Source of the DNA: Fimbriimonadia bacterium
Lineage (GTDB): Bacteria > Armatimonadota > Fimbriimonadia > Fimbriimonadales > JABRVX01
NCBI GenBank assembly: GCA_039961735.1
Contig: JABRVX010000012.1
Coordinates: forward strand, 1-64,000
Length of the DNA: 64,000 bases
Reading direction: 5' to 3'
Numbering within the stretch: the first letter of the stretch is position 1; each line of letters begins with the position of its first letter. The position numbers and the translations under genes were made by a program. Positions 1 to 64,000 of this stretch are shown here, one piece after another. Below the pieces are notes generated by a model. That model did not search any database and was not told where the DNA came from. It worked only from the letters and a program-made list of their open reading frames with translations.

Positions 1-71
1 AGACGCGAGTAACCACCTGATGAACCAGAGCCAGAGAACGCCAAGGCTGCAGCGACTAAGAACCACATCAT
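1..71 (-). CDS. Possible start of a secreted protein (partial, runs off the window)
   Basis: Reading the minus strand from tandem ATG codons at 71 and 68 gives about 23 open codons to the window edge. They begin Met-Met-Trp-Phe-Leu, followed by a short Ala/Leu/Val run and then Gly/Ser-rich residues, which resembles a signal peptide. It would be divergent from the gene at 180. No clear Shine-Dalgarno sequence is visible upstream, and the fragment is too short to identify. It could be chance. Confidence 0.3.
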   Translation of the reverse strand, partial: MMWFLVAAALAFSGSGSSGGYSR

Positions 72-179
72 GCCGCTAGCTTACCCGTGGGGTCACGGCC
101 CTCCCAACAGGTCGAAACCGACTCGGGTCGAATGTCCATGCATAGGCCGACACCGACCGGCCGGTAGAGGAGAGAACGC

Positions 180-1562
180 ATGCTCACTTTCATTGCTATG
201 GCCTTGGTCACGAGCGCCCAGGCGCCGCGAATCCATTCCGTGACAGACATCTCGCACGAGTTCACGTTCTATATGGACGGCCGCTTTCACGGCCAATACA
301 TCGGCGAGAACGGCGTGGACGTTCGCAACTGGGGCTCGCTCTGGAAGCAGGACCTGGAGAACGCCAACCTGCTCGTGCTGAGCAGCGGGCAGACGAGGGT
401 GGACTACGACGCACGGTCCATCGCGCACGTGAGAGCGTTCGCGCAGGGTGGCGGGGGTGTGGTCATCCTCTCCGACCAGATCGGGGTCGAACCGGTGAGC
501 ATTCAGAAGCTGGTGAAGGCTTTCGGCGCCGAGTTCTTGGCCGAGCGCGCAAAGCAACCCCTCATCGCAGACAAATCGCTCGCGGCGGACAAGGTGGAGT
601 TCTACGGTGGCGGGGTGCTGAAGCTCGGCCCAGGATGGAAGACCTTGGTGCAAGATGCGGCCGACAAGCCGGTTCTAGCACGGCGGACCTACGGAAAGGG
701 CCACGTACTCGTCGGCATCCGCGGGCTCTTCGGCAACCGTCCCGACGCGAGCGACCCCATCAACGCGACTTGGGTGAAGCCGCTGCTGCTGGACCTAGCG
801 AAGGGAAAGAAGGTGGACCCGCAAAAGCCGCTGCAGGGGCAGTTTGCAGAGCTCACGCAGCAGGTCGGCCCTCTCACCGTCGAGTTCAGTGAAGGGATGA
901 AGCCCTTTGCAGACATGATCACCAAGGAGTACCTGGAGGTCAGACCCCATCTAGTCGCTATCACTGGGGTGGAACCTTCGCCCGGCATGATCGGCAGGCT
1001 GCTGTTGCTCCCGACGGGCGGTGGCGGCTTCTCCAGCGGCGAGCGGATTGCCATCGGCGCATGGTGGGGCGACTACCCGAAGAACCGTTACCCGATGATA
1101 GAGCTGATCGGACACGAGGCCGGGCATTCGTGGGTGCTCCCCTACGCCGAGCCCGTGTGGAACGAGCCCATCGCCACCTATCTGGGCATTCAGGTGGGCA
1201 GGCGCATGGGCATGCCCGAGGCCGACGAGACGCTGAAGAAAGCCATCGAGCGGGCGCGGGCCAAGGACCCCGACTTCACGGCTGTGGACATCAAGAAACC
1301 CGATGCGCCGAACGAGGTCGTCTGGGGCAAGACGTTCTACATCTTCGAGGAGCTGGAGGCCAAATACGGCCCGGGCGCTATTGCAAAGTACTTCCGTGAG
1401 AAGAGGCAGACCCTGAAGCCCGGAAGGTCTGGTTACACGCTCGACGACTGCGTCGCCGTGTGGAGCAGGGCGGTAGGCGAGGACTTGTTCCCGTGGTTCC
1501 GGTCCCTGGGCATTTCGGTGTCTGCAGAAGCAACGGACATCCCCATTCTCAAGAATTCGTAA
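180..1562 (+). CDS. Secreted gluzincin-like metallopeptidase with N-terminal ThuA/GATase-like region
   Basis: A 460-residue protein with a short hydrophobic signal peptide ending near residue 15 (ALVTSAQA). Residues about 50-210 look like a glutamine-amidotransferase/ThuA-type Rossmann region (LLVLSSG, GGGVVILSD). The second half holds a zinc-peptidase signature, HEAGH at 312-316, with a plausible third ligand Glu329 in WNEPIA, the spacing of gluzincins (M60- or M1-like). It is probably an exported or surface hydrolase; the substrate cannot be told. GAGGAG about 8 bases before the ATG supports the start. The exact peptidase family is uncertain; the HExxH motif and signal peptide are seen directly. 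Confidence 0.82.
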   Translation: MLTFIAMALVTSAQAPRIHSVTDISHEFTFYMDGRFHGQYIGENGVDVRNWGSLWKQDLENANLLVLSSGQTRVDYDARSIAHVRAFAQGGGGVVILSDQIGVEPVSIQKLVKAFGAEFLAERAKQPLIADKSLAADKVEFYGGGVLKLGPGWKTLVQDAADKPVLARRTYGKGHVLVGIRGLFGNRPDASDPINATWVKPLLLDLAKGKKVDPQKPLQGQFAELTQQVGPLTVEFSEGMKPFADMITKEYLEVRPHLVAITGVEPSPGMIGRLLLLPTGGGGFSSGERIAIGAWWGDYPKNRYPMIELIGHEAGHSWVLPYAEPVWNEPIATYLGIQVGRRMGMPEADETLKKAIERARAKDPDFTAVDIKKPDAPNEVVWGKTFYIFEELEAKYGPGAIAKYFREKRQTLKPGRSGYTLDDCVAVWSRAVGEDLFPWFRSLGISVSAEATDIPILKNS

Positions 1563-1664
1563 CTGGAACGTGCATTCTCGCACGGATCGGGTTATTATGT
1601 GTGTGGATGTGCAGGCACCGACGCGGCGCGCGTACGAGCCTCCGCGCGCCATAGGAGGTTGAAC

Positions 1665-2987
1665 ATGAAAGCAGTTGCCCTCGCCGCTACGCTCGCTGCG
1701 CTAGCCTGCTTCGGCACCCCCGAGCAGGACATCGTCAACGCCATCTCCGCCGATAGGATGATGGACAACATCAAGTACCTTAGCGGAGCCACCTCCTCGA
1801 TCAAGACACGATACACACCTTCGAGCGGGTGTTTTGCCGCAGCCAACTGGACGAAGGCGTGGTTCGAATCGCTCGGTTACACAGTAACCCTGCAGACGTG
1901 GGGCACCGTGGACGGTTATCCTGCGGCGCCGAACGTAATCGCCCGCAAGCCGGGAACGAACGGGACGAATCAGGTTTTCGTCATCTGTGCACACTTGGAT
2001 TCCGTCTCGAACCAGAACTGGACGAACGCGCCCGGCGCAGACGACAACGCCTCGGGCAGCGCGATCGTAATGGAAGCGGCGCTCCTCCTGCAGAACTACC
2101 CCACTGAGTACGCGGTCGAGTTCGTGCTGTTCACCGGGGAGGAGCAGTGGATGCTGGGTAGCAGCTACTACGTGCAGAACCCCGGCGGCAGGCAGTTTCT
2201 AGGAGCTATCAACTGCGACATGACAGCATACGAGAAGAACCCCGGTACCCCGATCGTGGTCGCACAGTGCAACTACATCTATCCTCTCGCGGATCTGGTG
2301 GCGCAGCTCAGCCAATACTACAACCCCGGCCGAGCGGTGGCAAGACACGAGCAGTGCCCGAGTGATCAGTGGGCGTTCGGCTACGCCGGCATCCCCAACT
2401 GCATGGTAGCCGAGGCTACGGCCGACCAAATATGGGGTGGCTCCAATCCTAACTACCATAGGACCACGGACACGTGGGACTACCTGCACCCGCAGTTCCA
2501 GCGTGAGTGCGCCATAGCGGCGATTGCAGGAATCGCTCACCTTGCCAACGTGTCGAATGGCATGGCAGCAGTGCTGATGCCGGAGTACGTCGGTGACCGC
2601 TCCGCGGTTACGGTAGAGGTCCAGCTTCGAGAGCCGGGACAGACGCAGACCGTCGGCCTCTTCTACCTGCCGCTGACTACCGCTGGCACCTTCGAGCTGC
2701 CGGACGACATCCCCGCCGGTACGTGGGACATAGCGGTGAAGGCACCGGGCTGGCTGCGTAGCGTCGCGGCGACCGTCAGCGTCCCGAGCCCACTGGGTGT
2801 AACGGTCTTGCTGAAGCCGGGCGATGCTAACAATGATAATCGGGTGGACATGTCGGACCTGAATGCGGTGCTTCTCGCTTTCGGCACCGTTGGTTCGCCG
2901 CACACGGACATAGATGGCGACGGGGCGGTGGCACTCGGCGATCTGAACTTGGTACTGGTCTCCTTCGGGGAGCAGGGAGAGCCGTAG
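1665..2987 (+). CDS. Secreted M28 aminopeptidase with C-terminal dockerin-type repeats
   Basis: A 440-residue zinc aminopeptidase of the M28 (PF04389) type. The start at 1665 is chosen because AGGAGG lies 7 bases upstream and a signal peptide follows directly (MKAVALAATLAALACFG); an upstream in-frame start at 1599 would bury that signal. The two-zinc site is legible: His110 (AHLDS), Asp126/Asp127 (ADDNASG), Glu159-Glu160 (GEEQW), Asp185 and His265. The last 60 residues contain two calcium-binding loops (GDANNDNRVDMSDLN and DIDGDGAVALGDLN), a dockerin-like pair also found in the protein at 50232. It probably degrades peptides outside the cytoplasm; whether the dockerin pair docks to anything is unknown. 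Confidence 0.9.
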   Translation: MKAVALAATLAALACFGTPEQDIVNAISADRMMDNIKYLSGATSSIKTRYTPSSGCFAAANWTKAWFESLGYTVTLQTWGTVDGYPAAPNVIARKPGTNGTNQVFVICAHLDSVSNQNWTNAPGADDNASGSAIVMEAALLLQNYPTEYAVEFVLFTGEEQWMLGSSYYVQNPGGRQFLGAINCDMTAYEKNPGTPIVVAQCNYIYPLADLVAQLSQYYNPGRAVARHEQCPSDQWAFGYAGIPNCMVAEATADQIWGGSNPNYHRTTDTWDYLHPQFQRECAIAAIAGIAHLANVSNGMAAVLMPEYVGDRSAVTVEVQLREPGQTQTVGLFYLPLTTAGTFELPDDIPAGTWDIAVKAPGWLRSVAATVSVPSPLGVTVLLKPGDANNDNRVDMSDLNAVLLAFGTVGSPHTDIDGDGAVALGDLNLVLVSFGEQGEP

Positions 2988-3188
2988 CACTCTAGAGACA
3001 CGTGTGCGCATGCGGCCGTCGAGGGTGTGCCATGCCATCGGATGGTGCTGACATGCGAACCCGAGCCAGGGCGTTGAGAAGGCTGTCAGAGCCCCGACTC
3101 TCGGCTGCAGAGAGTACTCTCCCGCGATAGGTTGCGCGTGGATGGCAACTGCAACGTCTAGGCATCCACTCGGACTCTTGCAAACGAC

Positions 3189-3216
3189 GGGGCGCGGGCG
3201 GTTTCGCCCGCGCCCC
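3189..3216. terminator. Bidirectional terminator hairpin between convergent genes
   Basis: Perfect 12-bp GC stem (GGGGCGCGGGCG / CGCCCGCGCCCC) with a 4-base loop. It lies between the plus-strand peptidase gene and the convergent peroxidase gene. A second perfect palindrome, GCTTGGCGCCAAGC, sits at 3231-3244 just beyond the peroxidase stop codon. Neither has a long T tract, so efficiency is uncertain. Confidence 0.6.
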
Positions 3217-3245
3217 TCTCCGACCACGGCGCTTGGCGCCAAGCA

Positions 3246-4388
3246 CTAGGGTGATAAGACGTAGCCGTCGGACAGCGTCGTCATAAACGCGACGATCGCG
3301 TCCTCCTCTTCGTCAGTAAGCCCCAAGTTCCCGAGCTCATCCACGTTTACGTTCTCGGGTACCTCCGGCGGAGGCCATCCCGCTCCGGGCACATCCCTAG
3401 TGTTGTAAAAGTGCACGATCTCCTTCAGCGACTTGAAGAAGCCGTTGTGACCATAGGCCTTGACGAACCCAGGATAGGGCCGCTTGTCTACGTTGCGCAG
3501 GGTAGGTACCTTCATCAGGCCTTTGTCCTGATCTCGCCCCGTGGTCCAGTAGAGCCCCAGATCTACCCATGCCGCTCCGAGCGGGTTGATGCTCTTCGGC
3601 ATCTTGTAGAACGGGTTCGCTGGGTTGCGTGGTATGCCTAGGTTGTCATAGGTGTAGTCGGTGAAAAGAGCTTTGTCCGCATAGGGGCCAGGTGTGCTCG
3701 GATGGCACTCGGCGCACTTGCCCTTGCCCTCGAACAGCTCCTTGCCCCACAGTTCCTGCGGAGTCAGGTCTACCAGTCCCATCTGGTAATAGTCGAACTT
3801 CGATGTGAACTGGTCCGACTCGGGCGACGCCTCGTAAGCCGCAATCGCCGTCGCGATGCGGTGATATGTTCCGTCTACGTCCTTCACGTAGTCGAGCGAG
3901 TCGGGTCCGAACACATCTCTGAACAGCATCGCGTAGCCGGAGTGCGCTACTGCGATACACACCTTCTTTGCGTTCGGGTTGTTCTGCTCGAGCGGGTTCA
4001 GGAATGGCCCCTTCGCCTGCTCGACGAGGTCGCTGGCTCGCCCGTCCCAGAACTGCCCACCGATGTACATATCCTCATCCGGATCGTAGTGAAACGGGGG
4101 ACTAAAGGACGCGTACGCCGAAGTCGGTGGCTTTCGGTTTCCGAACCGGGTGTGCACCGCGCCTGGGTACACGACGGTGGTAGCGTTGATATCAGATATC
4201 GGGCCGGTGAACCCCGCCTCGGGGGCATGGCATGCCGCGCAGGACTGCCCCGGCGGTGTGGAGAGGTTGGTGTCGAAGAAGAGGTTCTTGCCGAGATCCT
4301 CGACCGGAGTGAGGGTCGCTATCCCGATGCTGGCGAGTGCGAGCGAGCTGACCAAGATCGCACTCGCAGCGGGAAGATTGCGTATCAT
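3246..4388 (-). CDS. Dihaem cytochrome c peroxidase (MauG/CcpA family)
   Basis: A 380-residue exported protein with a hydrophobic leader (residues 8-26) and two haem c attachment motifs, CAACH at 50-54 and CAECH at 225-229, spaced as in bacterial dihaem cytochrome c peroxidases. The conserved segment GLMKVPTLRNV follows the second haem, as in the family. It would reduce hydrogen peroxide with electrons from c-type cytochromes in the periplasm; a MauG-like oxidising role on a protein substrate cannot be excluded. GGGAGG lies upstream of the ATG at 4388. It stands alone and converges on the M28 peptidase gene. Confidence 0.92.
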   Translation of the reverse strand: MIRNLPAASAILVSSLALASIGIATLTPVEDLGKNLFFDTNLSTPPGQSCAACHAPEAGFTGPISDINATTVVYPGAVHTRFGNRKPPTSAYASFSPPFHYDPDEDMYIGGQFWDGRASDLVEQAKGPFLNPLEQNNPNAKKVCIAVAHSGYAMLFRDVFGPDSLDYVKDVDGTYHRIATAIAAYEASPESDQFTSKFDYYQMGLVDLTPQELWGKELFEGKGKCAECHPSTPGPYADKALFTDYTYDNLGIPRNPANPFYKMPKSINPLGAAWVDLGLYWTTGRDQDKGLMKVPTLRNVDKRPYPGFVKAYGHNGFFKSLKEIVHFYNTRDVPGAGWPPPEVPENVNVDELGNLGLTDEEEDAIVAFMTTLSDGYVLSP

Positions 4389-4743
4389 TTTTCGACCTCC
4401 CGATGCAAAACCCTTCGAGCGCGATCACGCCCCTATCCTGGGCCGACGTGCGGCCCGGTCAAGCGTGTGCGCTTCGAGGCCGCATGCGCGGTCATCTGTG
4501 AAGCAGTACCTCTCGATCCGGCCCGGCGATACCGAGCACCAGCCTCGAATCGACGGCTGCTCGTTGACTGCGCTGCAGTCATTCTATCGCTGGGTCACAA
4601 ACCTGGTGTAGGACAAGAGGGTAGCGCACTGTAGGGCAATGCCGCGAGATATGCTGGGCAGGAGAACCGCACTCCAACCCGAATGGGGCGCTTGGCAGGT
4701 GCCGCCAGGCTGCGCGGCACCGAGGCGGCGAGGAGGTGAGCGA
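4389..4743. other. Intergenic region with a leader hairpin before the amidohydrolase
   Basis: This 355-base stretch separates divergent genes and must hold both promoters; no clear -35/-10 pair is visible. Close to its right end is an 8-bp perfect hairpin, GGTGCCGC / GCGGCACC (4698-4705 and 4714-4721), which would sit in the 5' leader just upstream of the ribosome binding site. No known riboswitch was recognised. Confidence 0.4.
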
Positions 4744-6009
4744 ATGGCAGTCACCTACGAATCATTGCGGCAACACGTGGACGCGATCACCCTGGTGGAC
4801 ACGCACGAGCACATCGAGCCCGAGGCAGCCTGGCTGGCGGCTGACGAAGGTCTGGTGGACTTCTCGCGCTTCTTCATGCACTATGCCAGCGTGGACCTCG
4901 TGTCGGCGGGCATGCCCGCGACCGACCTAGAGCGCGTGCGTAGCGCCGACACGCCGCTCGACGACAAGTGGGCTCTTTTCGAGCCTCACTGGGAGAAGGC
5001 GCGTAACACCGCATACTGCCGCGCCGTCGATATGGCCATCCGGCGGCTCTTCGACCTCCCGGGCCTGAGCCGCGACACGTATCGGCCGTTCGCCGAGCGA
5101 ATGCGTGAGTGCCGCAAGCCGGGCTATTACCGTTGGGTGCTGAAGGAGAAGGCCAACATCGCAGTAAGCGTGTTGGATGGAGGCACGCTGGAGGTGGACC
5201 GGGAGCTCTTCGTGCCGGCCATCCGCTTCGACGATCTCGTGTTCGTCCGCAGCCGAGCCGATCTCAAGGCTCGCGAGTCGCAGTGCTGCGTCTCCATCCA
5301 CTCGCCGTACGACCTCGTCAACGCGTTGGAAGCGGAGTTTCAGCGCAACCGGGAAGGGGGCATGGCGTGCGTCAAGTCCGGACTGGCGTACGAGCGCACC
5401 CTCGCCTATGCCAACCCGTCGGAGGCGGAAGCGTGCCGGGCATTCGAGGTCGCTGTGCACAGCGAGGAGCCGGCAGCCTTCGACCAGGTGAAGCCGCTAC
5501 AGGACTATGTGTTCCACCGCCTCGTGCAGTTATGCGTGGAGCACGACGTGCCCATGCAAATACATACGGGGCTACAGGAAGGCAACGGAAACTACCTCGA
5601 GTGGACGAACCCGCTCCACCTAACAGAATTGCTCATGACCTATCCGGGGGGTCGCTTCGACCTGTTCCACGCCGGCTATCCCTACTGGCGAGAGTTGGCG
5701 GCACTCGCCAAGATGTTCCCTGGGGTTCACGCGGACCTCTGCTGGACAAACATCATCACGGCGATCGGCTCGCGCCGCGCGCTCAGCGAGTGGCTGGAGC
5801 TGATTCCGGCGTCCAAAATCTTCGCGTTCGGGGGGGACTACCTGTTCGTAGAGGGAGTAGTGGCGCATGCCGAGATGGCTAGGGAGAACGTTGCGCGAGT
5901 GCTCGCCCAGAAGGTAGAGGATAACTACCTATCGCACGACGATGCGGCCCGGATCGCCACGATGGTGCTGCGTGACAATGCGCGCAGCTTCTTCCGGCTG
6001 GAGTGCTGA
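4744..6009 (+). CDS. Amidohydrolase-family protein (TIM-barrel metal hydrolase)
   Basis: A 421-residue protein. The start at 4744 is preferred over the in-frame upstream ATG at 4639 because GGCGAGGAGGTGAG precedes it and the family begins with this segment; the extra 35 residues are Pro/Arg-rich and unlike the family. Metal-binding signatures are VDTHEHIE near the N terminus (HxH of strand 1), a central VPMQIHTG (strand-5-like His), FDLFHAGYPYW (strand-6-like His) and AFGGDYLFVEG with a late Asp. This matches amidohydrolase_2/uronate-isomerase-like enzymes, which hydrolyse or isomerise small carboxylates. The substrate is unknown. Confidence 0.85.
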   Translation: MAVTYESLRQHVDAITLVDTHEHIEPEAAWLAADEGLVDFSRFFMHYASVDLVSAGMPATDLERVRSADTPLDDKWALFEPHWEKARNTAYCRAVDMAIRRLFDLPGLSRDTYRPFAERMRECRKPGYYRWVLKEKANIAVSVLDGGTLEVDRELFVPAIRFDDLVFVRSRADLKARESQCCVSIHSPYDLVNALEAEFQRNREGGMACVKSGLAYERTLAYANPSEAEACRAFEVAVHSEEPAAFDQVKPLQDYVFHRLVQLCVEHDVPMQIHTGLQEGNGNYLEWTNPLHLTELLMTYPGGRFDLFHAGYPYWRELAALAKMFPGVHADLCWTNIITAIGSRRALSEWLELIPASKIFAFGGDYLFVEGVVAHAEMARENVARVLAQKVEDNYLSHDDAARIATMVLRDNARSFFRLEC

Positions 6010-6062
6010 AGCAGGTGCACGCCCCGTTCGGCAGCGCTCTCGGACGGTAGAATCGGCCCCGC

Positions 6063-6482
6063 ATGAGATACGTGGCCCTGGACATCGGCGAGCGGCGCGT
6101 CGGCATCGCCACCGGAGACACATGCGTCGGCATCGCCTTCCCGCAGCGCGCCCTGGACTTCGGGAGCCACGGCGTGGACCCCGAGGCCCTCGCCGAGGTC
6201 GTCCGGACGCACGAAGCCGATGCTCTCCTGATCGGGTTGCCCCTGAACGCCGACGGTGGCGAGACCCCGCAGTGCCAGCCAATCCGCCGCGCGGCCGAAA
6301 GCTTGGCTGCGCTGACCGGTCTGAAGATAGTCTTTCGCAACGAGGCACTGACGACTGCGAAAGCCGAAGAGTTCATGGTCGAGGCCGGAGCCTCTCGCAA
6401 GCGCCGCGCTGCATCCGGCGACAGCATAGCCGCCGTCGTACTGCTCCAGGAATTGCTGGACGAGCTAGGCCGTGCGACGTAG
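6063..6482 (+). CDS. ruvX: Putative pre-16S rRNA nuclease / Holliday junction resolvase RuvX (YqgF)
   Basis: A 139-residue RNase H-fold protein of the YqgF/RuvX family (PF03652). The first strand has the conserved ALDIGERRVGIA segment with the first catalytic Asp. Later family marks are IGLPLNADG, FRNEALTTAKAEE and the C-terminal DSIAAVVLLQE with the last Asp. In E. coli the family matures the 16S rRNA 5' end. Its stop overlaps the start of mltG by 11 bases, so the two are co-translated. No strong ribosome binding site is visible upstream of the ATG. Confidence 0.93.
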   Translation: MRYVALDIGERRVGIATGDTCVGIAFPQRALDFGSHGVDPEALAEVVRTHEADALLIGLPLNADGGETPQCQPIRRAAESLAALTGLKIVFRNEALTTAKAEEFMVEAGASRKRRAASGDSIAAVVLLQELLDELGRAT

Positions 6483-7464
6483 GCTCGTCCTCGCCCTGGT
6501 AGTCGTAGGTCCAATTGCGCTGGCGGGCGCGTGGTTTGCGTGGGCGCTGTCGCCGGTCGGTGGCACGGGTCACACCGCCTTTCCCGTGCGGGATGGGGAT
6601 GGGTGGTCGGCTGCAATCGAGCGTCTGGCGGAGCGCAAGCTGATTCGTAGCGTGGTAGCCGCGCGAATCTATCTGGCGGCCTCCGGAACGGGACGAAGGC
6701 CACTGCATCCGGGCCAATACGACCTCGCTCCCTCACTTTCGACACCCGCGCTCCTGCGGTCACTTGCAGAGCGCAACACGCTGCTCATCCGAATCACCAT
6801 TCCAGAAGGGCGAAACCAGGCGTGGATCGCGAAGGAGCTGGAGGACAAAGGGATCTGCTCGGAGGCCGAGTTCGCTGCGGTGTGCGCGGAGCCCGAAAAA
6901 GTCAGCAGCACCGCGCACTTCCTGAGGAATGTGAAGACCCTCGAGGGCTATCTGTTTCCCGACACCTACTACTTCCGCCCGAAGACCCGGCCCGAGGACG
7001 TCGCCATGGTGCTTCTGGCCACCTTCTCCCGGAAGATCAATGAAGCGGACATCCCGGCGGACTTCGATCTGCACCGCTTGGTTACTATTGCATCCATGGT
7101 GGAGATGGAAGCCAAGCGGGATGACGAGCGTGCGCTGATTGCCGGTGTCATCGAAGGAAGGCTGAAGAAAGGAATGCCGCTGCAGATCGATGCAACCGTG
7201 CTGTACGGCATCGGAGAGTGGAAGTCTCGAGTCACCTACCGCGACCTGGAGCATCCTTCGCCCTACAACACCTATCGTAACAAAGGGCTTCCGCCGGGAC
7301 CCATCTGCAACCCCGGCCTCGCATCGCTGAAGGCTGCCGCCAAACCCGCCAAGACCGAATACCTCTATTACGTAGCCAAGCCGGACGGTTCTCATCTGTT
7401 CGCGCGCACCTTCGCCGAGCACGTTGCCAATCGGCGCAAGATCGCCGTGGAGCGTGCCCAGTGA
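6472..7464 (+). CDS. mltG: Endolytic murein transglycosylase MltG
   Basis: A 330-residue YceG-family protein (PF02618) starting at GTG 6472 inside the end of ruvX. A single N-terminal membrane anchor (residues 4-26) places it on the outer face of the inner membrane. The LysM-like first domain (ITIPEGRNQAWIAKEL) is followed by the catalytic domain with Glu211 in IASMVEMEAK, the counterpart of the E. coli catalytic glutamate. The family segment THPSPYNTYR is present as EHPSPYNTYR, followed by GLPPGPICNPG. It cleaves nascent glycan strands and so sets their length. Confidence 0.95.
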   Translation: MRRRLVLALVVVGPIALAGAWFAWALSPVGGTGHTAFPVRDGDGWSAAIERLAERKLIRSVVAARIYLAASGTGRRPLHPGQYDLAPSLSTPALLRSLAERNTLLIRITIPEGRNQAWIAKELEDKGICSEAEFAAVCAEPEKVSSTAHFLRNVKTLEGYLFPDTYYFRPKTRPEDVAMVLLATFSRKINEADIPADFDLHRLVTIASMVEMEAKRDDERALIAGVIEGRLKKGMPLQIDATVLYGIGEWKSRVTYRDLEHPSPYNTYRNKGLPPGPICNPGLASLKAAAKPAKTEYLYYVAKPDGSHLFARTFAEHVANRRKIAVERAQ

Positions 7465-8027
7465 ACGACTGCACGTTCTTCGACCGCTCCAAGGCTCCGA
7501 GGCTGCTGCGCCCCTTCTGCCCGAACGTGTACGCGGAGCACGTAAGCGACCTCCAACCGGAGCACCTTTTGGAGCGGGGTATCCGGCACGTCTTCTTGGA
7601 CCTGGACAATACCCTCACCCCTTGGCGGAGCCGGGAGGTCGCAGACGAGGTGGAGGGCTGGTTGGCGAAGGGCCACGCCGCGGGCCTGCGGTTCTGCATC
7701 CTGTCCAACACCCGAAACATGGCAAGGCTGCAGTCGCTATCGGAGATGCTTGAAGTTCCCTACGTACGAGCGCGCATGAAGCCGAGCCGTCGCGGTTTTC
7801 TGCTCGGCATGGAGAGGCTGGGCGCGACGCCGAGGGACTCGGCGATGGTCGGTGACCAGCTTTTCACGGACATTTGGGGCGGAAACCGCGTGGGGATGCT
7901 CACCATCTGGGTTCGGCCGCTTCACCCGCGAGAGTTCCTTGGAACCAAAATCAGCCGCTTGCTGGAGCGCTGCATTCTGCGTTGGGTTCGGCGAGCCGAA
8001 TTGCCCCGAGGCACTCTGTCGACCTAG
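7461..8027 (+). CDS. YqeG-family HAD IIIA-type phosphatase
   Basis: A 188-residue haloacid-dehalogenase phosphatase of the YqeG type. Motif I is DLDNTLTPW, with nucleophile Asp and acid/base Asp; motif II lies in FCILSNTRN, the motif III lysine in RARMKPSRRG, and motif IV in MVGDQLFTDIWGG. It starts at GTG 7461 and shares GTGA with the mltG stop, so it is translationally coupled. YqeG relatives include phosphatidylglycerophosphatase-like enzymes; a lipid-phosphate or nucleotide role is possible. The substrate is not deducible. Confidence 0.9.
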   Translation: MNDCTFFDRSKAPRLLRPFCPNVYAEHVSDLQPEHLLERGIRHVFLDLDNTLTPWRSREVADEVEGWLAKGHAAGLRFCILSNTRNMARLQSLSEMLEVPYVRARMKPSRRGFLLGMERLGATPRDSAMVGDQLFTDIWGGNRVGMLTIWVRPLHPREFLGTKISRLLERCILRWVRRAELPRGTLST

Positions 8028-8161
8028 GTGGGAACCTGCCGATACTAGATGCCGAAGACTCCATGCGAGGACGGACGTTGCGGTCGGGCCCTGCTTGACA
8101 GGCGGAGGGAAGGCTCGGTAGTCTGCGGGCTCGTGCGGGCCGCACCGCCGACGAAAAGAGA

Positions 8162-10636
8162 ATGCCAAAGCCCCTCATCATTGTTGAAAGCCCTGCGAAG
8201 ACCAAGACGCTGAAGAATTTTCTCGGCGGTCAGTTCGAGCTTGCTGCGTCCATGGGTCACGTTCGCGACCTACCGCAGAAGGAGTTCGGCGTAGACCTGG
8301 ACAACGACTTCGCGCCGACCTACGTGCCGCTGCCCGACCGAAAGGAGCATCTCGCCCGTCTGCAAAAGGCGGTGAAGGAAGCCGACCGGGTGTACATCGC
8401 CACCGACCCCGACCGTGAGGGCGAGGCTATCGCGTGGCATCTGGAGCAAGCCCTCGACCTGAAGGACCCGCTGCGCATCGAGTTCAACGAGATCACGAAG
8501 ACCGCCGTCGAAAACGCGCTGGCACACCCGAGGACCATAGACATGCGGCGGGTGAACGCACAGCAAGCGAGGCGAATCCTCGATAGGTTGGTCGGCTACA
8601 AGCTAAGCCCGTATCTTTGGCAGTCCATCGGCAATCGCAACCTCAGCGCGGGTAGGGTGCAGTCCGTTGCCCTACGGCTCATCGTGGAGCGAGAGCGCGA
8701 GATCCGCGCCTTCGTGCCCCAGGAATACTGGACGGTTGCCGCAGATCTGACTCCAGACACTAAGAAGAATGAGTTCCGCGCGGAACTTCGTGCAAAGGGC
8801 GATCAGAAGATCGAGCTGGCAAACGAGGCGGACGCGACCGCTGTAACTAACGAACTGCGTGAGGCCACTTATCTCGTATACAAAGTCTCCAAGGCGCAGC
8901 GCAAGAAAAGCCCCGCTCCGCCATTCATAACCAGCACGCTGCAACAGGAAGCATCGCGTAAACTCGGTTTCAGTGCGAAGCAAACGATGCGCATTGCTCA
9001 GGAACTGTACGAAGGGATCGAGTTGGGTGCGCAAGGTTCTACGGGCCTCATCACCTACATGCGAACCGACTCGACCCGAGTGGCGGACGAGGCGAAGCGT
9101 GCCGCTGCCGATCTGATTCGCGACCGCTTCGGCGCGGACTACCTGCCGAGCGGTGTGCGAGCCGCCAAGAAGGTGAAGGGCGCGCAGGACGCGCACGAAG
9201 CCATTCGGCCGACGGACCCTCACCGAACCCCGGATTCGGTCTCTGCCTACCTGACACCGCAGCAGCTCAAGCTGTACGAGCTGGTCTGGAACCGGTTCAT
9301 CGCCAGTCAGATGGCGGATGCACGCTATGAAGTGACGACAGTGGATATCAAGGCCGGCGAGTATTGGCTTCGCGCTACCGGGAGCGTGATGCTCTTCCGA
9401 GGCTTCACCGCGGTGTACTCCGAGGGCACCGACAACGGTGCCGAAGAGCAGCAAGCACCGCTGCCCGAGTTGAAAAAGGACCAGATACTAACACTGCTGG
9501 ACCTGATCCCCGAGCAGCACTTCACCCAGCCACCCCCGCGCTACTCCGAAGCCACGTTGGTCAAGGCGTTGGAACAGCACGGCATCGGGCGCCCTAGCAC
9601 CTACGCGCAGATTCTCTCCGTGATCGTGGAGCGTAAGTACGTGACGGTGACCAAACGTGTGTTCGCGCCGACGGAGCTTGGCGAGCAGGTGTGCGACGCG
9701 CTGGTCAAGGCGTTTCCATCTACGTTCGACGTGCGCTTCACGGCACATATGGAAGAGGACTTGGACAAGATCGCCGAAAACGGTGCAAACTGGGTCGAAG
9801 TTGTACGCGAATTCTACGACCCGATGAAGGACCAGCTGGAAGACGCACTGGGAATCAAGGGCAGAACTTGCCCCGCATGCGGCAGGCCTATGGTAGTAAA
9901 GAGGAACTGGCGCGGGGAGTTTCTTGCCTGCACGGGATACCCGGAGTGCAAACAGACCGCGCCCATAGGCCCGCCGCCAGAAGAGACCGATGAAGTGTGC
10001 GAGAAGTGCGGCAAGGCTATGGTGATTCGCGTGGGGAGGCGTGGGCGCTTCCTCGCCTGCACCGGGTATCCGGAATGTACGAACAGCAAGCCCCTGCCGG
10101 GTGAGGCGCAACGGCCGGAACCGAAGCCCACGGACGAAGTGTGTCCCGAGTGTGGCAAGCCGATGGTGATTCGCACGGGGCGCTCCGGTGAGTTTCTGGC
10201 GTGCACGGGATACCCCAAGTGCAAGAAGACGTTGCCGATGCCGGGCGAGGAGCCAAAGGTGCGCGAGTCGGACAAGATCTGCCCCGTCTGCGGGGAGCCG
10301 ATGGTGATACGCAAGGGGCGTACCGGAGAGTTCTATGCCTGCAGCGGCTACCCGAAATGTAAGAAAACCTTGCCGATGGAGGGAGAGACTGGGGTGCCCT
10401 GCGTGGTGTGCGGACAGGGCCAGATGCTGCAGCGGCGGTCCAAACGAGGGCGCACGTTCTACGGGTGCTCTCGCTATCCTGAGTGCGACAATACGACGTG
10501 GGACCCACCTACCGGCGAGAAGTGCCCTGTGTGTGGTGGCTCGCTGGTGGAGAAGACCCTGAAATCCGGTACCACCATCCGCTGCAGCCGCAAGGGATGC
10601 TCCTACGTCCGCGAACCCGCCGGAGTGGGAATATAA
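8162..10636 (+). CDS. topA: DNA topoisomerase I with six C-terminal zinc ribbons
   Basis: An 824-residue type IA topoisomerase that relaxes negative supercoils. The TOPRIM domain is complete: Glu9 in IIVESPAKTKT and Asp82-x-Asp84-x-Glu86 in TDPDREGEA. The active-site tyrosine is Tyr299 in GLITYMRTDST. After about residue 560 the protein is a row of Cys4 zinc-ribbon modules, each with a CxxC followed by a C...C in a GYPEC/GYPKC context. Six modules can be counted, the last slightly degenerate (CSRKGC). E. coli TopA has fewer, so the C-terminal DNA-binding tail is long. The ATG is preceded by GAAAAGAGA, only a weak ribosome site. Confidence 0.97.
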   Translation: MPKPLIIVESPAKTKTLKNFLGGQFELAASMGHVRDLPQKEFGVDLDNDFAPTYVPLPDRKEHLARLQKAVKEADRVYIATDPDREGEAIAWHLEQALDLKDPLRIEFNEITKTAVENALAHPRTIDMRRVNAQQARRILDRLVGYKLSPYLWQSIGNRNLSAGRVQSVALRLIVEREREIRAFVPQEYWTVAADLTPDTKKNEFRAELRAKGDQKIELANEADATAVTNELREATYLVYKVSKAQRKKSPAPPFITSTLQQEASRKLGFSAKQTMRIAQELYEGIELGAQGSTGLITYMRTDSTRVADEAKRAAADLIRDRFGADYLPSGVRAAKKVKGAQDAHEAIRPTDPHRTPDSVSAYLTPQQLKLYELVWNRFIASQMADARYEVTTVDIKAGEYWLRATGSVMLFRGFTAVYSEGTDNGAEEQQAPLPELKKDQILTLLDLIPEQHFTQPPPRYSEATLVKALEQHGIGRPSTYAQILSVIVERKYVTVTKRVFAPTELGEQVCDALVKAFPSTFDVRFTAHMEEDLDKIAENGANWVEVVREFYDPMKDQLEDALGIKGRTCPACGRPMVVKRNWRGEFLACTGYPECKQTAPIGPPPEETDEVCEKCGKAMVIRVGRRGRFLACTGYPECTNSKPLPGEAQRPEPKPTDEVCPECGKPMVIRTGRSGEFLACTGYPKCKKTLPMPGEEPKVRESDKICPVCGEPMVIRKGRTGEFYACSGYPKCKKTLPMEGETGVPCVVCGQGQMLQRRSKRGRTFYGCSRYPECDNTTWDPPTGEKCPVCGGSLVEKTLKSGTTIRCSRKGCSYVREPAGVGI

Positions 10637-10847
10637 GACTTCGTCGAGTTGTCCATGGCCCCTGGGCACTTCTCCTTCGCTAGCTAATGACGAGGGTGGG
10701 GCAAAACCCCAGGCGTTCTGTGCACGGCACTCATGTTATCTCGAAGTAGACGTCCGGTATACCGCCTCGCGGTTCGGGGGTTGATCTCGGACCATCCCGG
10801 CGGTTCCGCGTGCTCGGTACGAGCACCTAGGGCCTGAACTCCATGGT

Positions 10848-10923
10848 GGGGATGTAGCTCAGCTGGGAGAGCGCTGCAATCGCACTGCAGAGGTCGTGGG
10901 TTCGAATCCCATCATCTCCACCA
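10848..10923 (+). tRNA. tRNA-Ala (anticodon CGC)
   Basis: A 76-base cloverleaf. The acceptor arms GGGGATG and CATCTCC pair with one G-T wobble. Anticodon stem CTGCA/TGCAG encloses the loop ATCGCAC, giving anticodon CGC for Ala codon GCG. The T stem is GTGGG/CCCAT, and an encoded CCA ends at 10923. The 3' half from the anticodon loop onward is also the attachment site of the adjoining elements, so the present T arm probably came from an element rather than the original host gene. Confidence 0.96.
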
Positions 10924-10930
10924 GGTTCAA
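10879..10930 (+). repeat. Attachment repeat DR1 (attL-type)
   Basis: A 52-base sequence running from the anticodon loop of tRNA-Ala through the CCA and 7 bases beyond (ggttcaa). It is identical to DR2 at 19575-19626 and related to DR3 at 49701-49749. Repeat identity beginning inside the anticodon loop is what tyrosine integrases that cross over in anticodon loops leave behind. Confidence 0.9.
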
Positions 10931-10965
10931 TTGAACCTAACTTGGTTCCTACGATTGGTTCCTAA
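10924..10965 (+). promoter_or_regulatory. Arm-type integrase sites beside DR1
   Basis: Directly after the tRNA CCA comes the perfect palindrome GGTTCAATTGAACC (10924-10937), then two direct GGTTCCTA copies at 10944-10951 and 10957-10964. The same arrangement follows DR2, so these are probable integrase or excisionase arm sites. The stop codon and last residues of the P-type ATPase are encoded inside these repeats. Confidence 0.65.
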
Positions 10966-13072
10966 GCTGCGAGGCATTCGGAGTTCGCAATAGCCTCAGG
11001 CCATTTGCAACTACCAACAGACTCGCGCCCATGTCGGCAAAGACAGCCATCCAAAGGGTCGCGACTCCGATGAACGCGAGAATGAAGAAAACGGCCTTCA
11101 CGCCAATGGCAAAGATGATGTTCTGCTTCAACACGAGCGAGGCTCGACGACTAAGACGAATGAACTCTGGGATTTTTCGAAGATCGTCCTGCATCAGTGC
11201 AACGTCGGCGGTCTCTAGTGCTGTATCTGTTCCTGCCGCGCCCATTGCGAAACCAACGTTCGCCTGAGCCAGCGCCGGGGCATCATTGATGCCGTCGCCG
11301 ACCATTCCAATATGGCCATGCTCGGCCGTGAGTTCCGTGATAATTGTTAGTTTGTCTTCCGGAAGCAGATCGCCGCGCGCGTCGTCAATTCCAACTTGGG
11401 CAGCAATGGCCTTCGCCGTTCTGACGTTATCACCGGTGAGCATAAGGGTCTTCACCCCCAACTCGTGTAGCTCCTTTATTGCTTGAATGCTCGTTTCGCG
11501 GACGGTATCGGCTACGGCGATGACTCCGAGCGCTCGATCTTTGTCGCCGAGAATAACGACCGTTTTGCCCTGCTCTTCAAATCGTTCCAAGACAGCCTCG
11601 ACCTCAGCGCGGCAATATTTTTCTTCATGAGCTAGCCGGTGGTTTCCAAGGAAATACTGCTGCCCATCGACGACTCCCTTGACCCCGCGACCAGTGATAG
11701 ACTCGAATTCTCCGACCGAAGCAATCTCTCCTTCGTACGCGGTGACGATGGCTGTGGCCACAGGATGTTCCGAAGGAGCATCCAGGCTAGCCGCCAGGCG
11801 AAGCAGCTCAGCTCCCTCGATGGAGTCAAGGGGTACAACATCTGTCACCATCGGCGAGCCGTGGGTCAATGTGCCGGTTTTATCCAGAGCAATCTGCGAG
11901 AGCCTTCGACCCTCCTCGATGTAGGCGCCACCCTTCACCAGAATCCCTCGTCGTGCGGCCGACGCGAGCGCACTAACGACTGTGACCGGGGTCGAGATGA
12001 CCAGCGCGCAAGGGCACGCGATTACCAGGAGCACCAATGCCCTGTAAAGCCAAGCCGAGAACGGCTCGGCAAAGAGTAGCGGCGGAATGGCGGCAATCAG
12101 AATTGCCAGAACGACGACAATAGGAGTGTAGTACCGGGCGAACTGATCGACAAAACGCTGCGTGGGCGCCTTCTGACTCTGGGCTTGCTGAACCGCTCGA
12201 ATGATCCGCGCCAATGTCGTTTGACCTGTGTTCGCAGTCACCTCAAAGTCGAAACTGCCTTTCTCGTTAATCGTCCCTGCGAAGACCTGATCCCCAAGTT
12301 CCTTGGGTACGGGCATGCTTTCGCCGGTAATGGGGGCCTGATTAACTGCGGACGCTCCAGTCTTGATGATGCCGTCCAAGGCAATCCTTTCCCCAGGGCG
12401 TACACGAACAAGCTGCCCCACCATTATTTCAGCCGTGGTGACTTCTCTCCAGTCGCTGTCGACAAGCGCCAGCGCACGATCAGGCGACATTTCCATGAGA
12501 GAGCGAATCGCATGACGAGCGCGATCGAGGGAGAGTGCTTCGATCATTTCAGCCACGCCAAAGAGGAAAGTGACCATTGCCGCTTCTGGCCATTGGCCGA
12601 TGAAGGCCGCCCCAATGATCGCGATGGTCATCAAGAAATTGATGTTCAGTGTCAGTGTGCGCAGGGAAACGATTCCCTTACGAATCGTTTCCCTCCCGCC
12701 GAGTGCAATCGAACCAAGGGCTAGAGCCATAACGGGCCACGACCGTTCAGTGCCAGAAGTCCACGCGGTGACTTCGGCGGTCACCGCGAGGACGCCGGAA
12801 GCTCCCATGAGCCATCGATCAAGTACTGGAACAGCCGGTCTATGCCCAGCCGGTTCGGGCTCGTTCTCACTGACAAGCTTTGGATCCATTCCTACCGATT
12901 CGAGAGCTCGCTGAATATTGCTTTCGTCGGAATGTTCGTGGAAGACCGTCAGCTTGCGACTCATGAGATCGAAGTCAAGCTTCTCGATCCCCTCCATGCC
13001 CTTTAGGCGATTCCGAATAATGCCTTCATCCGTGGGGCAATCCATCTTGCCGATGTGGAAGACCGTCTTCAT
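10949..13072 (-). CDS. Zn/Cd/Pb-translocating P1B-type ATPase (ZntA/CadA-like)
   Basis: A 707-residue heavy-metal pump. One N-terminal HMA domain carries GKMDCPTDE, with a single cysteine (Cys12) instead of CxxC. Core motifs are TGES (249-252, dephosphorylation), CPC in transmembrane helix 6 (353-355, the metal site typical of Zn/Cd/Pb pumps), the phosphorylated Asp397 in DKTGT, and GDGINDAPAL. Its start shares ATGA with the czcA stop, so it is the last gene of the czc operon. It exports metal from the cytoplasm to the periplasm, where the RND pump can take over. The stop codon lies 25 bases from the tRNA, within the att arm repeats. Confidence 0.94.
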   Translation of the reverse strand: MKTVFHIGKMDCPTDEGIIRNRLKGMEGIEKLDFDLMSRKLTVFHEHSDESNIQRALESVGMDPKLVSENEPEPAGHRPAVPVLDRWLMGASGVLAVTAEVTAWTSGTERSWPVMALALGSIALGGRETIRKGIVSLRTLTLNINFLMTIAIIGAAFIGQWPEAAMVTFLFGVAEMIEALSLDRARHAIRSLMEMSPDRALALVDSDWREVTTAEIMVGQLVRVRPGERIALDGIIKTGASAVNQAPITGESMPVPKELGDQVFAGTINEKGSFDFEVTANTGQTTLARIIRAVQQAQSQKAPTQRFVDQFARYYTPIVVVLAILIAAIPPLLFAEPFSAWLYRALVLLVIACPCALVISTPVTVVSALASAARRGILVKGGAYIEEGRRLSQIALDKTGTLTHGSPMVTDVVPLDSIEGAELLRLAASLDAPSEHPVATAIVTAYEGEIASVGEFESITGRGVKGVVDGQQYFLGNHRLAHEEKYCRAEVEAVLERFEEQGKTVVILGDKDRALGVIAVADTVRETSIQAIKELHELGVKTLMLTGDNVRTAKAIAAQVGIDDARGDLLPEDKLTIITELTAEHGHIGMVGDGINDAPALAQANVGFAMGAAGTDTALETADVALMQDDLRKIPEFIRLSRRASLVLKQNIIFAIGVKAVFFILAFIGVATLWMAVFADMGASLLVVANGLRLLRTPNASQLRNQS

Positions 13073-16000
13073 AGTTCCTCCGGAACTTCGTTATCGCGCT
13101 CGAACCACGTATAAAGAACGGGAAGAACCAGAAGGGTGAGTAGCGTGGCAGAAGCGATTCCGCCGATAACAACCGTTGCCAGAGGTCTTTGGACTTCTGC
13201 TCCAATGCCCGTGTTGAGCGCCATCGGAATGAATCCAAGCGCGGCTACAAGTGCGGTCATGAGCACCGGGCGAAGTCGCTGTTGAGCGCCTTCCTTGACC
13301 GCGTCTTTTACCAAGAGCTTGCCTTCTTGTCTCAATCGGTTTATCGCCGATACCATCACGACGCCGTTCAGGACAGCCACGCCGGACAAGGCGATGAAGC
13401 CTACGCCAGCCGAAATGCTGAAAGGCAGCCCTCTGACCCATAAGGCAAGGACTCCACCCGTTACCGCGAGCGGTACGCCTGTGAAGATAAGCAAGGCTTG
13501 CTTAATAGAACCAAAGGTCATGAAGAGCAGCGAAAAGATCAGGGCAAGTGCCAGGGGCACCACGATCATCAGCCGTGCGCTCGCTTGTTGCAGGTTTTCA
13601 AACTGGCCACCCCATGTGATGTAATAGCCTTCGTCCAACTTCACCTTCTGGTCTATGGCTTTTTGGGCGTTTGCGACAAACCCGGCGAGATCGGTTCCGC
13701 GAACGTTGAGTTGGACGACCACCCGACGCTTGCCCGATTCCCGACTGATTTGGGCCGGAGCTGGCTGGTTGTCGATGTGTGCGAGACTCGACAGCGGGAC
13801 CGATTCTCCGTTGGCGAGCTTGACGGGCAAACTAGCGATTGCATCAGCGTCGTTTCGTACTTCGGCAGGTAAGCGAACGATCAGTTCATACCGCTTGTCC
13901 CCTTCACGAATCTGCCCGATTTCTTCGCCGCCCAAGGCCGAGCTGATCAACTCTTGAACTTCGCTGATCGATACGCCGAACCGCCCAATGGCTTCGCGGT
14001 CGATGTCGATTTGGAGGACGGGAATCGGCTCAACCTGCTCGACTTCGACGTCGGCCGCGCCGGGGATTTCCGCCACAACCGCCCGGATCTCTTCAGCCTT
14101 CTGACGAAGGACTTCGAGGTCTTCGCCAAACACTTTGATCCCTATATCCGCTTTGACTCCGGACACCAACTCCGAGAACCGCATTTCGATAGGTTGCGAA
14201 AAGTTATAGCCTTGTCCAGGAACTTCGTTGAGCTTCTCCTCGATCTCTTCGCGTATCTTCTCTTTGGTCATCCCGGCCCGCCACTGATCGCGCTCTTTCA
14301 GCATGATGAAGCTGTCGGTGAGACTTAGCGGCATTGGATCGGTGGCGACTTCTGGCGTTCCGCTCCGGGAGAACATCGTGATCACTTCAGGAACTTCAAG
14401 CACCTTCTTCTCGGCGGCAGTTACGAGCCGGATCGTCTCCTCTGCGTTGACGGTGCGGATACGAATTGGCTGCACAACGAGATCGCCTTCATCCAACGTC
14501 GGGATGAACTCAGCTCCTAAAGTGGTGAAGAGCCAAGCTGAAACCCCCAAAAGGGCGACCGCCCCTATAACAACGATTGCCTTCGCTCGGAGGGTAAAGT
14601 TCAACGCCGGTTTGTAAACACGGCTGAAGAATCCCATGATTGGATTCTTTCCTTCGCGCGTGTCACCGGACAAGAAGAGGCTTGCAAGAGCCGGAACCAA
14701 CGTGAGGGTCAAAACCAACGCGCCTAGAAGCGCAAAGACGACCGTGAAGGCCATCGGTTTGAACATCTTGCCTTCGGTTCCTTCGAGTGCCAGGATCGGC
14801 AGATAGACCACGGTGATGATCGAAACCGCGAATGCTGTCGGCTTAGCTACTTCTTTCGAGGACTCCCAGACTACATGCCGCACATCGTGGCGGCTCAGTG
14901 TCTTCCCCGCATGCTCGCGGGCCTCGGCAAGCCTGCGCACCGCGTTCTCGATCATAACAACAGCGCCATCCACGATGAGACCGAAGTCGATCGCGCCGAG
15001 GCTCATCAGGTTGCCTGAAATGCCCCACTGGTTCATCATGCCGATGGCGAAGAGCATTGAGAGAGGAATCGCTGAAGCGACAATCAACGCACCGCGCCAA
15101 TTGCCGAGCAAGATAAGGAGGACAACGATGACGAACAATCCGCCTTCCAGCAGGCTTTTCTCAACTGTGCCGACCGTCTTATCGACAAGGTGGGCGCGGT
15201 TGTAGACCGTGGTCAGCTTGACATCGTCAGGGAGTTGTGCCTTGATCTCTTCAATCTTCGCGTCCACCGCCTGAGCGACTGTTCGTCCATTGGCACCCTT
15301 GAGCATCATCGCAATGGCGAGGAGAGCTTCATGGCCATCTTTGGTGCTAAGACCCGTCACCACCGGTGTTCCCGTTTTGACTTCGGCCACGTCGCGAACG
15401 AGGACGGGGGTGCCGTCCTCTGAGGTTACGGGGATTGTTTCGATTTCAGCAGGATTGGAAGCCATTCCGACTGACCGGATAAGCGTCCTCTCACCGCCAG
15501 CATCCAGGACGCCGCCGCCCGCATTCTGGTTGTTATTTTGTAGCGCTTCGATAAGGTCATGGATTCCCAGCCCCCGCGCTTGGAGTCGGGACGTGTCCGC
15601 GATCACTTGATATTGCTTGACATTGCCGTCAGCTACATTGACTTCAGCGACCCCGGTGAGGGAGCGAAGCTGAGGTGCGATCTGCCAGTCCATGATCGTT
15701 CTCAGATCGGTGATCGATCTCTTGTCACTCTCTAACGCGATCATGTAGATATCGCCAAGTCCGGTCGAGACCGGGCCCATTTGCGGAGCATCGAGGTTCG
15801 TGGGAAGCTCCGCCATAACCCGGCTTAGGCGTTCGTTTACCAATTGCCGCGCAAAAAAGATGTCCACGTTATCGTGGAATGTCACAGTGACCTGCGAAAG
15901 CCCATATTGGCTAAGCGACCGAGTGTTCATGACGCCGGGCAAGCCCGACATGGCCGTTTCGATAGGAAAAGTCACCAACCGCTCGACTTCCTCGGGCCCC

Positions 16001-16167
16001 ATTCCCCCCGTCTCGGTGTTGATGGCAACCTGGTTGGTAGTAATGTCTGGAACCGCGTCTAAGTTGAGCCTGGTCCACGAAAGGACCCCCCAAAAAACAA
16101 GCCCGATCGTTCCGGCGAACACGAGCAATCGTTGAGTGAGGCTGAAGTGTAAGAGGCGGTCTAGCAT
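13069..16167 (-). CDS. czcA: Heavy-metal RND efflux pump, inner-membrane subunit (CzcA/CusA family)
   Basis: A 1032-residue, 12-helix proton-driven exporter of the HME-RND class. Helix 4 has AIDFGLIVDGAVVMIENA, the DFGxxxDGAxxxxEN signature that separates metal from drug RND pumps. Two large periplasmic loops and the duplicated halves are evident, and the length is normal. It shares one base with the czcB stop (TAATG) and four with the downstream ATPase, so all three are tightly coupled. It would form a tripartite channel with the flanking CzcB and CzcC. DFG-type pumps mostly handle divalent ions (Co/Zn/Cd), but specificity is inferred. Confidence 0.95.
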   Translation of the reverse strand: MLDRLLHFSLTQRLLVFAGTIGLVFWGVLSWTRLNLDAVPDITTNQVAINTETGGMGPEEVERLVTFPIETAMSGLPGVMNTRSLSQYGLSQVTVTFHDNVDIFFARQLVNERLSRVMAELPTNLDAPQMGPVSTGLGDIYMIALESDKRSITDLRTIMDWQIAPQLRSLTGVAEVNVADGNVKQYQVIADTSRLQARGLGIHDLIEALQNNNQNAGGGVLDAGGERTLIRSVGMASNPAEIETIPVTSEDGTPVLVRDVAEVKTGTPVVTGLSTKDGHEALLAIAMMLKGANGRTVAQAVDAKIEEIKAQLPDDVKLTTVYNRAHLVDKTVGTVEKSLLEGGLFVIVVLLILLGNWRGALIVASAIPLSMLFAIGMMNQWGISGNLMSLGAIDFGLIVDGAVVMIENAVRRLAEAREHAGKTLSRHDVRHVVWESSKEVAKPTAFAVSIITVVYLPILALEGTEGKMFKPMAFTVVFALLGALVLTLTLVPALASLFLSGDTREGKNPIMGFFSRVYKPALNFTLRAKAIVVIGAVALLGVSAWLFTTLGAEFIPTLDEGDLVVQPIRIRTVNAEETIRLVTAAEKKVLEVPEVITMFSRSGTPEVATDPMPLSLTDSFIMLKERDQWRAGMTKEKIREEIEEKLNEVPGQGYNFSQPIEMRFSELVSGVKADIGIKVFGEDLEVLRQKAEEIRAVVAEIPGAADVEVEQVEPIPVLQIDIDREAIGRFGVSISEVQELISSALGGEEIGQIREGDKRYELIVRLPAEVRNDADAIASLPVKLANGESVPLSSLAHIDNQPAPAQISRESGKRRVVVQLNVRGTDLAGFVANAQKAIDQKVKLDEGYYITWGGQFENLQQASARLMIVVPLALALIFSLLFMTFGSIKQALLIFTGVPLAVTGGVLALWVRGLPFSISAGVGFIALSGVAVLNGVVMVSAINRLRQEGKLLVKDAVKEGAQQRLRPVLMTALVAALGFIPMALNTGIGAEVQRPLATVVIGGIASATLLTLLVLPVLYTWFERDNEVPEEL

Positions 16168-17759
16168 TAATGCTCATGCCCCTTGAGTTCGCCCTTGACC
16201 TTCTCGCTCTTAAGCACGAAGGCACCCTTGCTGACCACCCGGTCACCCATGGAAACGCCTTCGAGTATCTCGACAAAATCCCCTTGGGTTCGTCCGAGAA
16301 TGACCGTGCGTTCTTCAAACTTGCCGCCGTCCTCAGCGATGTACAGCTTTCGAGCGTCTCCGTCCTCGACGATCGCGCTGACTGGAACGGTCAAAGCTTG
16401 AGATCGAGACCCGACACCCAAACGAACCGTCACGGCCATACCGCTGCTTAGCTGCGAGTGCGAGTTATCAACAAGGACTTGAACCGGCATGGACCGCGTC
16501 TTTGGATCGAGGCGGCTTCCTATCGACTGGATTAGGCCATTGAATACACGATTGGGATAGGCGCTGACACTTACCTGTGCGACGCTTCCAACTTTTGCCC
16601 TTCCGATCTGCTTGTCAGAGACCTGCGCCACGACCCAAACGGAGGAAAGGTTCTCAATCTCGCCCAGCTCAGTCGTCCTTTCTACGGCTTGACCAATAGT
16701 GGCTTCAAGATCGACGATAACGCCGCTGATGGGAGCGTTTACGACGAGCAATCCACCGGACGCCCGTCCTGACCCGGCCAAGGCCGAATAGCCAGTTCTT
16801 GCCGCTTCAACTTTTTTCTTGGCTGCTACCACACCGGCACTCGCGGAGCCAAGCCGGATGTGTGCTTGTTGGACTTCGAGGTTTGCGGAACGAACCTCTG
16901 CTTCTGCGGCTTGAATTTCTCGCAAATTCGATAGACCTTGTTCGGCAATCTTTCGCTCACGCTCAAATGTCGCCTTAGAGAGTTCAATCCTTCTCTCAGC
17001 ATTGCGCTGTCGAATCTTGTCGGTAGCCACCTCGAGCCTGGCTTGCTCCAGCTCCGTGCGCGAGATGAGCTCCTGTTTGTAGAGACGTTCCGCCCGTTCC
17101 AGTTGAGCTTCATGAACAGCCTGGTCTTGTTTTCCCTTTTCAAGCTCCGCTTCGGCGTCGGCCAGTTCCTTTTGGGCGGCTTGGAGAGCGGGCTGACTAA
17201 ATGCACCCGTTTTGGCGAATGCTTGTTGCCGGGCCAATTGCTGTTTGGCTGTGCGCAATTTCGCGTTTGCCAAATTGATCTCGGCAGTTGCTTCTCTTAC
17301 TGCAGCCTGCGCCGAAACGACCCCTTGCTGCGCTTCGATGATCTGCGCTGACGCTTGTGCCAGCTCTCCGGAACGCAGTGTCGCGATAGGTTGTCCAGCT
17401 CGAACTCGGTCACCAGGCTTCACATGAAGCCGAACGACTTGCCCACCAACGGGCGGAGTCACAATCGCCCGGCCGTGGGACGAAGCAGTGACCGTTCCCG
17501 GAACCCTCAACTCTTGCTGAAGCAGCCTCTGCTTTGCAAGTTGCGTCTCAATTCCGGCGATCTTGATGGCCTCTGCAGTTAGCTGGATGTCTTCGGTGTG
17601 ACCAGCTTCCTCTTTGGCAGCCCCTGATTCACCCTCGGTGTGCCCCGCTTCTTCGTGGCCATGCTCATCCATCGAAGCAGCCGCCCCTCCGTCCTTCGCG
17701 CACCCCGCCAAGGCAACGGCGAGAACGCCAAGAATCCAAATCAATTGGAATTTCTTCAT
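16167..17759 (-). CDS. czcB: RND periplasmic adaptor, His-rich lipoprotein (CzcB family)
   Basis: A 530-residue membrane-fusion protein. The N terminus is a lipoprotein signal ending in LAGC, followed by a His/Glu-rich segment (DEHGHEEAGHTEGE, then EEAGHTED), likely a metal-sequestering tail; the extreme C terminus is also His-rich (GHEH). The middle shows the barrel-sandwich/lipoyl halves (VTPPVGGQVVRLHVKPGDRV) separated by an unusually long coiled coil of about 200 residues, then the beta-barrel. It links CzcA to the outer-membrane factor. Its start shares ATGA with the czcC stop. Confidence 0.92.
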   Translation of the reverse strand: MKKFQLIWILGVLAVALAGCAKDGGAAASMDEHGHEEAGHTEGESGAAKEEAGHTEDIQLTAEAIKIAGIETQLAKQRLLQQELRVPGTVTASSHGRAIVTPPVGGQVVRLHVKPGDRVRAGQPIATLRSGELAQASAQIIEAQQGVVSAQAAVREATAEINLANAKLRTAKQQLARQQAFAKTGAFSQPALQAAQKELADAEAELEKGKQDQAVHEAQLERAERLYKQELISRTELEQARLEVATDKIRQRNAERRIELSKATFERERKIAEQGLSNLREIQAAEAEVRSANLEVQQAHIRLGSASAGVVAAKKKVEAARTGYSALAGSGRASGGLLVVNAPISGVIVDLEATIGQAVERTTELGEIENLSSVWVVAQVSDKQIGRAKVGSVAQVSVSAYPNRVFNGLIQSIGSRLDPKTRSMPVQVLVDNSHSQLSSGMAVTVRLGVGSRSQALTVPVSAIVEDGDARKLYIAEDGGKFEERTVILGRTQGDFVEILEGVSMGDRVVSKGAFVLKSEKVKGELKGHEH

Positions 17760-18958
17760 GGATTCACCTCCAGAATCTGTCCTGATGCACGGATCAGCCG
17801 CGCTTGTGCTTGTGCCAGACGGCTTCGCGCTTCGATATACGCTTGCTCAAGATCTCGTAGCACTCGGGTTGCGTCGAGTACCTCGATTAAAGTCGTCGCT
17901 TGTTCGGTGAGACCGGGCCGTAGTCGGTTCACCAGTTCCTTTGCCCGCCCGACCAGAGCCTCATACTTACCGACCTGATCATCTGCTGACCTGACTTCGA
18001 TCTGAGCCGCTGCAACTTCGCCCTCGGCGAGCTTTATCGCATCGGCAAGCGCTTTTCGTGCTGCCTCCGCTCGCAATGCGGCGGCCTTTGACTCCGAGGC
18101 GGCTCGACCGTGATCGAAGAGCGGGATGGACAACTGCAGTCGAAGGCCGTACCGATCGTTTCGCTCCTGCCATGGGGTTCGTCTCCCTTGTAGCTCCAGT
18201 TCCGGTCGGCCGCTTGCTCGGGCAATGGCAATGTCGGCCTCCGCAAGTTGCGCTTGTGCATCGAGGAGCATGAGTTCCGGCCGCTGGCGCTTCAGAGCCT
18301 CCGAGTCGGTTTGAACTACGGCTAGGTCCGGAAACCCGGCTTGAAAGTCGCGCAATTCGGTTAACCCGCTTGAAGATTCAAGCTTTCGCAGTGCCGCCTC
18401 CAATTCGGCTTGGCGCTGTTCGGCACGAAGCTTTGCCTGCTCAAGATCAAGGCTGACCTGCGTTAGGTGGAAGCCCGGTGCAATTCCGCCTTCAACCCGT
18501 AAGCGCGTTGCTTCATGGAGCTGTTCATAGACAGACTGGACCGCCTTAGCGCTCTTCGCCAGTTCAGACGATGTGACGGCGTCAAGATACGCCTCAAGAA
18601 CTTCAGTTTGAACGTCCAGCGAGACTTGGCGAAAGCTGGCTTCCGCTTCCGCAACGAGAGCTCTGCCCGAGCGCCGAAAGGCGGTCGTTCGACCAAACAG
18701 GTCGATGGGTTGGGATAGGACAAGGTCATCGTCAGACCCACCGGTCTCGGGATCAGACGTATATCCAACGAATAAACGCGTTGTGGGATATGCCCCTAAA
18801 GCGCGACTGGTCAACTTCGATTGGCTGAGTCTAAGACTAGCCGATTGAAGCAAGGGGCGATTAGATCGGGCCGAACGAAGAACGTCGTTAAGCCCGATCT
18901 GCTGGGCGTGCGCCGAAATGGCGACGCCAGCAAGGCAGAACATGGTTAGGGTTCTCAT
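17756..18958 (-). CDS. czcC: Outer-membrane factor of RND efflux (CzcC/TolC family)
   Basis: A 400-residue TolC-like protein with a cleavable signal (MRTLTMFCLAGVAISAHA) and two repeats of long amphipathic helices typical of outer-membrane efflux proteins. The start at 18958 is preferred to the in-frame codon at 18985 because TTGGAG sits 7 bases upstream and the signal peptide begins there. It is the export duct of the system and implies an outer membrane. It follows the Cys-rich gene in the same operon. Confidence 0.88.
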   Translation of the reverse strand: MRTLTMFCLAGVAISAHAQQIGLNDVLRSARSNRPLLQSASLRLSQSKLTSRALGAYPTTRLFVGYTSDPETGGSDDDLVLSQPIDLFGRTTAFRRSGRALVAEAEASFRQVSLDVQTEVLEAYLDAVTSSELAKSAKAVQSVYEQLHEATRLRVEGGIAPGFHLTQVSLDLEQAKLRAEQRQAELEAALRKLESSSGLTELRDFQAGFPDLAVVQTDSEALKRQRPELMLLDAQAQLAEADIAIARASGRPELELQGRRTPWQERNDRYGLRLQLSIPLFDHGRAASESKAAALRAEAARKALADAIKLAEGEVAAAQIEVRSADDQVGKYEALVGRAKELVNRLRPGLTEQATTLIEVLDATRVLRDLEQAYIEARSRLAQAQARLIRASGQILEVNP

Positions 18959-19010
18959 GAAATCTCCAACTGAAGTTAGGGTCACGGCTCCGCCGGAGCG
19001 GAGCGAACGA

Positions 19011-19421
19011 CTAGCTCAGTTGGAATGGCGGGGCGCGCGAAGGAGAAGTTGAGGGCGGGGCATTGGGAAAGCCCTGTACAATGCGCGCGAAAACGACCTT
19101 GCAGACGATGGGCCGAACGACCGGCAAGCAAATCGCTCCCGGAAGGATCGCGAAAACGGGCTGGAACGGCTGAGACGGGACTGCCGTTTGCTTCTCGTTG
19201 GAATCAATGCAAGGCGTCAGAGTGCAGCACTCATGGCAATCTTGTGATTCACTGACCGAGAACGTTGGCTCAGACTGGCTCTTCGATTCGCCGTCGACGC
19301 AAGGTCCGCGCGGACAAGTGGGGCACTCCTTACCGTCGGGCAGCACCCAAGTGCCGGAGCAAGCGTGAGCTTGTCCAAGTAGGAGCAACCATACGAGGAT
19401 CAGAGCACGGCCCAACCGCAC
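19011..19421 (-). CDS. Small secreted Cys-rich protein, first gene of the metal-efflux operon
   Basis: 136 residues starting at GTG 19421, with a signal peptide (LILVWLLLLGQAHA). The mature N-terminal half is cysteine-rich: CSGTW, CPTCPRGPC, CHECC and TPCID, ten cysteines in about 65 residues. The C-terminal part is Pro/Ser-rich with a hydrophobic stretch. No known family was recognised. Position and cysteines suggest a periplasmic metal binder or sensor for the pump, but that is inference. No good ribosome binding site precedes the GTG. Confidence 0.6.
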   Translation of the reverse strand: MRLGRALILVWLLLLGQAHACSGTWVLPDGKECPTCPRGPCVDGESKSQSEPTFSVSESQDCHECCTLTPCIDSNEKQTAVPSQPFQPVFAILPGAICLPVVRPIVCKVVFARIVQGFPNAPPSTSPSRAPPFQLS

Positions 19422-19494
19422 AACACCATATTATGGCGAAATTGCTGTGGGACATTGGGTCCCTGTTGCCGGGTCGTCAGAGGCTGAGGATCGT

Positions 19495-19523
19495 GACCTC
19501 TGCAGCTGTAGTCTGCAGAGGTC
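19495..19523. repeat. Inverted repeat built from the att core
   Basis: GACCTCTGCAG, a 7-base loop, then CTGCAGAGGTC: a perfect 11-bp inverted repeat. The right arm equals the tRNA/att segment covering the 3' anticodon stem and variable region. It lies 51 bases before DR2 and upstream of the metal operon. It may be an extra core-type integrase site or an operator. Confidence 0.6.
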
Positions 19524-19574
19524 AAACAGGTTCAAAATCGGCCCGTTTCATCCAAAGTTGCACAATTTGCGACC

Positions 19575-19626
19575 ATCGCACTGCAGAGGTCGTGGGTTCG
19601 AATCCCATCATCTCCACCAGGTTCAA
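19575..19626 (+). repeat. Attachment repeat DR2 (internal junction)
   Basis: An exact 52-base copy of DR1, starting in what would be the anticodon loop. The sequence upstream does not continue as tRNA, so this is not a tRNA gene. It is the junction between element A and element B. Confidence 0.9.
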
Positions 19627-19683
19627 ATGAACCTAAATGGTTCCTAAGATTGGTTCCTAAACCAGAGGTAGACTGTAGGAACC
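19620..19683 (+). promoter_or_regulatory. Integrase arm sites and int promoter region
   Basis: After DR2 comes the near-palindrome GGTTCAAATGAACC (19620-19633), two direct GGTTCCTAA copies (19639-19647, 19652-19660; 13-base spacing as beside DR1), and an inverted copy TAGGAACC (19676-19683) that touches the int ATG. No separate Shine-Dalgarno fits in front of the ATG. Binding here would couple att occupancy to int expression. Confidence 0.65.
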
Positions 19684-20901
19684 ATGGCGAAAGCTATTTC
19701 GGGCGAAGGCTCCATCCGGAAGCGTCTCAGCGGCAAACTCGCTGGGAAGTGGCGGGTCCAGTGGTCATACAACGATCCGATGTCCAACGACCTGACGACG
19801 GTGGATCGCACTTTCCCGACCCAGGCCGAAGCAGCCAGGTTCCTAAAGGAACTTAAGGCTCGCGTTCACACCGGCCAGAAGGTTGAGGAGTCGAACACCA
19901 AGAAGGCACTAACGCTCAATGCGTGGTTCGACGATCTCGCCGGGACTTCAGAGTGTGGCTATGCGGGTCGCTGGAGCGAAGACGGAATGAAGCTCCAGAC
20001 AATCGCGGCCAAAGTCAGCCGCTACAACTCGAACGTGCGCCGCTCTGAACTTGGCTCACTTCCCGTGCAGCTCATTGATGTAGATCGCGCCCGTGCGTTC
20101 TTCCGAGCGATGAAGGAAGCTGGCAAGAGCAAGGCGACAATGAAGGACGTTCAGGCGGTGCTGGTCAAGGTGATGAACGACGCGATCGACACCTACGAGA
20201 AGTTCCCCAACCTTCGGAACGCCTTCTCAAAGGTGAAGCTTGAGACTCCTGAAGCCCGAGAAGCTATTGTGGTGACACCAGAAAACGCGATGAAGGCCAT
20301 CCGGAAGTTGGAGGCTCCCGCCGATCGCGCCTTTCTTGGTTTGTACTTCCTTGCGGGTCTTAGGCTGAGCGAACAAATGGCGCTCACTGCCGAGCAGGTC
20401 GACTTTGCCCAAGGAGTGATTGTCATTGATCGTGCGGTCAAACTTGGACCGACCGGCCGTCAGGAAGTCGGGCTCCCGAAGGGCGACAAGACGAGGCTGG
20501 TTGCCCTGTGCCCCACACTGGCTGATCTATTGAAGCCAGTGGTCGGTGACAGTGACGGCTACCTCTTTCATGCCGACTCCGCTGACAAGCCGAAGATGAA
20601 GAAAGTTGTCTATTCGAATTGGAAGCGCATCTTGAAAGAGTCCGGCTTGCCAGACGAGCTTGAACTTCGCGACTGTCGCCTGTCGCACAATTCCTGGATC
20701 GAGAAATTCTGCCCAAAAGTCAGCCTCTCGACGAGGCTCGAACACATGGGGCATAGCGTCAACCGGAACAACTCGGAACACAAAGGGTTGACCGTGAATG
20801 TCCGCAACTACACTCGCTTTCTGAGCGGTGGCTTGGACATCCTGAGGAAGGAACTTGAGCGGGTTGTGAAGGCAGCCGAGCGTAAAACATCGCGGCGTTA
20901 G
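19684..20901 (+). CDS. int: Tyrosine site-specific integrase
   Basis: A 405-residue phage-type integrase. Residues 1-60 form an arm-binding domain and about 70-170 a SAM-like core-binding domain. The catalytic domain has Arg227 (LAGLRLSE), Arg332 in RDCRLSH (the usual HxxR is RDCR here, with His335 nearby), His357 in LEHMGH, and the probable nucleophile Tyr376 in RNYTRF. It sits immediately inside the left att repeat of element B and is expected to recombine at the tRNA-Ala anticodon loop. A GGTTCCTAAAGGAAC site occurs within its own 5' coding region near 19838. Its stop overlaps the convergent excisionase stop (TTAG). Confidence 0.92.
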   Translation: MAKAISGEGSIRKRLSGKLAGKWRVQWSYNDPMSNDLTTVDRTFPTQAEAARFLKELKARVHTGQKVEESNTKKALTLNAWFDDLAGTSECGYAGRWSEDGMKLQTIAAKVSRYNSNVRRSELGSLPVQLIDVDRARAFFRAMKEAGKSKATMKDVQAVLVKVMNDAIDTYEKFPNLRNAFSKVKLETPEAREAIVVTPENAMKAIRKLEAPADRAFLGLYFLAGLRLSEQMALTAEQVDFAQGVIVIDRAVKLGPTGRQEVGLPKGDKTRLVALCPTLADLLKPVVGDSDGYLFHADSADKPKMKKVVYSNWKRILKESGLPDELELRDCRLSHNSWIEKFCPKVSLSTRLEHMGHSVNRNNSEHKGLTVNVRNYTRFLSGGLDILRKELERVVKAAERKTSRR

Positions 20902-21119
20902 CCTCCGGTCCAGCCTTGCTCAAGTTCCCGTTCCCGCAAGTACGCTTCGAGTTGACGCCGGGTGATCATTGTCGTGCCCTCGTCCTTGATGTGCCCGAGC
21001 CGCTTCGAACGAAGTAGGCGCTTCAATTTCGACTCACTGATGCTCAGAACTACTGCCGCTTCGGGAATCCGAAACGCCAGCTTCTCACCGCGCCAATCTT
21101 CTGAGCGATTGAGTCTCAT
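20898..21119 (-). CDS. xis: Excisionase-like small DNA-binding protein
   Basis: 73 residues with one MerR/excisionase-type winged helix (RIPEAAVVLSISESKLKRLL, then TTMITRRQLEAYL). Small proteins of this fold bind near att sites and steer integrases toward excision. It ends the minus-strand operon that starts near 24433 and runs tail to tail into int, with stop codons overlapping by 4 bases. Excision could therefore rise when the mobilisation operon is switched on. Confidence 0.78.
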   Translation of the reverse strand: MRLNRSEDWRGEKLAFRIPEAAVVLSISESKLKRLLRSKRLGHIKDEGTTMITRRQLEAYLRERELEQGWTGG

Positions 21120-21163
21120 CGACTGCCCACCCCGCCGCTATCAGGGCTTTGCGATCCCGTATA

Positions 21164-21547
21164 TCAGAGCAACCTCGCCCGGATGAAGCGTCGAGTGATC
21201 GTCGGGACGTTGACGACTTCCTGGCCCATCGGAAAGCCAAGGAAGGTCTTCTGAACGAGCTGATGGCGATCGACACTCTCCATCGTCTCAACCTCGAATC
21301 CACGGTATCCCATGTCGGCGAGGACAATGAGTGCCCCGATATCGGGGCACTGTTGGGCGACCCTCTCGACGACGCGCATCGCTTCTCTTGCCTTGACGAC
21401 TGCGAGCGAACGGTCGCCGTAGGACTCGGCTTCCTCGCTCTGGTCGAGGAGGTTCTGGGCTCGCTCAAGCTGTTGTCGGAGCGAGTTCGGGACAGTGACG
21501 AGAGGTTGTTGGTCGGTTCTTTGGGGAAGCATGTTGTTTAACTCCAA
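21164..21547 (-). CDS. Hypothetical protein of the mobilisation operon
   Basis: 127 residues, no recognised family. Residues 15-65 are strongly helical and charged (LRQQLERAQNLLDQSEEAE), with a possible Cys at 71; the C-terminal third is basic (TITRRFIRARLL). Its start overlaps the end of the replication-relaxation gene by 10 bases; Met6 (21532) is an alternative start. The overlap and shared strand support it being a real, co-translated gene. Confidence 0.6.
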   Translation of the reverse strand: MELNNMLPQRTDQQPLVTVPNSLRQQLERAQNLLDQSEEAESYGDRSLAVVKAREAMRVVERVAQQCPDIGALIVLADMGYRGFEVETMESVDRHQLVQKTFLGFPMGQEVVNVPTITRRFIRARLL

Positions 21548-22215
21548 GGTGTGATCGGGGTCGCACCAACCTCGTCGAAGGTTTGAACAAGAAGCTCAAA
21601 CCCTGCGTCGGAGGGCTGAAGGCGACGAAGGTGACGAGAGCGCAAGGGGCCGGTTGTGACCACCAGGACGCGAAATTGACTAAATCCATACAGCGACTGG
21701 CACTGGCCAGAGCGGGCAAGGGCCTGATAGCCTGTCAGCTTTTCTTTGAAGCGAGGCGCGGAGGCGCGCCCCATGTCGACCTCGACAAAGATGGGCAAGC
21801 TTGCCATGAGCAGTCCGTCTGGTCGAAGTTCGAGCCCCTTGGAGCCCTGGATCTTTCGCCAGAGCTGTTGCTCGAATCTCCAAGCTGCGCTCGACTTACG
21901 CTGCAAAGCGATCCGAACGTTTGTGACCGACAGAGCATGCTGCACAAAGCGAGGCGAGGAAGTACGGCCCGCTATGAGCGACGAGATTCGCGCATCTACG
22001 ACCTCAGCCGCTCGCTTGGTTGCCATGTATAGGCTCTGACCGAAAAACGGTGTCTCCAAGCGGCGAAGGAGTTCAAGCCGCTTCAACTCTCTCAAGCGGG
22101 TGTTCGCCCGAGTGATCGAGTTGAAGTAACCGAGCTCAAGGAAATGGTCCCTGCAGAGAACATGGCTCAGAGCCAATTCCCGGAGGAGCATAATGTCTCG
22201 CTTGGTCACCCTCAC
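21538..22215 (-). CDS. Replication-relaxation family protein (MobC-like)
   Basis: 225 residues resembling the replication-relaxation family (PF13814) found with mobilisation and plasmid genes. It has an N-terminal winged helix (KRDIMLLRELALSHVLCRDHFLELGY) and a C-terminal nuclease-like core (LRPDGLLMASLPIFVEVDMG) whose D...ExD pattern recalls the restriction-endonuclease fold. Such proteins are thought to bind and open origin DNA. It shares ATGA with the GNAT-like gene upstream. Confidence 0.75.
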   Translation of the reverse strand: MRVTKRDIMLLRELALSHVLCRDHFLELGYFNSITRANTRLRELKRLELLRRLETPFFGQSLYMATKRAAEVVDARISSLIAGRTSSPRFVQHALSVTNVRIALQRKSSAAWRFEQQLWRKIQGSKGLELRPDGLLMASLPIFVEVDMGRASAPRFKEKLTGYQALARSGQCQSLYGFSQFRVLVVTTGPLRSRHLRRLQPSDAGFELLVQTFDEVGATPITPWS

Positions 22216-22877
22216 AGCGTCACCTCAATAAAATCAGTGTTGGCTGCAAGGCGTTGAAGGAGTTCTCCTGCCTCGAACGAACCAACGCGGGCCACGGTTG
22301 GCCTACGGGACGTGTGTGTCATGAAGACGACATCCGGGCGACCGCCGCAAAACCGCCGCGCCGCTTCGTAATCCCATCCATCCGGGGCCTGGTGATCGTC
22401 CCAGGCCATACGGGCAACGGCCTTGAATCCGCAACGTCCATATACCGCAGGCAGAAACGTATCGAACGCGTTGAGGAAGATGCCGCCAAGCATGACGGCA
22501 AGTTCCATCATTGTGCGAGTCGCGTGACGCTTGCGACGATCCTTGTGACAGAACACCGAAACGACTTCCTGCCCGTTCAGTGCGAATCCAGCCATACCGT
22601 CGGCGTCTGAGAACAGTCGCATAGCCGTGTATTCCGAATCCGAGTGCACATGGAGACAGGCGCCCAGCGCACCGTGTGAGGCGCGAGCGTCAGCGACCAT
22701 AGAGCGGAATCGCTCCGCATGTCTCAAACCCGGGGGGAGTTCGAAGAGGGAGAAGGACTGGATCCCTTCTAGAGCCAGTCGGCGACCTAGGGCCGGACTC
22801 GGCTGATACTCGCGCTCAGCCCGTTGGCCACAGTTGGCCGAAAGTTGGCCATTCAGTGTGCCGATCATTGGAGCCAA
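22212..22877 (-). CDS. GNAT-like acetyltransferase-fold protein
   Basis: 221 residues. The C-terminal 120 residues read like a GNAT fold seen in plasmid and phage proteins: DGMAGFALNGQEVVSVFCHK, then LAVMLGGIFLNAFDTFLPAVYGRCGFKAV with the typical late YxxxGF, then DGWDYE. The acetyl-CoA loop (QxxGxG/A) is not obvious, so catalysis is uncertain. It lies between the coupling ATPase (13-base overlap) and the relaxation protein (4-base overlap), so it is probably part of DNA transfer or its control. Confidence 0.62.
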   Translation of the reverse strand: MAPMIGTLNGQLSANCGQRAEREYQPSPALGRRLALEGIQSFSLFELPPGLRHAERFRSMVADARASHGALGACLHVHSDSEYTAMRLFSDADGMAGFALNGQEVVSVFCHKDRRKRHATRTMMELAVMLGGIFLNAFDTFLPAVYGRCGFKAVARMAWDDHQAPDGWDYEAARRFCGGRPDVVFMTHTSRRPTVARVGSFEAGELLQRLAANTDFIEVTL

Positions 22878-24433
22878 TCCTCCAAGTTCCCGCTAGGCGG
22901 GCGATCGGTCCTGGTTCGTTTCTGAAAGCCCGCTGGCTCGGCGGTTGCACCGCCAGATTCCGATGTATCCGCAGCTGGCTCCTCGACAATTTCGTAGTAG
23001 GCCGGCGCAAGCTCCGACAGACGGCCAAGGAACTCCCGGGCAGCCGGACTTACACTGCCCACGTCATCGATCAAGGGCGCGTTCACTTCGATCTGAATGG
23101 GTGCCTCCCCGCGCTTCCATAGAACCGCTTCACCAACTGGTAGATTGGGAAGGTCAAAGGCGCCTTTGACGCCTGCCAAGTCCTTGTTCAGCACTTCGGC
23201 GTCTTGGTAGCCGGTTCGGAAGACGACCTTTACGCCGACGTTGCCCAGAATCACGGACCGGATCTTTGGCGTAAGTTGGGCCAGCGTTTGGTGAGCCAAG
23301 ACAAGCGATAATCCGAACCTACGACCCTCCGCGAGGATCGACTCGAAATCTTGCATCGAGAAGTTCTCAAATTCATCAACGTAGAGTCGGATCGGGTTCC
23401 GAACACTCTCGGCAACCGTTGCTCTGGAGAAAACCTCTCGGCGGATCGTGCTCAGCATGATCGAGCCGGTCATCCATCCCGCCGAATGCAGTTCATCGAC
23501 CGCGAGTGAAACGAGGGTGATGCTCCCCGGCTGGTTCAGGTGTTCACCGAGGTCAACGGGGTCGGGATGGCCGAACATCCGGCGCAGTCCTTCCGTCGAG
23601 AGGAGGGCACTGACTTTGTTGAGTACAGCTGAAGCTAGAGCCGCTTGTTTGTCAGGGCCGAGCGCATCGTATCTTCGCCAGAAATCTTTGAGAGAGTCCG
23701 TCGTAGCCATTTCGATGAATGCACGGCGGACTGACGCATTGTAGAAAAGACCTTCGAGCTGGTTCAACGAGCTGTTCGTCTCGGCAAGGAGCAGTAGGGC
23801 GTTCCTAAACGTCTCGGCGAGTTGGACTCCCCACGACTCAACCTGCGCCGCAATAGCGTCAATCAAGCCAAGCGCCTTGTAATAGGGCTCGCCCTGTCCA
23901 GCCAACGGATTGAATCCGAGCGGATTCTGCTTCTCACGCAGGTCGAAAAACCGAACAAGGCTAGGATCAATGCCCGCGCGCACTGCCAGTTCGATCACCG
24001 CCAGTGCAAGGTCGCCGCGTGCGCAGAGCACGATAATGGAATGACCCCGCAAGAGGTCAGCGACGATGAGATGATGGAGGAAATTCGTCTTGCCGCTGCC
24101 AGTCGCTCCGATCACCAGGGCGTGGGTTCTCAAAACCTCCGCTGAAAGGTAAATGAGGGCTTCTAGGAGTGACCCACAGACATCCAACCAGTTCTTGACA
24201 ACCCCCACCCAGTGGTCGGGGATCGGCACCGTTCGGCGAGAGGAACGGCTGCGGGCGCTCACGAAGCGCCCCCACCAGGCTCCGGGCAGTGACCTCCAAG
24301 ACGAACATCGGGAACGAGCGCAGCGTGGGGGCAACTCCTCTTGACTCGTAATTGAACGTCTGCTAATGTGCCCAAGCAGTGGCATGGTGTTCTCATGTCT
24401 ACTGTTCCGCCGGGTTGCTGCTACGAACAGCAC
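22865..24433 (-). CDS. Type IV coupling protein-like / HerA-type ATPase
   Basis: Up to 522 residues. Walker A is GATGSGKT (109-116) and the Walker B-type acidic motif is RLYVDEFENF, followed by AEGRRFGLSLVLAHQTLAQL, typical of TraG/TraD-like DNA pumps with a TraM-recognition region. Residues 1-68 are Arg/Ser-rich and unlike the family; the true start may be Met17 (24385) or GTG at 24229. It heads the mobilisation operon and is divergent from the XRE regulator. It would deliver or translocate DNA, but no secretion channel genes are present in the window. Confidence 0.85.
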   Translation of the reverse strand: MLFVAATRRNSRHENTMPLLGHISRRSITSQEELPPRCARSRCSSWRSLPGAWWGRFVSARSRSSRRTVPIPDHWVGVVKNWLDVCGSLLEALIYLSAEVLRTHALVIGATGSGKTNFLHHLIVADLLRGHSIIVLCARGDLALAVIELAVRAGIDPSLVRFFDLREKQNPLGFNPLAGQGEPYYKALGLIDAIAAQVESWGVQLAETFRNALLLLAETNSSLNQLEGLFYNASVRRAFIEMATTDSLKDFWRRYDALGPDKQAALASAVLNKVSALLSTEGLRRMFGHPDPVDLGEHLNQPGSITLVSLAVDELHSAGWMTGSIMLSTIRREVFSRATVAESVRNPIRLYVDEFENFSMQDFESILAEGRRFGLSLVLAHQTLAQLTPKIRSVILGNVGVKVVFRTGYQDAEVLNKDLAGVKGAFDLPNLPVGEAVLWKRGEAPIQIEVNAPLIDDVGSVSPAAREFLGRLSELAPAYYEIVEEPAADTSESGGATAEPAGFQKRTRTDRPPSGNLEDWLQ

Positions 24434-24439
24434 CCGGCA

Positions 24440-24457
24440 TTTATAATACGCTATAAA
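24440..24457. promoter_or_regulatory. Palindromic operator/promoter between coupling ATPase and XRE regulator
   Basis: TTTATA-ATACGC-TATAAA is a perfect 6-bp dyad around a 6-base centre; it also contains TATAAT-like -10 boxes on both strands. It sits 51 bases before the XRE start and just before the longest possible ATPase start. It is a likely binding site for the XRE protein. Confidence 0.5.
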
Positions 24458-24507
24458 CTTCAGACACTTTCTCCGTTTGTCGTAAAACCAGGTAATACTA
24501 CGGGGTC

Positions 24508-25926
24508 GTGAGCACTCAGTTTCCTGCCATGCTTAAGGGAGGCGTGAACGAATTTGGCGAAGCTATCAGACAGGCTCGACTGGCAGTCGGATTGACCTTG
24601 CAAGAGGTCGCTGAAAAAGCTGGCGTCTCGACGAGCTATGTAGGTCGGGTCGAGCGCGGGTCGCTCCCTACGCCACCGTCCGATGCCGCAATCGTCGCCA
24701 TGTGCTCGGCGCTGAGCCTCGATCCTTCTCCGTTCCTCGAAATGAGGAAGAGCTTCTACCGAACGGGCCGATCGCGCCCACTGCGGCCGGGCAACGTCGT
24801 CGAGGTTGCGCTGAACGATATCGCTGCCTTGGGAGAGCAAGCGTTTCGAGCTGCCGAGGAGCAGGCGAAGAATGGAAACATCGACGGCGCTTTGCAACTC
24901 GCCGAAATCGCGTTGTCCCACCTGGAGAGCAGCCGAAGGCATGGCTCGGTCGCCCGCGTCGGTCACCTTCTGGCGTCCCTTCACCTGGACAGACTACATA
25001 GGGATAGAGAGGCCGTTGACCCGACCGAACAGAGGATCAGAGCTCTGAGCTACTACGAAGTTGCAGTCGGTGCTTTCAGACGCATCGCCAAGCCAACGGC
25101 AGATGATCGACAAAAACTTTACGACACCATTGCGCAGTCCGCTCGGCAATTCGAGGCTCTGTCCGACATAACCGACCACAGCCACCTGCCTCTGACTCTG
25201 ACCGACTTTGATAAATGGCCTGAAATCGTCTCTCTCACCGTCGCGGCGACCGACCGTATCAAGCTCGTGCAGGGACTCGCCGAGTCGATAGCGACATGGG
25301 GTAGTGAAACCCTGCCGGGCGAGTCGAGAAGCGATGCACAGATTCTGTCGGGACTGATGGCAAGTCACTTGGCCAGATGTTATGCCGACGAGCTGTATAC
25401 CGTGGCTGAGAATCGGAACCGAGAGCTGCTTGAAGACCTACGGAATCTGACACCGTCTGTTGAAAGTCTGGTGATGGCAGCGATGGTGACGACCAATCTC
25501 GCAGGAGCGCTGATCGACCACACGCGAATGACATCAAAACCAATATCTATGGAGCCGTTCAAGATCGTTGAGGAGTTGGCAATACAACTGAAAACCTTCA
25601 TGGCAACCGCCGTTTCGAGCGATCGGAGCCGGCTCACAAGAAGGCTTCAGAAGTGCCATCAGGAACTCGGCAGTTGGCACGCGGCAGAGAGTGAAGTGAA
25701 AGAGGCGGTATGGCACCTGTACGTTGCCCTAAAGCTTGATCCGGACGACTTGCTCGGGAAGGCAATGTATATCAACGACCTTCTTTCGAGTCTGACAAGG
25801 AACAGGCCTGAGCTTATCAAGACGATGTGGTCTTGGCTTGAGCAAAATGTTTCGGAGGAGGAATTCAGTTCTCTGACGTATTCAATCGCACCTCCTGAAG
25901 GCATGCCCAATAAGAACCAGGTCTAG
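24508..25926 (+). CDS. XRE-family regulator with long helical (TPR-like) C-terminal domain
   Basis: 472 residues from GTG 24508. An N-terminal Cro/CI helix-turn-helix spans residues 15-70 (EAIRQARLAVGLTLQEVAEKAGVSTSYVGRVERG). The remaining 390 residues are alpha-helical, like TPR-type sensor domains of peptide-responsive regulators. Standing alone and divergent from the mobilisation operon, it is the likely switch for transfer and excision. The ligand is unknown. Confidence 0.8.
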   Translation: MSTQFPAMLKGGVNEFGEAIRQARLAVGLTLQEVAEKAGVSTSYVGRVERGSLPTPPSDAAIVAMCSALSLDPSPFLEMRKSFYRTGRSRPLRPGNVVEVALNDIAALGEQAFRAAEEQAKNGNIDGALQLAEIALSHLESSRRHGSVARVGHLLASLHLDRLHRDREAVDPTEQRIRALSYYEVAVGAFRRIAKPTADDRQKLYDTIAQSARQFEALSDITDHSHLPLTLTDFDKWPEIVSLTVAATDRIKLVQGLAESIATWGSETLPGESRSDAQILSGLMASHLARCYADELYTVAENRNRELLEDLRNLTPSVESLVMAAMVTTNLAGALIDHTRMTSKPISMEPFKIVEELAIQLKTFMATAVSSDRSRLTRRLQKCHQELGSWHAAESEVKEAVWHLYVALKLDPDDLLGKAMYINDLLSSLTRNRPELIKTMWSWLEQNVSEEEFSSLTYSIAPPEGMPNKNQV

Positions 25927-25991
25927 TATTCGGATCGACATGTCGAGTGAAGCGCCAATGTATCGTTAGTGGTTCTGCTGGGTATCAGATT

Positions 25992-26456
25992 TTACGAACC
26001 CCAGACAATAGCCTTCGCGAACAGTAACACGGGGATTAGTGCAATGACGCCAGCGATTCTCGTGAGTCTGACAACGCCCTGAGCGTCAAGATCACCTTCG
26101 GCAATGTGCGGTGGCTTGCCAAACCAACAGATCACAATTGCCCAAAGGAAGAGGAGCACTCCAAGTCCCGAGCCCACTTTGAAGCCCACGGAGTTCTGCT
26201 CTGCGAAGATCCGGTGTAAGCCAATCAAGCACATTGACGAGTAGGTGATCGTTGCCAAGACGTTAGCGACCAGCACCAGAGCGGCTCTGAACACTTCCTC
26301 CTTGCGACAGTCTTCTTCCGCAGAAAAGTCGGTGGCTGACAAAGTTTCAGTGCGTGTTTCGATAACCACTCGCTGACCCGACGGCAGATCAAACTGACCG
26401 ACCTCATCCCAGTCGTTTTCGTCTCTATGGCCCGGGTGTTCAGCCATCATGATCAA
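25992..26456 (-). CDS. Small membrane protein, three predicted helices
   Basis: 154 residues with an acidic, soluble N terminus of about 55 residues and hydrophobic segments near 58-83, 90-112 and 130-150. No family recognised. It resembles the protein at 27170 in plan (soluble head, several helices, cargo region), but no sequence kinship is evident. Tandem Met codons at the start (MIMMAEH) leave the exact start open. Confidence 0.55.
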   Translation of the reverse strand: MIMMAEHPGHRDENDWDEVGQFDLPSGQRVVIETRTETLSATDFSAEEDCRKEEVFRAALVLVANVLATITYSSMCLIGLHRIFAEQNSVGFKVGSGLGVLLFLWAIVICWFGKPPHIAEGDLDAQGVVRLTRIAGVIALIPVLLFAKAIVWGS

Positions 26457-26608
26457 CCTTACCTAAGGCCGGCATGAGCCTTCGCTAATCGTTCGACGCA
26501 AGGCGCGGCGAATTGACCTTCGGGCGGAAATTGCGACTATTCCCTCATGTTCGTTTCGCCCTGTCCGGGGGCTGGGGCAAGTCTCGAGCCCCCGTACGAG
26601 GTGAAAAC

Positions 26609-26872
26609 TTGCACATTGAACTAGGAGCGCTCTTGATCACGCCGAGGGCGCAAGAGACGATCGACCCGGCAGATGTGTTCGAGGCGATCCAGAGGCATTC
26701 GATGGGCGACTGGGGCGAGGTCTGTGACGAGGATCGTCAAGAGAATGAGGTTTCGATTCAGAACGGCTTTCGGGTCCTGTCCGCATACAGCGACCGACGA
26801 GGAGCGAAGTTCTGGATCATCACCGAAGCCGACCGATCCTCGACGACCGTTCTCTTGCCCGACGACTACTGA
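26609..26872 (+). CDS. Small plasmid-type protein of unknown function (GDWG family)
   Basis: About 87 residues from TTG 26609, which has GAGGTG upstream; an in-frame TTG at 26513 would add 32 residues that do not look like the family. The core GALLITPRA, HSMGDWGEVCDED, EVSIQNGFRVLSAY and FWIITEADRSSTTVLLPDDY matches a small protein commonly found on plasmids and integrative elements, often labelled plasmid-related. The function is unknown. Confidence 0.72.
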   Translation: MHIELGALLITPRAQETIDPADVFEAIQRHSMGDWGEVCDEDRQENEVSIQNGFRVLSAYSDRRGAKFWIITEADRSSTTVLLPDDY

Positions 26873-26897
26873 GCAGGCCCCGCCTGCTCCTTTTTTT
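26871..26897 (+). terminator. Rho-independent terminator
   Basis: GAGCAGGC / GCCTGCTC, an 8-bp stem with a CCC loop, followed by C and seven T. It overlaps the stop codon of the preceding gene. Confidence 0.9.
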
Positions 26898-26939
26898 GAT
26901 GCGAGATACTCCAAGGTGCGGCCAATCCCTCGGTCAACG

Positions 26940-26978
26940 ACCCGGCCAACGGGGCGGCCAGGGCTGACCGGGTTTTTT
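26940..26978 (+). terminator. Second terminator-like hairpin
   Basis: ACCCGG ... CCGGGT with internal GGCC/GGCC pairing, followed by T5. It lies in the 297-base gap 26873-27169, where nothing else was found. Confidence 0.6.
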
Positions 26979-27169
26979 GAACCTGGTTGAACTTGCCTCA
27001 AAACTCAACTCTCATTCTCCGAGTTCTGTTACTCACTCCTCCTTCCTCATTCCCATTGCGTCAGTCGTCTTTCGTTCCATTCCCTCGGATCATTCGCCCG
27101 GGGCGGGGCCAATTCTGACCATGAGAGACATATTAGAACGAGATTGGAAGACTAGATCTGAAGGCAGCA

Positions 27170-27730
27170 TTATCTCGGAGGGAGAGGTTGTCTCCCAAGA
27201 TCAATGATGAAGCCTTGAAGAAACGCAGTCGCTAACATGCTTAGAATGAAGCCAGCCATGTTCAACCGGTAGATTCGTTGATCCTCAGCCGAGTCTGAGT
27301 CGCACTTTTGGATCACGTTCCATATTCGGATAAGCCAGAGAGCGCACGCCGACCACAGAACGAAGTAACTCAGCGCGTTTGCGAGCGGATGGCGGAAGGC
27401 AGGCGCGATCCACCAACCGAAGATGAAGAACAGAATCTGACCAACAGCGTAAACCTTGAACGAGGTCAGCCCTGATCCAAACGTGATCCGCCGCCAGACA
27501 GCAACGAACCCGGTCGAAGCAACCACTCGCGACTCGCTCTTGAGCTCTTCGGTGACCGTTTCGATTTCGACTACCCAATTGCCTCGGGAAGCACTGCATC
27601 GGGTGCCGTGAGCTTGACCAGGCTCGTTCGAACCGTGGCTTGTCTTGCTGTCGTCTGGGCCACCCATCTCGTGATGACGATACCCGTGGACTTGCCATAG
27701 AGTTAGATTTCGCCCAGCGCGAAGAGCCAT
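27170..27730 (-). CDS. Membrane protein of unknown function
   Basis: Up to 186 residues, with a polar N terminus of about 75 residues and helices near 90-112, 115-135 and 150-175. No family recognised. The start is unclear: 27730 lies within a 9-bp hairpin (27719-27744), and Met22 (27667) is the alternative. It is divergent from the serine protease gene, 38 bases away. Confidence 0.5.
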   Translation of the reverse strand: MALRAGRNLTLWQVHGYRHHEMGGPDDSKTSHGSNEPGQAHGTRCSASRGNWVVEIETVTEELKSESRVVASTGFVAVWRRITFGSGLTSFKVYAVGQILFFIFGWWIAPAFRHPLANALSYFVLWSACALWLIRIWNVIQKCDSDSAEDQRIYRLNMAGFILSMLATAFLQGFIIDLGRQPLPPR

Positions 27731-27744
27731 GACTTGCTCTTCGC
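27719..27744. promoter_or_regulatory. Hairpin/dyad between divergent genes
   Basis: GCGAAGAGC / GCTCTTCGC, a perfect 9-bp dyad with an 8-base centre. It overlaps the first possible start of the membrane protein and lies 25 bases before the protease start. It is a possible operator for both. Confidence 0.4.
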
Positions 27745-27768
27745 GGGAGTTTCGCTACGCTCGAAGGG

Positions 27769-29028
27769 ATGAGAATTGTGCCGACTGGCTCCGAGTTTCG
27801 ACGAACGGCTTGGCGAGCGCTTGGCGGGCTTCTCGCCTTAATCGCTGTCGTGATAGGGCTGACCAGCACGGTCTTGTCCTGGGTGGTTTTCGCGTCTTGT
27901 TTGCTGGCACTGGCATGGCACTTCAGGAGCAACGCAGCAGTTGTCCGCGCTGTCCGCTTTGGCTATCTCCGCTCGTATCAATGGGTTCGCGCCCACATGG
28001 TCACTCTTTGTGCGGTTTCGCTCGTCTTCTCGTCCGCAGCTCTGCTTCTCGAAGTCGAATCGCGTTGGAGGGCTGCGACTCGCCAACCTGAGCGCACGTG
28101 TGGCATGGAGGATATTGAATCAGCATCTGCATCAGTTGTCCTGATTCAGGGCAAGGAAGTCGACGGGAGCGGCTTCTGGGTGACTCCGACAACCGTCATG
28201 ACCAACAACCACGTTGTGGACCACAACCCGGAGCTTGTCGTGAACAAGCGGTTCCCGGCGACGGTGCTGGCAACCGATTCGCTCCGCGACATCGCCCTTC
28301 TCTCGGTGACCTTTGTGGATCCCGAGCCAATCCCCGTTCGGGTCTCCGATCAACCGCCACGCCTGGCCGACGACGTCTATGTGATCGGCCATCCGATCGG
28401 CAGGAACCTCACGGTCTCCAAGGGGATCGTTTCTGCTTTGACCAGCGACGACTACGATGACCGGCAATACATTCAGACCGATGCGGCCATCTCGCCTGGT
28501 AGCTCGGGCGGCCCGGTCGTGGACAAGTGCGGGCGAGTGGTTGGCATGGCCACTCAGACTCTGAGAGGGGCTGAGAACGTCGGCTATGCGATCACATGGT
28601 CGCAACTCTCACTGCGCATGGATCAGATGCTCAAGGCCATCGAATCCTCAACCCGAGAGGAACGCGAGCTGACCTATCCGTCCGAGCAGACGGAGGTGGT
28701 CGCGAAGTACTACTCGACGCTCGGCGCCGGAGACCTGCAAGCCGCGTATGACTTTTATTCCACGGCACGAAAAGCCAGACTCCCATATGACAGCTGGGCC
28801 AAGGGGCTTGGCAAGACGGTCTTCATCCGGCTTGTGGACGTTCGACCCGGCGAACGGACGAACATGGTGAAGGTTCACTTCTACTCGACGGAAGAGGTCG
28901 AGGCGGGCACCTGGGAATGGCGGACTGGTGAGTTTGAAGGCACGTGGACGCTGACCCGAGAAGGCGGCCTCTGGAAGATGAATGAGTCGAACATCAAAGA
29001 CATCACCAAGCCAGCAGACTCACAGTAA
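27769..29028 (+). CDS. Membrane-anchored trypsin-like serine protease (HtrA/DegP-type domain)
   Basis: 419 residues. Two hydrophobic blocks (18-50 and 77-95) anchor it, then a chymotrypsin-fold domain with His148 (TNNHVV), Asp174 (RDIALL) and Ser246 (PGSSGGPV) forms a complete triad. There is no PDZ domain; residues 285-419 form a separate C-terminal domain of unknown type, probably ligand- or substrate-binding. Trypsin-like proteases also occur as effectors in defence loci, but nothing beside it proves that. ATG 27769 has GAAGG too close; GTG 27778 is a possible alternative start. Confidence 0.85.
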   Translation: MRIVPTGSEFRRTAWRALGGLLALIAVVIGLTSTVLSWVVFASCLLALAWHFRSNAAVVRAVRFGYLRSYQWVRAHMVTLCAVSLVFSSAALLLEVESRWRAATRQPERTCGMEDIESASASVVLIQGKEVDGSGFWVTPTTVMTNNHVVDHNPELVVNKRFPATVLATDSLRDIALLSVTFVDPEPIPVRVSDQPPRLADDVYVIGHPIGRNLTVSKGIVSALTSDDYDDRQYIQTDAAISPGSSGGPVVDKCGRVVGMATQTLRGAENVGYAITWSQLSLRMDQMLKAIESSTREERELTYPSEQTEVVAKYYSTLGAGDLQAAYDFYSTARKARLPYDSWAKGLGKTVFIRLVDVRPGERTNMVKVHFYSTEEVEAGTWEWRTGEFEGTWTLTREGGLWKMNESNIKDITKPADSQ

Positions 29029-29128
29029 GGGCGAACCGTTCGGTCGGACGAACGAGAGTTGCTTGATGGCATCGCTTGGATGAACGTGGAGGCAGCGGAC
29101 TCAACCCGCAATCCCACGGAGATTCCAG

Positions 29129-30055
29129 ATGTCACAGCACTTTCCCAAACCACGGTCGCGCGCAACGCCCAACCGGGAACTCGCGCAACCAACTACTTCG
29201 GCCTATCAGACGATCACATCACGGATCGTCGAAGCCCTGAAACGAGGCGTCGTGCCTTGGCGAAAGCCTTGGCGGGGACGCGATCAGCTGCCGTGCAACG
29301 CCGTCAGCAAACGGCCGTACCACGGCGTCAACCTACTTCTACTCTCCCTTGCGCCGTTCACGGATCATCGCTGGATGACCTTGCGCCAGGCGAACGAGCT
29401 TGGCGGTCGAATCCGGCGCGGTGAAAGGTCTTCCATCGCAGTCTTCTGGAAGCACTTGGACGTAACCGACGAGGAAGACGCCCAAGACGGTCGCCGGCGC
29501 TGCATCCCGCTCTTGCGTTACTACCACGTGTTCAATGCTGAGCAGTGCGAAGGGCTGAACCTTCCCGTTCTTATGGACGACTGGAACGAGGAGTTGGCGG
29601 CCAGGATCGAGAAGGCGGAAGAGGTCGTCATGTCAATGCCAAATCCTCCAAAGATTGTGGAGGGCGGCAACGTCGCATGCTACCAGCCGCCCGAGGACTT
29701 GGTCCGCATTCCCAAGATTCGAGACTTCGAGTCGGCGGAAGCCTACTACGCGACCCTCTTTCACGAACTCGGGCACTCCACCGGGCATCTGAACCGGCTC
29801 AACCGGCCCGGAGTGACGGGCGCGATCCACTTCGGATCGTGCGACTACAGCCGGGAGGAGTTGGTGGCCGAGCTGACCTCGGCTTTCTGTTGCGCCGAAG
29901 TGGGGATCGACAATTCGATCCTCGACAACGCCGCGAGCTACATCCATGGCTGGCTGGAAGCCCTACAGGGCGATCCCAAGGCCGTCGTCGCGGCAGCCGG
30001 GCAAGCACAACGCGCAACCGACTACATCCTCAACGTCCCTCCGAGATCGGAGTGA
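29129..30055 (+). CDS. ardC: ArdC-like antirestriction protein (ssDNA-binding plus zincin domain)
   Basis: 308 residues with the two-part ArdC layout: an N-terminal ssDNA-binding region (residues 25-140; IVEALKRGVVPWRKPW, GVNLLLL, YYHVFNAEQ) and a zinc peptidase-like domain with HELGH at 212-216 plus His220 and a later EELVAELTSAF. ArdC proteins protect incoming single-stranded DNA from host restriction during conjugation. GGAG lies 8 bases before the ATG. Its presence on an element that carries a type I restriction system supports DNA transfer in single-stranded form. Confidence 0.9.
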   Translation: MSQHFPKPRSRATPNRELAQPTTSAYQTITSRIVEALKRGVVPWRKPWRGRDQLPCNAVSKRPYHGVNLLLLSLAPFTDHRWMTLRQANELGGRIRRGERSSIAVFWKHLDVTDEEDAQDGRRRCIPLLRYYHVFNAEQCEGLNLPVLMDDWNEELAARIEKAEEVVMSMPNPPKIVEGGNVACYQPPEDLVRIPKIRDFESAEAYYATLFHELGHSTGHLNRLNRPGVTGAIHFGSCDYSREELVAELTSAFCCAEVGIDNSILDNAASYIHGWLEALQGDPKAVVAAAGQAQRATDYILNVPPRSE

Positions 30056-30063
30056 ACATCCAA

Positions 30064-30096
30064 GCGGTTCCACTGCATTCGTGGAGCCGCAGTTTT
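30064..30096 (+). terminator. Terminator-like hairpin after ardC
   Basis: GCGGTTCCAC / GTGGAGCCGC, a 10-bp stem with one G-T pair and a 7-base loop, followed by AGTTTT. Confidence 0.6.
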
Positions 30097-30220
30097 CCAC
30101 GCACGCTTGATCACCTAATTCTTTGTCTCCTCTACGCGTCGGTCATTAGACACCTAGGACTTCGTAGCTTCATTCACCATGGTCGAATTGAATCGATGCA
30201 GCCAACTTTCGCAAGTGGTC

Positions 30221-30259
30221 TTGACTCTCAACCATGGTTCAGGCAGTAGATTGAAATAG
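30221..30259 (+). promoter_or_regulatory. MerR-type promoter/operator
   Basis: TTGACT (30221-30226) and TAGATT (30247-30252) are separated by 20 bases, the over-long spacer typical of MerR-controlled promoters. The spacer holds the palindrome AACCATGGTT (10 bp, imperfectly extended). The predicted transcript start falls at the ATG at 30260, and no Shine-Dalgarno is present. Confidence 0.65.
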
Positions 30260-30676
30260 ATGCGCATTGGTGAGTTGGCAAAAGCGGCAGGGATCAGCGT
30301 CAGTAGCGTTCGTTTCTACGAGGCGCAAGGCTTGATGCCCAAGCCAGAAACCCGCGAGAGCGGTTATCGCGAGTACCGTCAGGTCGACCTGGCTCGCCTC
30401 CGCTTGATCGTTGCTGCCAAACGGCAGCGCTTCTCGCTCAAACTCATTCGGACCTGTTTGGACGCCCTCGACCAAGAACCACAGCCTTGTGCCGAGATCG
30501 CCGAGTTGGTGCGAGATCGCATCACCACAATCGGTCGCGAGATTCGCGACCTCCAGCGCCTGCAAGCCCACTTGGCGGCCCAACTCAAGGCGTGGGAACG
30601 GGACGAGCTCCCGAAAGACGAGTGTCTCTGTGCGATCCTGGAAACAGACGCACTCACAAAGACTAGGAAAGACTAG
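30260..30676 (+). CDS. MerR-family metal-responsive regulator
   Basis: 138 residues: a winged helix (MRIGELAKAAGISVSSVRFYE), a dimerisation coiled coil (about 80-115) and C-terminal cysteines. Cys77 (QPCAEI) and the Cys122/Cys124 pair (ECLCAI) are placed like the three metal-binding cysteines of Tn21 MerR. It probably activates its own short operon with the thioredoxin-like gene in response to a thiophilic metal such as mercury. Which metal is inference. Confidence 0.88.
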   Translation: MRIGELAKAAGISVSSVRFYEAQGLMPKPETRESGYREYRQVDLARLRLIVAAKRQRFSLKLIRTCLDALDQEPQPCAEIAELVRDRITTIGREIRDLQRLQAHLAAQLKAWERDELPKDECLCAILETDALTKTRKD

Positions 30677-30686
30677 GAGAAAGAAA

Positions 30687-30953
30687 ATGGCAAACATCGA
30701 AGTGTTCATCGCCGGCTGTCCTCTTTGCGACGAGGCAGTCCGGACCGTCAATGAGACGGCCTGTCCGAACTGCACGGTCACCGTCTACGACTTACGTGAA
30801 GGCTGCGCCACCAACGAGTGTCACGACAAGGCCAAGGCTTACGGCATCAACCGTGTCCCCGCCGTCGTCGTGGACGGCAAGCTCTGCTCGTGCTGCGAAG
30901 GATCGAAGGTCAGCGCCGACGATCTACAAGCGGCGGGCGTTGGCCGGGCTTAG
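30687..30953 (+). CDS. Cys-rich thioredoxin-fold protein
   Basis: 88 residues from ATG 30687 (AGGAG at 30675-30679 overlaps the merR stop). It has thioredoxin-fold features (IEVFIAGCPLCDEAV, CxxC at 11-14, cis-Pro in RVPAVVVDG) and nine cysteines in all, including CPNC (26-29), Cys40, Cys45 and the terminal CSCC (67-70). Such proteins often accompany MerR regulators in metal-resistance modules. It may chelate or reduce metal. No transporter or reductase gene follows, so the module may be a remnant or may rely on other pumps. Confidence 0.82.
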   Translation: MANIEVFIAGCPLCDEAVRTVNETACPNCTVTVYDLREGCATNECHDKAKAYGINRVPAVVVDGKLCSCCEGSKVSADDLQAAGVGRA

Positions 30954-30972
30954 CGCACGGCTTGTTCCTAAG

Positions 30973-30999
30973 AAGGGTAGCGCCCACGCGCTACCCTTT
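30973..30999. terminator. Bidirectional terminator hairpin
   Basis: AAGGGTAGCGC / GCGCTACCCTT, a perfect 11-bp stem with a CCAC loop, flanked by short A and T runs. It separates the merR operon from the convergent serine recombinase operon. Confidence 0.8.
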
Positions 31000-31034
31000 G
31001 CTAATTGGCTGTGCCTTCGATCCGCTCAAGGTTC

Positions 31035-32585
31035 TTACCTATCCCTACCGAACGTGCTGTAGAGATCCCGGAAGAACTCGACACGCTTTCTCAGCTCGTC
31101 ATGTTCGCACTTTTGCCGCTGTGGGCCACCAAACTGGACACAAGGGCCAAAAAGAAAGGCATCGCCTCCTGTTGCAGGAGCTTCTGAGGCGGTTCGCGGA
31201 ACGCGTCTTTCTTCCACGACGGCCCCCGTGGGAAAGAAGAAGTTTTGGACCCGCTTTTTGTCGCTGACATCTGCTGTTTGCCAAAAGCGTTCAACCTGGT
31301 CGAAGAACCGTTTGCCGTAGTCGATCAGGATGTTGATATGCGGTTCGCGGTCGTTCGCACTCGATTTCGATAGCCTGGCTTCAATGCTCCTGAGTTTGGA
31401 TTCGTACTCCTCGAACATCTGTTTAGCGAGGTGGTCAGGGACGACTGCATCGGCAACCTTCCTGGCAAGGCTTTTCTGTTGACTCTCGATTCGCTCGCGT
31501 TCCTTGCGCAGTTCTTCGACGAGCTTCCCATAGTGGCTTCGCTCTTGCTCCCAGAAAGCCCGAAGGTCGGTCGCCATTTCATCGCTTAGATCGAACTCCG
31601 ATCGAAGGAAGCGAAGCCGGTGCAGGAATTGGTGCTCGACGAATTCTCTCGGAAGATTGACCCGGGAGCAGTGCCGACACCGATAGTAGGCGTAACGACT
31701 TCTTCGGCCCCTAGACCAGCAAGCGGTGAGGAACTGGCCGCACTGACATCGAATGGTGCCGCGAAGGGGGAAGTCTTCGTGATCGCGCTGAGTGACCCTG
31801 GGGTGGTTTGACGGGGCGACCGCTGCTTGAGCGGCCTCAAAGAGTTCGACCGAGATGAGCGGAGTGAACGGCAAAACTCCGCGGCTCTTCACACCGAATG
31901 CCTCGATGATGCCGATGTACGCCTTGTTGCGGATCATCTTGTAAAAGCCGTTCCGTTGGATTGGAACGCCGTGCTCGTTGAGCCACTCCCGAACCTCGGC
32001 GATTCGGATCTTTCGGGCTATTTTTTCAAATGCCTCGATTACCAGCGGCCCCGTTCTTGGGTCAGGCTCAATGTTTGCCTTTCCGTCAATCCGCACGTTG
32101 CGATAGCCTGCGGGAGCCCTCCAGACCCATCGGCCTTGGGAGACTGCCTCCCTCATACCATTGAACGTACGCTCGGATCGAACGTCGTTGTCGAACTGGG
32201 CTGTGGCCGCCAACATGCTCTCAAGAAACTTTCCGGCAGGCGAGTCATCGAATCGCTCGTCGATGGACTCAACACGAATGCCGAGGTTTCGCAGGTGGCG
32301 CTTCAAGTGATGGTAGTCCTCTGAGTATCTGGCGAAGCGATCAATCTTCGGCACGACCAACAGGTCGATCTTGCCCTTCTGTTCCTCGCAGTAGCGCAGC
32401 ATTTGCTTGAGCACGGGGCGATTGTCTGTCTTGGCCGACTCTCCCTCTTCCACGAACTGCTTGACGAGGCGGTAGCCCTTGAGAGCCGTGAACTCAATCA
32501 CGCGCCGCCGCTGAGTCACGAGAGATGTACCGTCAGTTGCCTGGCGGTCGGTTGAAACTCGGATGTAGGCTATTGCGCGTACCAT
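31035..32585 (-). CDS. Large serine recombinase
   Basis: 516 residues. The resolvase catalytic domain has Ser11 in IAYIRVSTDRQ, the nearby Arg, and LLVVPKIDRFAR. It is followed by the recombinase domain (KIRIAEVREWLNEHGVP), a zinc ribbon (RCQCGQ ... YYRCRHC) and a coiled coil (about 345-400), as in phiC31-type integrases. It is the last gene of an operon with replication genes and starts within the stop region of a 59-codon ORF. Its own att sites were not found. Confidence 0.93.
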   Translation of the reverse strand: MVRAIAYIRVSTDRQATDGTSLVTQRRRVIEFTALKGYRLVKQFVEEGESAKTDNRPVLKQMLRYCEEQKGKIDLLVVPKIDRFARYSEDYHHLKRHLRNLGIRVESIDERFDDSPAGKFLESMLAATAQFDNDVRSERTFNGMREAVSQGRWVWRAPAGYRNVRIDGKANIEPDPRTGPLVIEAFEKIARKIRIAEVREWLNEHGVPIQRNGFYKMIRNKAYIGIIEAFGVKSRGVLPFTPLISVELFEAAQAAVAPSNHPRVTQRDHEDFPLRGTIRCQCGQFLTACWSRGRRSRYAYYRCRHCSRVNLPREFVEHQFLHRLRFLRSEFDLSDEMATDLRAFWEQERSHYGKLVEELRKERERIESQQKSLARKVADAVVPDHLAKQMFEEYESKLRSIEARLSKSSANDREPHINILIDYGKRFFDQVERFWQTADVSDKKRVQNFFFPTGAVVEERRVPRTASEAPATGGDAFLFGPCVQFGGPQRQKCEHDELRKRVEFFRDLYSTFGRDR

Positions 32586-32749
32586 TTCTTGAACATGATG
32601 TAGATGATCTCGGCGAGTTGCCGAGTCTGTTCTCTTGTCAGCTTCGCAGGTTTTTGGGATTTGTCACTAGGCAAAGGAACGATGCATCCGTGAAACTCCA
32701 ATTGCGGTTCTTGCGATGCCTCGCCGCTTTTTCGATTCTTAGAGGTCAT
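32570..32749 (-). CDS. Small 59-residue protein between replication gene and serine recombinase
   Basis: ATG at 32749 shares ATGA with the stop of the Rep_O-like gene, and its TAG stop lies inside the recombinase start (16-base overlap). The product begins MTSKNRKSGEASQEPQ and ends with a helical, basic segment (LTREQTRQLAEIIYIMFKKW). No family recognised. Overlaps on both sides argue strongly that it is translated. Confidence 0.68.
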   Translation of the reverse strand: MTSKNRKSGEASQEPQLEFHGCIVPLPSDKSQKPAKLTREQTRQLAEIIYIMFKKWYAQ

Positions 32750-33189
32750 TTCGAGTCGTCGTTTGTTTCTTTCTTTGAGTGATAGTTGCTTTTGTTGTTT
32801 TCGCTTTGCGAACTTCGCAACGTGAAATCTCCAAGTCCGATCCGACGCCGGTACAGTGCCGATTCAAGAAAGAGGGGATGGATCGCAAAGACAAGCCTCG
32901 ACCGGGATCGCCTGCGTTCGGCGGTCGAATACATTCGCCGGTTGAATCGGTCTCGGACGACGATCAGCCCACGTTTGACAAGGGTGTCCACGGCGCGGCT
33001 AACGGCGGCGCTTTCCCGGCCCGTGTGAGCTTTGAGTTGGCTGTGACTGAGCCAGTCTTCAGGCTTCTGCCAGCCATAGGTCTGCCGGACGATGACGCAG
33101 AGCACCCGCCACTCCGTGTCGCTCAAGAACTTCATCACCCGGTCCAAGAGCAGGTTCGGGAATGGCGTCGTGTTGGCCAGCCTACTCAT
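32746..33189 (-). CDS. Phage replication protein O-like winged-helix protein
   Basis: 147 residues. The first 100 match the N-terminal domain of phage replication protein O (PF04492): NTTPFPNLLLDRVMKFLSD, EWRVLCVIVRQTYGW and a winged helix ending in LVKRGLIVVRD. The C-terminal tail is polar and rich in Ser/Asn/Lys. It would recognise a replication origin. It is coupled to genes on both sides by overlapping codons. Confidence 0.78.
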   Translation of the reverse strand: MSRLANTTPFPNLLLDRVMKFLSDTEWRVLCVIVRQTYGWQKPEDWLSHSQLKAHTGRESAAVSRAVDTLVKRGLIVVRDRFNRRMYSTAERRRSRSRLVFAIHPLFLESALYRRRIGLGDFTLRSSQSENNKSNYHSKKETNDDSK

Positions 33190-33472
33190 TGGCGTACACC
33201 GGAGGATCGTAGTCGTTCTCGATGGCGGAGATAAGCAGCGATGCCGGTCTTCGAGCGGCGCGAAGCGGAAGCCAGTTCAGCTGACGCTCAATCCGCTCGG
33301 CGGGATACTGATCGACCAGGCTTCGGGCCTTTCGAAGGCCGACTCCGACATGGACGAGCTCCAGGACGAGCTCTTCATCAGGAGAAAGGACCGCATCATC
33401 CGGCGTTGGGCGGCGACGCCTCTTCCCGTCTGCCTGGGGCAGGATCTCGCCGATCGGCTCGAAACCGCTCAT
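33182..33472 (-). CDS. Small replication-associated protein
   Basis: 96 residues. The C-terminal half (LRKARSLVDQYPAERIERQLNWLP, then ASLLISAIENDYDPP) matches a module that commonly ends plasmid and phage replication initiators; here it is a separate gene overlapping the Rep_O-like gene by 8 bases. The two may be halves of a split initiator. Confidence 0.65.
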   Translation of the reverse strand: MSGFEPIGEILPQADGKRRRRPTPDDAVLSPDEELVLELVHVGVGLRKARSLVDQYPAERIERQLNWLPLRAARRPASLLISAIENDYDPPVYANE

Positions 33473-34098
33473 TCCAGGAATCCTTTCGCAAACCAGAGAA
33501 CCAGCAGAATCAGTAATGCTCCGGCCAGCACCCAGCTCGCGCGGTCTGGTTGTGGTCCGTCAGGGCTAGAAGCGAGTTCGGCCGGTAGGCTGAGAGGGCG
33601 TGGCTTTGACGGTGCTCCCGCAAGTCCGAGCGACATTGAGTCGATCGAACGGAAGAAGGCAGGTGATCCAAGATCCAGCGCGATCATCGAGTCGGCCAGG
33701 CTCTCAAGTCCGACAACTCTGATGGGGCGACCAGAAAAGTCGGCAGCTGCCAAACGAGCCGCCCGAGAGACTTGAGACGAGCTAACGATCATGCCGGCCG
33801 GAATCTGATCGCGAAGCAGAATGCCTCGCAGCTCATCGACCGCCCGCTTTGAAAGTGGTGATCGCCAGTGCCGGATCTGCACTGCGACCTCGATGCCGTC
33901 TTCTCCAATCTGAACAAGGAAGTCCGGACCCACGGAGCCTCGGCCGCGTCGGCGAGGGCGGTTGAGCGTTCGAATGCAGTGATAGCCACTTGCTCCGAGC
34001 CAGAGCCAAACGATTCTCTGAAATGACTTGAAATCGAGGCTCGAAAGCATTGAGCGGACATATAAACTGCGGCTGCTGTTGCTGTCGCGGCCGCTCAT
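33469..34098 (-). CDS. Membrane-tethered Mrr-like nuclease domain, possibly inactive
   Basis: 209 residues. Residues 20-130 resemble the Mrr catalytic domain (PF04471): Asp59 in VGPDFLV, then IEVAVQIRHW and MIVSSSQVSRAARLAA. The expected QxK catalytic lysine is Arg76 (Q74-I-R76). A single transmembrane helix lies near 187-205. It may bind or cut DNA at the membrane, or be a catalytically dead regulator. It shares ATGA overlaps with genes on both sides. Confidence 0.7.
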   Translation of the reverse strand: MSGRDSNSSRSLYVRSMLSSLDFKSFQRIVWLWLGASGYHCIRTLNRPRRRGRGSVGPDFLVQIGEDGIEVAVQIRHWRSPLSKRAVDELRGILLRDQIPAGMIVSSSQVSRAARLAAADFSGRPIRVVGLESLADSMIALDLGSPAFFRSIDSMSLGLAGAPSKPRPLSLPAELASSPDGPQPDRASWVLAGALLILLVLWFAKGFLE

Positions 34099-34508
34099 CC
34101 TCGGCCCTCCATAAACTCGGCCACATCACCAGACCACTTGCCGGGCTGAACGCGGGACCACTGAGGCTTGATGCTGCCGTCCAAGTTGTGGAGCCGATCG
34201 GGCAAACACCCCTTGCAGCCTGCCAGCTTGCAGACGTGTTTGGTCGGAAAGGACCCATCCTCGGAGAACACATCGCGGACATTCAGCTTGCGCGCCAGCT
34301 GATACTCGAGGTTCCTGATGATCGGCGCCACCGTCCTGTAAAGCGGATTTGTCCGGCCATGAACGATATGGCAGATCGTGGACTTAGCCAGGCCGCTGTC
34401 CTTGGCCAAGCGCGAAGTTCCGCGAAAGCTATACCGGCTCGTGTGCATCATCAACGCGGCGACGCGGTTGTGGCAGACGGCTGGTGCGATACGAAGTTGT
34501 TTTGTCAT
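34095..34508 (-). CDS. Helix-turn-helix protein with C-terminal cysteines
   Basis: 137 residues from ATG 34508 (an in-frame start at 34610 would overlap the gene upstream). An XRE-like helix-turn-helix spans about 30-60 (RGTSRLAKDSGLAKSTICHIVHG). The C-terminal half has CKLAGCKGC, a possible metal site. It is the first gene of the tightly overlapping operon that ends with the serine recombinase, and so may be its regulator. Confidence 0.65.
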   Translation of the reverse strand: MTKQLRIAPAVCHNRVAALMMHTSRYSFRGTSRLAKDSGLAKSTICHIVHGRTNPLYRTVAPIIRNLEYQLARKLNVRDVFSEDGSFPTKHVCKLAGCKGCLPDRLHNLDGSIKPQWSRVQPGKWSGDVAEFMEGRG

Positions 34509-34578
34509 TGCGAAATCCAGCGTGCCCGCCGAGGGGAATGGCCGCAATTGAAGTTTCTCCAACCGAACATTTCCCGAA

Positions 34579-35148
34579 CTATTTCGGCCCACGCGTGATG
34601 CGACGCGCAACCTGAAACTCGCTCATTTCCTGCTCCCTCAACATCGAACGAATCGATGCGGATGCATTGACAAGCTTGAGTCGATTCGCCCGAACAAAAG
34701 CCGAAACATACGTTCGAGATCGAATATCGAACGAGTGCCAACTTCCCGAGGAGCCAAGGTAGCGAACGCTCCGAATGAGCGCCACACAGCCGGCGAACTG
34801 GCTTCGCTTAAGCCGAGCAAAGAGCCATGCAACGCCAATCGAAGCGAGGGCGGAACCGAGCAAGAAGGCCGCAAAGCTGACATACCAAGCCGCCCCAAGT
34901 CCCAGAGCGACGAATGATCCGACTCCCAAGAGGGCAACCAGGGACAAGGCTGCAATGAGGAGTCGGTCCGCAACCCGAACGTGGGTGCGGCACTGATGAC
35001 AATATGGGATGTCCCATGCCCAGCCCCGAGTCTTGGAGTTTCGGTTTCTCTCAGTCCCGCTGATCGTCAGCCAGGTTCCAGGAAAGCGCCCGCAGCAGGC
35101 GCACTGCCGAGGGAAGGCGAACTGCTTGCCGGAAACATCGACTCTCAT
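34579..35148 (-). CDS. Membrane protein with zinc-ribbon head
   Basis: 189 residues. The N-terminal head has CACC (16-19) and CHQC (50-53), a probable zinc ribbon, followed by two transmembrane helices (62-83 and 87-110) and a cytoplasmic tail of about 75 residues with an arginine-rich end. The family was not identified. It lies 70 bases upstream of the helix-turn-helix gene. Confidence 0.6.
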   Translation of the reverse strand: MRVDVSGKQFAFPRQCACCGRFPGTWLTISGTERNRNSKTRGWAWDIPYCHQCRTHVRVADRLLIAALSLVALLGVGSFVALGLGAAWYVSFAAFLLGSALASIGVAWLFARLKRSQFAGCVALIRSVRYLGSSGSWHSFDIRSRTYVSAFVRANRLKLVNASASIRSMLREQEMSEFQVARRITRGPK

Positions 35149-35247
35149 CCTTCGACCATCCAGGACGCAGAATCCGCGTCAAATTTCAATCATCAAACCG
35201 AACAAAGACCGAACAAAGAAATGCCTCTCACAGCGAGGGGCAAGTGG

Positions 35248-35775
35248 TTAGAACTCCGGATTGCCGAACAGACAGCCGAGAAAGTCGCGGTTCACAATGC
35301 GCTCGATGAGGCGATCCACAGTCGGGTTGAATCGTGCGAATGTCGGCAGCCGATCCGGGGCCCGTCGCGAGATCACCAGGTCAACTTGAGGGTCGAACTG
35401 GTATCGCCAGAGTCGAGCCGCTCGGAATGGCTCATCCTTCAGATCCTTGCCAAGGTGATGATGGAAGCCACCTGAGAAGACGAGGACTCTGGGCGATCCC
35501 CAGCGAAGGGGCACGATCGCCACCCGCTGATGAGCTGGGTTGTGGATCCCGGTGACGACAACACCACTACTAAGGACGAGTGACTCTGTCGTTCGCTCGA
35601 TCTCGCCAAGTTCGCCCGGTGTGTGGTCGGGGCGACCGTGAGCCGCCTCGACTTTCACGAGCTTCGCTCCAAGCAGTCGGGCATTACCGTAGAGCCAAAG
35701 ACCGGCTGGCTCATAGAAGCCGGGCTCCGAATCGAAAGGAGCCGTTCGGGTTGGGGGTGCAAGGTGCGTTTTCAC
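35248..35775 (-). CDS. DprA/SLOG-like Rossmann protein (tentative)
   Basis: 175 residues. LVLSSGVVVTGIHNPAHQRV, then RVLVFSGGFHHHLGKDL and a late region ending ARFNPTVDRLIERI resemble the order of motifs in DprA/Smf-like nucleotide-binding folds, in which SGxxxxGID-type loops precede a second strand-loop. The match is weak. It is the last gene of the minus-strand cluster 37090-35248 downstream of the XRE/ImmA pair. Confidence 0.5.
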   Translation of the reverse strand: MKTHLAPPTRTAPFDSEPGFYEPAGLWLYGNARLLGAKLVKVEAAHGRPDHTPGELGEIERTTESLVLSSGVVVTGIHNPAHQRVAIVPLRWGSPRVLVFSGGFHHHLGKDLKDEPFRAARLWRYQFDPQVDLVISRRAPDRLPTFARFNPTVDRLIERIVNRDFLGCLFGNPEF

Positions 35776-35807
35776 CCACCGACCGTCTCAACGAATTGAG
35801 GCGGCGG

Positions 35808-36770
35808 CTAACTGAGTTGCAAGGTTGAAACGATAGCGGCTTGCACGTCGATCCCAGTGAAGTCCTTCGGCCTTGAGACTTGCGTGATTCGACTTCTCGG
35901 CAGGAATTCGCAAATGGCTTCAACCTTCTTACGGCCACCGAATACGACCCAATGGAACGAACTGTCCGCCAACCGTTCTAACTCGACCATTCCTGATCCA
36001 AGGGCGAGCCCCAGGGCATTGGACGACGTGCCAGTCTGAGCGTTGACCGCAAGAGTTCGGACGTATCGGCCCTGCCTCTTCAGCCAATCCGCGAGGAACT
36101 CCAAATCCTCGGGTCTTCGCGCGTTCCATCCGAGTGTCGGGATAGCCGGTAGCCCTGCTCGATTTGCCCTTGCTGCCTCATGGAGCGATCGGCGCATGTT
36201 CAGCACTTGTCGGACCGGACACATTGAGCCGTCGTCGTAAACTGAATATCCCGGAGAGACGAAGACGATGCGACCACCAAGGAGTCTGAGATGATCGAAG
36301 AAGTCTTGATCTCCAGCCGCAACTCCAAGCCGCTCCTGCAGTCGATCGAGAGACTCCTGATGAACCAGCAAGGCTGTCGCGGAACTGATACCGTATGATT
36401 GACGCCAGGCCGCGAGCTTCGGCCCGTTCTTGCTGAGGATGCCACCAATGTCAGTCAGCTTTGCAGCAACGACTCGGTGCCCCCCGCTGTCATCCAGCTT
36501 TTCCCTTGCTGAGAGATTCCAGATGCATGCAGGGAGCCTCGGGATGGGGATCACAGATTTGAAGTCCAGGTTCTCTGGAATGCTGCATTCCGCCCATTCC
36601 CGATAAGCGCGGTCTTGTAGCGAGGGAGCCGCGCACCAGGGATGCTCAGGATTGCAAGCGTGCTCACCCGAGAGGCCGAGGCGCCCCGCGTCGCACAGCG
36701 GAACCATGTCTCGGCACGCCAAGCCGATGAGACAGTCTTGCTGGGCTATAAGATCACCTCTGCGATGCAT
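35808..36770 (-). CDS. Unknown protein with N-terminal Cys cluster and DUF4417-like barrel (tentative)
   Basis: 320 residues. The first 46 hold five cysteines (13, 19, 26, 39, 46), enough for a zinc or iron-sulphur site. The second half recalls DUF4417-type proteins: FVSPGYSVYDD, RQVLNMRRSL, GLPAIPTLGWN, RTLAVNAQTG and HWVVFGG, alternating strand and helix as in a TIM-like barrel. The function is unknown. It overlaps the small gene at 36746 by 25 bases and lies 32 bases from the DprA-like gene, so the three genes are a unit. Confidence 0.6.
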   Translation of the reverse strand: MHRRGDLIAQQDCLIGLACRDMVPLCDAGRLGLSGEHACNPEHPWCAAPSLQDRAYREWAECSIPENLDFKSVIPIPRLPACIWNLSAREKLDDSGGHRVVAAKLTDIGGILSKNGPKLAAWRQSYGISSATALLVHQESLDRLQERLGVAAGDQDFFDHLRLLGGRIVFVSPGYSVYDDGSMCPVRQVLNMRRSLHEAARANRAGLPAIPTLGWNARRPEDLEFLADWLKRQGRYVRTLAVNAQTGTSSNALGLALGSGMVELERLADSSFHWVVFGGRKKVEAICEFLPRSRITQVSRPKDFTGIDVQAAIVSTLQLS

Positions 36771-37090
36771 CGAGGCGGCATGACCTGGGCGGCGTAAACA
36801 CGCGCTCTTCGAATTCTTCGTCCACGCAGGAGCTCTGCGTCTTCGCCTACGATATCGCCGATGCGCGTTCCGATCGCTGTGTGGGCGGTCCAGAAGGTGT
36901 CGTTTGGACGAATAGAGATCGGTTCCCCGGACCGAAGGCCCTTTAGAGCCGCCGTATCCAGATTCGCCAGCTCAATTAGGAGGGTCTCAGGAGTCTCAGG
37001 AGGACACTCTCCTCCGCCACCGCCCGGCTGGCCGGGCTCTGGCAATCGTGGAGTTCGGGGGATTTGCTGCTTCGGGTTATTCTTAGGCAT
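36746..37090 (-). CDS. Small protein of unknown function, first gene of the three-gene cluster
   Basis: 114 residues: a Pro/Gly-rich tail of about 30 residues (RLPEPGQPGGGGGE), then a compact domain (LIELANLDTAALKGLRSGE, ISIRPNDTFW, RVYAAQVMPPRC). No family recognised. AGGA lies 7 bases before the ATG at 37090. It is preceded by an operator-like site shared with the XRE gene promoter. Confidence 0.55.
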   Translation of the reverse strand: MPKNNPKQQIPRTPRLPEPGQPGGGGGECPPETPETLLIELANLDTAALKGLRSGEPISIRPNDTFWTAHTAIGTRIGDIVGEDAELLRGRRIRRARVYAAQVMPPRCIAEVIL

Positions 37091-37117
37091 AGTAGTTCCT
37101 GCGCTGCTGTACCGCGT

Positions 37118-37138
37118 ATCCGCAGATCAGCGTATTAT
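37118..37138 (-). promoter_or_regulatory. Operator-like site S2, upstream of the 36746-37090 gene
   Basis: ATCCGCAGAT (37118-37127), followed on the plus strand by an AT-rich block GTATTAT, is repeated as site S1 at 38223-38232 with the same flanking order. The 10-mer is a near-palindrome. On the minus strand it lies between a TAATAAT-type -10 box and the ribosome site. Confidence 0.5.
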
Positions 37139-37175
37139 TATGACGCGCCTTTTCGTGGTTTGGATGCATCTGTGG

Positions 37176-37883
37176 TCAAAAGAGGGCTGGACTGGGCTCG
37201 GTCTCTACGATCAAACTGGCCTTCAGCAAGCGGATTCTCGCGAGCGCCTTCGAAACGCAAAACCAAGACGACGCATCCTCGATGACTTCCTGACCCAGTG
37301 CGGAATCCTGCCAGATCTCGGAGTAGGAATCGGATGCTTGCGCCTTCGCTGTCACCCGCGCGGTTAGCTCTGAAATGGGCATCAGCAAAGCGCCGCACAT
37401 GTACCAAGCCTGATACTCGAACAAGTCTCCCTGGCCAAGAGACTCGGCTCCGTCACGGTAGCAGACCTGCAAATACTGCACGCTAGTATCGAAAAGCGAT
37501 TCCTGGGCTTTACGTTGGATGAGTGGATCATGGAGCAAGACATGTCCGAGCTCGTGGGCGAGCGTGGACCGGAGCCGGTTTTCATTCGAAGACTCATTCA
37601 GCAAGCCGGAAACTCGGACAATCGGCTTCGCACGCGGCCGAAACAAAGTGAGACCTTCAACTCCTTCACCGAACTCCCCAAGATCGGCATAGGTGTCCAG
37701 TTCTTCCGCAAATTTCTCGATCAGCGTTGTCAGGTCGTCTGTCGATAGCGGAAACAGGTTAGCCGAGCGCCGAGATTGGACGTGAGCCATGACGATCTGC
37801 TCGGCGGTCGAGTCCATCCGCTTCGTCGGCTGAAACTCAGGCTTACCCAAAAGCTCAGATAGCGTCAGCACTTCACTTGGCAT
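37176..37883 (-). CDS. ImmA/IrrE-family metallopeptidase
   Basis: 235 residues with the M78 signature AHELGHVLLHD (His110, Glu111, His114) and FEYQAWYMCGALLMP, where the third ligand lies. Such peptidases cleave or relieve a partner XRE repressor in response to DNA damage or a signal. The partner is encoded directly upstream, overlapping by 11 bases. Confidence 0.9.
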   Translation of the reverse strand: MPSEVLTLSELLGKPEFQPTKRMDSTAEQIVMAHVQSRRSANLFPLSTDDLTTLIEKFAEELDTYADLGEFGEGVEGLTLFRPRAKPIVRVSGLLNESSNENRLRSTLAHELGHVLLHDPLIQRKAQESLFDTSVQYLQVCYRDGAESLGQGDLFEYQAWYMCGALLMPISELTARVTAKAQASDSYSEIWQDSALGQEVIEDASSWFCVSKALARIRLLKASLIVETEPSPALF

Positions 37884-38196
37884 CGCCCTTCTCCAACGTC
37901 TTCCTGAAAGCTGCTATCGCCTTCTTCACGACCTCAGTCTCCGGATTGAGTCCCCTCAGATCAGGGGAGACCTCGCCCGCGCTGTAATAGAGGGCGTCTT
38001 TGTCGAGTTCGAGCACTCTAGCAAACTCCTCGATCAGGTAATCGCTCGGCGCTCCTCTGCGGTCGCGCTCCAGGTCGTTCAGATACTGAGGTGAAATTGG
38101 GCCACCATCCTCTTTCAGGATCTTCGCGGCCAGCTCTTTCTGGCTCAAACCGAGTGCTTTCCGACGCTCCGAGATCAGTTTTCCAAAAGATACCAT
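37873..38196 (-). CDS. XRE-family repressor (ImmR-like) paired with ImmA
   Basis: 107 residues with an N-terminal Cro/CI helix-turn-helix (LISERRKALGLSQKELAAKI, SPQYLNDLERDRR) and a short C-terminal helical part. Together with the overlapping ImmA gene it forms the classic repressor/anti-repressor pair of integrative elements. Its promoter region carries site S1, which also overlaps the apparent promoter of the divergent hsdM gene. Confidence 0.87.
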   Translation of the reverse strand: MVSFGKLISERRKALGLSQKELAAKILKEDGGPISPQYLNDLERDRRGAPSDYLIEEFARVLELDKDALYYSAGEVSPDLRGLNPETEVVKKAIAAFRKTLEKGDAK

Positions 38197-38222
38197 GTGA
38201 GGTCACGTGCGGCGATTCGCAA

Positions 38223-38243
38223 ATCCGCAGATATGTGTATAAT
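38223..38243 (+). promoter_or_regulatory. Operator-like site S1 with hsdM -10 box
   Basis: ATCCGCAGAT (38223-38232) is followed by a consensus TATAAT at 38238-38243 reading toward hsdM. The weak -35 TTCGCA is at 38216-38221, spacer 16. The same 10-mer with a related AT block occurs at S2 (37118). XRE binding here would control both the repressor gene and the restriction island. Confidence 0.55.
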
Positions 38244-38340
38244 ACTCCCTGAACGAGGGTTTTGGCGCGCTCTTCCCGGCATTTCGACGTGATTGCCGTC
38301 ACATTGCCGCTCAGGGCTGTCCACACAAGAAGATCAAACC

Positions 38341-39603
38341 ATGCTAACCGGTGACCTGCGAAATCAAATCGACCGACTCTGGGACTCTTTCTGGTCGGGC
38401 GGAATCTCCAACCCTCTCGAAGTGATCGAACAGATCACGTATCTCCTCTTTCTGCGACGCCTCGACGAACTGCAGCAGCTGGAAGAAAATAAGGCCAATC
38501 GCCTCGGCACGCCGATCGAGCGCCGCTTCTACCCCGAGGGCAAGGATTCCAAGGGCCGTTTGTATGAAGACCTCCGCTGGAGCAGGTTCAAGCACATGGC
38601 GCCAGGCGAGATGTACGAGGTCGTCAGCGAGCACGTCTTCCCGTTCCTGCGCACCCTCGGCGGAAGCAACGGGAACTACACCCGACACATGAAGGATGCC
38701 CGCTTCACCATCCCAACCCCAGCGCTGTTAGCCAAGGTCGTGGACATGGTGGACAAGGTGCCAATGGAGGACCGCGATACCAAGGGCGATCTTTATGAAT
38801 ACATGCTCGGCAAGATTGCAACTGCCGGGCAAAACGGCCAGTTCCGAACGCCGCGTCACATCATTCAGCTTATGGTCGAGATGACCCAGCCCAAGCCCGA
38901 CGACCTTATCTGCGATCCGGCCAGCGGTACGTGCGGCTTCCTGGTGGCGGCGGGCGAGTACATCCGCGACCACCACCCCGAAGCCCTTCGCGACCCGAAG
39001 CTCCGCCAGCACTTCCACGAGAAGATGTTCCACGGCTTCGACTTCGACAACACCATGCTCCGCATCGGCAGCATGAACATGATGCTGCACGGCGTCGAGA
39101 ACCCGGACATCACCTACAAGGACTCTCTGGCCGACGAGCACAGTTCGGATGCGAACAAGTACACGTTGGTGCTCGCCAATCCGCCGTTCGCCGGGTCGCT
39201 CGACTACGAGAACACGGCAAAGGACCTGCTGCAGATCGTTAAAACGAAGAAGACTGAGCTGCTCTTCCTGGCGCTCTTTATCCGCATTCTCAAACCCGGT
39301 GGACGGGCCGCTGTTATCGTGCCGGACGGGGTTCTTTTCGGCTCCAGCACGGCTCACAAGGCGCTTCGCCAGATGCTTGTGGAAGACCACAGGCTCGATG
39401 GAGTGGTGAGCCTTCCTAGCGGAGCCTTTAAGCCGTATGCCGGAGTCTCGACGGCGGTCCTGTTCTTCACGAAGACCAACTCTGGTGGGACTGATCAGGT
39501 TTGGTTTTACGACGTGAAAGCGGATGGTTGGAGCCTCGACGACAAGCGTCAAGCGCTCTTGCCCGAGGAGAAGTTGGGTCCAGTTGCCAAGCTGCCGAAG
39601 TAG
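38341..39603 (+). CDS. hsdM: Type I restriction-modification methyltransferase subunit HsdM (frameshifted near the 3' end)
   Basis: 420 residues are read from ATG 38341 before a stop at 39603. An N-terminal helical domain (LRNQIDRLWDSFWSGGISNPLEVI) is followed by an N6-adenine methyltransferase fold with Asp192 in DPASGTCGF and NPPF at 280-283. The family normally continues for about 90 more residues; exactly that segment occurs in the next frame from 39597 to 39869. A one-base deletion relative to the intact gene, or a sequence error, explains it. The methylase core is intact, but the C-terminal part that contacts HsdS would be lost. Confidence 0.9.
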   Translation: MLTGDLRNQIDRLWDSFWSGGISNPLEVIEQITYLLFLRRLDELQQLEENKANRLGTPIERRFYPEGKDSKGRLYEDLRWSRFKHMAPGEMYEVVSEHVFPFLRTLGGSNGNYTRHMKDARFTIPTPALLAKVVDMVDKVPMEDRDTKGDLYEYMLGKIATAGQNGQFRTPRHIIQLMVEMTQPKPDDLICDPASGTCGFLVAAGEYIRDHHPEALRDPKLRQHFHEKMFHGFDFDNTMLRIGSMNMMLHGVENPDITYKDSLADEHSSDANKYTLVLANPPFAGSLDYENTAKDLLQIVKTKKTELLFLALFIRILKPGGRAAVIVPDGVLFGSSTAHKALRQMLVEDHRLDGVVSLPSGAFKPYAGVSTAVLFFTKTNSGGTDQVWFYDVKADGWSLDDKRQALLPEEKLGPVAKLPK

Positions 39604-39869
39604 AGCATCCGAAGAACAACCTGCCGGATGCACTCAACCGATGGTTCGAAAGGGACGGGTTAGAGCGCGAGCGGCCCCGGACTGCTCAGAGCTTCTGCGT
39701 TCCAAAGTCGGAGATCGCCGCCAACAGTTATGACCTCAGCCTGAACCGGTACAAGGAGGTCGAGCACGAAGAAGTCGAGCACCGGGCCCCCAAGGAGATC
39801 CTCGCCGAGCTATGGAAGCTGGAAGAAGAGATTCAGGCGGGAATGAAGGAACTGGAGCGGATGCTGTGA
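39597..39869 (+). pseudogene. hsdM: Detached C-terminal segment of HsdM
   Basis: In the -1 frame relative to hsdM the sequence reads EVEHPKNNLPDAL, RTAQSFCVPKSEIAA, DLSLNRYKEV, then EEIQAGMKELERML: the normal end of type I HsdM proteins. The junction lies at about 39590-39603. No slippery heptamer or own start codon with a ribosome site was found, so this looks like a mutational or sequencing frameshift rather than a separate gene. Confidence 0.85.
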
Positions 39870-39913
39870 AACCGGTTCGTGCAGAACTTGCACATACTAC
39901 CCACCGACCGGGC

Positions 39914-39938
39914 AACTATTCGAAAATCCCGAATAGTT
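39914..39938. promoter_or_regulatory. Hairpin/dyad upstream of the DUF3800 gene
   Basis: AACTATTCG / CGAATAGTT, a perfect 9-bp dyad with a 7-base centre, 44 bases before the DUF3800 start. It has no T tract on the plus strand and is a possible operator. Confidence 0.4.
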
Positions 39939-39981
39939 CGTTTGGGGTTATTGGAGAAGCACCTCGGCGGGAGCGGATTTT

Positions 39982-40809
39982 ATGAGCGGGCAAGGCACCG
40001 TGGCCGCGGGGCAGCCGACCACCCATCGTCCAGATCGATATCGGCTCTACATTGACGAGTCCGGGGACCATGCATACAAAAAGCTCGCTGAGGTGAGCCA
40101 TCGCTACCTGGCTCTTCTCGGCCTATGGTGCCGCCAAAGGGACGAGTACGTCGCTTTGCACGATAGCCTTGAGAAGCTCCGTCGCGACGTGTTCGGACCA
40201 CGGCCGGACGATCCGGTCATCCTCCACCGTGAAGACATCATCAACAAGCGTGGAGACTTCTACGTGCTGCAGGACCCAGGGAAGGAGAAGGCCCTGAATG
40301 ATGGGCTGCTCCAGCTCGTTCAGAACTCAAGCTTTCGGATGGTGTGCATCGTCATCGACAAGCAGCAACATCAAGACAAGTACGCGAGCCCGATGCATCC
40401 CTACCACTACTGTTTGGCGGCGGTGCTCCAGAGGTATTGCGGCTGGCTGAACTACAAGAACGTCGTCGGGGACGTGTTGGCCGAAGCGAGAGGGAGGGCT
40501 GAAGACCAGCAACTGGAGAGCGCCTATGCGAACATCCACGCCAGCGGAACGCTGTATCTCGATGCGTCGACGGCGCAGCGGGTGCTGACGAGCAAGTCCC
40601 TGAAGCTTAGGCGCAAGGACGCGGACATCGCGGGCTTACAGCTGGCGGACGTCTTGGCTCATCCGGTTAAGCAGTGGGTCTTGTGGCAGAAGGGCATCAT
40701 CGCGGAACCTCAAGGCTACGGACGCCGGCTCGCCGATGCCGCGCGGCTGAAGTTCAACGTCAGGAACGACACTGGTCAGGTGGAGGGCTATGGCTGGAAG
40801 CTCCTCTGA
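39982..40809 (+). CDS. DUF3800 protein (RNase H-like fold)
   Basis: 275 residues. The N-terminal YIDESGDH (Asp25, Glu26, Asp29) and the late GLQLADVLAHPV are the conserved acidic sites of DUF3800 (PF12686), an RNase H-like family often found inside restriction and other defence loci. A nuclease role is likely but unproven. GGGAG precedes the ATG. Confidence 0.85.
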   Translation: MSGQGTVAAGQPTTHRPDRYRLYIDESGDHAYKKLAEVSHRYLALLGLWCRQRDEYVALHDSLEKLRRDVFGPRPDDPVILHREDIINKRGDFYVLQDPGKEKALNDGLLQLVQNSSFRMVCIVIDKQQHQDKYASPMHPYHYCLAAVLQRYCGWLNYKNVVGDVLAEARGRAEDQQLESAYANIHASGTLYLDASTAQRVLTSKSLKLRRKDADIAGLQLADVLAHPVKQWVLWQKGIIAEPQGYGRRLADAARLKFNVRNDTGQVEGYGWKLL

Positions 40810-40817
40810 AATGAGAA

Positions 40818-40845
40818 AGGGACGACTCCTTTCGGATTCGTCCCT
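40818..40845 (+). terminator. Hairpin after the DUF3800 gene
   Basis: AGGGACGA / TCGTCCCT with an inner TCC/GGA pair. There is no T tract; it may be a weak terminator or attenuator before the next operon. Confidence 0.45.
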
Positions 40846-40977
40846 CGCCGGCCCATTCGGGCCGTCCACCTGCGCAGTCGCGCATTACATTCATTATGGG
40901 CAAACGCGGCACAAATGTCAACCGTTCCCGGCAGTTTTCGGGAGCGAGGCAAAGTGGATCGAAGTGTGGAGGGAGGA

Positions 40978-41877
40978 ATGAGCGAGCTTCGCCTCTACTC
41001 CATTGAAGGCGGCAAGGCCGTCGAAAATCATGCTTCCGGCTTCAAGCTCGAACGCGAGGTCCAGAATCTCTTCGAAGCCAATCTTGAAGCTCTGCTCGGA
41101 GTCCGTTTCGTCGCCTCCGAGTTCCCGACCGGTCAGAGCGGGCGCATCGACACGCTTGGCATTGACGAGAACGGCTTCCCGGTTGTCATCGAGTACAAGC
41201 TCGACAAGAACCGCACAGTCATCAATCAGGGAATGTCGTACATGGCATGGCTCCGCAGCCACAAGGCTGAGTTCTGGAAGGTCGTCTTCGAGAAGCTCGG
41301 CAAGGAGGCCGCTGACGCCATCGACCACTCTTCAACGCGCCTCATCTGCATCGCCACCGACTTCACCCGTGACGACCTTGGCGCATACGAGCTTATGCCA
41401 AACAGCATCGATCTCGTGCGGTACCGCAGATTCGGCGAGAGCCAACTGCTTCTTGAACGGATCACTTCATCGGAAGTCACCGCTTCCCCGGTTACAGGAA
41501 CGACCAGCACGAAGAGCGGCCCTGACAAGCCCATTTCTCAGTGGCTCGAGGAGGCCCCGCCCAACATCAAGGCTCTCTACGAGGCTCTGAAGCAAGCCAT
41601 TCTCAGCCAAGGCGAGGATGTCTCCGAGAAAGCGACCAAACTTTACATCGCATACAAGCGGACTCGGAACTTCGCGACGATGACCTATGCGACGAAGACG
41701 GACCTCAACCTCTACCTTCACGTTAACGTGGAGGAAGTGGAGATGCGCGACGGCCTTCGCGATGTCCGAACGATCGGTCATTGGGGGACGGGAGACCTCG
41801 AAGTCAAGATTCGCACCTTAGAGGACGTCGAGAGGTCGCTACCGCTGATCCAACGAGCTTATGAGGGGCAAGTATGA
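40978..41877 (+). CDS. PD-(D/E)xK nuclease-like protein with DUF5655 domain
   Basis: 299 residues from ATG 40978, chosen for the GAGGGAGGA directly upstream (an in-frame start at 40915 lacks one). The N-terminal half has a nuclease-type core: Asp58 in SGRIDTLG and Glu72-x-Lys74 in VIEYKLDK. The C-terminal 110 residues resemble DUF5655 (ISQWLEEAPPNIKALYEAL, KLYIAYKRTRNF). Found in defence neighbourhoods, it probably binds or cuts DNA. It shares ATGA with the membrane protein gene. Confidence 0.8.
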   Translation: MSELRLYSIEGGKAVENHASGFKLEREVQNLFEANLEALLGVRFVASEFPTGQSGRIDTLGIDENGFPVVIEYKLDKNRTVINQGMSYMAWLRSHKAEFWKVVFEKLGKEAADAIDHSSTRLICIATDFTRDDLGAYELMPNSIDLVRYRRFGESQLLLERITSSEVTASPVTGTTSTKSGPDKPISQWLEEAPPNIKALYEALKQAILSQGEDVSEKATKLYIAYKRTRNFATMTYATKTDLNLYLHVNVEEVEMRDGLRDVRTIGHWGTGDLEVKIRTLEDVERSLPLIQRAYEGQV

Positions 41878-42314
41878 GCCCAGACCGGCCAAACCTCATC
41901 AAGCACTTGGAGTTCATCCAAATCACCATCGTTCGAATGGCAGCCAACTCCTTCGTGATCAAGGGCTGGACGGTCACACTTGTGGCCGCCATCCTGGCCT
42001 TCACATCGAAGGACGCGAACCCCAACGCAGCCTCAATCGCGCTGATTCCAGCGATCATGTTCTGGAGTCTTGACGCCTACTACCTTCGCACGGAGCGCGA
42101 GTTCCGGGCGCTCTATGACCAAGTCCGACAAAACCCTCCAAAGGACGATTTGGAGGTGGACTTCTCCCTCGATGTTTCGAAGCTGAAGCCAAAGACTGCA
42201 GGTGCGTTGCGAGTCGCCTTCACTAGAACTCTCGCGCCGTTCTATTTAGCACTGATCGGCGTGATCATCGCGGTCTGGTTGCTTGCACCAAAGCTCATGG
42301 GAGGTGATTCCTAA
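41874..42314 (+). CDS. Membrane protein paired with the TIR-like gene
   Basis: 146 residues: a soluble N-terminal helix (IKHLEFIQITIVRMAANSF), two adjacent membrane segments (about 30-45 and 52-68, the latter ending FWSLDAYYLRTEREFRALYD) and a C-terminal helix (about 118-140). I recognise this plan from small membrane proteins encoded next to TIR-like genes. Its stop shares one base with the TIR-like start (TAATG), so the two are made together. Confidence 0.75.
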   Translation: MSPDRPNLIKHLEFIQITIVRMAANSFVIKGWTVTLVAAILAFTSKDANPNAASIALIPAIMFWSLDAYYLRTEREFRALYDQVRQNPPKDDLEVDFSLDVSKLKPKTAGALRVAFTRTLAPFYLALIGVIIAVWLLAPKLMGGDS

Positions 42315-42805
42315 TGGCCCGGCGAGCCTTTTTTTCGTTTCACTACGAGCTCGACGTTCATCGTGCATCCATCATTCGCAATGCGCCGCTTACACACAGC
42401 GATACGGTGAAGAGCTTCATCGATGCCTCCCTCTGGGAAGAGGCAAAGCGCAAGAGCACAGATGCCCTGAAGAAACTCATCATGGACGCCCTCCAGGGTA
42501 CGTCAGTGACCGTTGTTCTAATCGGCAGCAGAACAAACGACCGACCTTGGGTGAAGTACGAACTCGAACAGAGCATCGCACGGGGAAATGGAATCGTGGG
42601 CGTTCGCATAAACAAACTAAAGAACCTTGGTGGGCAAGTGACTGGGAAGGGAGTAAACCCACTGGACAACGCCACCGTGACATTCAAGAGCGGATCGAAG
42701 AAGCCCGCTTCAACCTATTACAAGACCTACGATTACGTAGATGATGACGGCTACAAAAACCTCGGAACTTGGATCGAAGAGGCAGCGAGGCTGGCAGGCA
42801 AATGA
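42314..42805 (+). CDS. TIR-like domain protein (ThsB/DUF1863 type)
   Basis: 163 residues. RRAFFSFHYELDVHRASIIRN at the start, then TVVLIGSRTNDRPWVKYELEQSI and GIVGVRI, match the TIR-like domain of Thoeris ThsB proteins (PF08937). Family members make a nucleotide signal from NAD on phage infection. No SIR2/ThsA effector is nearby; the partner here is the membrane protein upstream. Its stop shares ATGA with hsdS. Confidence 0.83.
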   Translation: MARRAFFSFHYELDVHRASIIRNAPLTHSDTVKSFIDASLWEEAKRKSTDALKKLIMDALQGTSVTVVLIGSRTNDRPWVKYELEQSIARGNGIVGVRINKLKNLGGQVTGKGVNPLDNATVTFKSGSKKPASTYYKTYDYVDDDGYKNLGTWIEEAARLAGK

Positions 42806-43950
42806 GTCGCCCTATGATTAAGCTCGGCGAGGTTGCCGAATTTGCCCGTGACGGTGTCCTACCGAATCACATCAAGTCTGGGACACTATTCGTTGGACTT
42901 GAGAACATCAAGAAGGGTGGAGGTTTTGAGGGTGTATCGACAGTTGACGAGGGCGAGCTTGCAAGCACGAAGTTCGCTTTCACGCCGAAGCATGTTCTGT
43001 ACGGGAAGCTACGACCCTACTTAGCGAAGATAGCTTTGCCTGACTTCGAAGGCGTCTGCAGCACTGACATCATTCCCATCTTGCCAGGGCCAAAGTTGGA
43101 TCGTCGCTACCTGGCTCACTATCTGTTGACGCCGAAAATGATTGCGCTTGCCTCCGATCGTGCAGCCGGTGCGAATCTGCCTCGCCTTAGCCCCCGCGTA
43201 CTAATCGACTTTCCCATTCCGTTGCCACCAATCGATGAGCAAAGGCGGATTGCGGCGATGCTCGACAAGGCTGAGGAGCTTCGCGCCAAGCGCCGCGCCG
43301 CCATCGCCCTGCTCGACCAACTCCCCCAAGCCATCTTCCTCGAAATGTTCGGCGACGGAGTTCCGCTCAAATCTCTTTCAGAGCTCGCAGAGCTTAAGCG
43401 TGGCCCATTCGGCGGGGCTCTCAAGAAGGAGTTCTTTGTTGAATCAGGATTCAAGGTCTATGAGCAGGGCAACGTTATTGCAGATGATTTTGAAATCGGG
43501 AACTACTTCATTGACGAGCGACGATTTAGCAAGATGCGTGGATTCGAGATTGCGCCCGATGACCTACTCGTTTCGTGCTCTGGCACGTTAGGGCGGATCG
43601 CCCAGGTTCCTCGTAATGCAGCACCAGGTCTAATCAACCAAGCATTACTTCGCCTGAGGGTGCGGAACGACCAGATGAGACCTACGTTTCTTCGATTGGC
43701 TCTGCAGTCCCATGCGGTTCAGCAGGTATTGGCAGGTTTCTCAAGAGGAAGCGGTTTGCAGAATTTTCCGCCGATGTCAGAAGTACGATCCTTATTGATC
43801 CCTGCGCCTGATCTGCATGCCCAAGACAAGTTTATTGTTCGAGTCGAGCAGATTGCAGGGATCAGAGCCGCCTATCAATCCGTCCTCGACGAATCCCACG
43901 CTCTCCGCACCTCGCTTCAATGGAGTGCCTTCTCAGGAGATTGTGGATGA
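42802..43950 (+). CDS. hsdS: Type I restriction-modification specificity subunit HsdS
   Basis: 382 residues with two target-recognition domains: the first ends with LPPIDEQRRIAAMLDKAEELRAKR, the conserved helical spacer, and the second occupies about 195-370. The two half-repeats would recognise the two parts of a bipartite DNA site. The start at 42802 follows from the ATGA overlap with the TIR-like gene. It is coupled to the KAP gene by another ATGA. Confidence 0.9.
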   Translation: MSRPMIKLGEVAEFARDGVLPNHIKSGTLFVGLENIKKGGGFEGVSTVDEGELASTKFAFTPKHVLYGKLRPYLAKIALPDFEGVCSTDIIPILPGPKLDRRYLAHYLLTPKMIALASDRAAGANLPRLSPRVLIDFPIPLPPIDEQRRIAAMLDKAEELRAKRRAAIALLDQLPQAIFLEMFGDGVPLKSLSELAELKRGPFGGALKKEFFVESGFKVYEQGNVIADDFEIGNYFIDERRFSKMRGFEIAPDDLLVSCSGTLGRIAQVPRNAAPGLINQALLRLRVRNDQMRPTFLRLALQSHAVQQVLAGFSRGSGLQNFPPMSEVRSLLIPAPDLHAQDKFIVRVEQIAGIRAAYQSVLDESHALRTSLQWSAFSGDCG

Positions 43951-46124
43951 GCCAATGGATCGACAGCCCGCTTGAAGAGGAAGAAGCGGACGAACTTGGT
44001 AGGGGACCCTTTGCTGCCCTCATTGCCACCGCACTTTTGGCGGAAAACAAGAAGCGAGCGACGATCGTAGGCCTTACCGGAGGTTGGGGTACAGGAAAGA
44101 GCACCGTCGCCAACTTTGTCGTCAGCCGAGTCAGGGCCGCGAACAAAGACATCGAGATCATTCGCTTTGAGCCATGGATGGTGAGCACTTCGGAAGCCCT
44201 TGCTCGGGAGTTCTTCAAGGAGCTTGGAAAGGCTGTGCTTCCAAAGAGCGACACGAAGGAAGCCAAGGAGAAGCGTGCCCGATTCTACAAGTACACGGCC
44301 TTGACGTTGGACGCACTGGCTCTGACCACCGACGCTGGCAACACCCTTGGAGTCCCGTTCGCCGGGGTTACCACAAAAGCGCTCCGGGGGAGCAAGAAAG
44401 CCATTGACCTAGCCGCAAAGGGACTCGAAGCTCAAGCGCACCAGCCGACTCTCCGAGAAGCTCGCGAAACGCTGAGCAAGGCACTGGTTGACTTAGAAAA
44501 GCCGGTCGTGGTGGTGATCGACGATATTGACCGGCTCAATACAGACGAAGTCCGAACTGTGTTTCAACTCATCAAGGCATGTGCTGACTTTCCGAACGTC
44601 CGCTATCTACTGCTCTATGATCGAGACCAAGTTGTCCACGCGCTCAAGGATTCTGTCAATGATGCCGAGGCGTTCCTGGAGAAGATTGTTGGGCAGATTT
44701 TCGATTTGCCTCTGGCGACAAAGAAGCAGAGAGAAATAGTTTTGGCTCGGAATCTTGAAGCGCTTGGCATCCATGAGCTGGAAGGCAAGCCGCTTGAGCG
44801 GCTCCAAGAAGTGTTTCGTAGTGTGCTCTTGCCTGGGTTGCCGACTGTTCGTCATGTCAAGCGGTATGTGGGCACCGTTGCGTCACTTCTCCCAGGCGTG
44901 GTAGTGGATCAATATCGCAATGTCGATCCTGCCGACTACTTGGCGCTTGAGTTCCTTCGACAATATGTTCCGAAGCTATACAACGTGCTCCGAGAGGAGG
45001 AGGCACCTGTTCCCGGGGGCCTTGTTTTCGAGATCGCACACTCTGAGAAGCTTGCCGAGCGACGCAAGCAGTCGCGGGAAGAAGCGATCCCGGAATATGA
45101 GCCCATGCGATCATTGGCGACTGAAGCACTCGCCATTCTAAACGACGACGTCGACAATTACGCCGGCGTTCGCCGTGCTTGGACTCTGCGGCAACATACT
45201 GAGCGGCGCTTTGCTTCCGAGCATTGGAAGCCAGTGTATTTCGGATTTCACTCGGGCCGAGCGGCCCTAAAGGATGAGGACTGGAGCGATATGCGGACGA
45301 CGCTCGGTCAGCAAACTCAGGATTACCCTTGGCTTGACCGTCTTTCCAACGCCGAAGACCGCACAATCTTTGCCCGTGCCGTAGCCGACCGAGCGATTGA
45401 CTTGTCGATAGACGAAGCTAAGAAGCTGTTTGAAGTCATCGTCGCCTGGGGCGAGAAGCAGGCTTCTGAACCTTATGACAACTTTGCCAATGTCATGGAT
45501 CCGATGGGCGCAGTTTGGCTAATCGGGACGTCGTGTCTCGTTCGCATCGCCAAGGCAGAGAACGCTGTCCAAGTCGTACTCGATGTATTAGACAAGACGA
45601 ACGCCGTGGGTTGTATTGGCTACATCTGCGGAATGGAGCATGAGCAGATAAAGAAGCTTCACGGGCAGGGAGATTGGACTACGAGCGACCGTTTTGCAGC
45701 GCTCTCTGAAAAACTGACGCCCATGTTGCGTCATGCCGTTGAATCGGAAGCCGTGTTCGATCACCCGAGTCCTGACGAGTTCCTCCTGGCTTGGAATTGG
45801 CTCGACGGCCAAGAGGCTTACAAGAAGTGGTTTGACGAGATGTCGTCAGATCCTGCTCGATTGGCAAAATACGTGAACCATGTGATGGCGATCATGCGCA
45901 AGCAACAGGGCTTCTCAGGATGGGGCGGCGAATTGGATTCCCCCTTCTTCAAGGGGCTCGAAGCGCTAGAAGACTCGCTGCTAACCGAAGATGGCCTTTG
46001 GGCGCGGGATTTCTGCATCAAATCGATGCGGCGAAACGCCCGATTCCACAGTGGCGAGATATTGGAGGATGACAAGCAGGAAGAAGACAGTGCCACTGAC
46101 GACGGGGGCCGCGAGAAGCAGTAG
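43947..46124 (+). CDS. KAP-family P-loop NTPase
   Basis: 725 residues from ATG 43947. Walker A is GGWGTGKS (45-52) and Walker B lies in VVVVIDDIDR (187-196), followed by the KAP signature RYLLLYDRDQVVHAL. Between them is a moderately hydrophobic stretch (about 115-145) where many KAP proteins have membrane insertions. The C-terminal 350 residues are unassigned. KAP NTPases recur in phage-defence loci; placement between hsdS and hsdR ties this one to the island. Confidence 0.85.
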   Translation: MSQWIDSPLEEEEADELGRGPFAALIATALLAENKKRATIVGLTGGWGTGKSTVANFVVSRVRAANKDIEIIRFEPWMVSTSEALAREFFKELGKAVLPKSDTKEAKEKRARFYKYTALTLDALALTTDAGNTLGVPFAGVTTKALRGSKKAIDLAAKGLEAQAHQPTLREARETLSKALVDLEKPVVVVIDDIDRLNTDEVRTVFQLIKACADFPNVRYLLLYDRDQVVHALKDSVNDAEAFLEKIVGQIFDLPLATKKQREIVLARNLEALGIHELEGKPLERLQEVFRSVLLPGLPTVRHVKRYVGTVASLLPGVVVDQYRNVDPADYLALEFLRQYVPKLYNVLREEEAPVPGGLVFEIAHSEKLAERRKQSREEAIPEYEPMRSLATEALAILNDDVDNYAGVRRAWTLRQHTERRFASEHWKPVYFGFHSGRAALKDEDWSDMRTTLGQQTQDYPWLDRLSNAEDRTIFARAVADRAIDLSIDEAKKLFEVIVAWGEKQASEPYDNFANVMDPMGAVWLIGTSCLVRIAKAENAVQVVLDVLDKTNAVGCIGYICGMEHEQIKKLHGQGDWTTSDRFAALSEKLTPMLRHAVESEAVFDHPSPDEFLLAWNWLDGQEAYKKWFDEMSSDPARLAKYVNHVMAIMRKQQGFSGWGGELDSPFFKGLEALEDSLLTEDGLWARDFCIKSMRRNARFHSGEILEDDKQEEDSATDDGGREKQ

Positions 46125-46165
46125 CTAATCTGTTCAGGTTTAGCTAGGATGATGAAAACAGAAAC

Positions 46166-49100
46166 ATGAGTTCGCAGTTCAGCTTCCTTGAATCCGAGTT
46201 TCCAGAGCTCTTCGAATCCGCCCAACGGGCGGAGGAGACGGCATGCTCAGACCCTCGGGCGTCGTGTTTCTATGCTCGACGAGCTCTCGAATTGGCCGTG
46301 AACTGGGCTTATGAGCACGATCCGATCCTACAGCTCCCTTACCGGGAAGATCTGAGCGCTCTGATCCACGAACCAACGTTCCGAAACATGGTCGGCCAAG
46401 CGGTGTTCTACAAGTGCCGCGCGATCAAGGATCTTGGGAACCACGCCGTGCACAGCCAGAAGCCGATGACCACGAAGGAGTCGGTCTCCGCCGTTCGCGA
46501 GCTCTTTCACGTCACGTACTGGTTTGTCCGAACCTACGCCAAGGGAAACAGACCCGAGCCCGGACTCAGCTTCGATCCCGGAGCGCTTCCGAAGACGACG
46601 GCCGTCCCCAAGCAGACGCTGGCACAGCTTCAGGGCCTCAATGACGAGCTCGCTGCAGAGCGAGAGAGGCTCTTCGCAGCTCTTGCCGAAAAGGAGACGC
46701 TTGACGACGAGTTGAAGCGCCTCCGGGCCGAGGTGGCGGCCGCGAAGAAAGACAATGAGGCCACACCCGACACTCACAACTATTCCGAGGCTGAGACGCG
46801 AGACCTCTTCATTGACCTGCTTCTCCGAGAGGCCGGCTGGGTACTCGACAAGAAAGAGGACACAGAATACGAGGTCGCTGGCATGCCCAATGCCGAGAAC
46901 AAAGGCTTCGTGGACTACGTGCTCTGGGGCGACGATGGCAAGCCGCTTGGCTTGGTTGAGGCGAAGAAGACGAGGCGAGACGCCCGGGTCGGCCAGCACC
47001 AAGCGAAGCTCTACGCCGACTGCTTGGAAACCAGGTTCGGCCAACGTCCCGTGATCTTCTACACGAACGGCTATGAACACTGGATTTGGGACGACGCGAT
47101 GTATCCGCCTCGATCCGTGCAGGGTTTTTACAAGAAGTCTGAATTGGAGCTGCTGATCCAGCGCCGCCAGACCCGCAGAAGCCCCGCGGCCGTGAAGATC
47201 AACGAGAAGATCGTGGACCGTTACTACCAGACGCGAGCGATTCGGCGGATAGGCGAGGCGTTCGAAAAAGACCACTCACGTCGAGCGTTGATTGTCATGG
47301 CGACGGGAGCCGGAAAGACCCGAACGGTAATTGCTCTTGTAGACCTCCTGATGAAGGCCAATTGGGCCAAGCGGATGCTGTTCCTGGCCGACCGTACCGC
47401 GCTCGTGAACCAAGCGGTGAACGCATTCAAGCGGTACTTGCCGGACGCGGCGCCGGTGAACCTGGTGACAGAGAAAAACGCAGAAGGTCGGGTCTACGTT
47501 TCAACCTATCCGACGATGTTGGGCCTGATCGACGCGACTAATGGAGCGGAGCGTCGGTTCGGAGTTGGCCACTTCGACCTGGTGATCATCGACGAGGCGC
47601 ACCGATCGGTGTTCATGAAATATCGTGCGATCTTCGACTATTTCGACAGCTTCCTAGTTGGGCTGACGGCAACGCCGAAAGACGAAGTTGACCGCAACAC
47701 TTACAAGCTCTTCGAACTGGAGGACGGAGTGCCAACGGACGCGTATCCGCTGAGCGAAGCGGTTGCCGACAAGTATCTGGTTCCGCCGAAGTCAGTCTCC
47801 GTGCCCTTGAAGCTCCCCTCGCAGGGGATCACCTACGACCTGCTTTCAGATGAGGAGAAGGAACGCTTCGAGCTGACCGACTGGAAGGATCGAGCCGAGG
47901 ACGTGTTGGCTTCAGGACGCGTCGAGCCGACCGCAGTGAATCAGTGGCTCTTCAACGAGGACACGGTGGACAAGGTGCTGAAGCACCTCATGGAACGGGG
48001 CCTGAAAGTGGACGGCGGCGACAAGTTGGGCAAGACGATCATCTTCGCCAAGAACCACGACCACGCCGTCTTTATCGCCGAGCGCTTCAACAAGAACTAT
48101 CCAAAATATCGCGGAGAGTTCGCCCGCGTGATCGACTTCCAGGTCGAATACGCTCAGGATCTTATTGACCGATTCAGTAATCCGAACAAGCTGCCACAGA
48201 TCGCGATCTCGGTTGACATGCTCGACACGGGGATCGACGTGCCCGAGGTCGTCAACCTTGTTTTCTTCAAGCAGGTTCGCTCCAAAACCAAGTTCTGGCA
48301 GATGATCGGCAGAGGAACCAGGCTTTGCCCGAACCTCTTCGGGCCAGGGCTCGACAAGGAGTTCTTCTACATCTTCGACTATTGCGGGAATCTGGAGTTC
48401 TTCAGCCAGCAACTCGACGGTACAGAAGGCACTTCCGGGGCATCGCTTTCACAGCGTCTGTTCGCGGCCCGATTGAAGCTGCTAGCCGCGATTTCGGGAT
48501 CGAAGGAAGGTGCCAAAGCGGTCAAGGAGCACTTGGCGCAGTACGGTTCGGAACCGATGACTGACGAGCAAGTCTTCCAGTCGATCCTCGAAATATTGAA
48601 AGCAGAAGTTGGATCGATGAACACCGACAACTTCATCGTCCGTGCGAAGCGCAGATTGGTCGAGAAGTATCAGAACGCCGATGAGTGGCTCAGCTTGGAC
48701 GAGGAGAAGCTCTCGGAACTTGAACATGAGATCGCCGGGCTACCCAGCGAGAAGGAGCCGGAGGCGGTCGAAACAAAGCAGTTTGACCTTCTCATCCTCA
48801 GACTGCAAATCTCGACGTTGAAGGGGACGAACGCTTTCAAGCGCATGAAGCAACAGGTTCAGGAGATTGCGGCCCTGCTTGAAGAGTCTTCCAGCATCCC
48901 CGTCATCAAAGAGCAGCTGAGCCTCATCCAAGACCTGCAGTCGGACGGTTGGTGGGATGACGTGACCGTGCCGATGCTAGAAACCGTAAGACTCAGACTC
49001 CGAAATCTCGTTAAGCTTATCGAGCATCGAAAGGGCAGTCCCGTGTTCACGGACTTCACCGACGAGATGGGAGACGAGGCTGACATTGATCTGCCCGGAT

Positions 49101-49597
49101 TCACGGATGCAATCAGTTTTGAGCGATTCAAGGAAAAGGCCAGAGCATTCCTGCGGAGTCACCAGGACCGAGAGTCCATCCAGAAGCTTCGGCTGAACGA
49201 GCCCCTGACCGAAGCTGACCTCGAAGACCTCGAGCAGATCCTCATAGAAAGCGGTGCCGGAACTGAGCAAACGATCGAGAAGGCTGCAGAAGGTGGGCTA
49301 GGGTTGTTTGTGAGATCCCTGGTTGGCTTAGATCGCGAGGCGGCCAAGTCGGTGCTGAACGAGTTTCTAGCGGGCAAGACGCTGACCGCCAGCCAGATCG
49401 AGTTTGTGAACATGGTCGTGGACTACTTGACTGAGTATGGCGTCATGGAACCTCGTGCCCTTTATGAATCCCCGTTCACTGACATCAGTCCGCTTGGACC
49501 GGACGGGCTATTTGAGTCTGGAGTCGTTGATCGGCTTGTCGGGGCTCTTCAGACAATTCGGATGAGAACCTTCTTGCCAGCCTCAAAGCTTGGTTAA
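46166..49597 (+). CDS. hsdR: Type I restriction endonuclease subunit HsdR with N-terminal DUF4145
   Basis: 1143 residues. Residues 1-110 are a DUF4145-type helical domain, followed by a short coiled coil (about 150-190), the nuclease core (Asp250, Glu265-x-Lys267 in GLVEAKKT), and the SF2 translocase with Lys384 in ATGAGKT and DEAH at 476-479. Later helicase motifs include QMIGRGTRL. The protein pumps DNA and cuts it away from unmethylated sites. Length and motifs are intact, so the endonuclease is probably made even though hsdM is frameshifted. Confidence 0.95.
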   Translation: MSSQFSFLESEFPELFESAQRAEETACSDPRASCFYARRALELAVNWAYEHDPILQLPYREDLSALIHEPTFRNMVGQAVFYKCRAIKDLGNHAVHSQKPMTTKESVSAVRELFHVTYWFVRTYAKGNRPEPGLSFDPGALPKTTAVPKQTLAQLQGLNDELAAERERLFAALAEKETLDDELKRLRAEVAAAKKDNEATPDTHNYSEAETRDLFIDLLLREAGWVLDKKEDTEYEVAGMPNAENKGFVDYVLWGDDGKPLGLVEAKKTRRDARVGQHQAKLYADCLETRFGQRPVIFYTNGYEHWIWDDAMYPPRSVQGFYKKSELELLIQRRQTRRSPAAVKINEKIVDRYYQTRAIRRIGEAFEKDHSRRALIVMATGAGKTRTVIALVDLLMKANWAKRMLFLADRTALVNQAVNAFKRYLPDAAPVNLVTEKNAEGRVYVSTYPTMLGLIDATNGAERRFGVGHFDLVIIDEAHRSVFMKYRAIFDYFDSFLVGLTATPKDEVDRNTYKLFELEDGVPTDAYPLSEAVADKYLVPPKSVSVPLKLPSQGITYDLLSDEEKERFELTDWKDRAEDVLASGRVEPTAVNQWLFNEDTVDKVLKHLMERGLKVDGGDKLGKTIIFAKNHDHAVFIAERFNKNYPKYRGEFARVIDFQVEYAQDLIDRFSNPNKLPQIAISVDMLDTGIDVPEVVNLVFFKQVRSKTKFWQMIGRGTRLCPNLFGPGLDKEFFYIFDYCGNLEFFSQQLDGTEGTSGASLSQRLFAARLKLLAAISGSKEGAKAVKEHLAQYGSEPMTDEQVFQSILEILKAEVGSMNTDNFIVRAKRRLVEKYQNADEWLSLDEEKLSELEHEIAGLPSEKEPEAVETKQFDLLILRLQISTLKGTNAFKRMKQQVQEIAALLEESSSIPVIKEQLSLIQDLQSDGWWDDVTVPMLETVRLRLRNLVKLIEHRKGSPVFTDFTDEMGDEADIDLPGFTDAISFERFKEKARAFLRSHQDRESIQKLRLNEPLTEADLEDLEQILIESGAGTEQTIEKAAEGGLGLFVRSLVGLDREAAKSVLNEFLAGKTLTASQIEFVNMVVDYLTEYGVMEPRALYESPFTDISPLGPDGLFESGVVDRLVGALQTIRMRTFLPASKLG

Positions 49598-49606
49598 ATG
49601 CAGCTA

Positions 49607-49671
49607 GGTTCCTAATGAGGTTCCTAAACGAGTTGGCTCATCGAGACCCCATATGACCCGGTTCTGGAACC
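49607..49671 (+). promoter_or_regulatory. Arm-type integrase sites at the right end
   Basis: Two GGTTCCTAA copies (49607-49615, 49619-49627; 12-base spacing) and the near-palindrome GGTTCTGGAACC (49660-49671) lie between hsdR and DR3. They echo the sites beside DR1 and DR2 and mark the right arm of element B. Confidence 0.65.
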
Positions 49672-49700
49672 TATATTGGGCTCTTCGAATCGACTGAACT

Positions 49701-49749
49701 TGCAATCGCACTGCAGAGGTCGGGAGTTCGAATCTCCTCATCTCCACCA
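49701..49749 (+). repeat. Attachment repeat DR3 (attR, original tRNA 3' half)
   Basis: TGCAATCGCACTGCAGAGGTC matches the tRNA anticodon arm, and the CATCTCCACCA end is the same, but the T arm reads GGGAG/CTCCT instead of GTGGG/CCCAT. Both substituted pairs keep Watson-Crick pairing. It lacks a tRNA 5' half. It is best read as the 3' half of the chromosomal tRNA-Ala displaced by integration. Confidence 0.85.
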
Positions 49750-49751
49750 AT

Positions 49752-49926
49752 CACCCTGGTGCCGCTTACTAGAGGGGACCGTGGCGGCGTCACGGCGTAC
49801 CACGGCATAGCGAGGGTGCCCCTAAGAAGACCCGTCCAAAACCGATATGCTCGTAGAACGACAGCGCACAGCGAATGTCCTTAACTGGGGGCACTGGGTG
49901 ACCGAAATGATCTGGGGCTTGTTCAT
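49752..49926 (-). pseudogene. Remnant of a VOC (glyoxalase/bleomycin-resistance) gene
   Basis: From ATG 49926 the minus strand reads MNKPQIISVT, then in a second frame PPVKDIRCALSFYEHIGFGRVFLG, then in a third HPRYAVVRRD, up to the att repeat. Together these are the first 55 or so residues of a VOC-fold protein with two frameshifts, after which the gene is gone. It is evidence of decay or deletion at the right boundary of the island. Confidence 0.7.
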
Positions 49927-50231
49927 GGTCGCGCAGACTGCCTAGGGCAGCGCGGCCCAAGCTAGTGCACGCCCGCTGACCGAACCGCTTCGCCAGCAAG
50001 ACGAGGGGGCTCCTGCGCTCGAAGCCGTTAGTATCTCCTGCGTTCTGCCGCATGAGGTGCCCCGGGTGGCTCCGCACTTGGAACCGGCGCCGCAAATGTC
50101 GTAGGCCCTCGGGTCTCACCCGCCATGAGCGAGGCGGGGTTCTGGCGGAGGGATGCGGACCGGGCGAGGGTCGGATGGGGGAAACCTGGGTTATACTGGC
50201 TACGATACTTGCTGTGTCGGAGGGCTAGGCG
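49927..50231. other. Intergenic region, no gene seen
   Basis: About 305 bases between the VOC remnant and the large secreted protein. No convincing gene or hairpin was found; the promoter for the gene at 50232 should lie here. Confidence 0.4.
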
Positions 50232-53200
50232 ATGCGTGCATCGAGTGTATGGCTCCGGTGGATCGGTCCCGCTCTTCTGGCGACGGCGCTTCTTCTCGCC
50301 GCCACCCCCGGCTTTTGCGGCTATGTGGTCCGGCTTTGGTTCGAGAACCTGACGAAGGGCACCTCGAACGCGGGCGCCTTGATCTGCGACGTCGGCGACC
50401 AGATCGCCATCAAGTATTTCTTCTACGCAGACGACCCGACCGGCAATACCGAGAAGTGGGGAACCTTCCAGGCAACCATTATTCTCGACGGGAAGTCCAT
50501 CATGACCGACGAGCAGGCCAACACCTGGGCGACGCAAGTGAATAGCGTGCTGACGCCGCCGACGCACTTCCCGATCAGGACGTTCTGGCAGCCGGATTAC
50601 GGCGATATGTATGACAACGCCGTGGACCCGAGCGACGACACGTATCCGAAGGTCGCGACGAAGGGCCTCTATGCGCTGATCGGTGTCAGTGGCAGCCGCG
50701 AAGCCTCTTGGAACTTCAACCGCACGCTGTTCACGTTCACCGTCGCACAGGGATCCGAGGGCCAGGAGCTTCATTGGGCGTTCGAGAACCGAATCACCGG
50801 TACCGGCCTGTCGACTCGTATCTTCGACTACCAAGGCGCCTCGGTCCTCGTCACCGACAACTACATCCACGTAAGCGGGCCCAATATCGGTCAGTGGATG
50901 TGGAACCCTCGCAACAAGCACAAGTACCTGGTACCCGCGATGCAGGCGACCTGGCCGGAGATGCAGCGCATCGCCAGATCGCTCGGAGGAAGCTTAGTCA
51001 CCATCAACGACGAGGAAGAGGCGGACTGGCTGGTCTCGACCTTTGGTACGTCTTTCGGCTTCCTCATCGGTCTGCGCGACGTGAAGGCGCCGAGTGGCAA
51101 GTGGCGGTGGGAGAGCGGCGAGGCGGTGGGCTACCTCGACTGGGCCGATGGTCAGCCCGGCAGCGGCGAGGTGGCAATCATCGGTCCCGGCCAGGGCGGC
51201 AAGTGGGAGACCAAGCCGATCACCCATGTCGCCTTCGGCATTATCGAGCGCGCGCCTGCGGACCTGCAGCGGTTCGAGGTTCCCGCCGACGGGACGCCGG
51301 TGAGCACACACCCCTTGCGAGAAGGCACGCGGTACGTCATCGAAGCCTCTGGCCAATGGGGTGGGAAGCACCAGGGCAGGCGGACGGACGCCGAGTTCTA
51401 TCGTGACAGCTTCGGGCAGTGGCACGCGACCGCTCCGGGCGACGGCCTGGACCTGCTGGTGAACGGGCAGAACGTGGACTGGATGGGAACCACCGACGGC
51501 GTGTTCTACCACCCACACACCTTCTCGCCCGATCACGTGTATCGGTATGAGATGCTCGGCGATGGGCATCCGGTAACGCTCGCGATCGACAACGGTAGCT
51601 CCACCGCGTCGTTAGGAGGGCTGCAGGTGCGCGTGTTTGCCATGGAGCCTGTGGGAGCCTACCAGGGCGACTCTCCATGGCCCACGCTGCACGCCGACAG
51701 CGCATCCACACACAACAGCCCGTGGGCGATCGCACCGCAGACGCAATCGGACCAGTGGTCGGTGGGTGGCATCGGCGAACCGCTCGCCATCAACGCGAAG
51801 GGCGATATCTATTGCGGCTGGGGGAGCACGTTGCAACGCGTGTCCTCATCCGGCCAGTCGCTCGGCTCGATCTCGCTGCCAGGCCAGTGGCTGACGGCGG
51901 TGGCAATCGGTGTAGACGGAACGCTGTATGCGTTGACCGACGAGGCCCTGACCTCGCTCACCGAAGACCTGCAGGTGTTGTGGTCTTTGGCGCAGGGCGG
52001 GCACGGCAATCTGGTCTTGGACCGCTTCGGCGCACTGTATCACACGGGCATCTCAGGCGACAACCGGGTGTTCAGTGTGTGGCTGGACGGCACACCTCGT
52101 TGGGAACAAACCCTGGATGTTCCGGTAAACGGTGCGGGGCTCTCCGTGGGTGCGGACGACAAGGTGTATGTCACGGCGGAAGCAGGCACCGGGCAATGCC
52201 GCGTGTACCGGCTGACGCTGGACGGAGCGGTGGAGGGATTCGCGACCGTGCCTGGGTACTACGCCTCCGTGCCGGTGCTTAGCCCGAACGGTCGCATGTA
52301 CGTGACAACGACGACGGGACTGTATGCCTTCGGGCCGGTCGGTGAGCCGCTGTGGAACTACCCCATTCCGGCGTGGGCCAATGGCAAGCCGACCTTGCTC
52401 GCAAACGGCCGCATCGGGGTGGTAGGTGGCTGGAGCCCCGGTGTTCGCGTGAACATGTACCAGTTCGACCCAGATGGCACCCTCCTATGGAAGCTGCCTG
52501 AGACCATTCAGTACGTGTGGTCGGCGGGCTCGGATGCGTTGGGCGGCATGTGGAACGTTGGGTGGAACCAAGACCTGTGGCTGGGCGACTTCCTGGGTGC
52601 GAAGGCGTGGTCTCGCTCGTTCGGTCCGGTGTACTCGATGGGAGGGCCGATTCTGGGCGCGAACGGCACGTTGTATCAGCACGTGAACGACACGCTGTAT
52701 GCGATCGGACCAGGGCAGAGAGTGAAGCAGGAGACGATGCTGCTGCTAGACGATGCATACACGGAGCAGGGAGGCTCCGTCACGTTGCGCGCGCGACTGG
52801 CGCTCGGGCGGACCTGCCTCGGTATCAGCGGGTGCACGATTTCGTTCGTCGTGGACGGCTCGTGGGTAGGAGATGCGCAGACCGACGCGCTGGGCTATGC
52901 TTCGCTGCCCTACCCTGTCGGTGGCGGCGCCGAGACTGGCCGGCACGAGATCACGGCTACGTGGGCGGGCGACACGCAGTACTGGGAGAACGAGGCGAGT
53001 GGCGCCCTGTGGGTGGACGTGCCCGCCTCGGCCATTCAGGGTCAGGTGTTCCTCGAGTTGTGGCAGCCACCGACGGACGGCTTCCCTATCACCTATCAGG
53101 TGATGGACGGCGGCGGGGCGGTGGTCAGCGAAGGGTGGGCACTGCTCGGTGCGAACGGCGCGTATCGCATCGAGGTGCAGCACGTCGGCACCGCATCGCT

Positions 53201-53459
53201 CAGGGTCAAGGCGAGCCACTGGTTGAGTCAGAAAGTGGACGGGCTGTCACTGCACCCGAGTAGCCCGGCGTATGCCTCTTACTTGCTGAAGAACGGGGAC
53301 GTGGACGGGAACAACGAAGTCGGGTTGCAGGATATGAACCAGGTGCTGCTGCGGTTCAACAAGATGGAAACGTCGGAGGCGGACCTGAACGGCTCGGGCA
53401 AGGTGGACCTCGAGGACCTCACGATCGTGATGATCAACTTCCACAAGTCTGGAACGTAG
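50232..53459 (+). CDS. Large secreted lectin / beta-propeller / dockerin protein
   Basis: 1075 residues with a signal peptide (WIGPALLATALLLAATPGFCG). In order: an N-terminal domain (30-215) of unknown type; a C-type lectin-like domain (about 228-320: ATWPEMQRIARSLGG, TINDEEEADWL, FLIGLRD, GYLDWADGQPG); a beta domain (about 340-480); PQQ-like propeller repeats (about 510-825); Ig-like domains (about 840-1010); and a dockerin-type pair (GDVDGNNEVGLQDMN, ADLNGSGKVDLEDLT, 1022-1072). GGAGG lies 8 bases before the ATG. It is probably a cell-surface or secreted binding protein. Confidence 0.88.
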   Translation: MRASSVWLRWIGPALLATALLLAATPGFCGYVVRLWFENLTKGTSNAGALICDVGDQIAIKYFFYADDPTGNTEKWGTFQATIILDGKSIMTDEQANTWATQVNSVLTPPTHFPIRTFWQPDYGDMYDNAVDPSDDTYPKVATKGLYALIGVSGSREASWNFNRTLFTFTVAQGSEGQELHWAFENRITGTGLSTRIFDYQGASVLVTDNYIHVSGPNIGQWMWNPRNKHKYLVPAMQATWPEMQRIARSLGGSLVTINDEEEADWLVSTFGTSFGFLIGLRDVKAPSGKWRWESGEAVGYLDWADGQPGSGEVAIIGPGQGGKWETKPITHVAFGIIERAPADLQRFEVPADGTPVSTHPLREGTRYVIEASGQWGGKHQGRRTDAEFYRDSFGQWHATAPGDGLDLLVNGQNVDWMGTTDGVFYHPHTFSPDHVYRYEMLGDGHPVTLAIDNGSSTASLGGLQVRVFAMEPVGAYQGDSPWPTLHADSASTHNSPWAIAPQTQSDQWSVGGIGEPLAINAKGDIYCGWGSTLQRVSSSGQSLGSISLPGQWLTAVAIGVDGTLYALTDEALTSLTEDLQVLWSLAQGGHGNLVLDRFGALYHTGISGDNRVFSVWLDGTPRWEQTLDVPVNGAGLSVGADDKVYVTAEAGTGQCRVYRLTLDGAVEGFATVPGYYASVPVLSPNGRMYVTTTTGLYAFGPVGEPLWNYPIPAWANGKPTLLANGRIGVVGGWSPGVRVNMYQFDPDGTLLWKLPETIQYVWSAGSDALGGMWNVGWNQDLWLGDFLGAKAWSRSFGPVYSMGGPILGANGTLYQHVNDTLYAIGPGQRVKQETMLLLDDAYTEQGGSVTLRARLALGRTCLGISGCTISFVVDGSWVGDAQTDALGYASLPYPVGGGAETGRHEITATWAGDTQYWENEASGALWVDVPASAIQGQVFLELWQPPTDGFPITYQVMDGGGAVVSEGWALLGANGAYRIEVQHVGTASLRVKASHWLSQKVDGLSLHPSSPAYASYLLKNGDVDGNNEVGLQDMNQVLLRFNKMETSEADLNGSGKVDLEDLTIVMINFHKSGT

Positions 53460-53484
53460 GGGCGTGTGGTAGTTGCGGGGTGTC

Positions 53485-53546
53485 ATCCTTCGACAGGCTC
53501 AGGGGTACGGGCGCGGATGGTGATCGCATCCTTCGACAAGCTCAGG
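53485..53546 (+). repeat. Two copies of the ATCCTTCGACARGCTCAGG interspersed repeat
   Basis: ATCCTTCGACAGGCTCAGG (53485-53503) and ATCCTTCGACAAGCTCAGG (53528-53546) head two imperfect tandem units of about 43-46 bases that also share a GGTACGGGNGCGGATGGTG tail. This short sequence is a widespread noncoding repeat in GC-rich environmental genomes. Confidence 0.7.
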
Positions 53547-53642
53547 ATGACGGTACGGGAGCGGATGGTGGTGCCACTGGCCAGGCATTGCCCCCGGATT
53601 GCGGCTTCTCACGCACCAAGTATGGTCGCGCGCTCAATCCGA

Positions 53643-53678
53643 CCCTATGCCTCCGCCGCAAGCGGCGGAGGCATAGGG
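53643..53678. terminator. Very strong hairpin at the end of the flagellar operon
   Basis: A 17-bp perfect inverted repeat (CCCTATGCCTCCGCCGC and its complement) around AA, 10 bases beyond the stop of the fliT-like gene. It is likely a terminator or mRNA-stabilising stem for the minus-strand fliD-fliS operon. There is no T tract. Confidence 0.6.
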
Positions 53679-53687
53679 TAAGGGGGC

Positions 53688-54026
53688 TTAGCCCTCGCGC
53701 TCGATGAGGCGGGGGGCGAACTTGTGGCCACCCGAGTAGGCTGCGTGTGCCTGCTTCGAGCGGTGGACTGTCGTGAGGCGGCTCTTCACCGCCTCTATCT
53801 CTGCCTCGAGAACTCTTAGCAGGCGCGTGTCCAGGCTACCGGCCCTGCGGAGAGTCTCCAGGTGCTCGGGGCTGGGTGGACACTGCTCTAGTTCCCGCAG
53901 GACGCGTTCTCGCTCTCGCACGAGCTGCCCAACCAGTGGATGATCGCCCGAGGCCCAAGCTTGCTCGATTTCTAGCGTTAGGGCGCGGAGACGCTCGATT
54001 GCGGCTGCTGCGTCAGGCGACTTCAT
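53688..54026 (-). CDS. FliT-like flagellar chaperone (tentative)
   Basis: 112 residues, almost wholly helical (IERLRALTLEIEQAWASGD, VRERERVLRELEQC, LRVLEAEIEAVKSRLTTV). Sequence similarity to FliT is not distinctive, but a small helical protein directly after fliS, overlapping it by 14 bases, is in the usual place of fliT, whose product chaperones FliD. The name rests mainly on context. Confidence 0.6.
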   Translation of the reverse strand: MKSPDAAAAIERLRALTLEIEQAWASGDHPLVGQLVRERERVLRELEQCPPSPEHLETLRRAGSLDTRLLRVLEAEIEAVKSRLTTVHRSKQAHAAYSGGHKFAPRLIEREG

Positions 54027-54417
54027 CCTGCCTCTGCTTCTCCTGCGCCGCCAGGGTCGCCCAAGACTCGCGCAACTCGCCCAGCAGGCGGGCGACTTCC
54101 TGAACCGCCTTAGGATCGTCGCTCACGTTGGCTTCCACCAGGCGGTTGCTCATGTAGCCGTAAAGGCCCAAGAGATTGGCAGCCACTTCCCCGCCCTGCT
54201 CCATGTTCAGGCAGACCGCGAGTTCGGTGAGGATAGCCTGTGCGCGTGTCAGGCTCTCGTTCTGCTCACTTAGGTCTCGGCGTTCCATGGCGGCGCGTCC
54301 CCTCTCCAGGAAGCGCAAGGCGCCGTCATACAGCATGAGGATCAGGTCCAAAGGCGATGCCGTCTCCACCGCAGTCTTGCGGTAGGCGGCAAGCTGACGT
54401 CCCGAAACTACCGTCAC
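54013..54417 (-). CDS. fliS: Flagellar export chaperone FliS
   Basis: 134 residues from GTG 54417, with GGAGGAG upstream. It is a four-helix protein with the family marks AAYRKTAVETASPLDLILMLYDGALRFL and NLLGLYGYMSNRLVEAN. It binds flagellin in the cytoplasm and keeps it unfolded for export. It is the second gene of the fliD operon. Confidence 0.95.
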   Translation of the reverse strand: MTVVSGRQLAAYRKTAVETASPLDLILMLYDGALRFLERGRAAMERRDLSEQNESLTRAQAILTELAVCLNMEQGGEVAANLLGLYGYMSNRLVEANVSDDPKAVQEVARLLGELRESWATLAAQEKQRQDEVA

Positions 54418-54497
54418 GCACTCCTCCGTTTGTGCACCGATTCACTATTGGATTGGCCGATTGGCGGTGGTTGTACAGGCTGCTGATATCGCGGGGT

Positions 54498-56777
54498 CTA
54501 GCTGGAACCCCAGTTCTTCATGAGCATCGTTAGCCGTGCTTGCTGGGCCTGAAGGCTCGCGACTAAGCTCTCCAACTGGGCAAACCGCCTCTTCAGCTCG
54601 TCTCCTCGGCGGGTCACTGTCTCCTGAATACGTTCCATGGCGGCGTCCAAGTCGTCGATCTGCGCCTGAAGCTGCTTGTCCTGCTCGGTCAGAGCCCCAG
54701 TGGTTGGGTCCGTCAGGGTGGCGACCGCGTCGGAGACAGACGCCGCGATGCCCCGAGTGAAGGTTACCGTGCCATAGGTTCCAGGCGAGCTGGCGGTAAT
54801 CAGGAGGGCCAACCCAGCCGTGTACTCGTTCGTGTCGTCGCCGGTGAGTATCTGACCGTTGCCGGAGGCCGCTTCGCCGTTGATCGTTCCCGCCACGTCC
54901 AGACCGACCGCCTGCTGCTCCGTGGTCCCAATTCCGCTGTTGTTCGAACCGGCCTCCTGGTCCGAGGTGACCGTGAAGCTCTTGCTGGAACCGTAGGCCG
55001 CGGAAGTCAGCACCAACTTGCCCTCGGAGTCCTTCGAGGCGGTGACGAGCCCACGCAACGAGGCATGGGAGTTGATCTGGGCAATGGTGTCGTCCACGGT
55101 GTTGCCGACGTTGAGCGAGATGCTGACCGGCGTGTTGCCGAACAGGCTGCCCGAAAAGGTGAGCGTCTCTACCTCGGTGCTGGCCTCCGCCTGCGCGGTC
55201 ACGGCGGTCGTGCTGGCCTTTGTCGCTGCTTGGGTGATCACGACCTCGTAGCCAGCGGTGGGGGAGGTACGCGTCTTGGATGTTGCGCTTAGGAACTGGA
55301 CGTAGGGATTGCTGGGGGTGCCTACGGCCATGAAGAGGCTCTTCACGGAATCCAGTCGGTCGTTTAGTGCCGAGGTCAGCGTCGAGTCGTTCACGCTCAG
55401 CTTGCCGTCCTCGCCGAGGGAGACCCCGATGAGAGCTAGCGAGTTCAGCGCGCCGGAGCTGAGGCCTGCGACGGCTCCTGTCATGCGCGCCGTGATGATG
55501 TCCATGTTAGCCGTAATGTTGTAGTCGCCGAACAGCGGTCCACTCTGGAATGTCTCGGGGTCGAACTGCGAGAAGCTAGAGACGAAGTCTCTCAGCGTGT
55601 TGTAGGCCGATACGAAGTTGTTGACCGACGCTTTGACGGCATCGAGGTCGCGGGATACCGAGAGGGTGACGGGCCCTCCACCTGCCTCCAGCAGGTTCAG
55701 TGTTCCGCCGGCGATTACCGAAGTGATGGTGTTCGACGAGCTGGTGAGGTTCACGCCGTCCAGCGAATACTCGGCATCCTGAGCGGCCAGTAGTTGGTTG
55801 CTCGGAGTAGCTTGCAGAATTCCCAGGTTTTCCAGGATGTGATTGTCGTCCACGAATGTCGGCGTCCCCGAGTCTCCCACGATCTTGAGCTGGTATTTCG
55901 TGGTGCCCCCTTCTTCGATAGTTTCGACGGACGCGGTCACCCCCGGTATCTCTGCCTGGTTGATCTTCTGCGCGATGCTGGTCAGCGTGTCCGTCATCAG
56001 GTCTATGGACACGATCATGCTGTTGATACTCAGGTTGCCGGGCGGGAAGTTGGTTACTTTGAGCAAGGGTCCGAGAGCGGTGTTCGGGTCCGAAAAAGTC
56101 GCGCTGAGCGCGCCGTTCGTCGTGGGCTCCCGGATGGTCGTGGCGGTACCTTGCAACCCCAGGCTGTCCAGCACCGAGGAGTCGCCCACGTTGGACATGC
56201 GGATGGCGGATGCCGCGCCGGTCTTCTCGGACGTGAGGGTCAGGAAGGTATTGCCGGTACCTCCGCTAATGACCGATGCCACGACACCCGCACCCGCGGC
56301 GTTGATGCGGGAGGCGATCTGCGCTAGGGTATCCGTTTCTGCAACTTCGATTACCTTTTCGTTGATAAGAAAGGTGCCCGATAGGCCGAGCGCGCTCGTC
56401 GAATCGGTTTGGGCTGCAGAGGAGATCTTGTGCGCCTGCGCTAACTGAGAGATCGCGAGCGTGTAGATGCCTGGCTGGGCTCCGGTCCCGACGCTAAGGG
56501 TAGCTTTGGTGTCGTCGGACGAGGTGGCGCGGGTCGCGTTGTAGGTGGTGATCGTGTTGAGCGCGTCTCCTGCGGCACGTAAGGCCGCGAGCCGTCCGCT
56601 GAATTGCTGGTACAGCGACAACCTGTTTTGAAGCTGCAGTTGCTGGCTCTGCAAGCGGATAAGGGGACGCTGCTCGATTGCCAGCAGCTGCTGAATGATC
56701 GAGTCCGTGTCCAAACCCGTCGAGAGGCCGGCAAATGAGATGGATGAGCGGCTGTAGAGGCTATCTCCTAGGCCCAT
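54498..56777 (-). CDS. fliD: Flagellar filament cap protein FliD
   Basis: 759 residues, longer than the 450-700 typical of FliD. The N-terminal cap domain (FAGLSTGLDTDSIIQQLLAIEQRPL) and C-terminal coil (LQAQIDDLDAAMERIQETVTRRGDELKRRFAQLESLV) are conserved; FlgI/hook-associated IN domains with VTLSVSRD lie between. The extra length is in the variable outer domains. It caps the growing filament and drives flagellin folding. GGAGG lies 7 bases before the ATG. No flagellin gene is in the window. Confidence 0.95.
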   Translation of the reverse strand: MGLGDSLYSRSSISFAGLSTGLDTDSIIQQLLAIEQRPLIRLQSQQLQLQNRLSLYQQFSGRLAALRAAGDALNTITTYNATRATSSDDTKATLSVGTGAQPGIYTLAISQLAQAHKISSAAQTDSTSALGLSGTFLINEKVIEVAETDTLAQIASRINAAGAGVVASVISGGTGNTFLTLTSEKTGAASAIRMSNVGDSSVLDSLGLQGTATTIREPTTNGALSATFSDPNTALGPLLKVTNFPPGNLSINSMIVSIDLMTDTLTSIAQKINQAEIPGVTASVETIEEGGTTKYQLKIVGDSGTPTFVDDNHILENLGILQATPSNQLLAAQDAEYSLDGVNLTSSSNTITSVIAGGTLNLLEAGGGPVTLSVSRDLDAVKASVNNFVSAYNTLRDFVSSFSQFDPETFQSGPLFGDYNITANMDIITARMTGAVAGLSSGALNSLALIGVSLGEDGKLSVNDSTLTSALNDRLDSVKSLFMAVGTPSNPYVQFLSATSKTRTSPTAGYEVVITQAATKASTTAVTAQAEASTEVETLTFSGSLFGNTPVSISLNVGNTVDDTIAQINSHASLRGLVTASKDSEGKLVLTSAAYGSSKSFTVTSDQEAGSNNSGIGTTEQQAVGLDVAGTINGEAASGNGQILTGDDTNEYTAGLALLITASSPGTYGTVTFTRGIAASVSDAVATLTDPTTGALTEQDKQLQAQIDDLDAAMERIQETVTRRGDELKRRFAQLESLVASLQAQQARLTMLMKNWGSS

Positions 56778-57016
56778 CTGCTATCCTCCGTGATAGATAC
56801 TCCTGGGTGATCGTTCCCGATTCGGGCAAGCGCACTCATATGCATATGTTCGGGAGTTGGCGCCTGTCCGGCGAATCCGATCAGTACCGTTGCGAGATTT
56901 GCGATGCGAACTAAGAGATTCTGCCTACTGGGTACCGGAGCATCGCTAGCGCGAGCCCGGTACACTGCACAGGAAGCGACGCAGGGGGCTTAGCCGGGGG
57001 GATGGGCCTGAAAAGA

Positions 57017-57102
57017 TGGTGCCGAAGGTGGGAGTCGAACCCACACGAGGTCGCCCTCAACGGTTTTTGAGACCGCCGCGTCTACCGTTCCGCCACTTCG
57101 GC
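57017..57102 (-). tRNA. tRNA-Leu (anticodon CAA)
   Basis: An 86-base class II tRNA on the minus strand. The acceptor GCCGAAG pairs with CTTCGGC, followed by A and an encoded CCA. Anticodon stem GCGGT/ACCGT encloses CTCAAAA, giving anticodon CAA. It has the long variable arm expected for leucine. Confidence 0.95.
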
Positions 57103-57110
57103 AGGTTCCC

Positions 57111-57152
57111 CCCCGCCTTCGGCGGGGCAGGCTCTAGGCGGGGCAGGCTCTA
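57111..57152. repeat. GC-rich hairpin and 16-base tandem repeat between tRNA-Leu and polA
   Basis: CCCCGCC/GGCGGGG is a 7-bp hairpin (57111-57127), and GGCGGGGCAGGCTCTA occurs twice in perfect tandem (57121-57152). It lies upstream of both tRNA-Leu and polA. Its role is unknown. Confidence 0.6.
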
Positions 57153-57169
57153 GGGAGTGTAGAACAGCC

Positions 57170-59722
57170 ATGAGCGATAAGTCAACGCGGAAGACTTATA
57201 TCATCGTGGACGGTTACAGCCTGGCTTTCCGGGCGTTTTTTGCCACGCAACTGCTTACCACGAGTGATGGGCGACCCACCAACGCGTTGTTCGGGCTCAC
57301 CAACATGCTGCTCTCACTATTGGACAAGGAACACCCTTACGGCATCGTGGTCGTGTTCGATGCGCCGGGGAAGACCTTTCGGCACGCCCAGTTTCCTGAG
57401 TACAAGGCCCATCGGAAGGAAGCCGACCCGGCGCTGAAGGAACAGCTTCCCACGATGCGTGACCTGGTAGCCGCGCTAGGCATACCCTCCCTGGAGGCTC
57501 TCGGCTTCGAGGCCGACGACCTTGCGGGCACGCTCGCCAAGCGCGCCGCGGAGCAGGGCTTCCACGTGCTCATCGTGACCGGTGACAATGACCAACTCCA
57601 GCTCGTGGACGAGAACGTGACGGTGCGGATGACGATGCGCGGAATCAGTGATGTGGTGGACTTCACCCCCGAGTTGGTCCGCGAGCGGTTCGGCTTCGGC
57701 CCAGAGCGCATTCCCGACTACAAGGCACTGCGAGGGGACCCATCCGACAACATCCCGGGCGTACCGGGGGTGGGCGAGAAGACGGCGACCCTGCTGATCC
57801 AGGAGTTTGGGACGGTGGAGCAGATAGCCGAGCGACTGAACGAAATCCCGCCGAAGTATCGCTCCAAGTTGGAGGGCTCGGTGGACGTGCTGCGACTTGG
57901 CAAGGAACTCACCACGATCGTTACAGACGCACCGGTCGAGTTCGACTTCACTCCTTATGAACCGGATGCGGCCGCGCTGGACCGAGCCAGAGAGTTCTTG
58001 GAGAGTCTCGAGTTTCGCTCCATCGTGCGCCGTCTGGAGCCGGTCTTGAGCAAGTACGTACGAGGTGGACCGGATGGCGTGACGACGGTGCAAGAAACGC
58101 CACGGGTCGAAGTATCAGTGCTGACGCTGGACGCATCGGGCGAGGCTGCCCTTCGCGGTCTTCCGGAGATTGGGTTGGCCGTGAGCGAGGACGGCGTTGC
58201 GCTATCGGACGGCCAGAGTGTGTGGCACGCGGCCGGTGGGATCGAGTGGCTCGCGGATTCGGGTGCTCCTGCGCTGAGGGTGCACAACGCGAGAGGAGTG
58301 GTATCCGGGCTTGGGCGCCTGGGGGTCGCGCGACCACGATTCGCGTTCGACACGGAGCTGGCAGCGTACGTGCTGGCGCCCGGGCGTGGTAGTTACTCCC
58401 TCGAGGACCTCGCCCGCGATTACCTAGGTGGTATGGCGGATGGTGCAGCCGGTACCGCACTAGCATGCTTCTGTCTGGCAGCACCAATGACTCAACGCCT
58501 TACAGACGAGCAAACGCTGTCAGTGTTTCAGGACCTCGAGATGCCACTGATACCGGTGCTACTGGACATGGAGGAAGCGGGGATATGCGTTGACCGCGAG
58601 TACCTCTCGACGCTATCGTCCCACCTATCGCAGCGCATTGACGAACTGGCTCGAGACGTATACGCTGCGGCAGGGCGTGAGTTCAACATTGGATCACCCA
58701 AGCAGTTAGCTAAAGTGCTGTTCGAGGAGATGGGACTGCCATCGGGCCGTAAGACCAAGACGGGGCACTCGACGGATGCCGACGTGTTGGGCGAACTGGC
58801 CGCGGCACACCCCATCGCCAAACTGGTGATTGACTGGCGCGAAGTAACGAAGCTGAAGTCCACCTATGCCGACGCACTACCAAAGATGGTTCAGCCCGAT
58901 GGGCGTATCCACACGACGTTCAACCAGACGGTCGCAGCAACGGGGCGGCTGTCGAGCGTGGACCCCAACCTGCAGAACATACCCGTCAAGACGGACCTCG
59001 GGCGAGAAATCCGCAGAGCATTCGTAGCGCCGCCTGGGCACGTTCTTCTTTCCCTCGACTACTCGCAGATCGAGCTACGACTGCTGGCCCATATGTCCGA
59101 AGACCCCGTGCTGACTTCTGCCTTTCACGAGGGGCTGGACATTCATGCAGCAACTGCACACAGCCTGTTCGGGATTCCCGAGAACGAGGTCTCGCCCGAG
59201 CAGAGACGCGTGGCCAAGATGGTGAACTACGCTGTGCTGTACGGCATGAGCGACTTCGGGCTCGCGCAATCGCTGCAGATCGGGGTGGGCGAGGCGCACG
59301 AAGTGATCGCGACGTACTTCCGCCAGTTCCCCGGCGTTCGGGAGTTCACCGAGAGCATCGTTGCTCAGGCCCGCCGAGATGGGTACACGAAGACGCTCCT
59401 TGGACGGAAGCGATACTTTCCAGAGATCCAGAGCTCCAACCGGCAGATGCGCATGGCCGCCGAGCGCGCCGCCATCAACGCACCGATTCAGGGCAGCGCA
59501 GCAGATATGATCAAGCTCGCCATGATTAAATTGTACAAATCCGGAGCAACGGGAAGTGCCCGCCTCCTCCTGCAGGTGCACGACGAACTGCTTTTCGAGT
59601 GTCCGGAGACTGACGTCGAGGTCAATGGCGCAATCAGAGAAGTCATGGCATCCGCGATGCCCCTGAAGGTCCCCGTCGTGGTGGACAAAAAGGTCGGGCC
59701 GAACTGGAGGGATATGAGCTGA
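57170..59722 (+). CDS. polA: DNA polymerase I
   Basis: 850 residues. Residues 1-290 are the 5'-3' exonuclease (YSLAFRAFFA, FEADDLAGTL, PGVPGVGEKTA). Residues 310-450 occupy the 3'-5' exonuclease fold, but the DxE, NxxxD and YxxxD metal motifs are missing, so proofreading is probably lost, as in Thermus and Bacillus PolA. The polymerase domain has motif A LSLDYSQIELR, motif B RRVAKMVNYAVLYG and motif C LLQVHDEL. It fills gaps in repair and replaces RNA primers. Its stop overlaps the nadC start by one base. Confidence 0.97.
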   Translation: MSDKSTRKTYIIVDGYSLAFRAFFATQLLTTSDGRPTNALFGLTNMLLSLLDKEHPYGIVVVFDAPGKTFRHAQFPEYKAHRKEADPALKEQLPTMRDLVAALGIPSLEALGFEADDLAGTLAKRAAEQGFHVLIVTGDNDQLQLVDENVTVRMTMRGISDVVDFTPELVRERFGFGPERIPDYKALRGDPSDNIPGVPGVGEKTATLLIQEFGTVEQIAERLNEIPPKYRSKLEGSVDVLRLGKELTTIVTDAPVEFDFTPYEPDAAALDRAREFLESLEFRSIVRRLEPVLSKYVRGGPDGVTTVQETPRVEVSVLTLDASGEAALRGLPEIGLAVSEDGVALSDGQSVWHAAGGIEWLADSGAPALRVHNARGVVSGLGRLGVARPRFAFDTELAAYVLAPGRGSYSLEDLARDYLGGMADGAAGTALACFCLAAPMTQRLTDEQTLSVFQDLEMPLIPVLLDMEEAGICVDREYLSTLSSHLSQRIDELARDVYAAAGREFNIGSPKQLAKVLFEEMGLPSGRKTKTGHSTDADVLGELAAAHPIAKLVIDWREVTKLKSTYADALPKMVQPDGRIHTTFNQTVAATGRLSSVDPNLQNIPVKTDLGREIRRAFVAPPGHVLLSLDYSQIELRLLAHMSEDPVLTSAFHEGLDIHAATAHSLFGIPENEVSPEQRRVAKMVNYAVLYGMSDFGLAQSLQIGVGEAHEVIATYFRQFPGVREFTESIVAQARRDGYTKTLLGRKRYFPEIQSSNRQMRMAAERAAINAPIQGSAADMIKLAMIKLYKSGATGSARLLLQVHDELLFECPETDVEVNGAIREVMASAMPLKVPVVVDKKVGPNWRDMS

Positions 59723-60570
59723 TGAGCAGCAAGCTTTATCACCTAGTTCGGGAGGCACTCGCCGAAGACCTCGGGAATGGAGACGTCACGACAAGCGCAT
59801 GTGTCTCTGCGGGCACTGGGGGCAAAGGGCTGGTAAGTGCCCAGGCGGAGGGCGTTCTCAGTGGCCTGGATATCGTATCGCCTCTCGTATCGGTTGGTGC
59901 CTCGCTGTATGGCGAGTCATGCCATGTGCACCTCGAGCCGGGAGTGGTGGATGGCCTGAAGGTGGGTCCCGGACAGCCCATCCTCGGGTTGGAGGGAAGC
60001 TTGCGGGTCGTACTGTCCGTCGAGCGGACCCTACTCAACTTCCTGCAGCACCTCTCCGGTGTGGCCACCGAGACGGCACGCTACGTTCAGGCCATACAGA
60101 CTACGGGCGCAAGGATCGTGGACACGAGGAAAACCACGCCCGGACTTCGCGAATTGGAGAAGGCCGCGGTACGACATGGGGGCGGCGTGAACCACCGATT
60201 CGGACTTTATGACGGCGTGCTGATCAAGGACAACCATATCGCGGCTGTCGGAGGGATCACCGCGGCGATTCGGGCTGCCCGGCGAAGCGTCCACCACCTT
60301 TTGCGAGTCCAGGTGGAATGCGAGACGCTGGAGCAGGCAGAAGAAGCTGTCCGGTCGGGTGCCGACGCACTCCTACTCGATAACATGCCGACCGAAATCC
60401 TTCGCGAGGCCGTGGGAAGGTACAAGGGGAAGGTGCTTCTCGAGGCGTCCGGCGGGATCACACTCGCCAACGTGCGCGAGGTGGCAGAGACCGGCGTAGA
60501 TATCATCTCCGTCGGTGCCATCACGCATTCCGCGCCTGTATTGCCAATGCACTTGGAGATCGTGCAGTAG
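59722..60570 (+). CDS. nadC: Nicotinate-nucleotide pyrophosphorylase (quinolinate phosphoribosyltransferase)
   Basis: 282 residues. The N-terminal DLGNGDVTTSA, then ERTLLNFLQHLSGVAT, VDTRKTTPGLRELEKAAVRHGGG and LYDGVLIKDNH are the phosphoribosyl/quinolinate-binding segments of NadC. The barrel ends with LLEASGGITLANV and DIISVGAITHS. It converts quinolinate and PRPP to nicotinate mononucleotide in de novo NAD synthesis. TGATG couples it to polA. Confidence 0.97.
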   Translation: MSSKLYHLVREALAEDLGNGDVTTSACVSAGTGGKGLVSAQAEGVLSGLDIVSPLVSVGASLYGESCHVHLEPGVVDGLKVGPGQPILGLEGSLRVVLSVERTLLNFLQHLSGVATETARYVQAIQTTGARIVDTRKTTPGLRELEKAAVRHGGGVNHRFGLYDGVLIKDNHIAAVGGITAAIRAARRSVHHLLRVQVECETLEQAEEAVRSGADALLLDNMPTEILREAVGRYKGKVLLEASGGITLANVREVAETGVDIISVGAITHSAPVLPMHLEIVQ

Positions 60571-60603
60571 CGACCGCCAATCCGGTACCCTGCCCAACAC
60601 GCT

Positions 60604-62049
60604 ATGCCATACGACGATTACCAACACTTTCTGCGGCGCTTGGAGCAAGAGGGGGAGCTGAAGCGCACGTCCTATCCGCTCGACCCCTACCTCGAGATCA
60701 CCGAGGTTGCCGATAGGCTAGTCAAGTCCGGCGGCCCTGCCCTGCTCGTGGAACGCCCCAAAGGGCACGACATTCCGCTCGCAATCAACACGATGGCGAG
60801 CGAGAAGCGAATGGCGCTGGCATTAGGTGTGTCCGATGTGCAAGCGATGGCCGACGAGCTGCGCGAGTTGCTCCGGCCGGAACCGCCTCAGGGCATAGTC
60901 GATAAGCTCAAGATGCTGCCACGCCTCGGCATGCTCGCATCGCTGACACCTAAGACGGTGAAAGACGGCATCTGTCAGGAAGTAGTGCTGTCCGGGAACG
61001 AGAGCGACCTCGGGTCGCTGCCGATCATGACATGTTGGCCCCAGGACGGGGGACCGTACATCACACTGCCTCTCGTCTTCACGCATGACCCTAGCAGCGG
61101 CAAGAGAAACGTGGGGATGTATCGCATGCAGGTGTTCGACCGTAACACCTGTGGCATGCATTGGCAGATTCACAAGGTGGGAGCCGCTCATCACCAGGAC
61201 GCTCAGCGTGCAGGTAGGCGAATCGAGGTGGCGGTGGCTCTGGGTGGCGATCCGGCCTGCATCTTCTCCGCCATATCCCCCCTACCACCTGCGATTGACG
61301 AGATGCTGTTTGCGGGGTTCCTGCGGAAGAAGGCAGTGGATCTCGTTCGTTGCAGGACCGTGGACGTGTCAGTGCCGGCAAACTCCGAGATTGTGCTCGA
61401 GGGCTACGTGGACCCCGAGGAGCGGCGGATGGAGGGACCATTCGGCGACCACACGGGGTACTACAGCTTGGCGGAGGAGTACCCTGTCTTCCACCTCACC
61501 TGCATCACACGCAGACAGAACCCGGTGTACCCATCCACGATCGTGGGGGTCCCGCCCATGGAGGACGGGTGGATGGGAAAGGCGGTGGAACGTATCTTCT
61601 TGCCTCTCGTGCAGATTACTCTGCCCGAGATCGTAGACATGCACCTGCCGGTCCAAGGCTGCTTCCATAACTTCGCTTTCGTTTCCATTCGCAAACGGTA
61701 TCCCGGCCACGCGTTCAAGGTGATGCACGCACTGTGGGGCTTGGGCCAGCTCATGTTCACTAAGTTCGTGTTCGTGTTCGAGCACGATGTAAACGTGCAC
61801 GACATCGACGAGGTGATCTGGCGCATCGGAGCCAACTGCGATCCCGGAAGAGACTCTGCCATCGTCAAGGGGCCGCTCGACGTACTAGACCATGCCTCAC
61901 CCGAAGTGGGCCTCGGGGGCAAGATTGGGTTCGATTGCACGCACAAGTGGCCGGGAGAAGGACCGGTCCGCACATGGCCCGACGAGATTCGAATGTTGGA
62001 TTCCGTCCGTGCCCGCGTAGAATCGGTTTGGAGCGAGCTGGGACTGTGA
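60604..62049 (+). CDS. UbiD-family decarboxylase
   Basis: 481 residues, usual length for UbiD. It shows the three-domain layout with the N-terminal YQHFLRRLEQEGELKR, the prenyl-FMN/metal region around NVGMYRMQVFDRNTCGMHWQ, and EGPFGDHTGYY with the catalytic Glu/Asp neighbourhood. Uses prenylated FMN; relatives act in ubiquinone or menaquinone (futalosine) routes, and others on aromatic acids. No UbiX gene is nearby, so the substrate is open. It lies 33 bases after nadC on the same strand. Confidence 0.92.
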   Translation: MPYDDYQHFLRRLEQEGELKRTSYPLDPYLEITEVADRLVKSGGPALLVERPKGHDIPLAINTMASEKRMALALGVSDVQAMADELRELLRPEPPQGIVDKLKMLPRLGMLASLTPKTVKDGICQEVVLSGNESDLGSLPIMTCWPQDGGPYITLPLVFTHDPSSGKRNVGMYRMQVFDRNTCGMHWQIHKVGAAHHQDAQRAGRRIEVAVALGGDPACIFSAISPLPPAIDEMLFAGFLRKKAVDLVRCRTVDVSVPANSEIVLEGYVDPEERRMEGPFGDHTGYYSLAEEYPVFHLTCITRRQNPVYPSTIVGVPPMEDGWMGKAVERIFLPLVQITLPEIVDMHLPVQGCFHNFAFVSIRKRYPGHAFKVMHALWGLGQLMFTKFVFVFEHDVNVHDIDEVIWRIGANCDPGRDSAIVKGPLDVLDHASPEVGLGGKIGFDCTHKWPGEGPVRTWPDEIRMLDSVRARVESVWSELGL

Positions 62050-62112
62050 ACATAGGCCCGACAGTTTCGTCTAGTCAGTCCGATAGTTCGTACACTCTCT
62101 GGAGGTGAATTG

Positions 62113-62847
62113 ATGAAGCCAGTGATGCGGCTCGTTGCTCTGATCGCTGCGGCTGTGCTGGTGTCGGTCGTGTTCGCACAGAACCCCGGAGCTCGGCAGG
62201 GTCGTGGCCAATTCGGCGGCGGTCAGATCGGGGCAGGCCAGTTCGGCGGGGCCATGCAGCTGTTGAGCATGCTCCGAATGCCCGATGTTCAGGCGGAACT
62301 GAAGCTGACCGAAGCCCAAAAGACCAAACTAGAGGCACTCAACGTTCGGCCGCAGGCCGGACAGGGGCCGCCAACGCAAGAGGAGCGGCAGGCCCGCGCA
62401 GCTCAAGTAGAGAAGGAAATCCAGACTATTCTGGACAAGGCACAGTACGAGCGACTGAAGCAGCTCTCGCTTCAGCTCCGCGGACCGGACGCTTTGGCAA
62501 GCGACCCCGAGTTGCAGAAGGCACTGGGGCTGACTGAGGACCAGATCAAGAAGATTTCGGATACGGTGGCCCAGGTTCGGCAGTCGCACATGCAACAGTT
62601 TCGAGGCGGAGCGGGCGGCGAGCAGCCGGACCGAGAGCAGATGATGGCCCGCATGCAGGAGATGCGCAAGGAGATGGCCACCAAGGTAGAGGCGCTGCTG
62701 ACTGCTGAGCAAAAGGCCAAGTACCAGGCACTGAAGGGCAAGGCGTTCACGTTCACCAACCCGTGGGGTGGCTTTGGCGGTCGCCAGCGCGGTGGTCCCG
62801 GTGGCCAACCCGGTGGACCTCCTGGACGCGGTGACGGCGGCTTCTGA
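62113..62847 (+). CDS. Spy/CpxP-like secreted protein with Gly-rich tail
   Basis: 244 residues from ATG 62113, with GGAGGTGA 4 bases upstream (the TTG at 62110 is less likely). Signal peptide (LVALIAAAVLVSVVFA), a Gly/Gln-rich linker, then two LTxxQ-type helical modules (LKLTEAQKTKLEAL and LGLTEDQIKKISD), as in Spy/CpxP chaperones, and LLTAEQKAKYQAL. The C terminus is Gly/Pro/Arg-rich. It probably binds unfolded proteins or metals in the periplasm. Confidence 0.82.
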   Translation: MKPVMRLVALIAAAVLVSVVFAQNPGARQGRGQFGGGQIGAGQFGGAMQLLSMLRMPDVQAELKLTEAQKTKLEALNVRPQAGQGPPTQEERQARAAQVEKEIQTILDKAQYERLKQLSLQLRGPDALASDPELQKALGLTEDQIKKISDTVAQVRQSHMQQFRGGAGGEQPDREQMMARMQEMRKEMATKVEALLTAEQKAKYQALKGKAFTFTNPWGGFGGRQRGGPGGQPGGPPGRGDGGF

Positions 62848-62874
62848 GTTCGACTGACAGCAACTCGATGACCT

Positions 62875-62902
62875 CGGCGGGTGGGGTGTATCCCACCCGC
62901 CG
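62875..62902. terminator. Terminator between convergent genes
   Basis: CGGCGGGTGGG / CCCACCCGCCG, an 11-bp stem with a 6-base loop, followed by TTCTCTTTT on the plus strand. Confidence 0.8.
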
Positions 62903-62914
62903 TTCTCTTTTCTA

Positions 62915-64000
62915 CTACTTCACTTGGGAGGTTTCGGCAATCGGTGCCCTGTCCAGATCGAAGAGCCACACGACTAACGCCGCAACGTACAGGCAGATCC
63001 AGGGAACCATCGGCGCGTAGTAGCGGCCGGATGCGTAGAACACGCACGTGAAGGCCGTGAAGAGGGCGATGAACACCACGCCGAACCAGGGGAAGACCGT
63101 TGGCTGCCATCCCGCCTGTCGCGCGGCACGCGGCAGGACGACGAGAGATCCCAGGAATGCCCCGAATAGCACCAGCCATGTCAGGTGTGCCACTCGCCGC
63201 GCCCACTTCTGAGCCTGAGCCCAGCCGTCACCCTGTCTGGCAAACTGGTCCATAGAGTGAAAGGCGCCCCCACCATCTGCCCGATACATCAGCCATGCCT
63301 TCTTGACGAACAGCAGGGCCGTGGCGACCGGATTCTCTACGATGTACCGGATAGCAGCATCACGGCATGCACGATCTATGCTCGGCTCGTTCAGCGTCTC
63401 ATGGGTGGTGCCCAGGAGCGCCGGGCCGTCCGGGTTCCACAGATACTTGTCAAAGCTGGTGGCGCAGGGGGTCCGGTATGGCTCGGGGACCATCTGGAAG
63501 GTGGCATAGTCGCGCTGGAAGACACCACTTGCCACGGGATTGTTCCCTATCACCAGGTTGAAACCGCCGCTCGTGGAGAGAGGCACGAATGCCCCGAAAG
63601 TGCGGTAGTTCCTTGCGGTCCATGGTGCTACTACTAGAGCCACCAGTACGCATAGCACGCAGAACTCGCGGAATCGTGCGCCCCAGCTCGGCAGACGCTT
63701 GTCTCGGAGTAGCCCGGCGAACAGAACCACGAACGGCAACATCATGCCGACCGGTCGAACCGATACAGCACATCCGAATAAGAGTCCTGCAGTCACTACC
63801 TTCCACCACCGTGTCGGCTCATGCAGGATACATAGGGTGCCTCCCAGAGCCAAGGCTACGAATAGCGGCTCCGACGCAAGCTGGGCAGACCAGAAGACGC
63901 CATCGGGCAGGAGCGCGTATCCGGCTGTCGCGAGCCGACCGACGGCCTCGCTACGGAAGACGACTCGACCTAGGCGGTACACCAGGAGCAGTGTAACTAA
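62915..64000 (-). CDS. Membrane glycosyltransferase, ArnT/PMT (GT39-like), 5' end beyond window
   Basis: At least 355 residues are visible; the frame stays open to the window edge, so the N terminus, where the catalytic loop lies, is missing. About eight membrane helices are evident. ALLPDGVFWSAQLASEPLF and SVRPVGMMLPFVVLFAGLL resemble the middle helices of lipid-linked sugar transferases, and APWTARNYRTFGAFVPLSTSGGFNLVIGNNP is typical of this family's second periplasmic loop. It probably transfers sugars from polyprenyl phosphates to lipids or proteins outside the membrane. Confidence 0.83.
   Translation of the reverse strand, partial: LVTLLLVYRLGRVVFRSEAVGRLATAGYALLPDGVFWSAQLASEPLFVALALGGTLCILHEPTRWWKVVTAGLLFGCAVSVRPVGMMLPFVVLFAGLLRDKRLPSWGARFREFCVLCVLVALVVAPWTARNYRTFGAFVPLSTSGGFNLVIGNNPVASGVFQRDYATFQMVPEPYRTPCATSFDKYLWNPDGPALLGTTHETLNEPSIDRACRDAAIRYIVENPVATALLFVKKAWLMYRADGGGAFHSMDQFARQGDGWAQAQKWARRVAHLTWLVLFGAFLGSLVVLPRAARQAGWQPTVFPWFGVVFIALFTAFTCVFYASGRYYAPMVPWICLYVAALVVWLFDLDRAPIAETSQVK

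What the first reader, a model, noticed from the sequence alone, without database searches (positions are those of the whole stretch)
35248..38243. Candidate new system: XRE/ImmA-controlled cluster with a Cys-cluster DUF4417-like protein and a DprA-like protein
Three tightly packed genes of no clear function follow an XRE-ImmA repressor/antirepressor pair. A 10-base site (ATCCGCAGAT) with a similar AT-rich flank occurs both at the XRE promoter (38223) and at the promoter of the cluster (37118), which binds the five genes into one regulon. A nucleotide-binding-like fold plus a possible metal or FeS TIM-like protein, inducible by an ImmA protease, has the look of a signal-activated defence or DNA-modification unit.
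Basis: partly seen in the sequence, partly recalled or inferred. Interest (0 to 1): 0.7.

Follow-up and report, generated by a model that had tools for sequence, protein, structure and literature searches.

The report
Damage-triggered switch beside restriction genes
In a mobile island of an Armatimonadota bacterium, a repressor and the protease likely to cut it control two matching DNA switches, one for themselves and one for a conserved pair of unknown proteins beside a DNA-restriction system; the same switch stands before very different operons, several of them defence-type, in other bacteria, so this looks like a portable alarm wired to a new, untested payload.

Summary
In detail: XRE (38196-37873), ImmA (37883-37176), p114 (37090-36746), p320 (36770-35808) and p175 (35775-35248) exist, and ATCCGCAGAT occurs exactly twice (37118, 38223). 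The regulatory half is right and stronger than claimed: 51 of 51 orthologous XRE-ImmA pairs carry the same operator 32-62 bp after ImmA, and 36 of 42 testable ones also upstream of XRE. A matrix made without the window ranks these two places first in its 64 kb. XRE-ImmA is CapH+CapP-like; elsewhere it precedes multi-ubiquitin, Bub-like, SbcDC and prophage operons. The 38223 operator also lies in the candidate promoter of divergent hsdM. p114-p320 is a real conserved pair (3 Armatimonadota genomes, likely a fourth), next to type I RM here and type III RM in G035. p320 is a remote DUF4417 relative with a conserved six-Cys N-terminus; no family matches either protein. p175 is DprA-like but belongs to the element backbone: 96.6% identical in G058 beside another cargo, with homology ending 19 bp upstream of its start codon. 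Best reading: ssDNA activates ImmA, XRE is cut, and p114-p320 (perhaps RM too) is induced. The effector's activity is unknown. Regulator known kind, payload new.

The parts
37873..38196 (-). XRE/HTH repressor, 107 aa, CapH-like
   Evidence: HTH_3 E 2.4e-10; PADLOC capH E 6.4e-5; 46-56% identical to XREs paired with ImmA on Rhizobium, Nitrosospira and Paraburkholderia plasmids
37176..37883 (-). ImmA/IrrE (M78) protease, 235 aa, CapP-like, HExxH motif (HELGH) present
   Evidence: Peptidase_M78 E 1.4e-6; PADLOC capP E 1.1e-10; H110, E111 and H114 invariant in 4 orthologues
38214..38241 (.). Operator U: upstream of XRE, inside the XRE/hsdM divergent promoter region; contains ATCCGCAGAT at 38223-38232
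   Evidence: 20.4 bits with a matrix that excludes the window
37113..37136 (-). Operator D: between ImmA stop and p114 start, next to an AT-rich -10-like stretch; contains ATCCGCAGAT at 37118-37127
   Evidence: 27.2 bits, best site in the window
36746..37090 (-). p114: small protein, Pro/Gly-rich disordered N-terminus and predicted beta-barrel; first gene of the effector pair
   Evidence: 38-45% identical in G035 and G149, same order, pN<pS; no Pfam/NCBIfam/PHROG/PADLOC family; low-confidence model
35808..36770 (-). p320: N-terminal six-Cys cluster (C13, C19, C39, C46, C62, C82) plus alpha/beta barrel-like domain, remote DUF4417 relative; second gene of the pair (overlaps p114 by 25 bp)
   Evidence: 51% identical in G035, partial copy in G149, 29% in G151; hhalign to DUF4417 prob 96%, E 3.4e-9
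35248..35775 (-). p175: short DprA-like (Rossmann/SLOG) protein; element backbone gene, not part of the conserved cluster
   Evidence: 49% identical to a chromosomal DprA (PF02481 E 1.7e-15); 96.6% identical in G058 with a different neighbour
38216..38243 (+). Candidate promoter of hsdM (TTCGCA-16-TATAAT) overlapping operator U
   Evidence: Consensus scan only, 10 of 12 matches; 1.0 expected in shuffles
38341..39869 (+). hsdM of the divergent type I RM operon; reading frame broken near 39603, C-terminal ~85 aa in another frame
   Evidence: N6_Mtase E 7e-59; frames
39982..49597 (+). Rest of the type I RM operon: DUF3800, PDC-S18/DUF5655, small membrane protein, ThsB-like TIR, hsdS, KAP NTPase, hsdR
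32059..35794 (-). Conserved element backbone (C-terminal serine recombinase part, RepO-like, Mrr, HTH protein, p189, p175), ~90% identical DNA in G058; boundary with the cargo at 35794

Best explanation
XRE-ImmA is a portable CapH+CapP-type alarm: XRE represses its own promoter (operator U) and the promoter of a two-gene payload, p114-p320 (operator D). ssDNA from phage attack, DNA damage or DNA entry would switch on ImmA, which would cleave XRE and release p114-p320. Because operator U also overlaps the candidate promoter of divergent hsdM, the same event probably alters expression of the adjacent type I RM operon. p114-p320 is probably a nucleic-acid-directed defence module: p320 with a metal-binding six-Cys domain and a DUF4417-like barrel domain as the likely enzyme, p114 its small partner. 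p175 (short DprA) is a backbone gene of the mobile element that now lies downstream by chance of cargo insertion. Shown by sequence: operators, pair conservation, homologies, backbone/cargo boundary. Inferred: repression, ssDNA sensing, cleavage, hsdM control and any activity of p114-p320.
For: Operator pair in orthologous XRE-ImmA loci across phyla: D in 51/51, U in 36/42, shuffled controls 0; window sites top-ranked by a matrix built without them. ImmA and XRE match capP and capH, HExxH conserved. The same pair precedes Multi_ubiq-E2-E1/JAB (L040) and a JAB-containing Bub-like operon (L042), DUF3892, and in Armatimonadota G119 SbcD-SbcC, divergent from cas3. CapH+CapP or CapW accompany 219 of 544 Bub operons, and CapP is activated by ssDNA (PMC13373217). 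p114-p320 conserved, ordered, overlapping, beside type III RM in G035 and in G149; G151 has a distant p320 whose upstream ORF ranks first of 2001 against the p114 model. Purifying selection. DUF4417 relation. Backbone status of p175.
Against: XRE-ImmA is joined to p114-p320 only in this window (n=1). No experiment shows that either protein is a defence effector; p320 and p114 hit no defence model. The distant p320 homologue in G151 sits in an ordinary chromosomal setting next to sufB and lacks the Cys cluster. hsdM control rests on a consensus promoter match only. In prophages the same regulator drives a phage-encoded pair of unknown function, so its payloads need not be defence.
Confidence: 0.6

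Rival explanations
1. One five-gene defence system: XRE, ImmA, p114, p320 and the DprA-like p175 act together.
For: All five are on one strand, p175 only 33 bp after p320, so they may well be co-transcribed here.
Against: p175 occurs without p114-p320 in dozens of loci and p114-p320 occurs without p175 next to it in G035. DNA homology with G058 runs through p175 and stops 19 bp before its start. No operator lies at p175.
Confidence: 0.08
2. XRE-ImmA is the element's own excision/transfer switch, like ImmR-ImmA of ICEBs1, and p114-p320 are element maintenance genes rather than defence.
For: The loci lie in an integrative element (recombinase, RepO-like, ArdC) and orthologous XRE-ImmA pairs are common in prophages, where they drive an unknown phage pair.
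Against: Close relatives of the element (G058, 90% identical backbone) lack XRE-ImmA, so the element does not need it. Elsewhere the regulator precedes ubiquitin-like, SbcDC and other operons on plasmids and chromosomes, and it has no operator near the recombinases in the window.
Confidence: 0.15
3. XRE-ImmA mainly times the type I RM operon (a controller-protein role, as with RptR or C proteins), and p114-p320 is an RM accessory such as a modification or specificity helper.
For: Operator U overlaps the candidate hsdM promoter; p114-p320 is next to RM in both close loci that can be judged (type I here, type III in G035). RptR controls type I RM islands by promoter repeats (PMC12255303).
Against: p114-p320 in G035 and G149 has no XRE-ImmA or operator. 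Most p175-linked RM operons of related elements lack XRE-ImmA. No sequence match of p320 to any methyltransferase.
Confidence: 0.17

Closest known systems
CapH+CapP (controllers of adjacent pathways)
   Same: HTH repressor followed by an ImmA/M78-type protease, upstream of diverse operons including Bub-like ones; capP E 1e-10, capH E 6e-5.
   Different: A distinct branch with its own conserved operator (consensus nATACGCTnATCAGCGGATCnGCG) placed both before XRE and after ImmA; payload p114-p320 not described before as far as could be found; divergent from type I RM.
DUF4417 (PF14386)
   Same: Shared core [SP]PxFSxYxD...QxxNxxRS...G..IPTxxW, hhalign prob 96%, E 3.4e-9.
   Different: Below Pfam detection; ~100 aa longer, N-terminal six-Cys domain; no ParB fusion, partner p114 instead.
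DprA (PF02481)
   Same: p175 is 49% identical over 118 aa to a chromosomal DprA beside ftsZ/dnaN.
   Different: Only the Rossmann core, 175 aa, in mobile elements next to RM cargo; not matched by Pfam itself.
tRNA-guanine transglycosylase / DpdA
   Same: Best Foldseek hit of the p320 model is TGT (4ghr, E 5.7e-5, TM 0.41).
   Different: Model confidence is low (pLDDT 49); no profile match to TGT or phage 9g DpdA; Cys cluster at the other end.
RptR-controlled type I RM islands
   Same: Small repressor with sites in the promoter of a type I RM island carrying embedded genes (PMC12255303).
   Different: Different repressor and site (TAGCTA repeats); here a protease partner and a second operon.

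Membership tests
CapH+CapP | HTH repressor and M78 protease genes adjacent, protease with HExxH | tested here: met
CapH+CapP | Located directly upstream of an operon with repressor sites in that operon's promoter | tested here: met
   Operator D in 51/51 loci
CapH+CapP | Associated with CBASS, Bub or other immune operons | tested here: inconclusive
   Multi_ubiq/E2/E1-JAB and JAB operons, SbcDC beside cas3, but also phage pairs; none CBASS
CapH+CapP | Protease activated by ssDNA cleaves the repressor | not testable with these tools
   Biochemistry needed; known for CapH+CapP (PMC13373217)
DUF4417 (PF14386) | Match above the Pfam gathering cut-off | tested here: not met
   p320 has no PF14386 hit at E<=1
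DUF4417 (PF14386) | Profile-profile homology over the core motif | tested here: met
   hhalign score 67, best of 100 column-shuffled controls 22.9
DprA (for p175) | Match to PF02481 | tested here: not met
   No hit for p175 or two short homologues; chromosomal paralogue hits at 1.7e-15
DprA (for p175) | ssDNA binding and RecA loading | not testable with these tools
   -
TGT/DpdA (for p320) | Sequence-profile homology to TGT or DpdA | tested here: not met
   hhalign prob 0.2% and 1%
HIRAN (for p114) | Fold or sequence match to HIRAN | tested here: inconclusive
   Foldseek to HLTF HIRAN prob 0.41, E 2-3; HamB prob 0.80, E 0.18, from a low-confidence model; no sequence hit

The most novel reading that the evidence does not exclude
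A damage-released repressor with twin operators co-induces, in opposite directions, a type I restriction operon and a previously undescribed two-protein effector (p114 + six-Cys DUF4417-like p320) that acts on nucleic acid, making p114-p320 a new RM-coupled defence module found so far only in Armatimonadota.
Probability: 0.25. Interest if true: 0.7.

Novelty: new variant of a known kind. Interest (0 to 1): 0.5.

Why it matters
It gives a sharply testable handle on two open points. One is how widely CapH/CapP-type alarms are reused: one regulator branch keeps the same twin operator from Armatimonadota to Rhizobium while its payload changes from ubiquitin-like conjugation to SbcDC nuclease to prophage genes, so the operator itself can be used to mine unknown payloads. 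The other is what DUF4417 proteins, common in actinobacterial and streptococcal phages, do: p320 is a cellular relative tied to restriction systems. It also shows that a DprA fragment can mark the edge of a swapped RM cargo slot in mobile elements.

Tried and rejected
(1) Direct family searches of p114, p320 and p175 in Pfam, NCBIfam, PHROGs and PADLOC gave nothing useful. (2) p320 and p175 in plasmids or viral contigs, and p320 in phages: no relatives. (3) PF14386 in relatives: no hits, and no control rang, so absence is not shown. (4) p320 as TGT/DpdA: suggested by Foldseek on a poor model, not supported by profiles; kept only as a fold hint. (5) p114 as HIRAN: only weak structural hits. (6) The 10-mer on its own: not significant; replaced by the comparative matrix. 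(7) p114 homology in G151 by hhalign failed; the HMM against shuffles is suggestive only. (8) Operator search at p114 in G035/G149: none, so the pair is not always under XRE-ImmA.

Full report
What is there. The window lies on contig C12 of an Armatimonadota genome (same order as Fimbriimonadaceae isolate ACE_ARM8, whose chromosome holds the best relative). Upstream and divergent is a type I RM operon (hsdM 38341, hsdS ~42799, hsdR 46166-49597) with embedded DUF3800, PDC-S18, TIR and KAP genes. On the other side lie Mrr, an HTH protein, a RepO-like protein, a serine recombinase and ArdC.

The operators. The 10-mer alone could be chance. The test was comparative. ImmA orthologues (37-42% identical) with their XRE occur on plasmids of Rhizobium phaseoli, Nitrosospira and Paraburkholderia. 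In each, a related sequence stands both before XRE and between ImmA and the next gene; the 14-mer TACGCTGATCTGCG is shared by the window's p114 promoter and the Rhizobium XRE promoter. With 44 further viral-contig loci and three Armatimonadota loci, the site after ImmA was found in 51 of 51 loci 32-62 bp from the stop, and the site before XRE in 36 of 42, with none in shuffled controls. That matrix was partly trained on these sites. The independent test is: a matrix without the window places its two best hits in 64 kb at 37113-37136 and 38214-38241 (27.2 and 20.4 bits; next best elsewhere 8.6). No site lies at p175 or inside the RM operon above that background. The upstream site overlaps a candidate hsdM promoter.

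What the regulator is. PADLOC capP and capH models hit ImmA (1e-10) and XRE (6e-5). CapH+CapP are known to control adjacent immune operons, the protease being activated by ssDNA, and to accompany Bub operons (PMC13373217). Here the payloads differ: Multi_ubiq-E2-ThiF/JAB-DUF6527, a JAB-containing ubiquitin-like operon, DUF3892, SbcD-SbcC divergent from cas3 in G119, and in prophages a ~390 + ~315 aa pair whose first member is phrog_37634. So the regulator is a reusable cassette. Whether every payload is defence is open.

The payload. p114 and p320 overlap and co-occur in G035 (51% identity for p320, 38% for p114), between a PF06189 5'-nucleotidase with DUF2130 and a type III RM pair in an integrase-bearing island (the RM and integrase genes there were named by eye), and in G149 after the same two genes, cut by the contig end. 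G151 has a distant p320 (29%) with an upstream ORF that ranks first of 2001 against the p114 model. These are the only hits among 291 genomes of the phylum. Substitution patterns show coding under constraint. p320 is a remote DUF4417 relative; its six N-terminal cysteines are kept in the window, G035 and the G149 fragment. AlphaFold models from two sequences are poor (pLDDT 49 and 54), so TGT-like and HIRAN-like Foldseek hits are hints only.

p175. A ~300 aa chromosomal homologue next to ftsZ and dnaN hits DprA (PF02481, 1.7e-15), and p175 matches it at 49% over 118 aa. Short p175-like proteins recur in many genomes of the order. In G058 p175, p189, p171 and Mrr are 89-97% identical, but the neighbour is a SNF2 helicase plus type III RM. 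DNA identity stops at 35794, between p175 and p320. Among the 11 loci with p175 at least 67% identical, 9 have RM or RM-like genes at the 5' side (several judged by eye). p175 therefore marks the edge of an RM cargo slot. A possible role is protecting entering DNA, since H. pylori DprA inhibits restriction and stimulates methylation (cited in PMC4489622); this is inference.

Mechanism and confidence. Repression by XRE at two operators and release by ImmA is well supported by conservation and by the CapH/CapP precedent, but not shown. Coupling to hsdM is plausible. The activity of p114-p320 is unknown; a nucleic-acid-directed, metal-dependent effector is the best guess from its company and DUF4417 kinship. 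Overall: regulator of a known kind with a clearly defined operator, payload new and untested.

Noticed in passing
window 38341-39869: hsdM is split: its C-terminal ~85 residues (NNLPDALNRWF...GMKELERML) lie in another frame after the stop at 39603; a real frameshift or an assembly error.
   Followed up: partly
window 41874-42805: Small membrane protein (weak DUF2270) plus ThsB-like TIR protein embedded in the type I RM operon, looks like a TIR/membrane pair.
   Followed up: no
window 40975-41877; L034:4301-5200: PDC-S18/DUF5655 protein embedded in type I RM operons of two different elements (75% identical DNA); a similar protein also in G171 (L121).
   Followed up: partly
L059:6405-8508 and about 40 other viral contigs: XRE-ImmA with twin operators drives a conserved ~390 + ~315 aa pair of unknown function in prophages (first member phrog_37634).
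   Followed up: partly
L003:6596-9007 and L012:6898-9303: DUF2130 protein and PF06189 5'-nucleotidase precede p114-p320 in two mobile regions; possibly part of a larger module.
   Followed up: no
L244:2984-11462: XRE-ImmA-operator-sbcD-sbcC divergent from a cas3 gene in Armatimonadota G119: same divergent layout as here.
   Followed up: partly
G132: One genome carries at least six short DprA-like p175 copies, suggesting repeated element insertion.
   Followed up: no
window 10849-18985: tRNA-Ala followed by a heavy-metal P-type ATPase and RND-type efflux genes (latter by eye) at the edge of the lower-GC island (about 10.9-49.6 kb).
   Followed up: no
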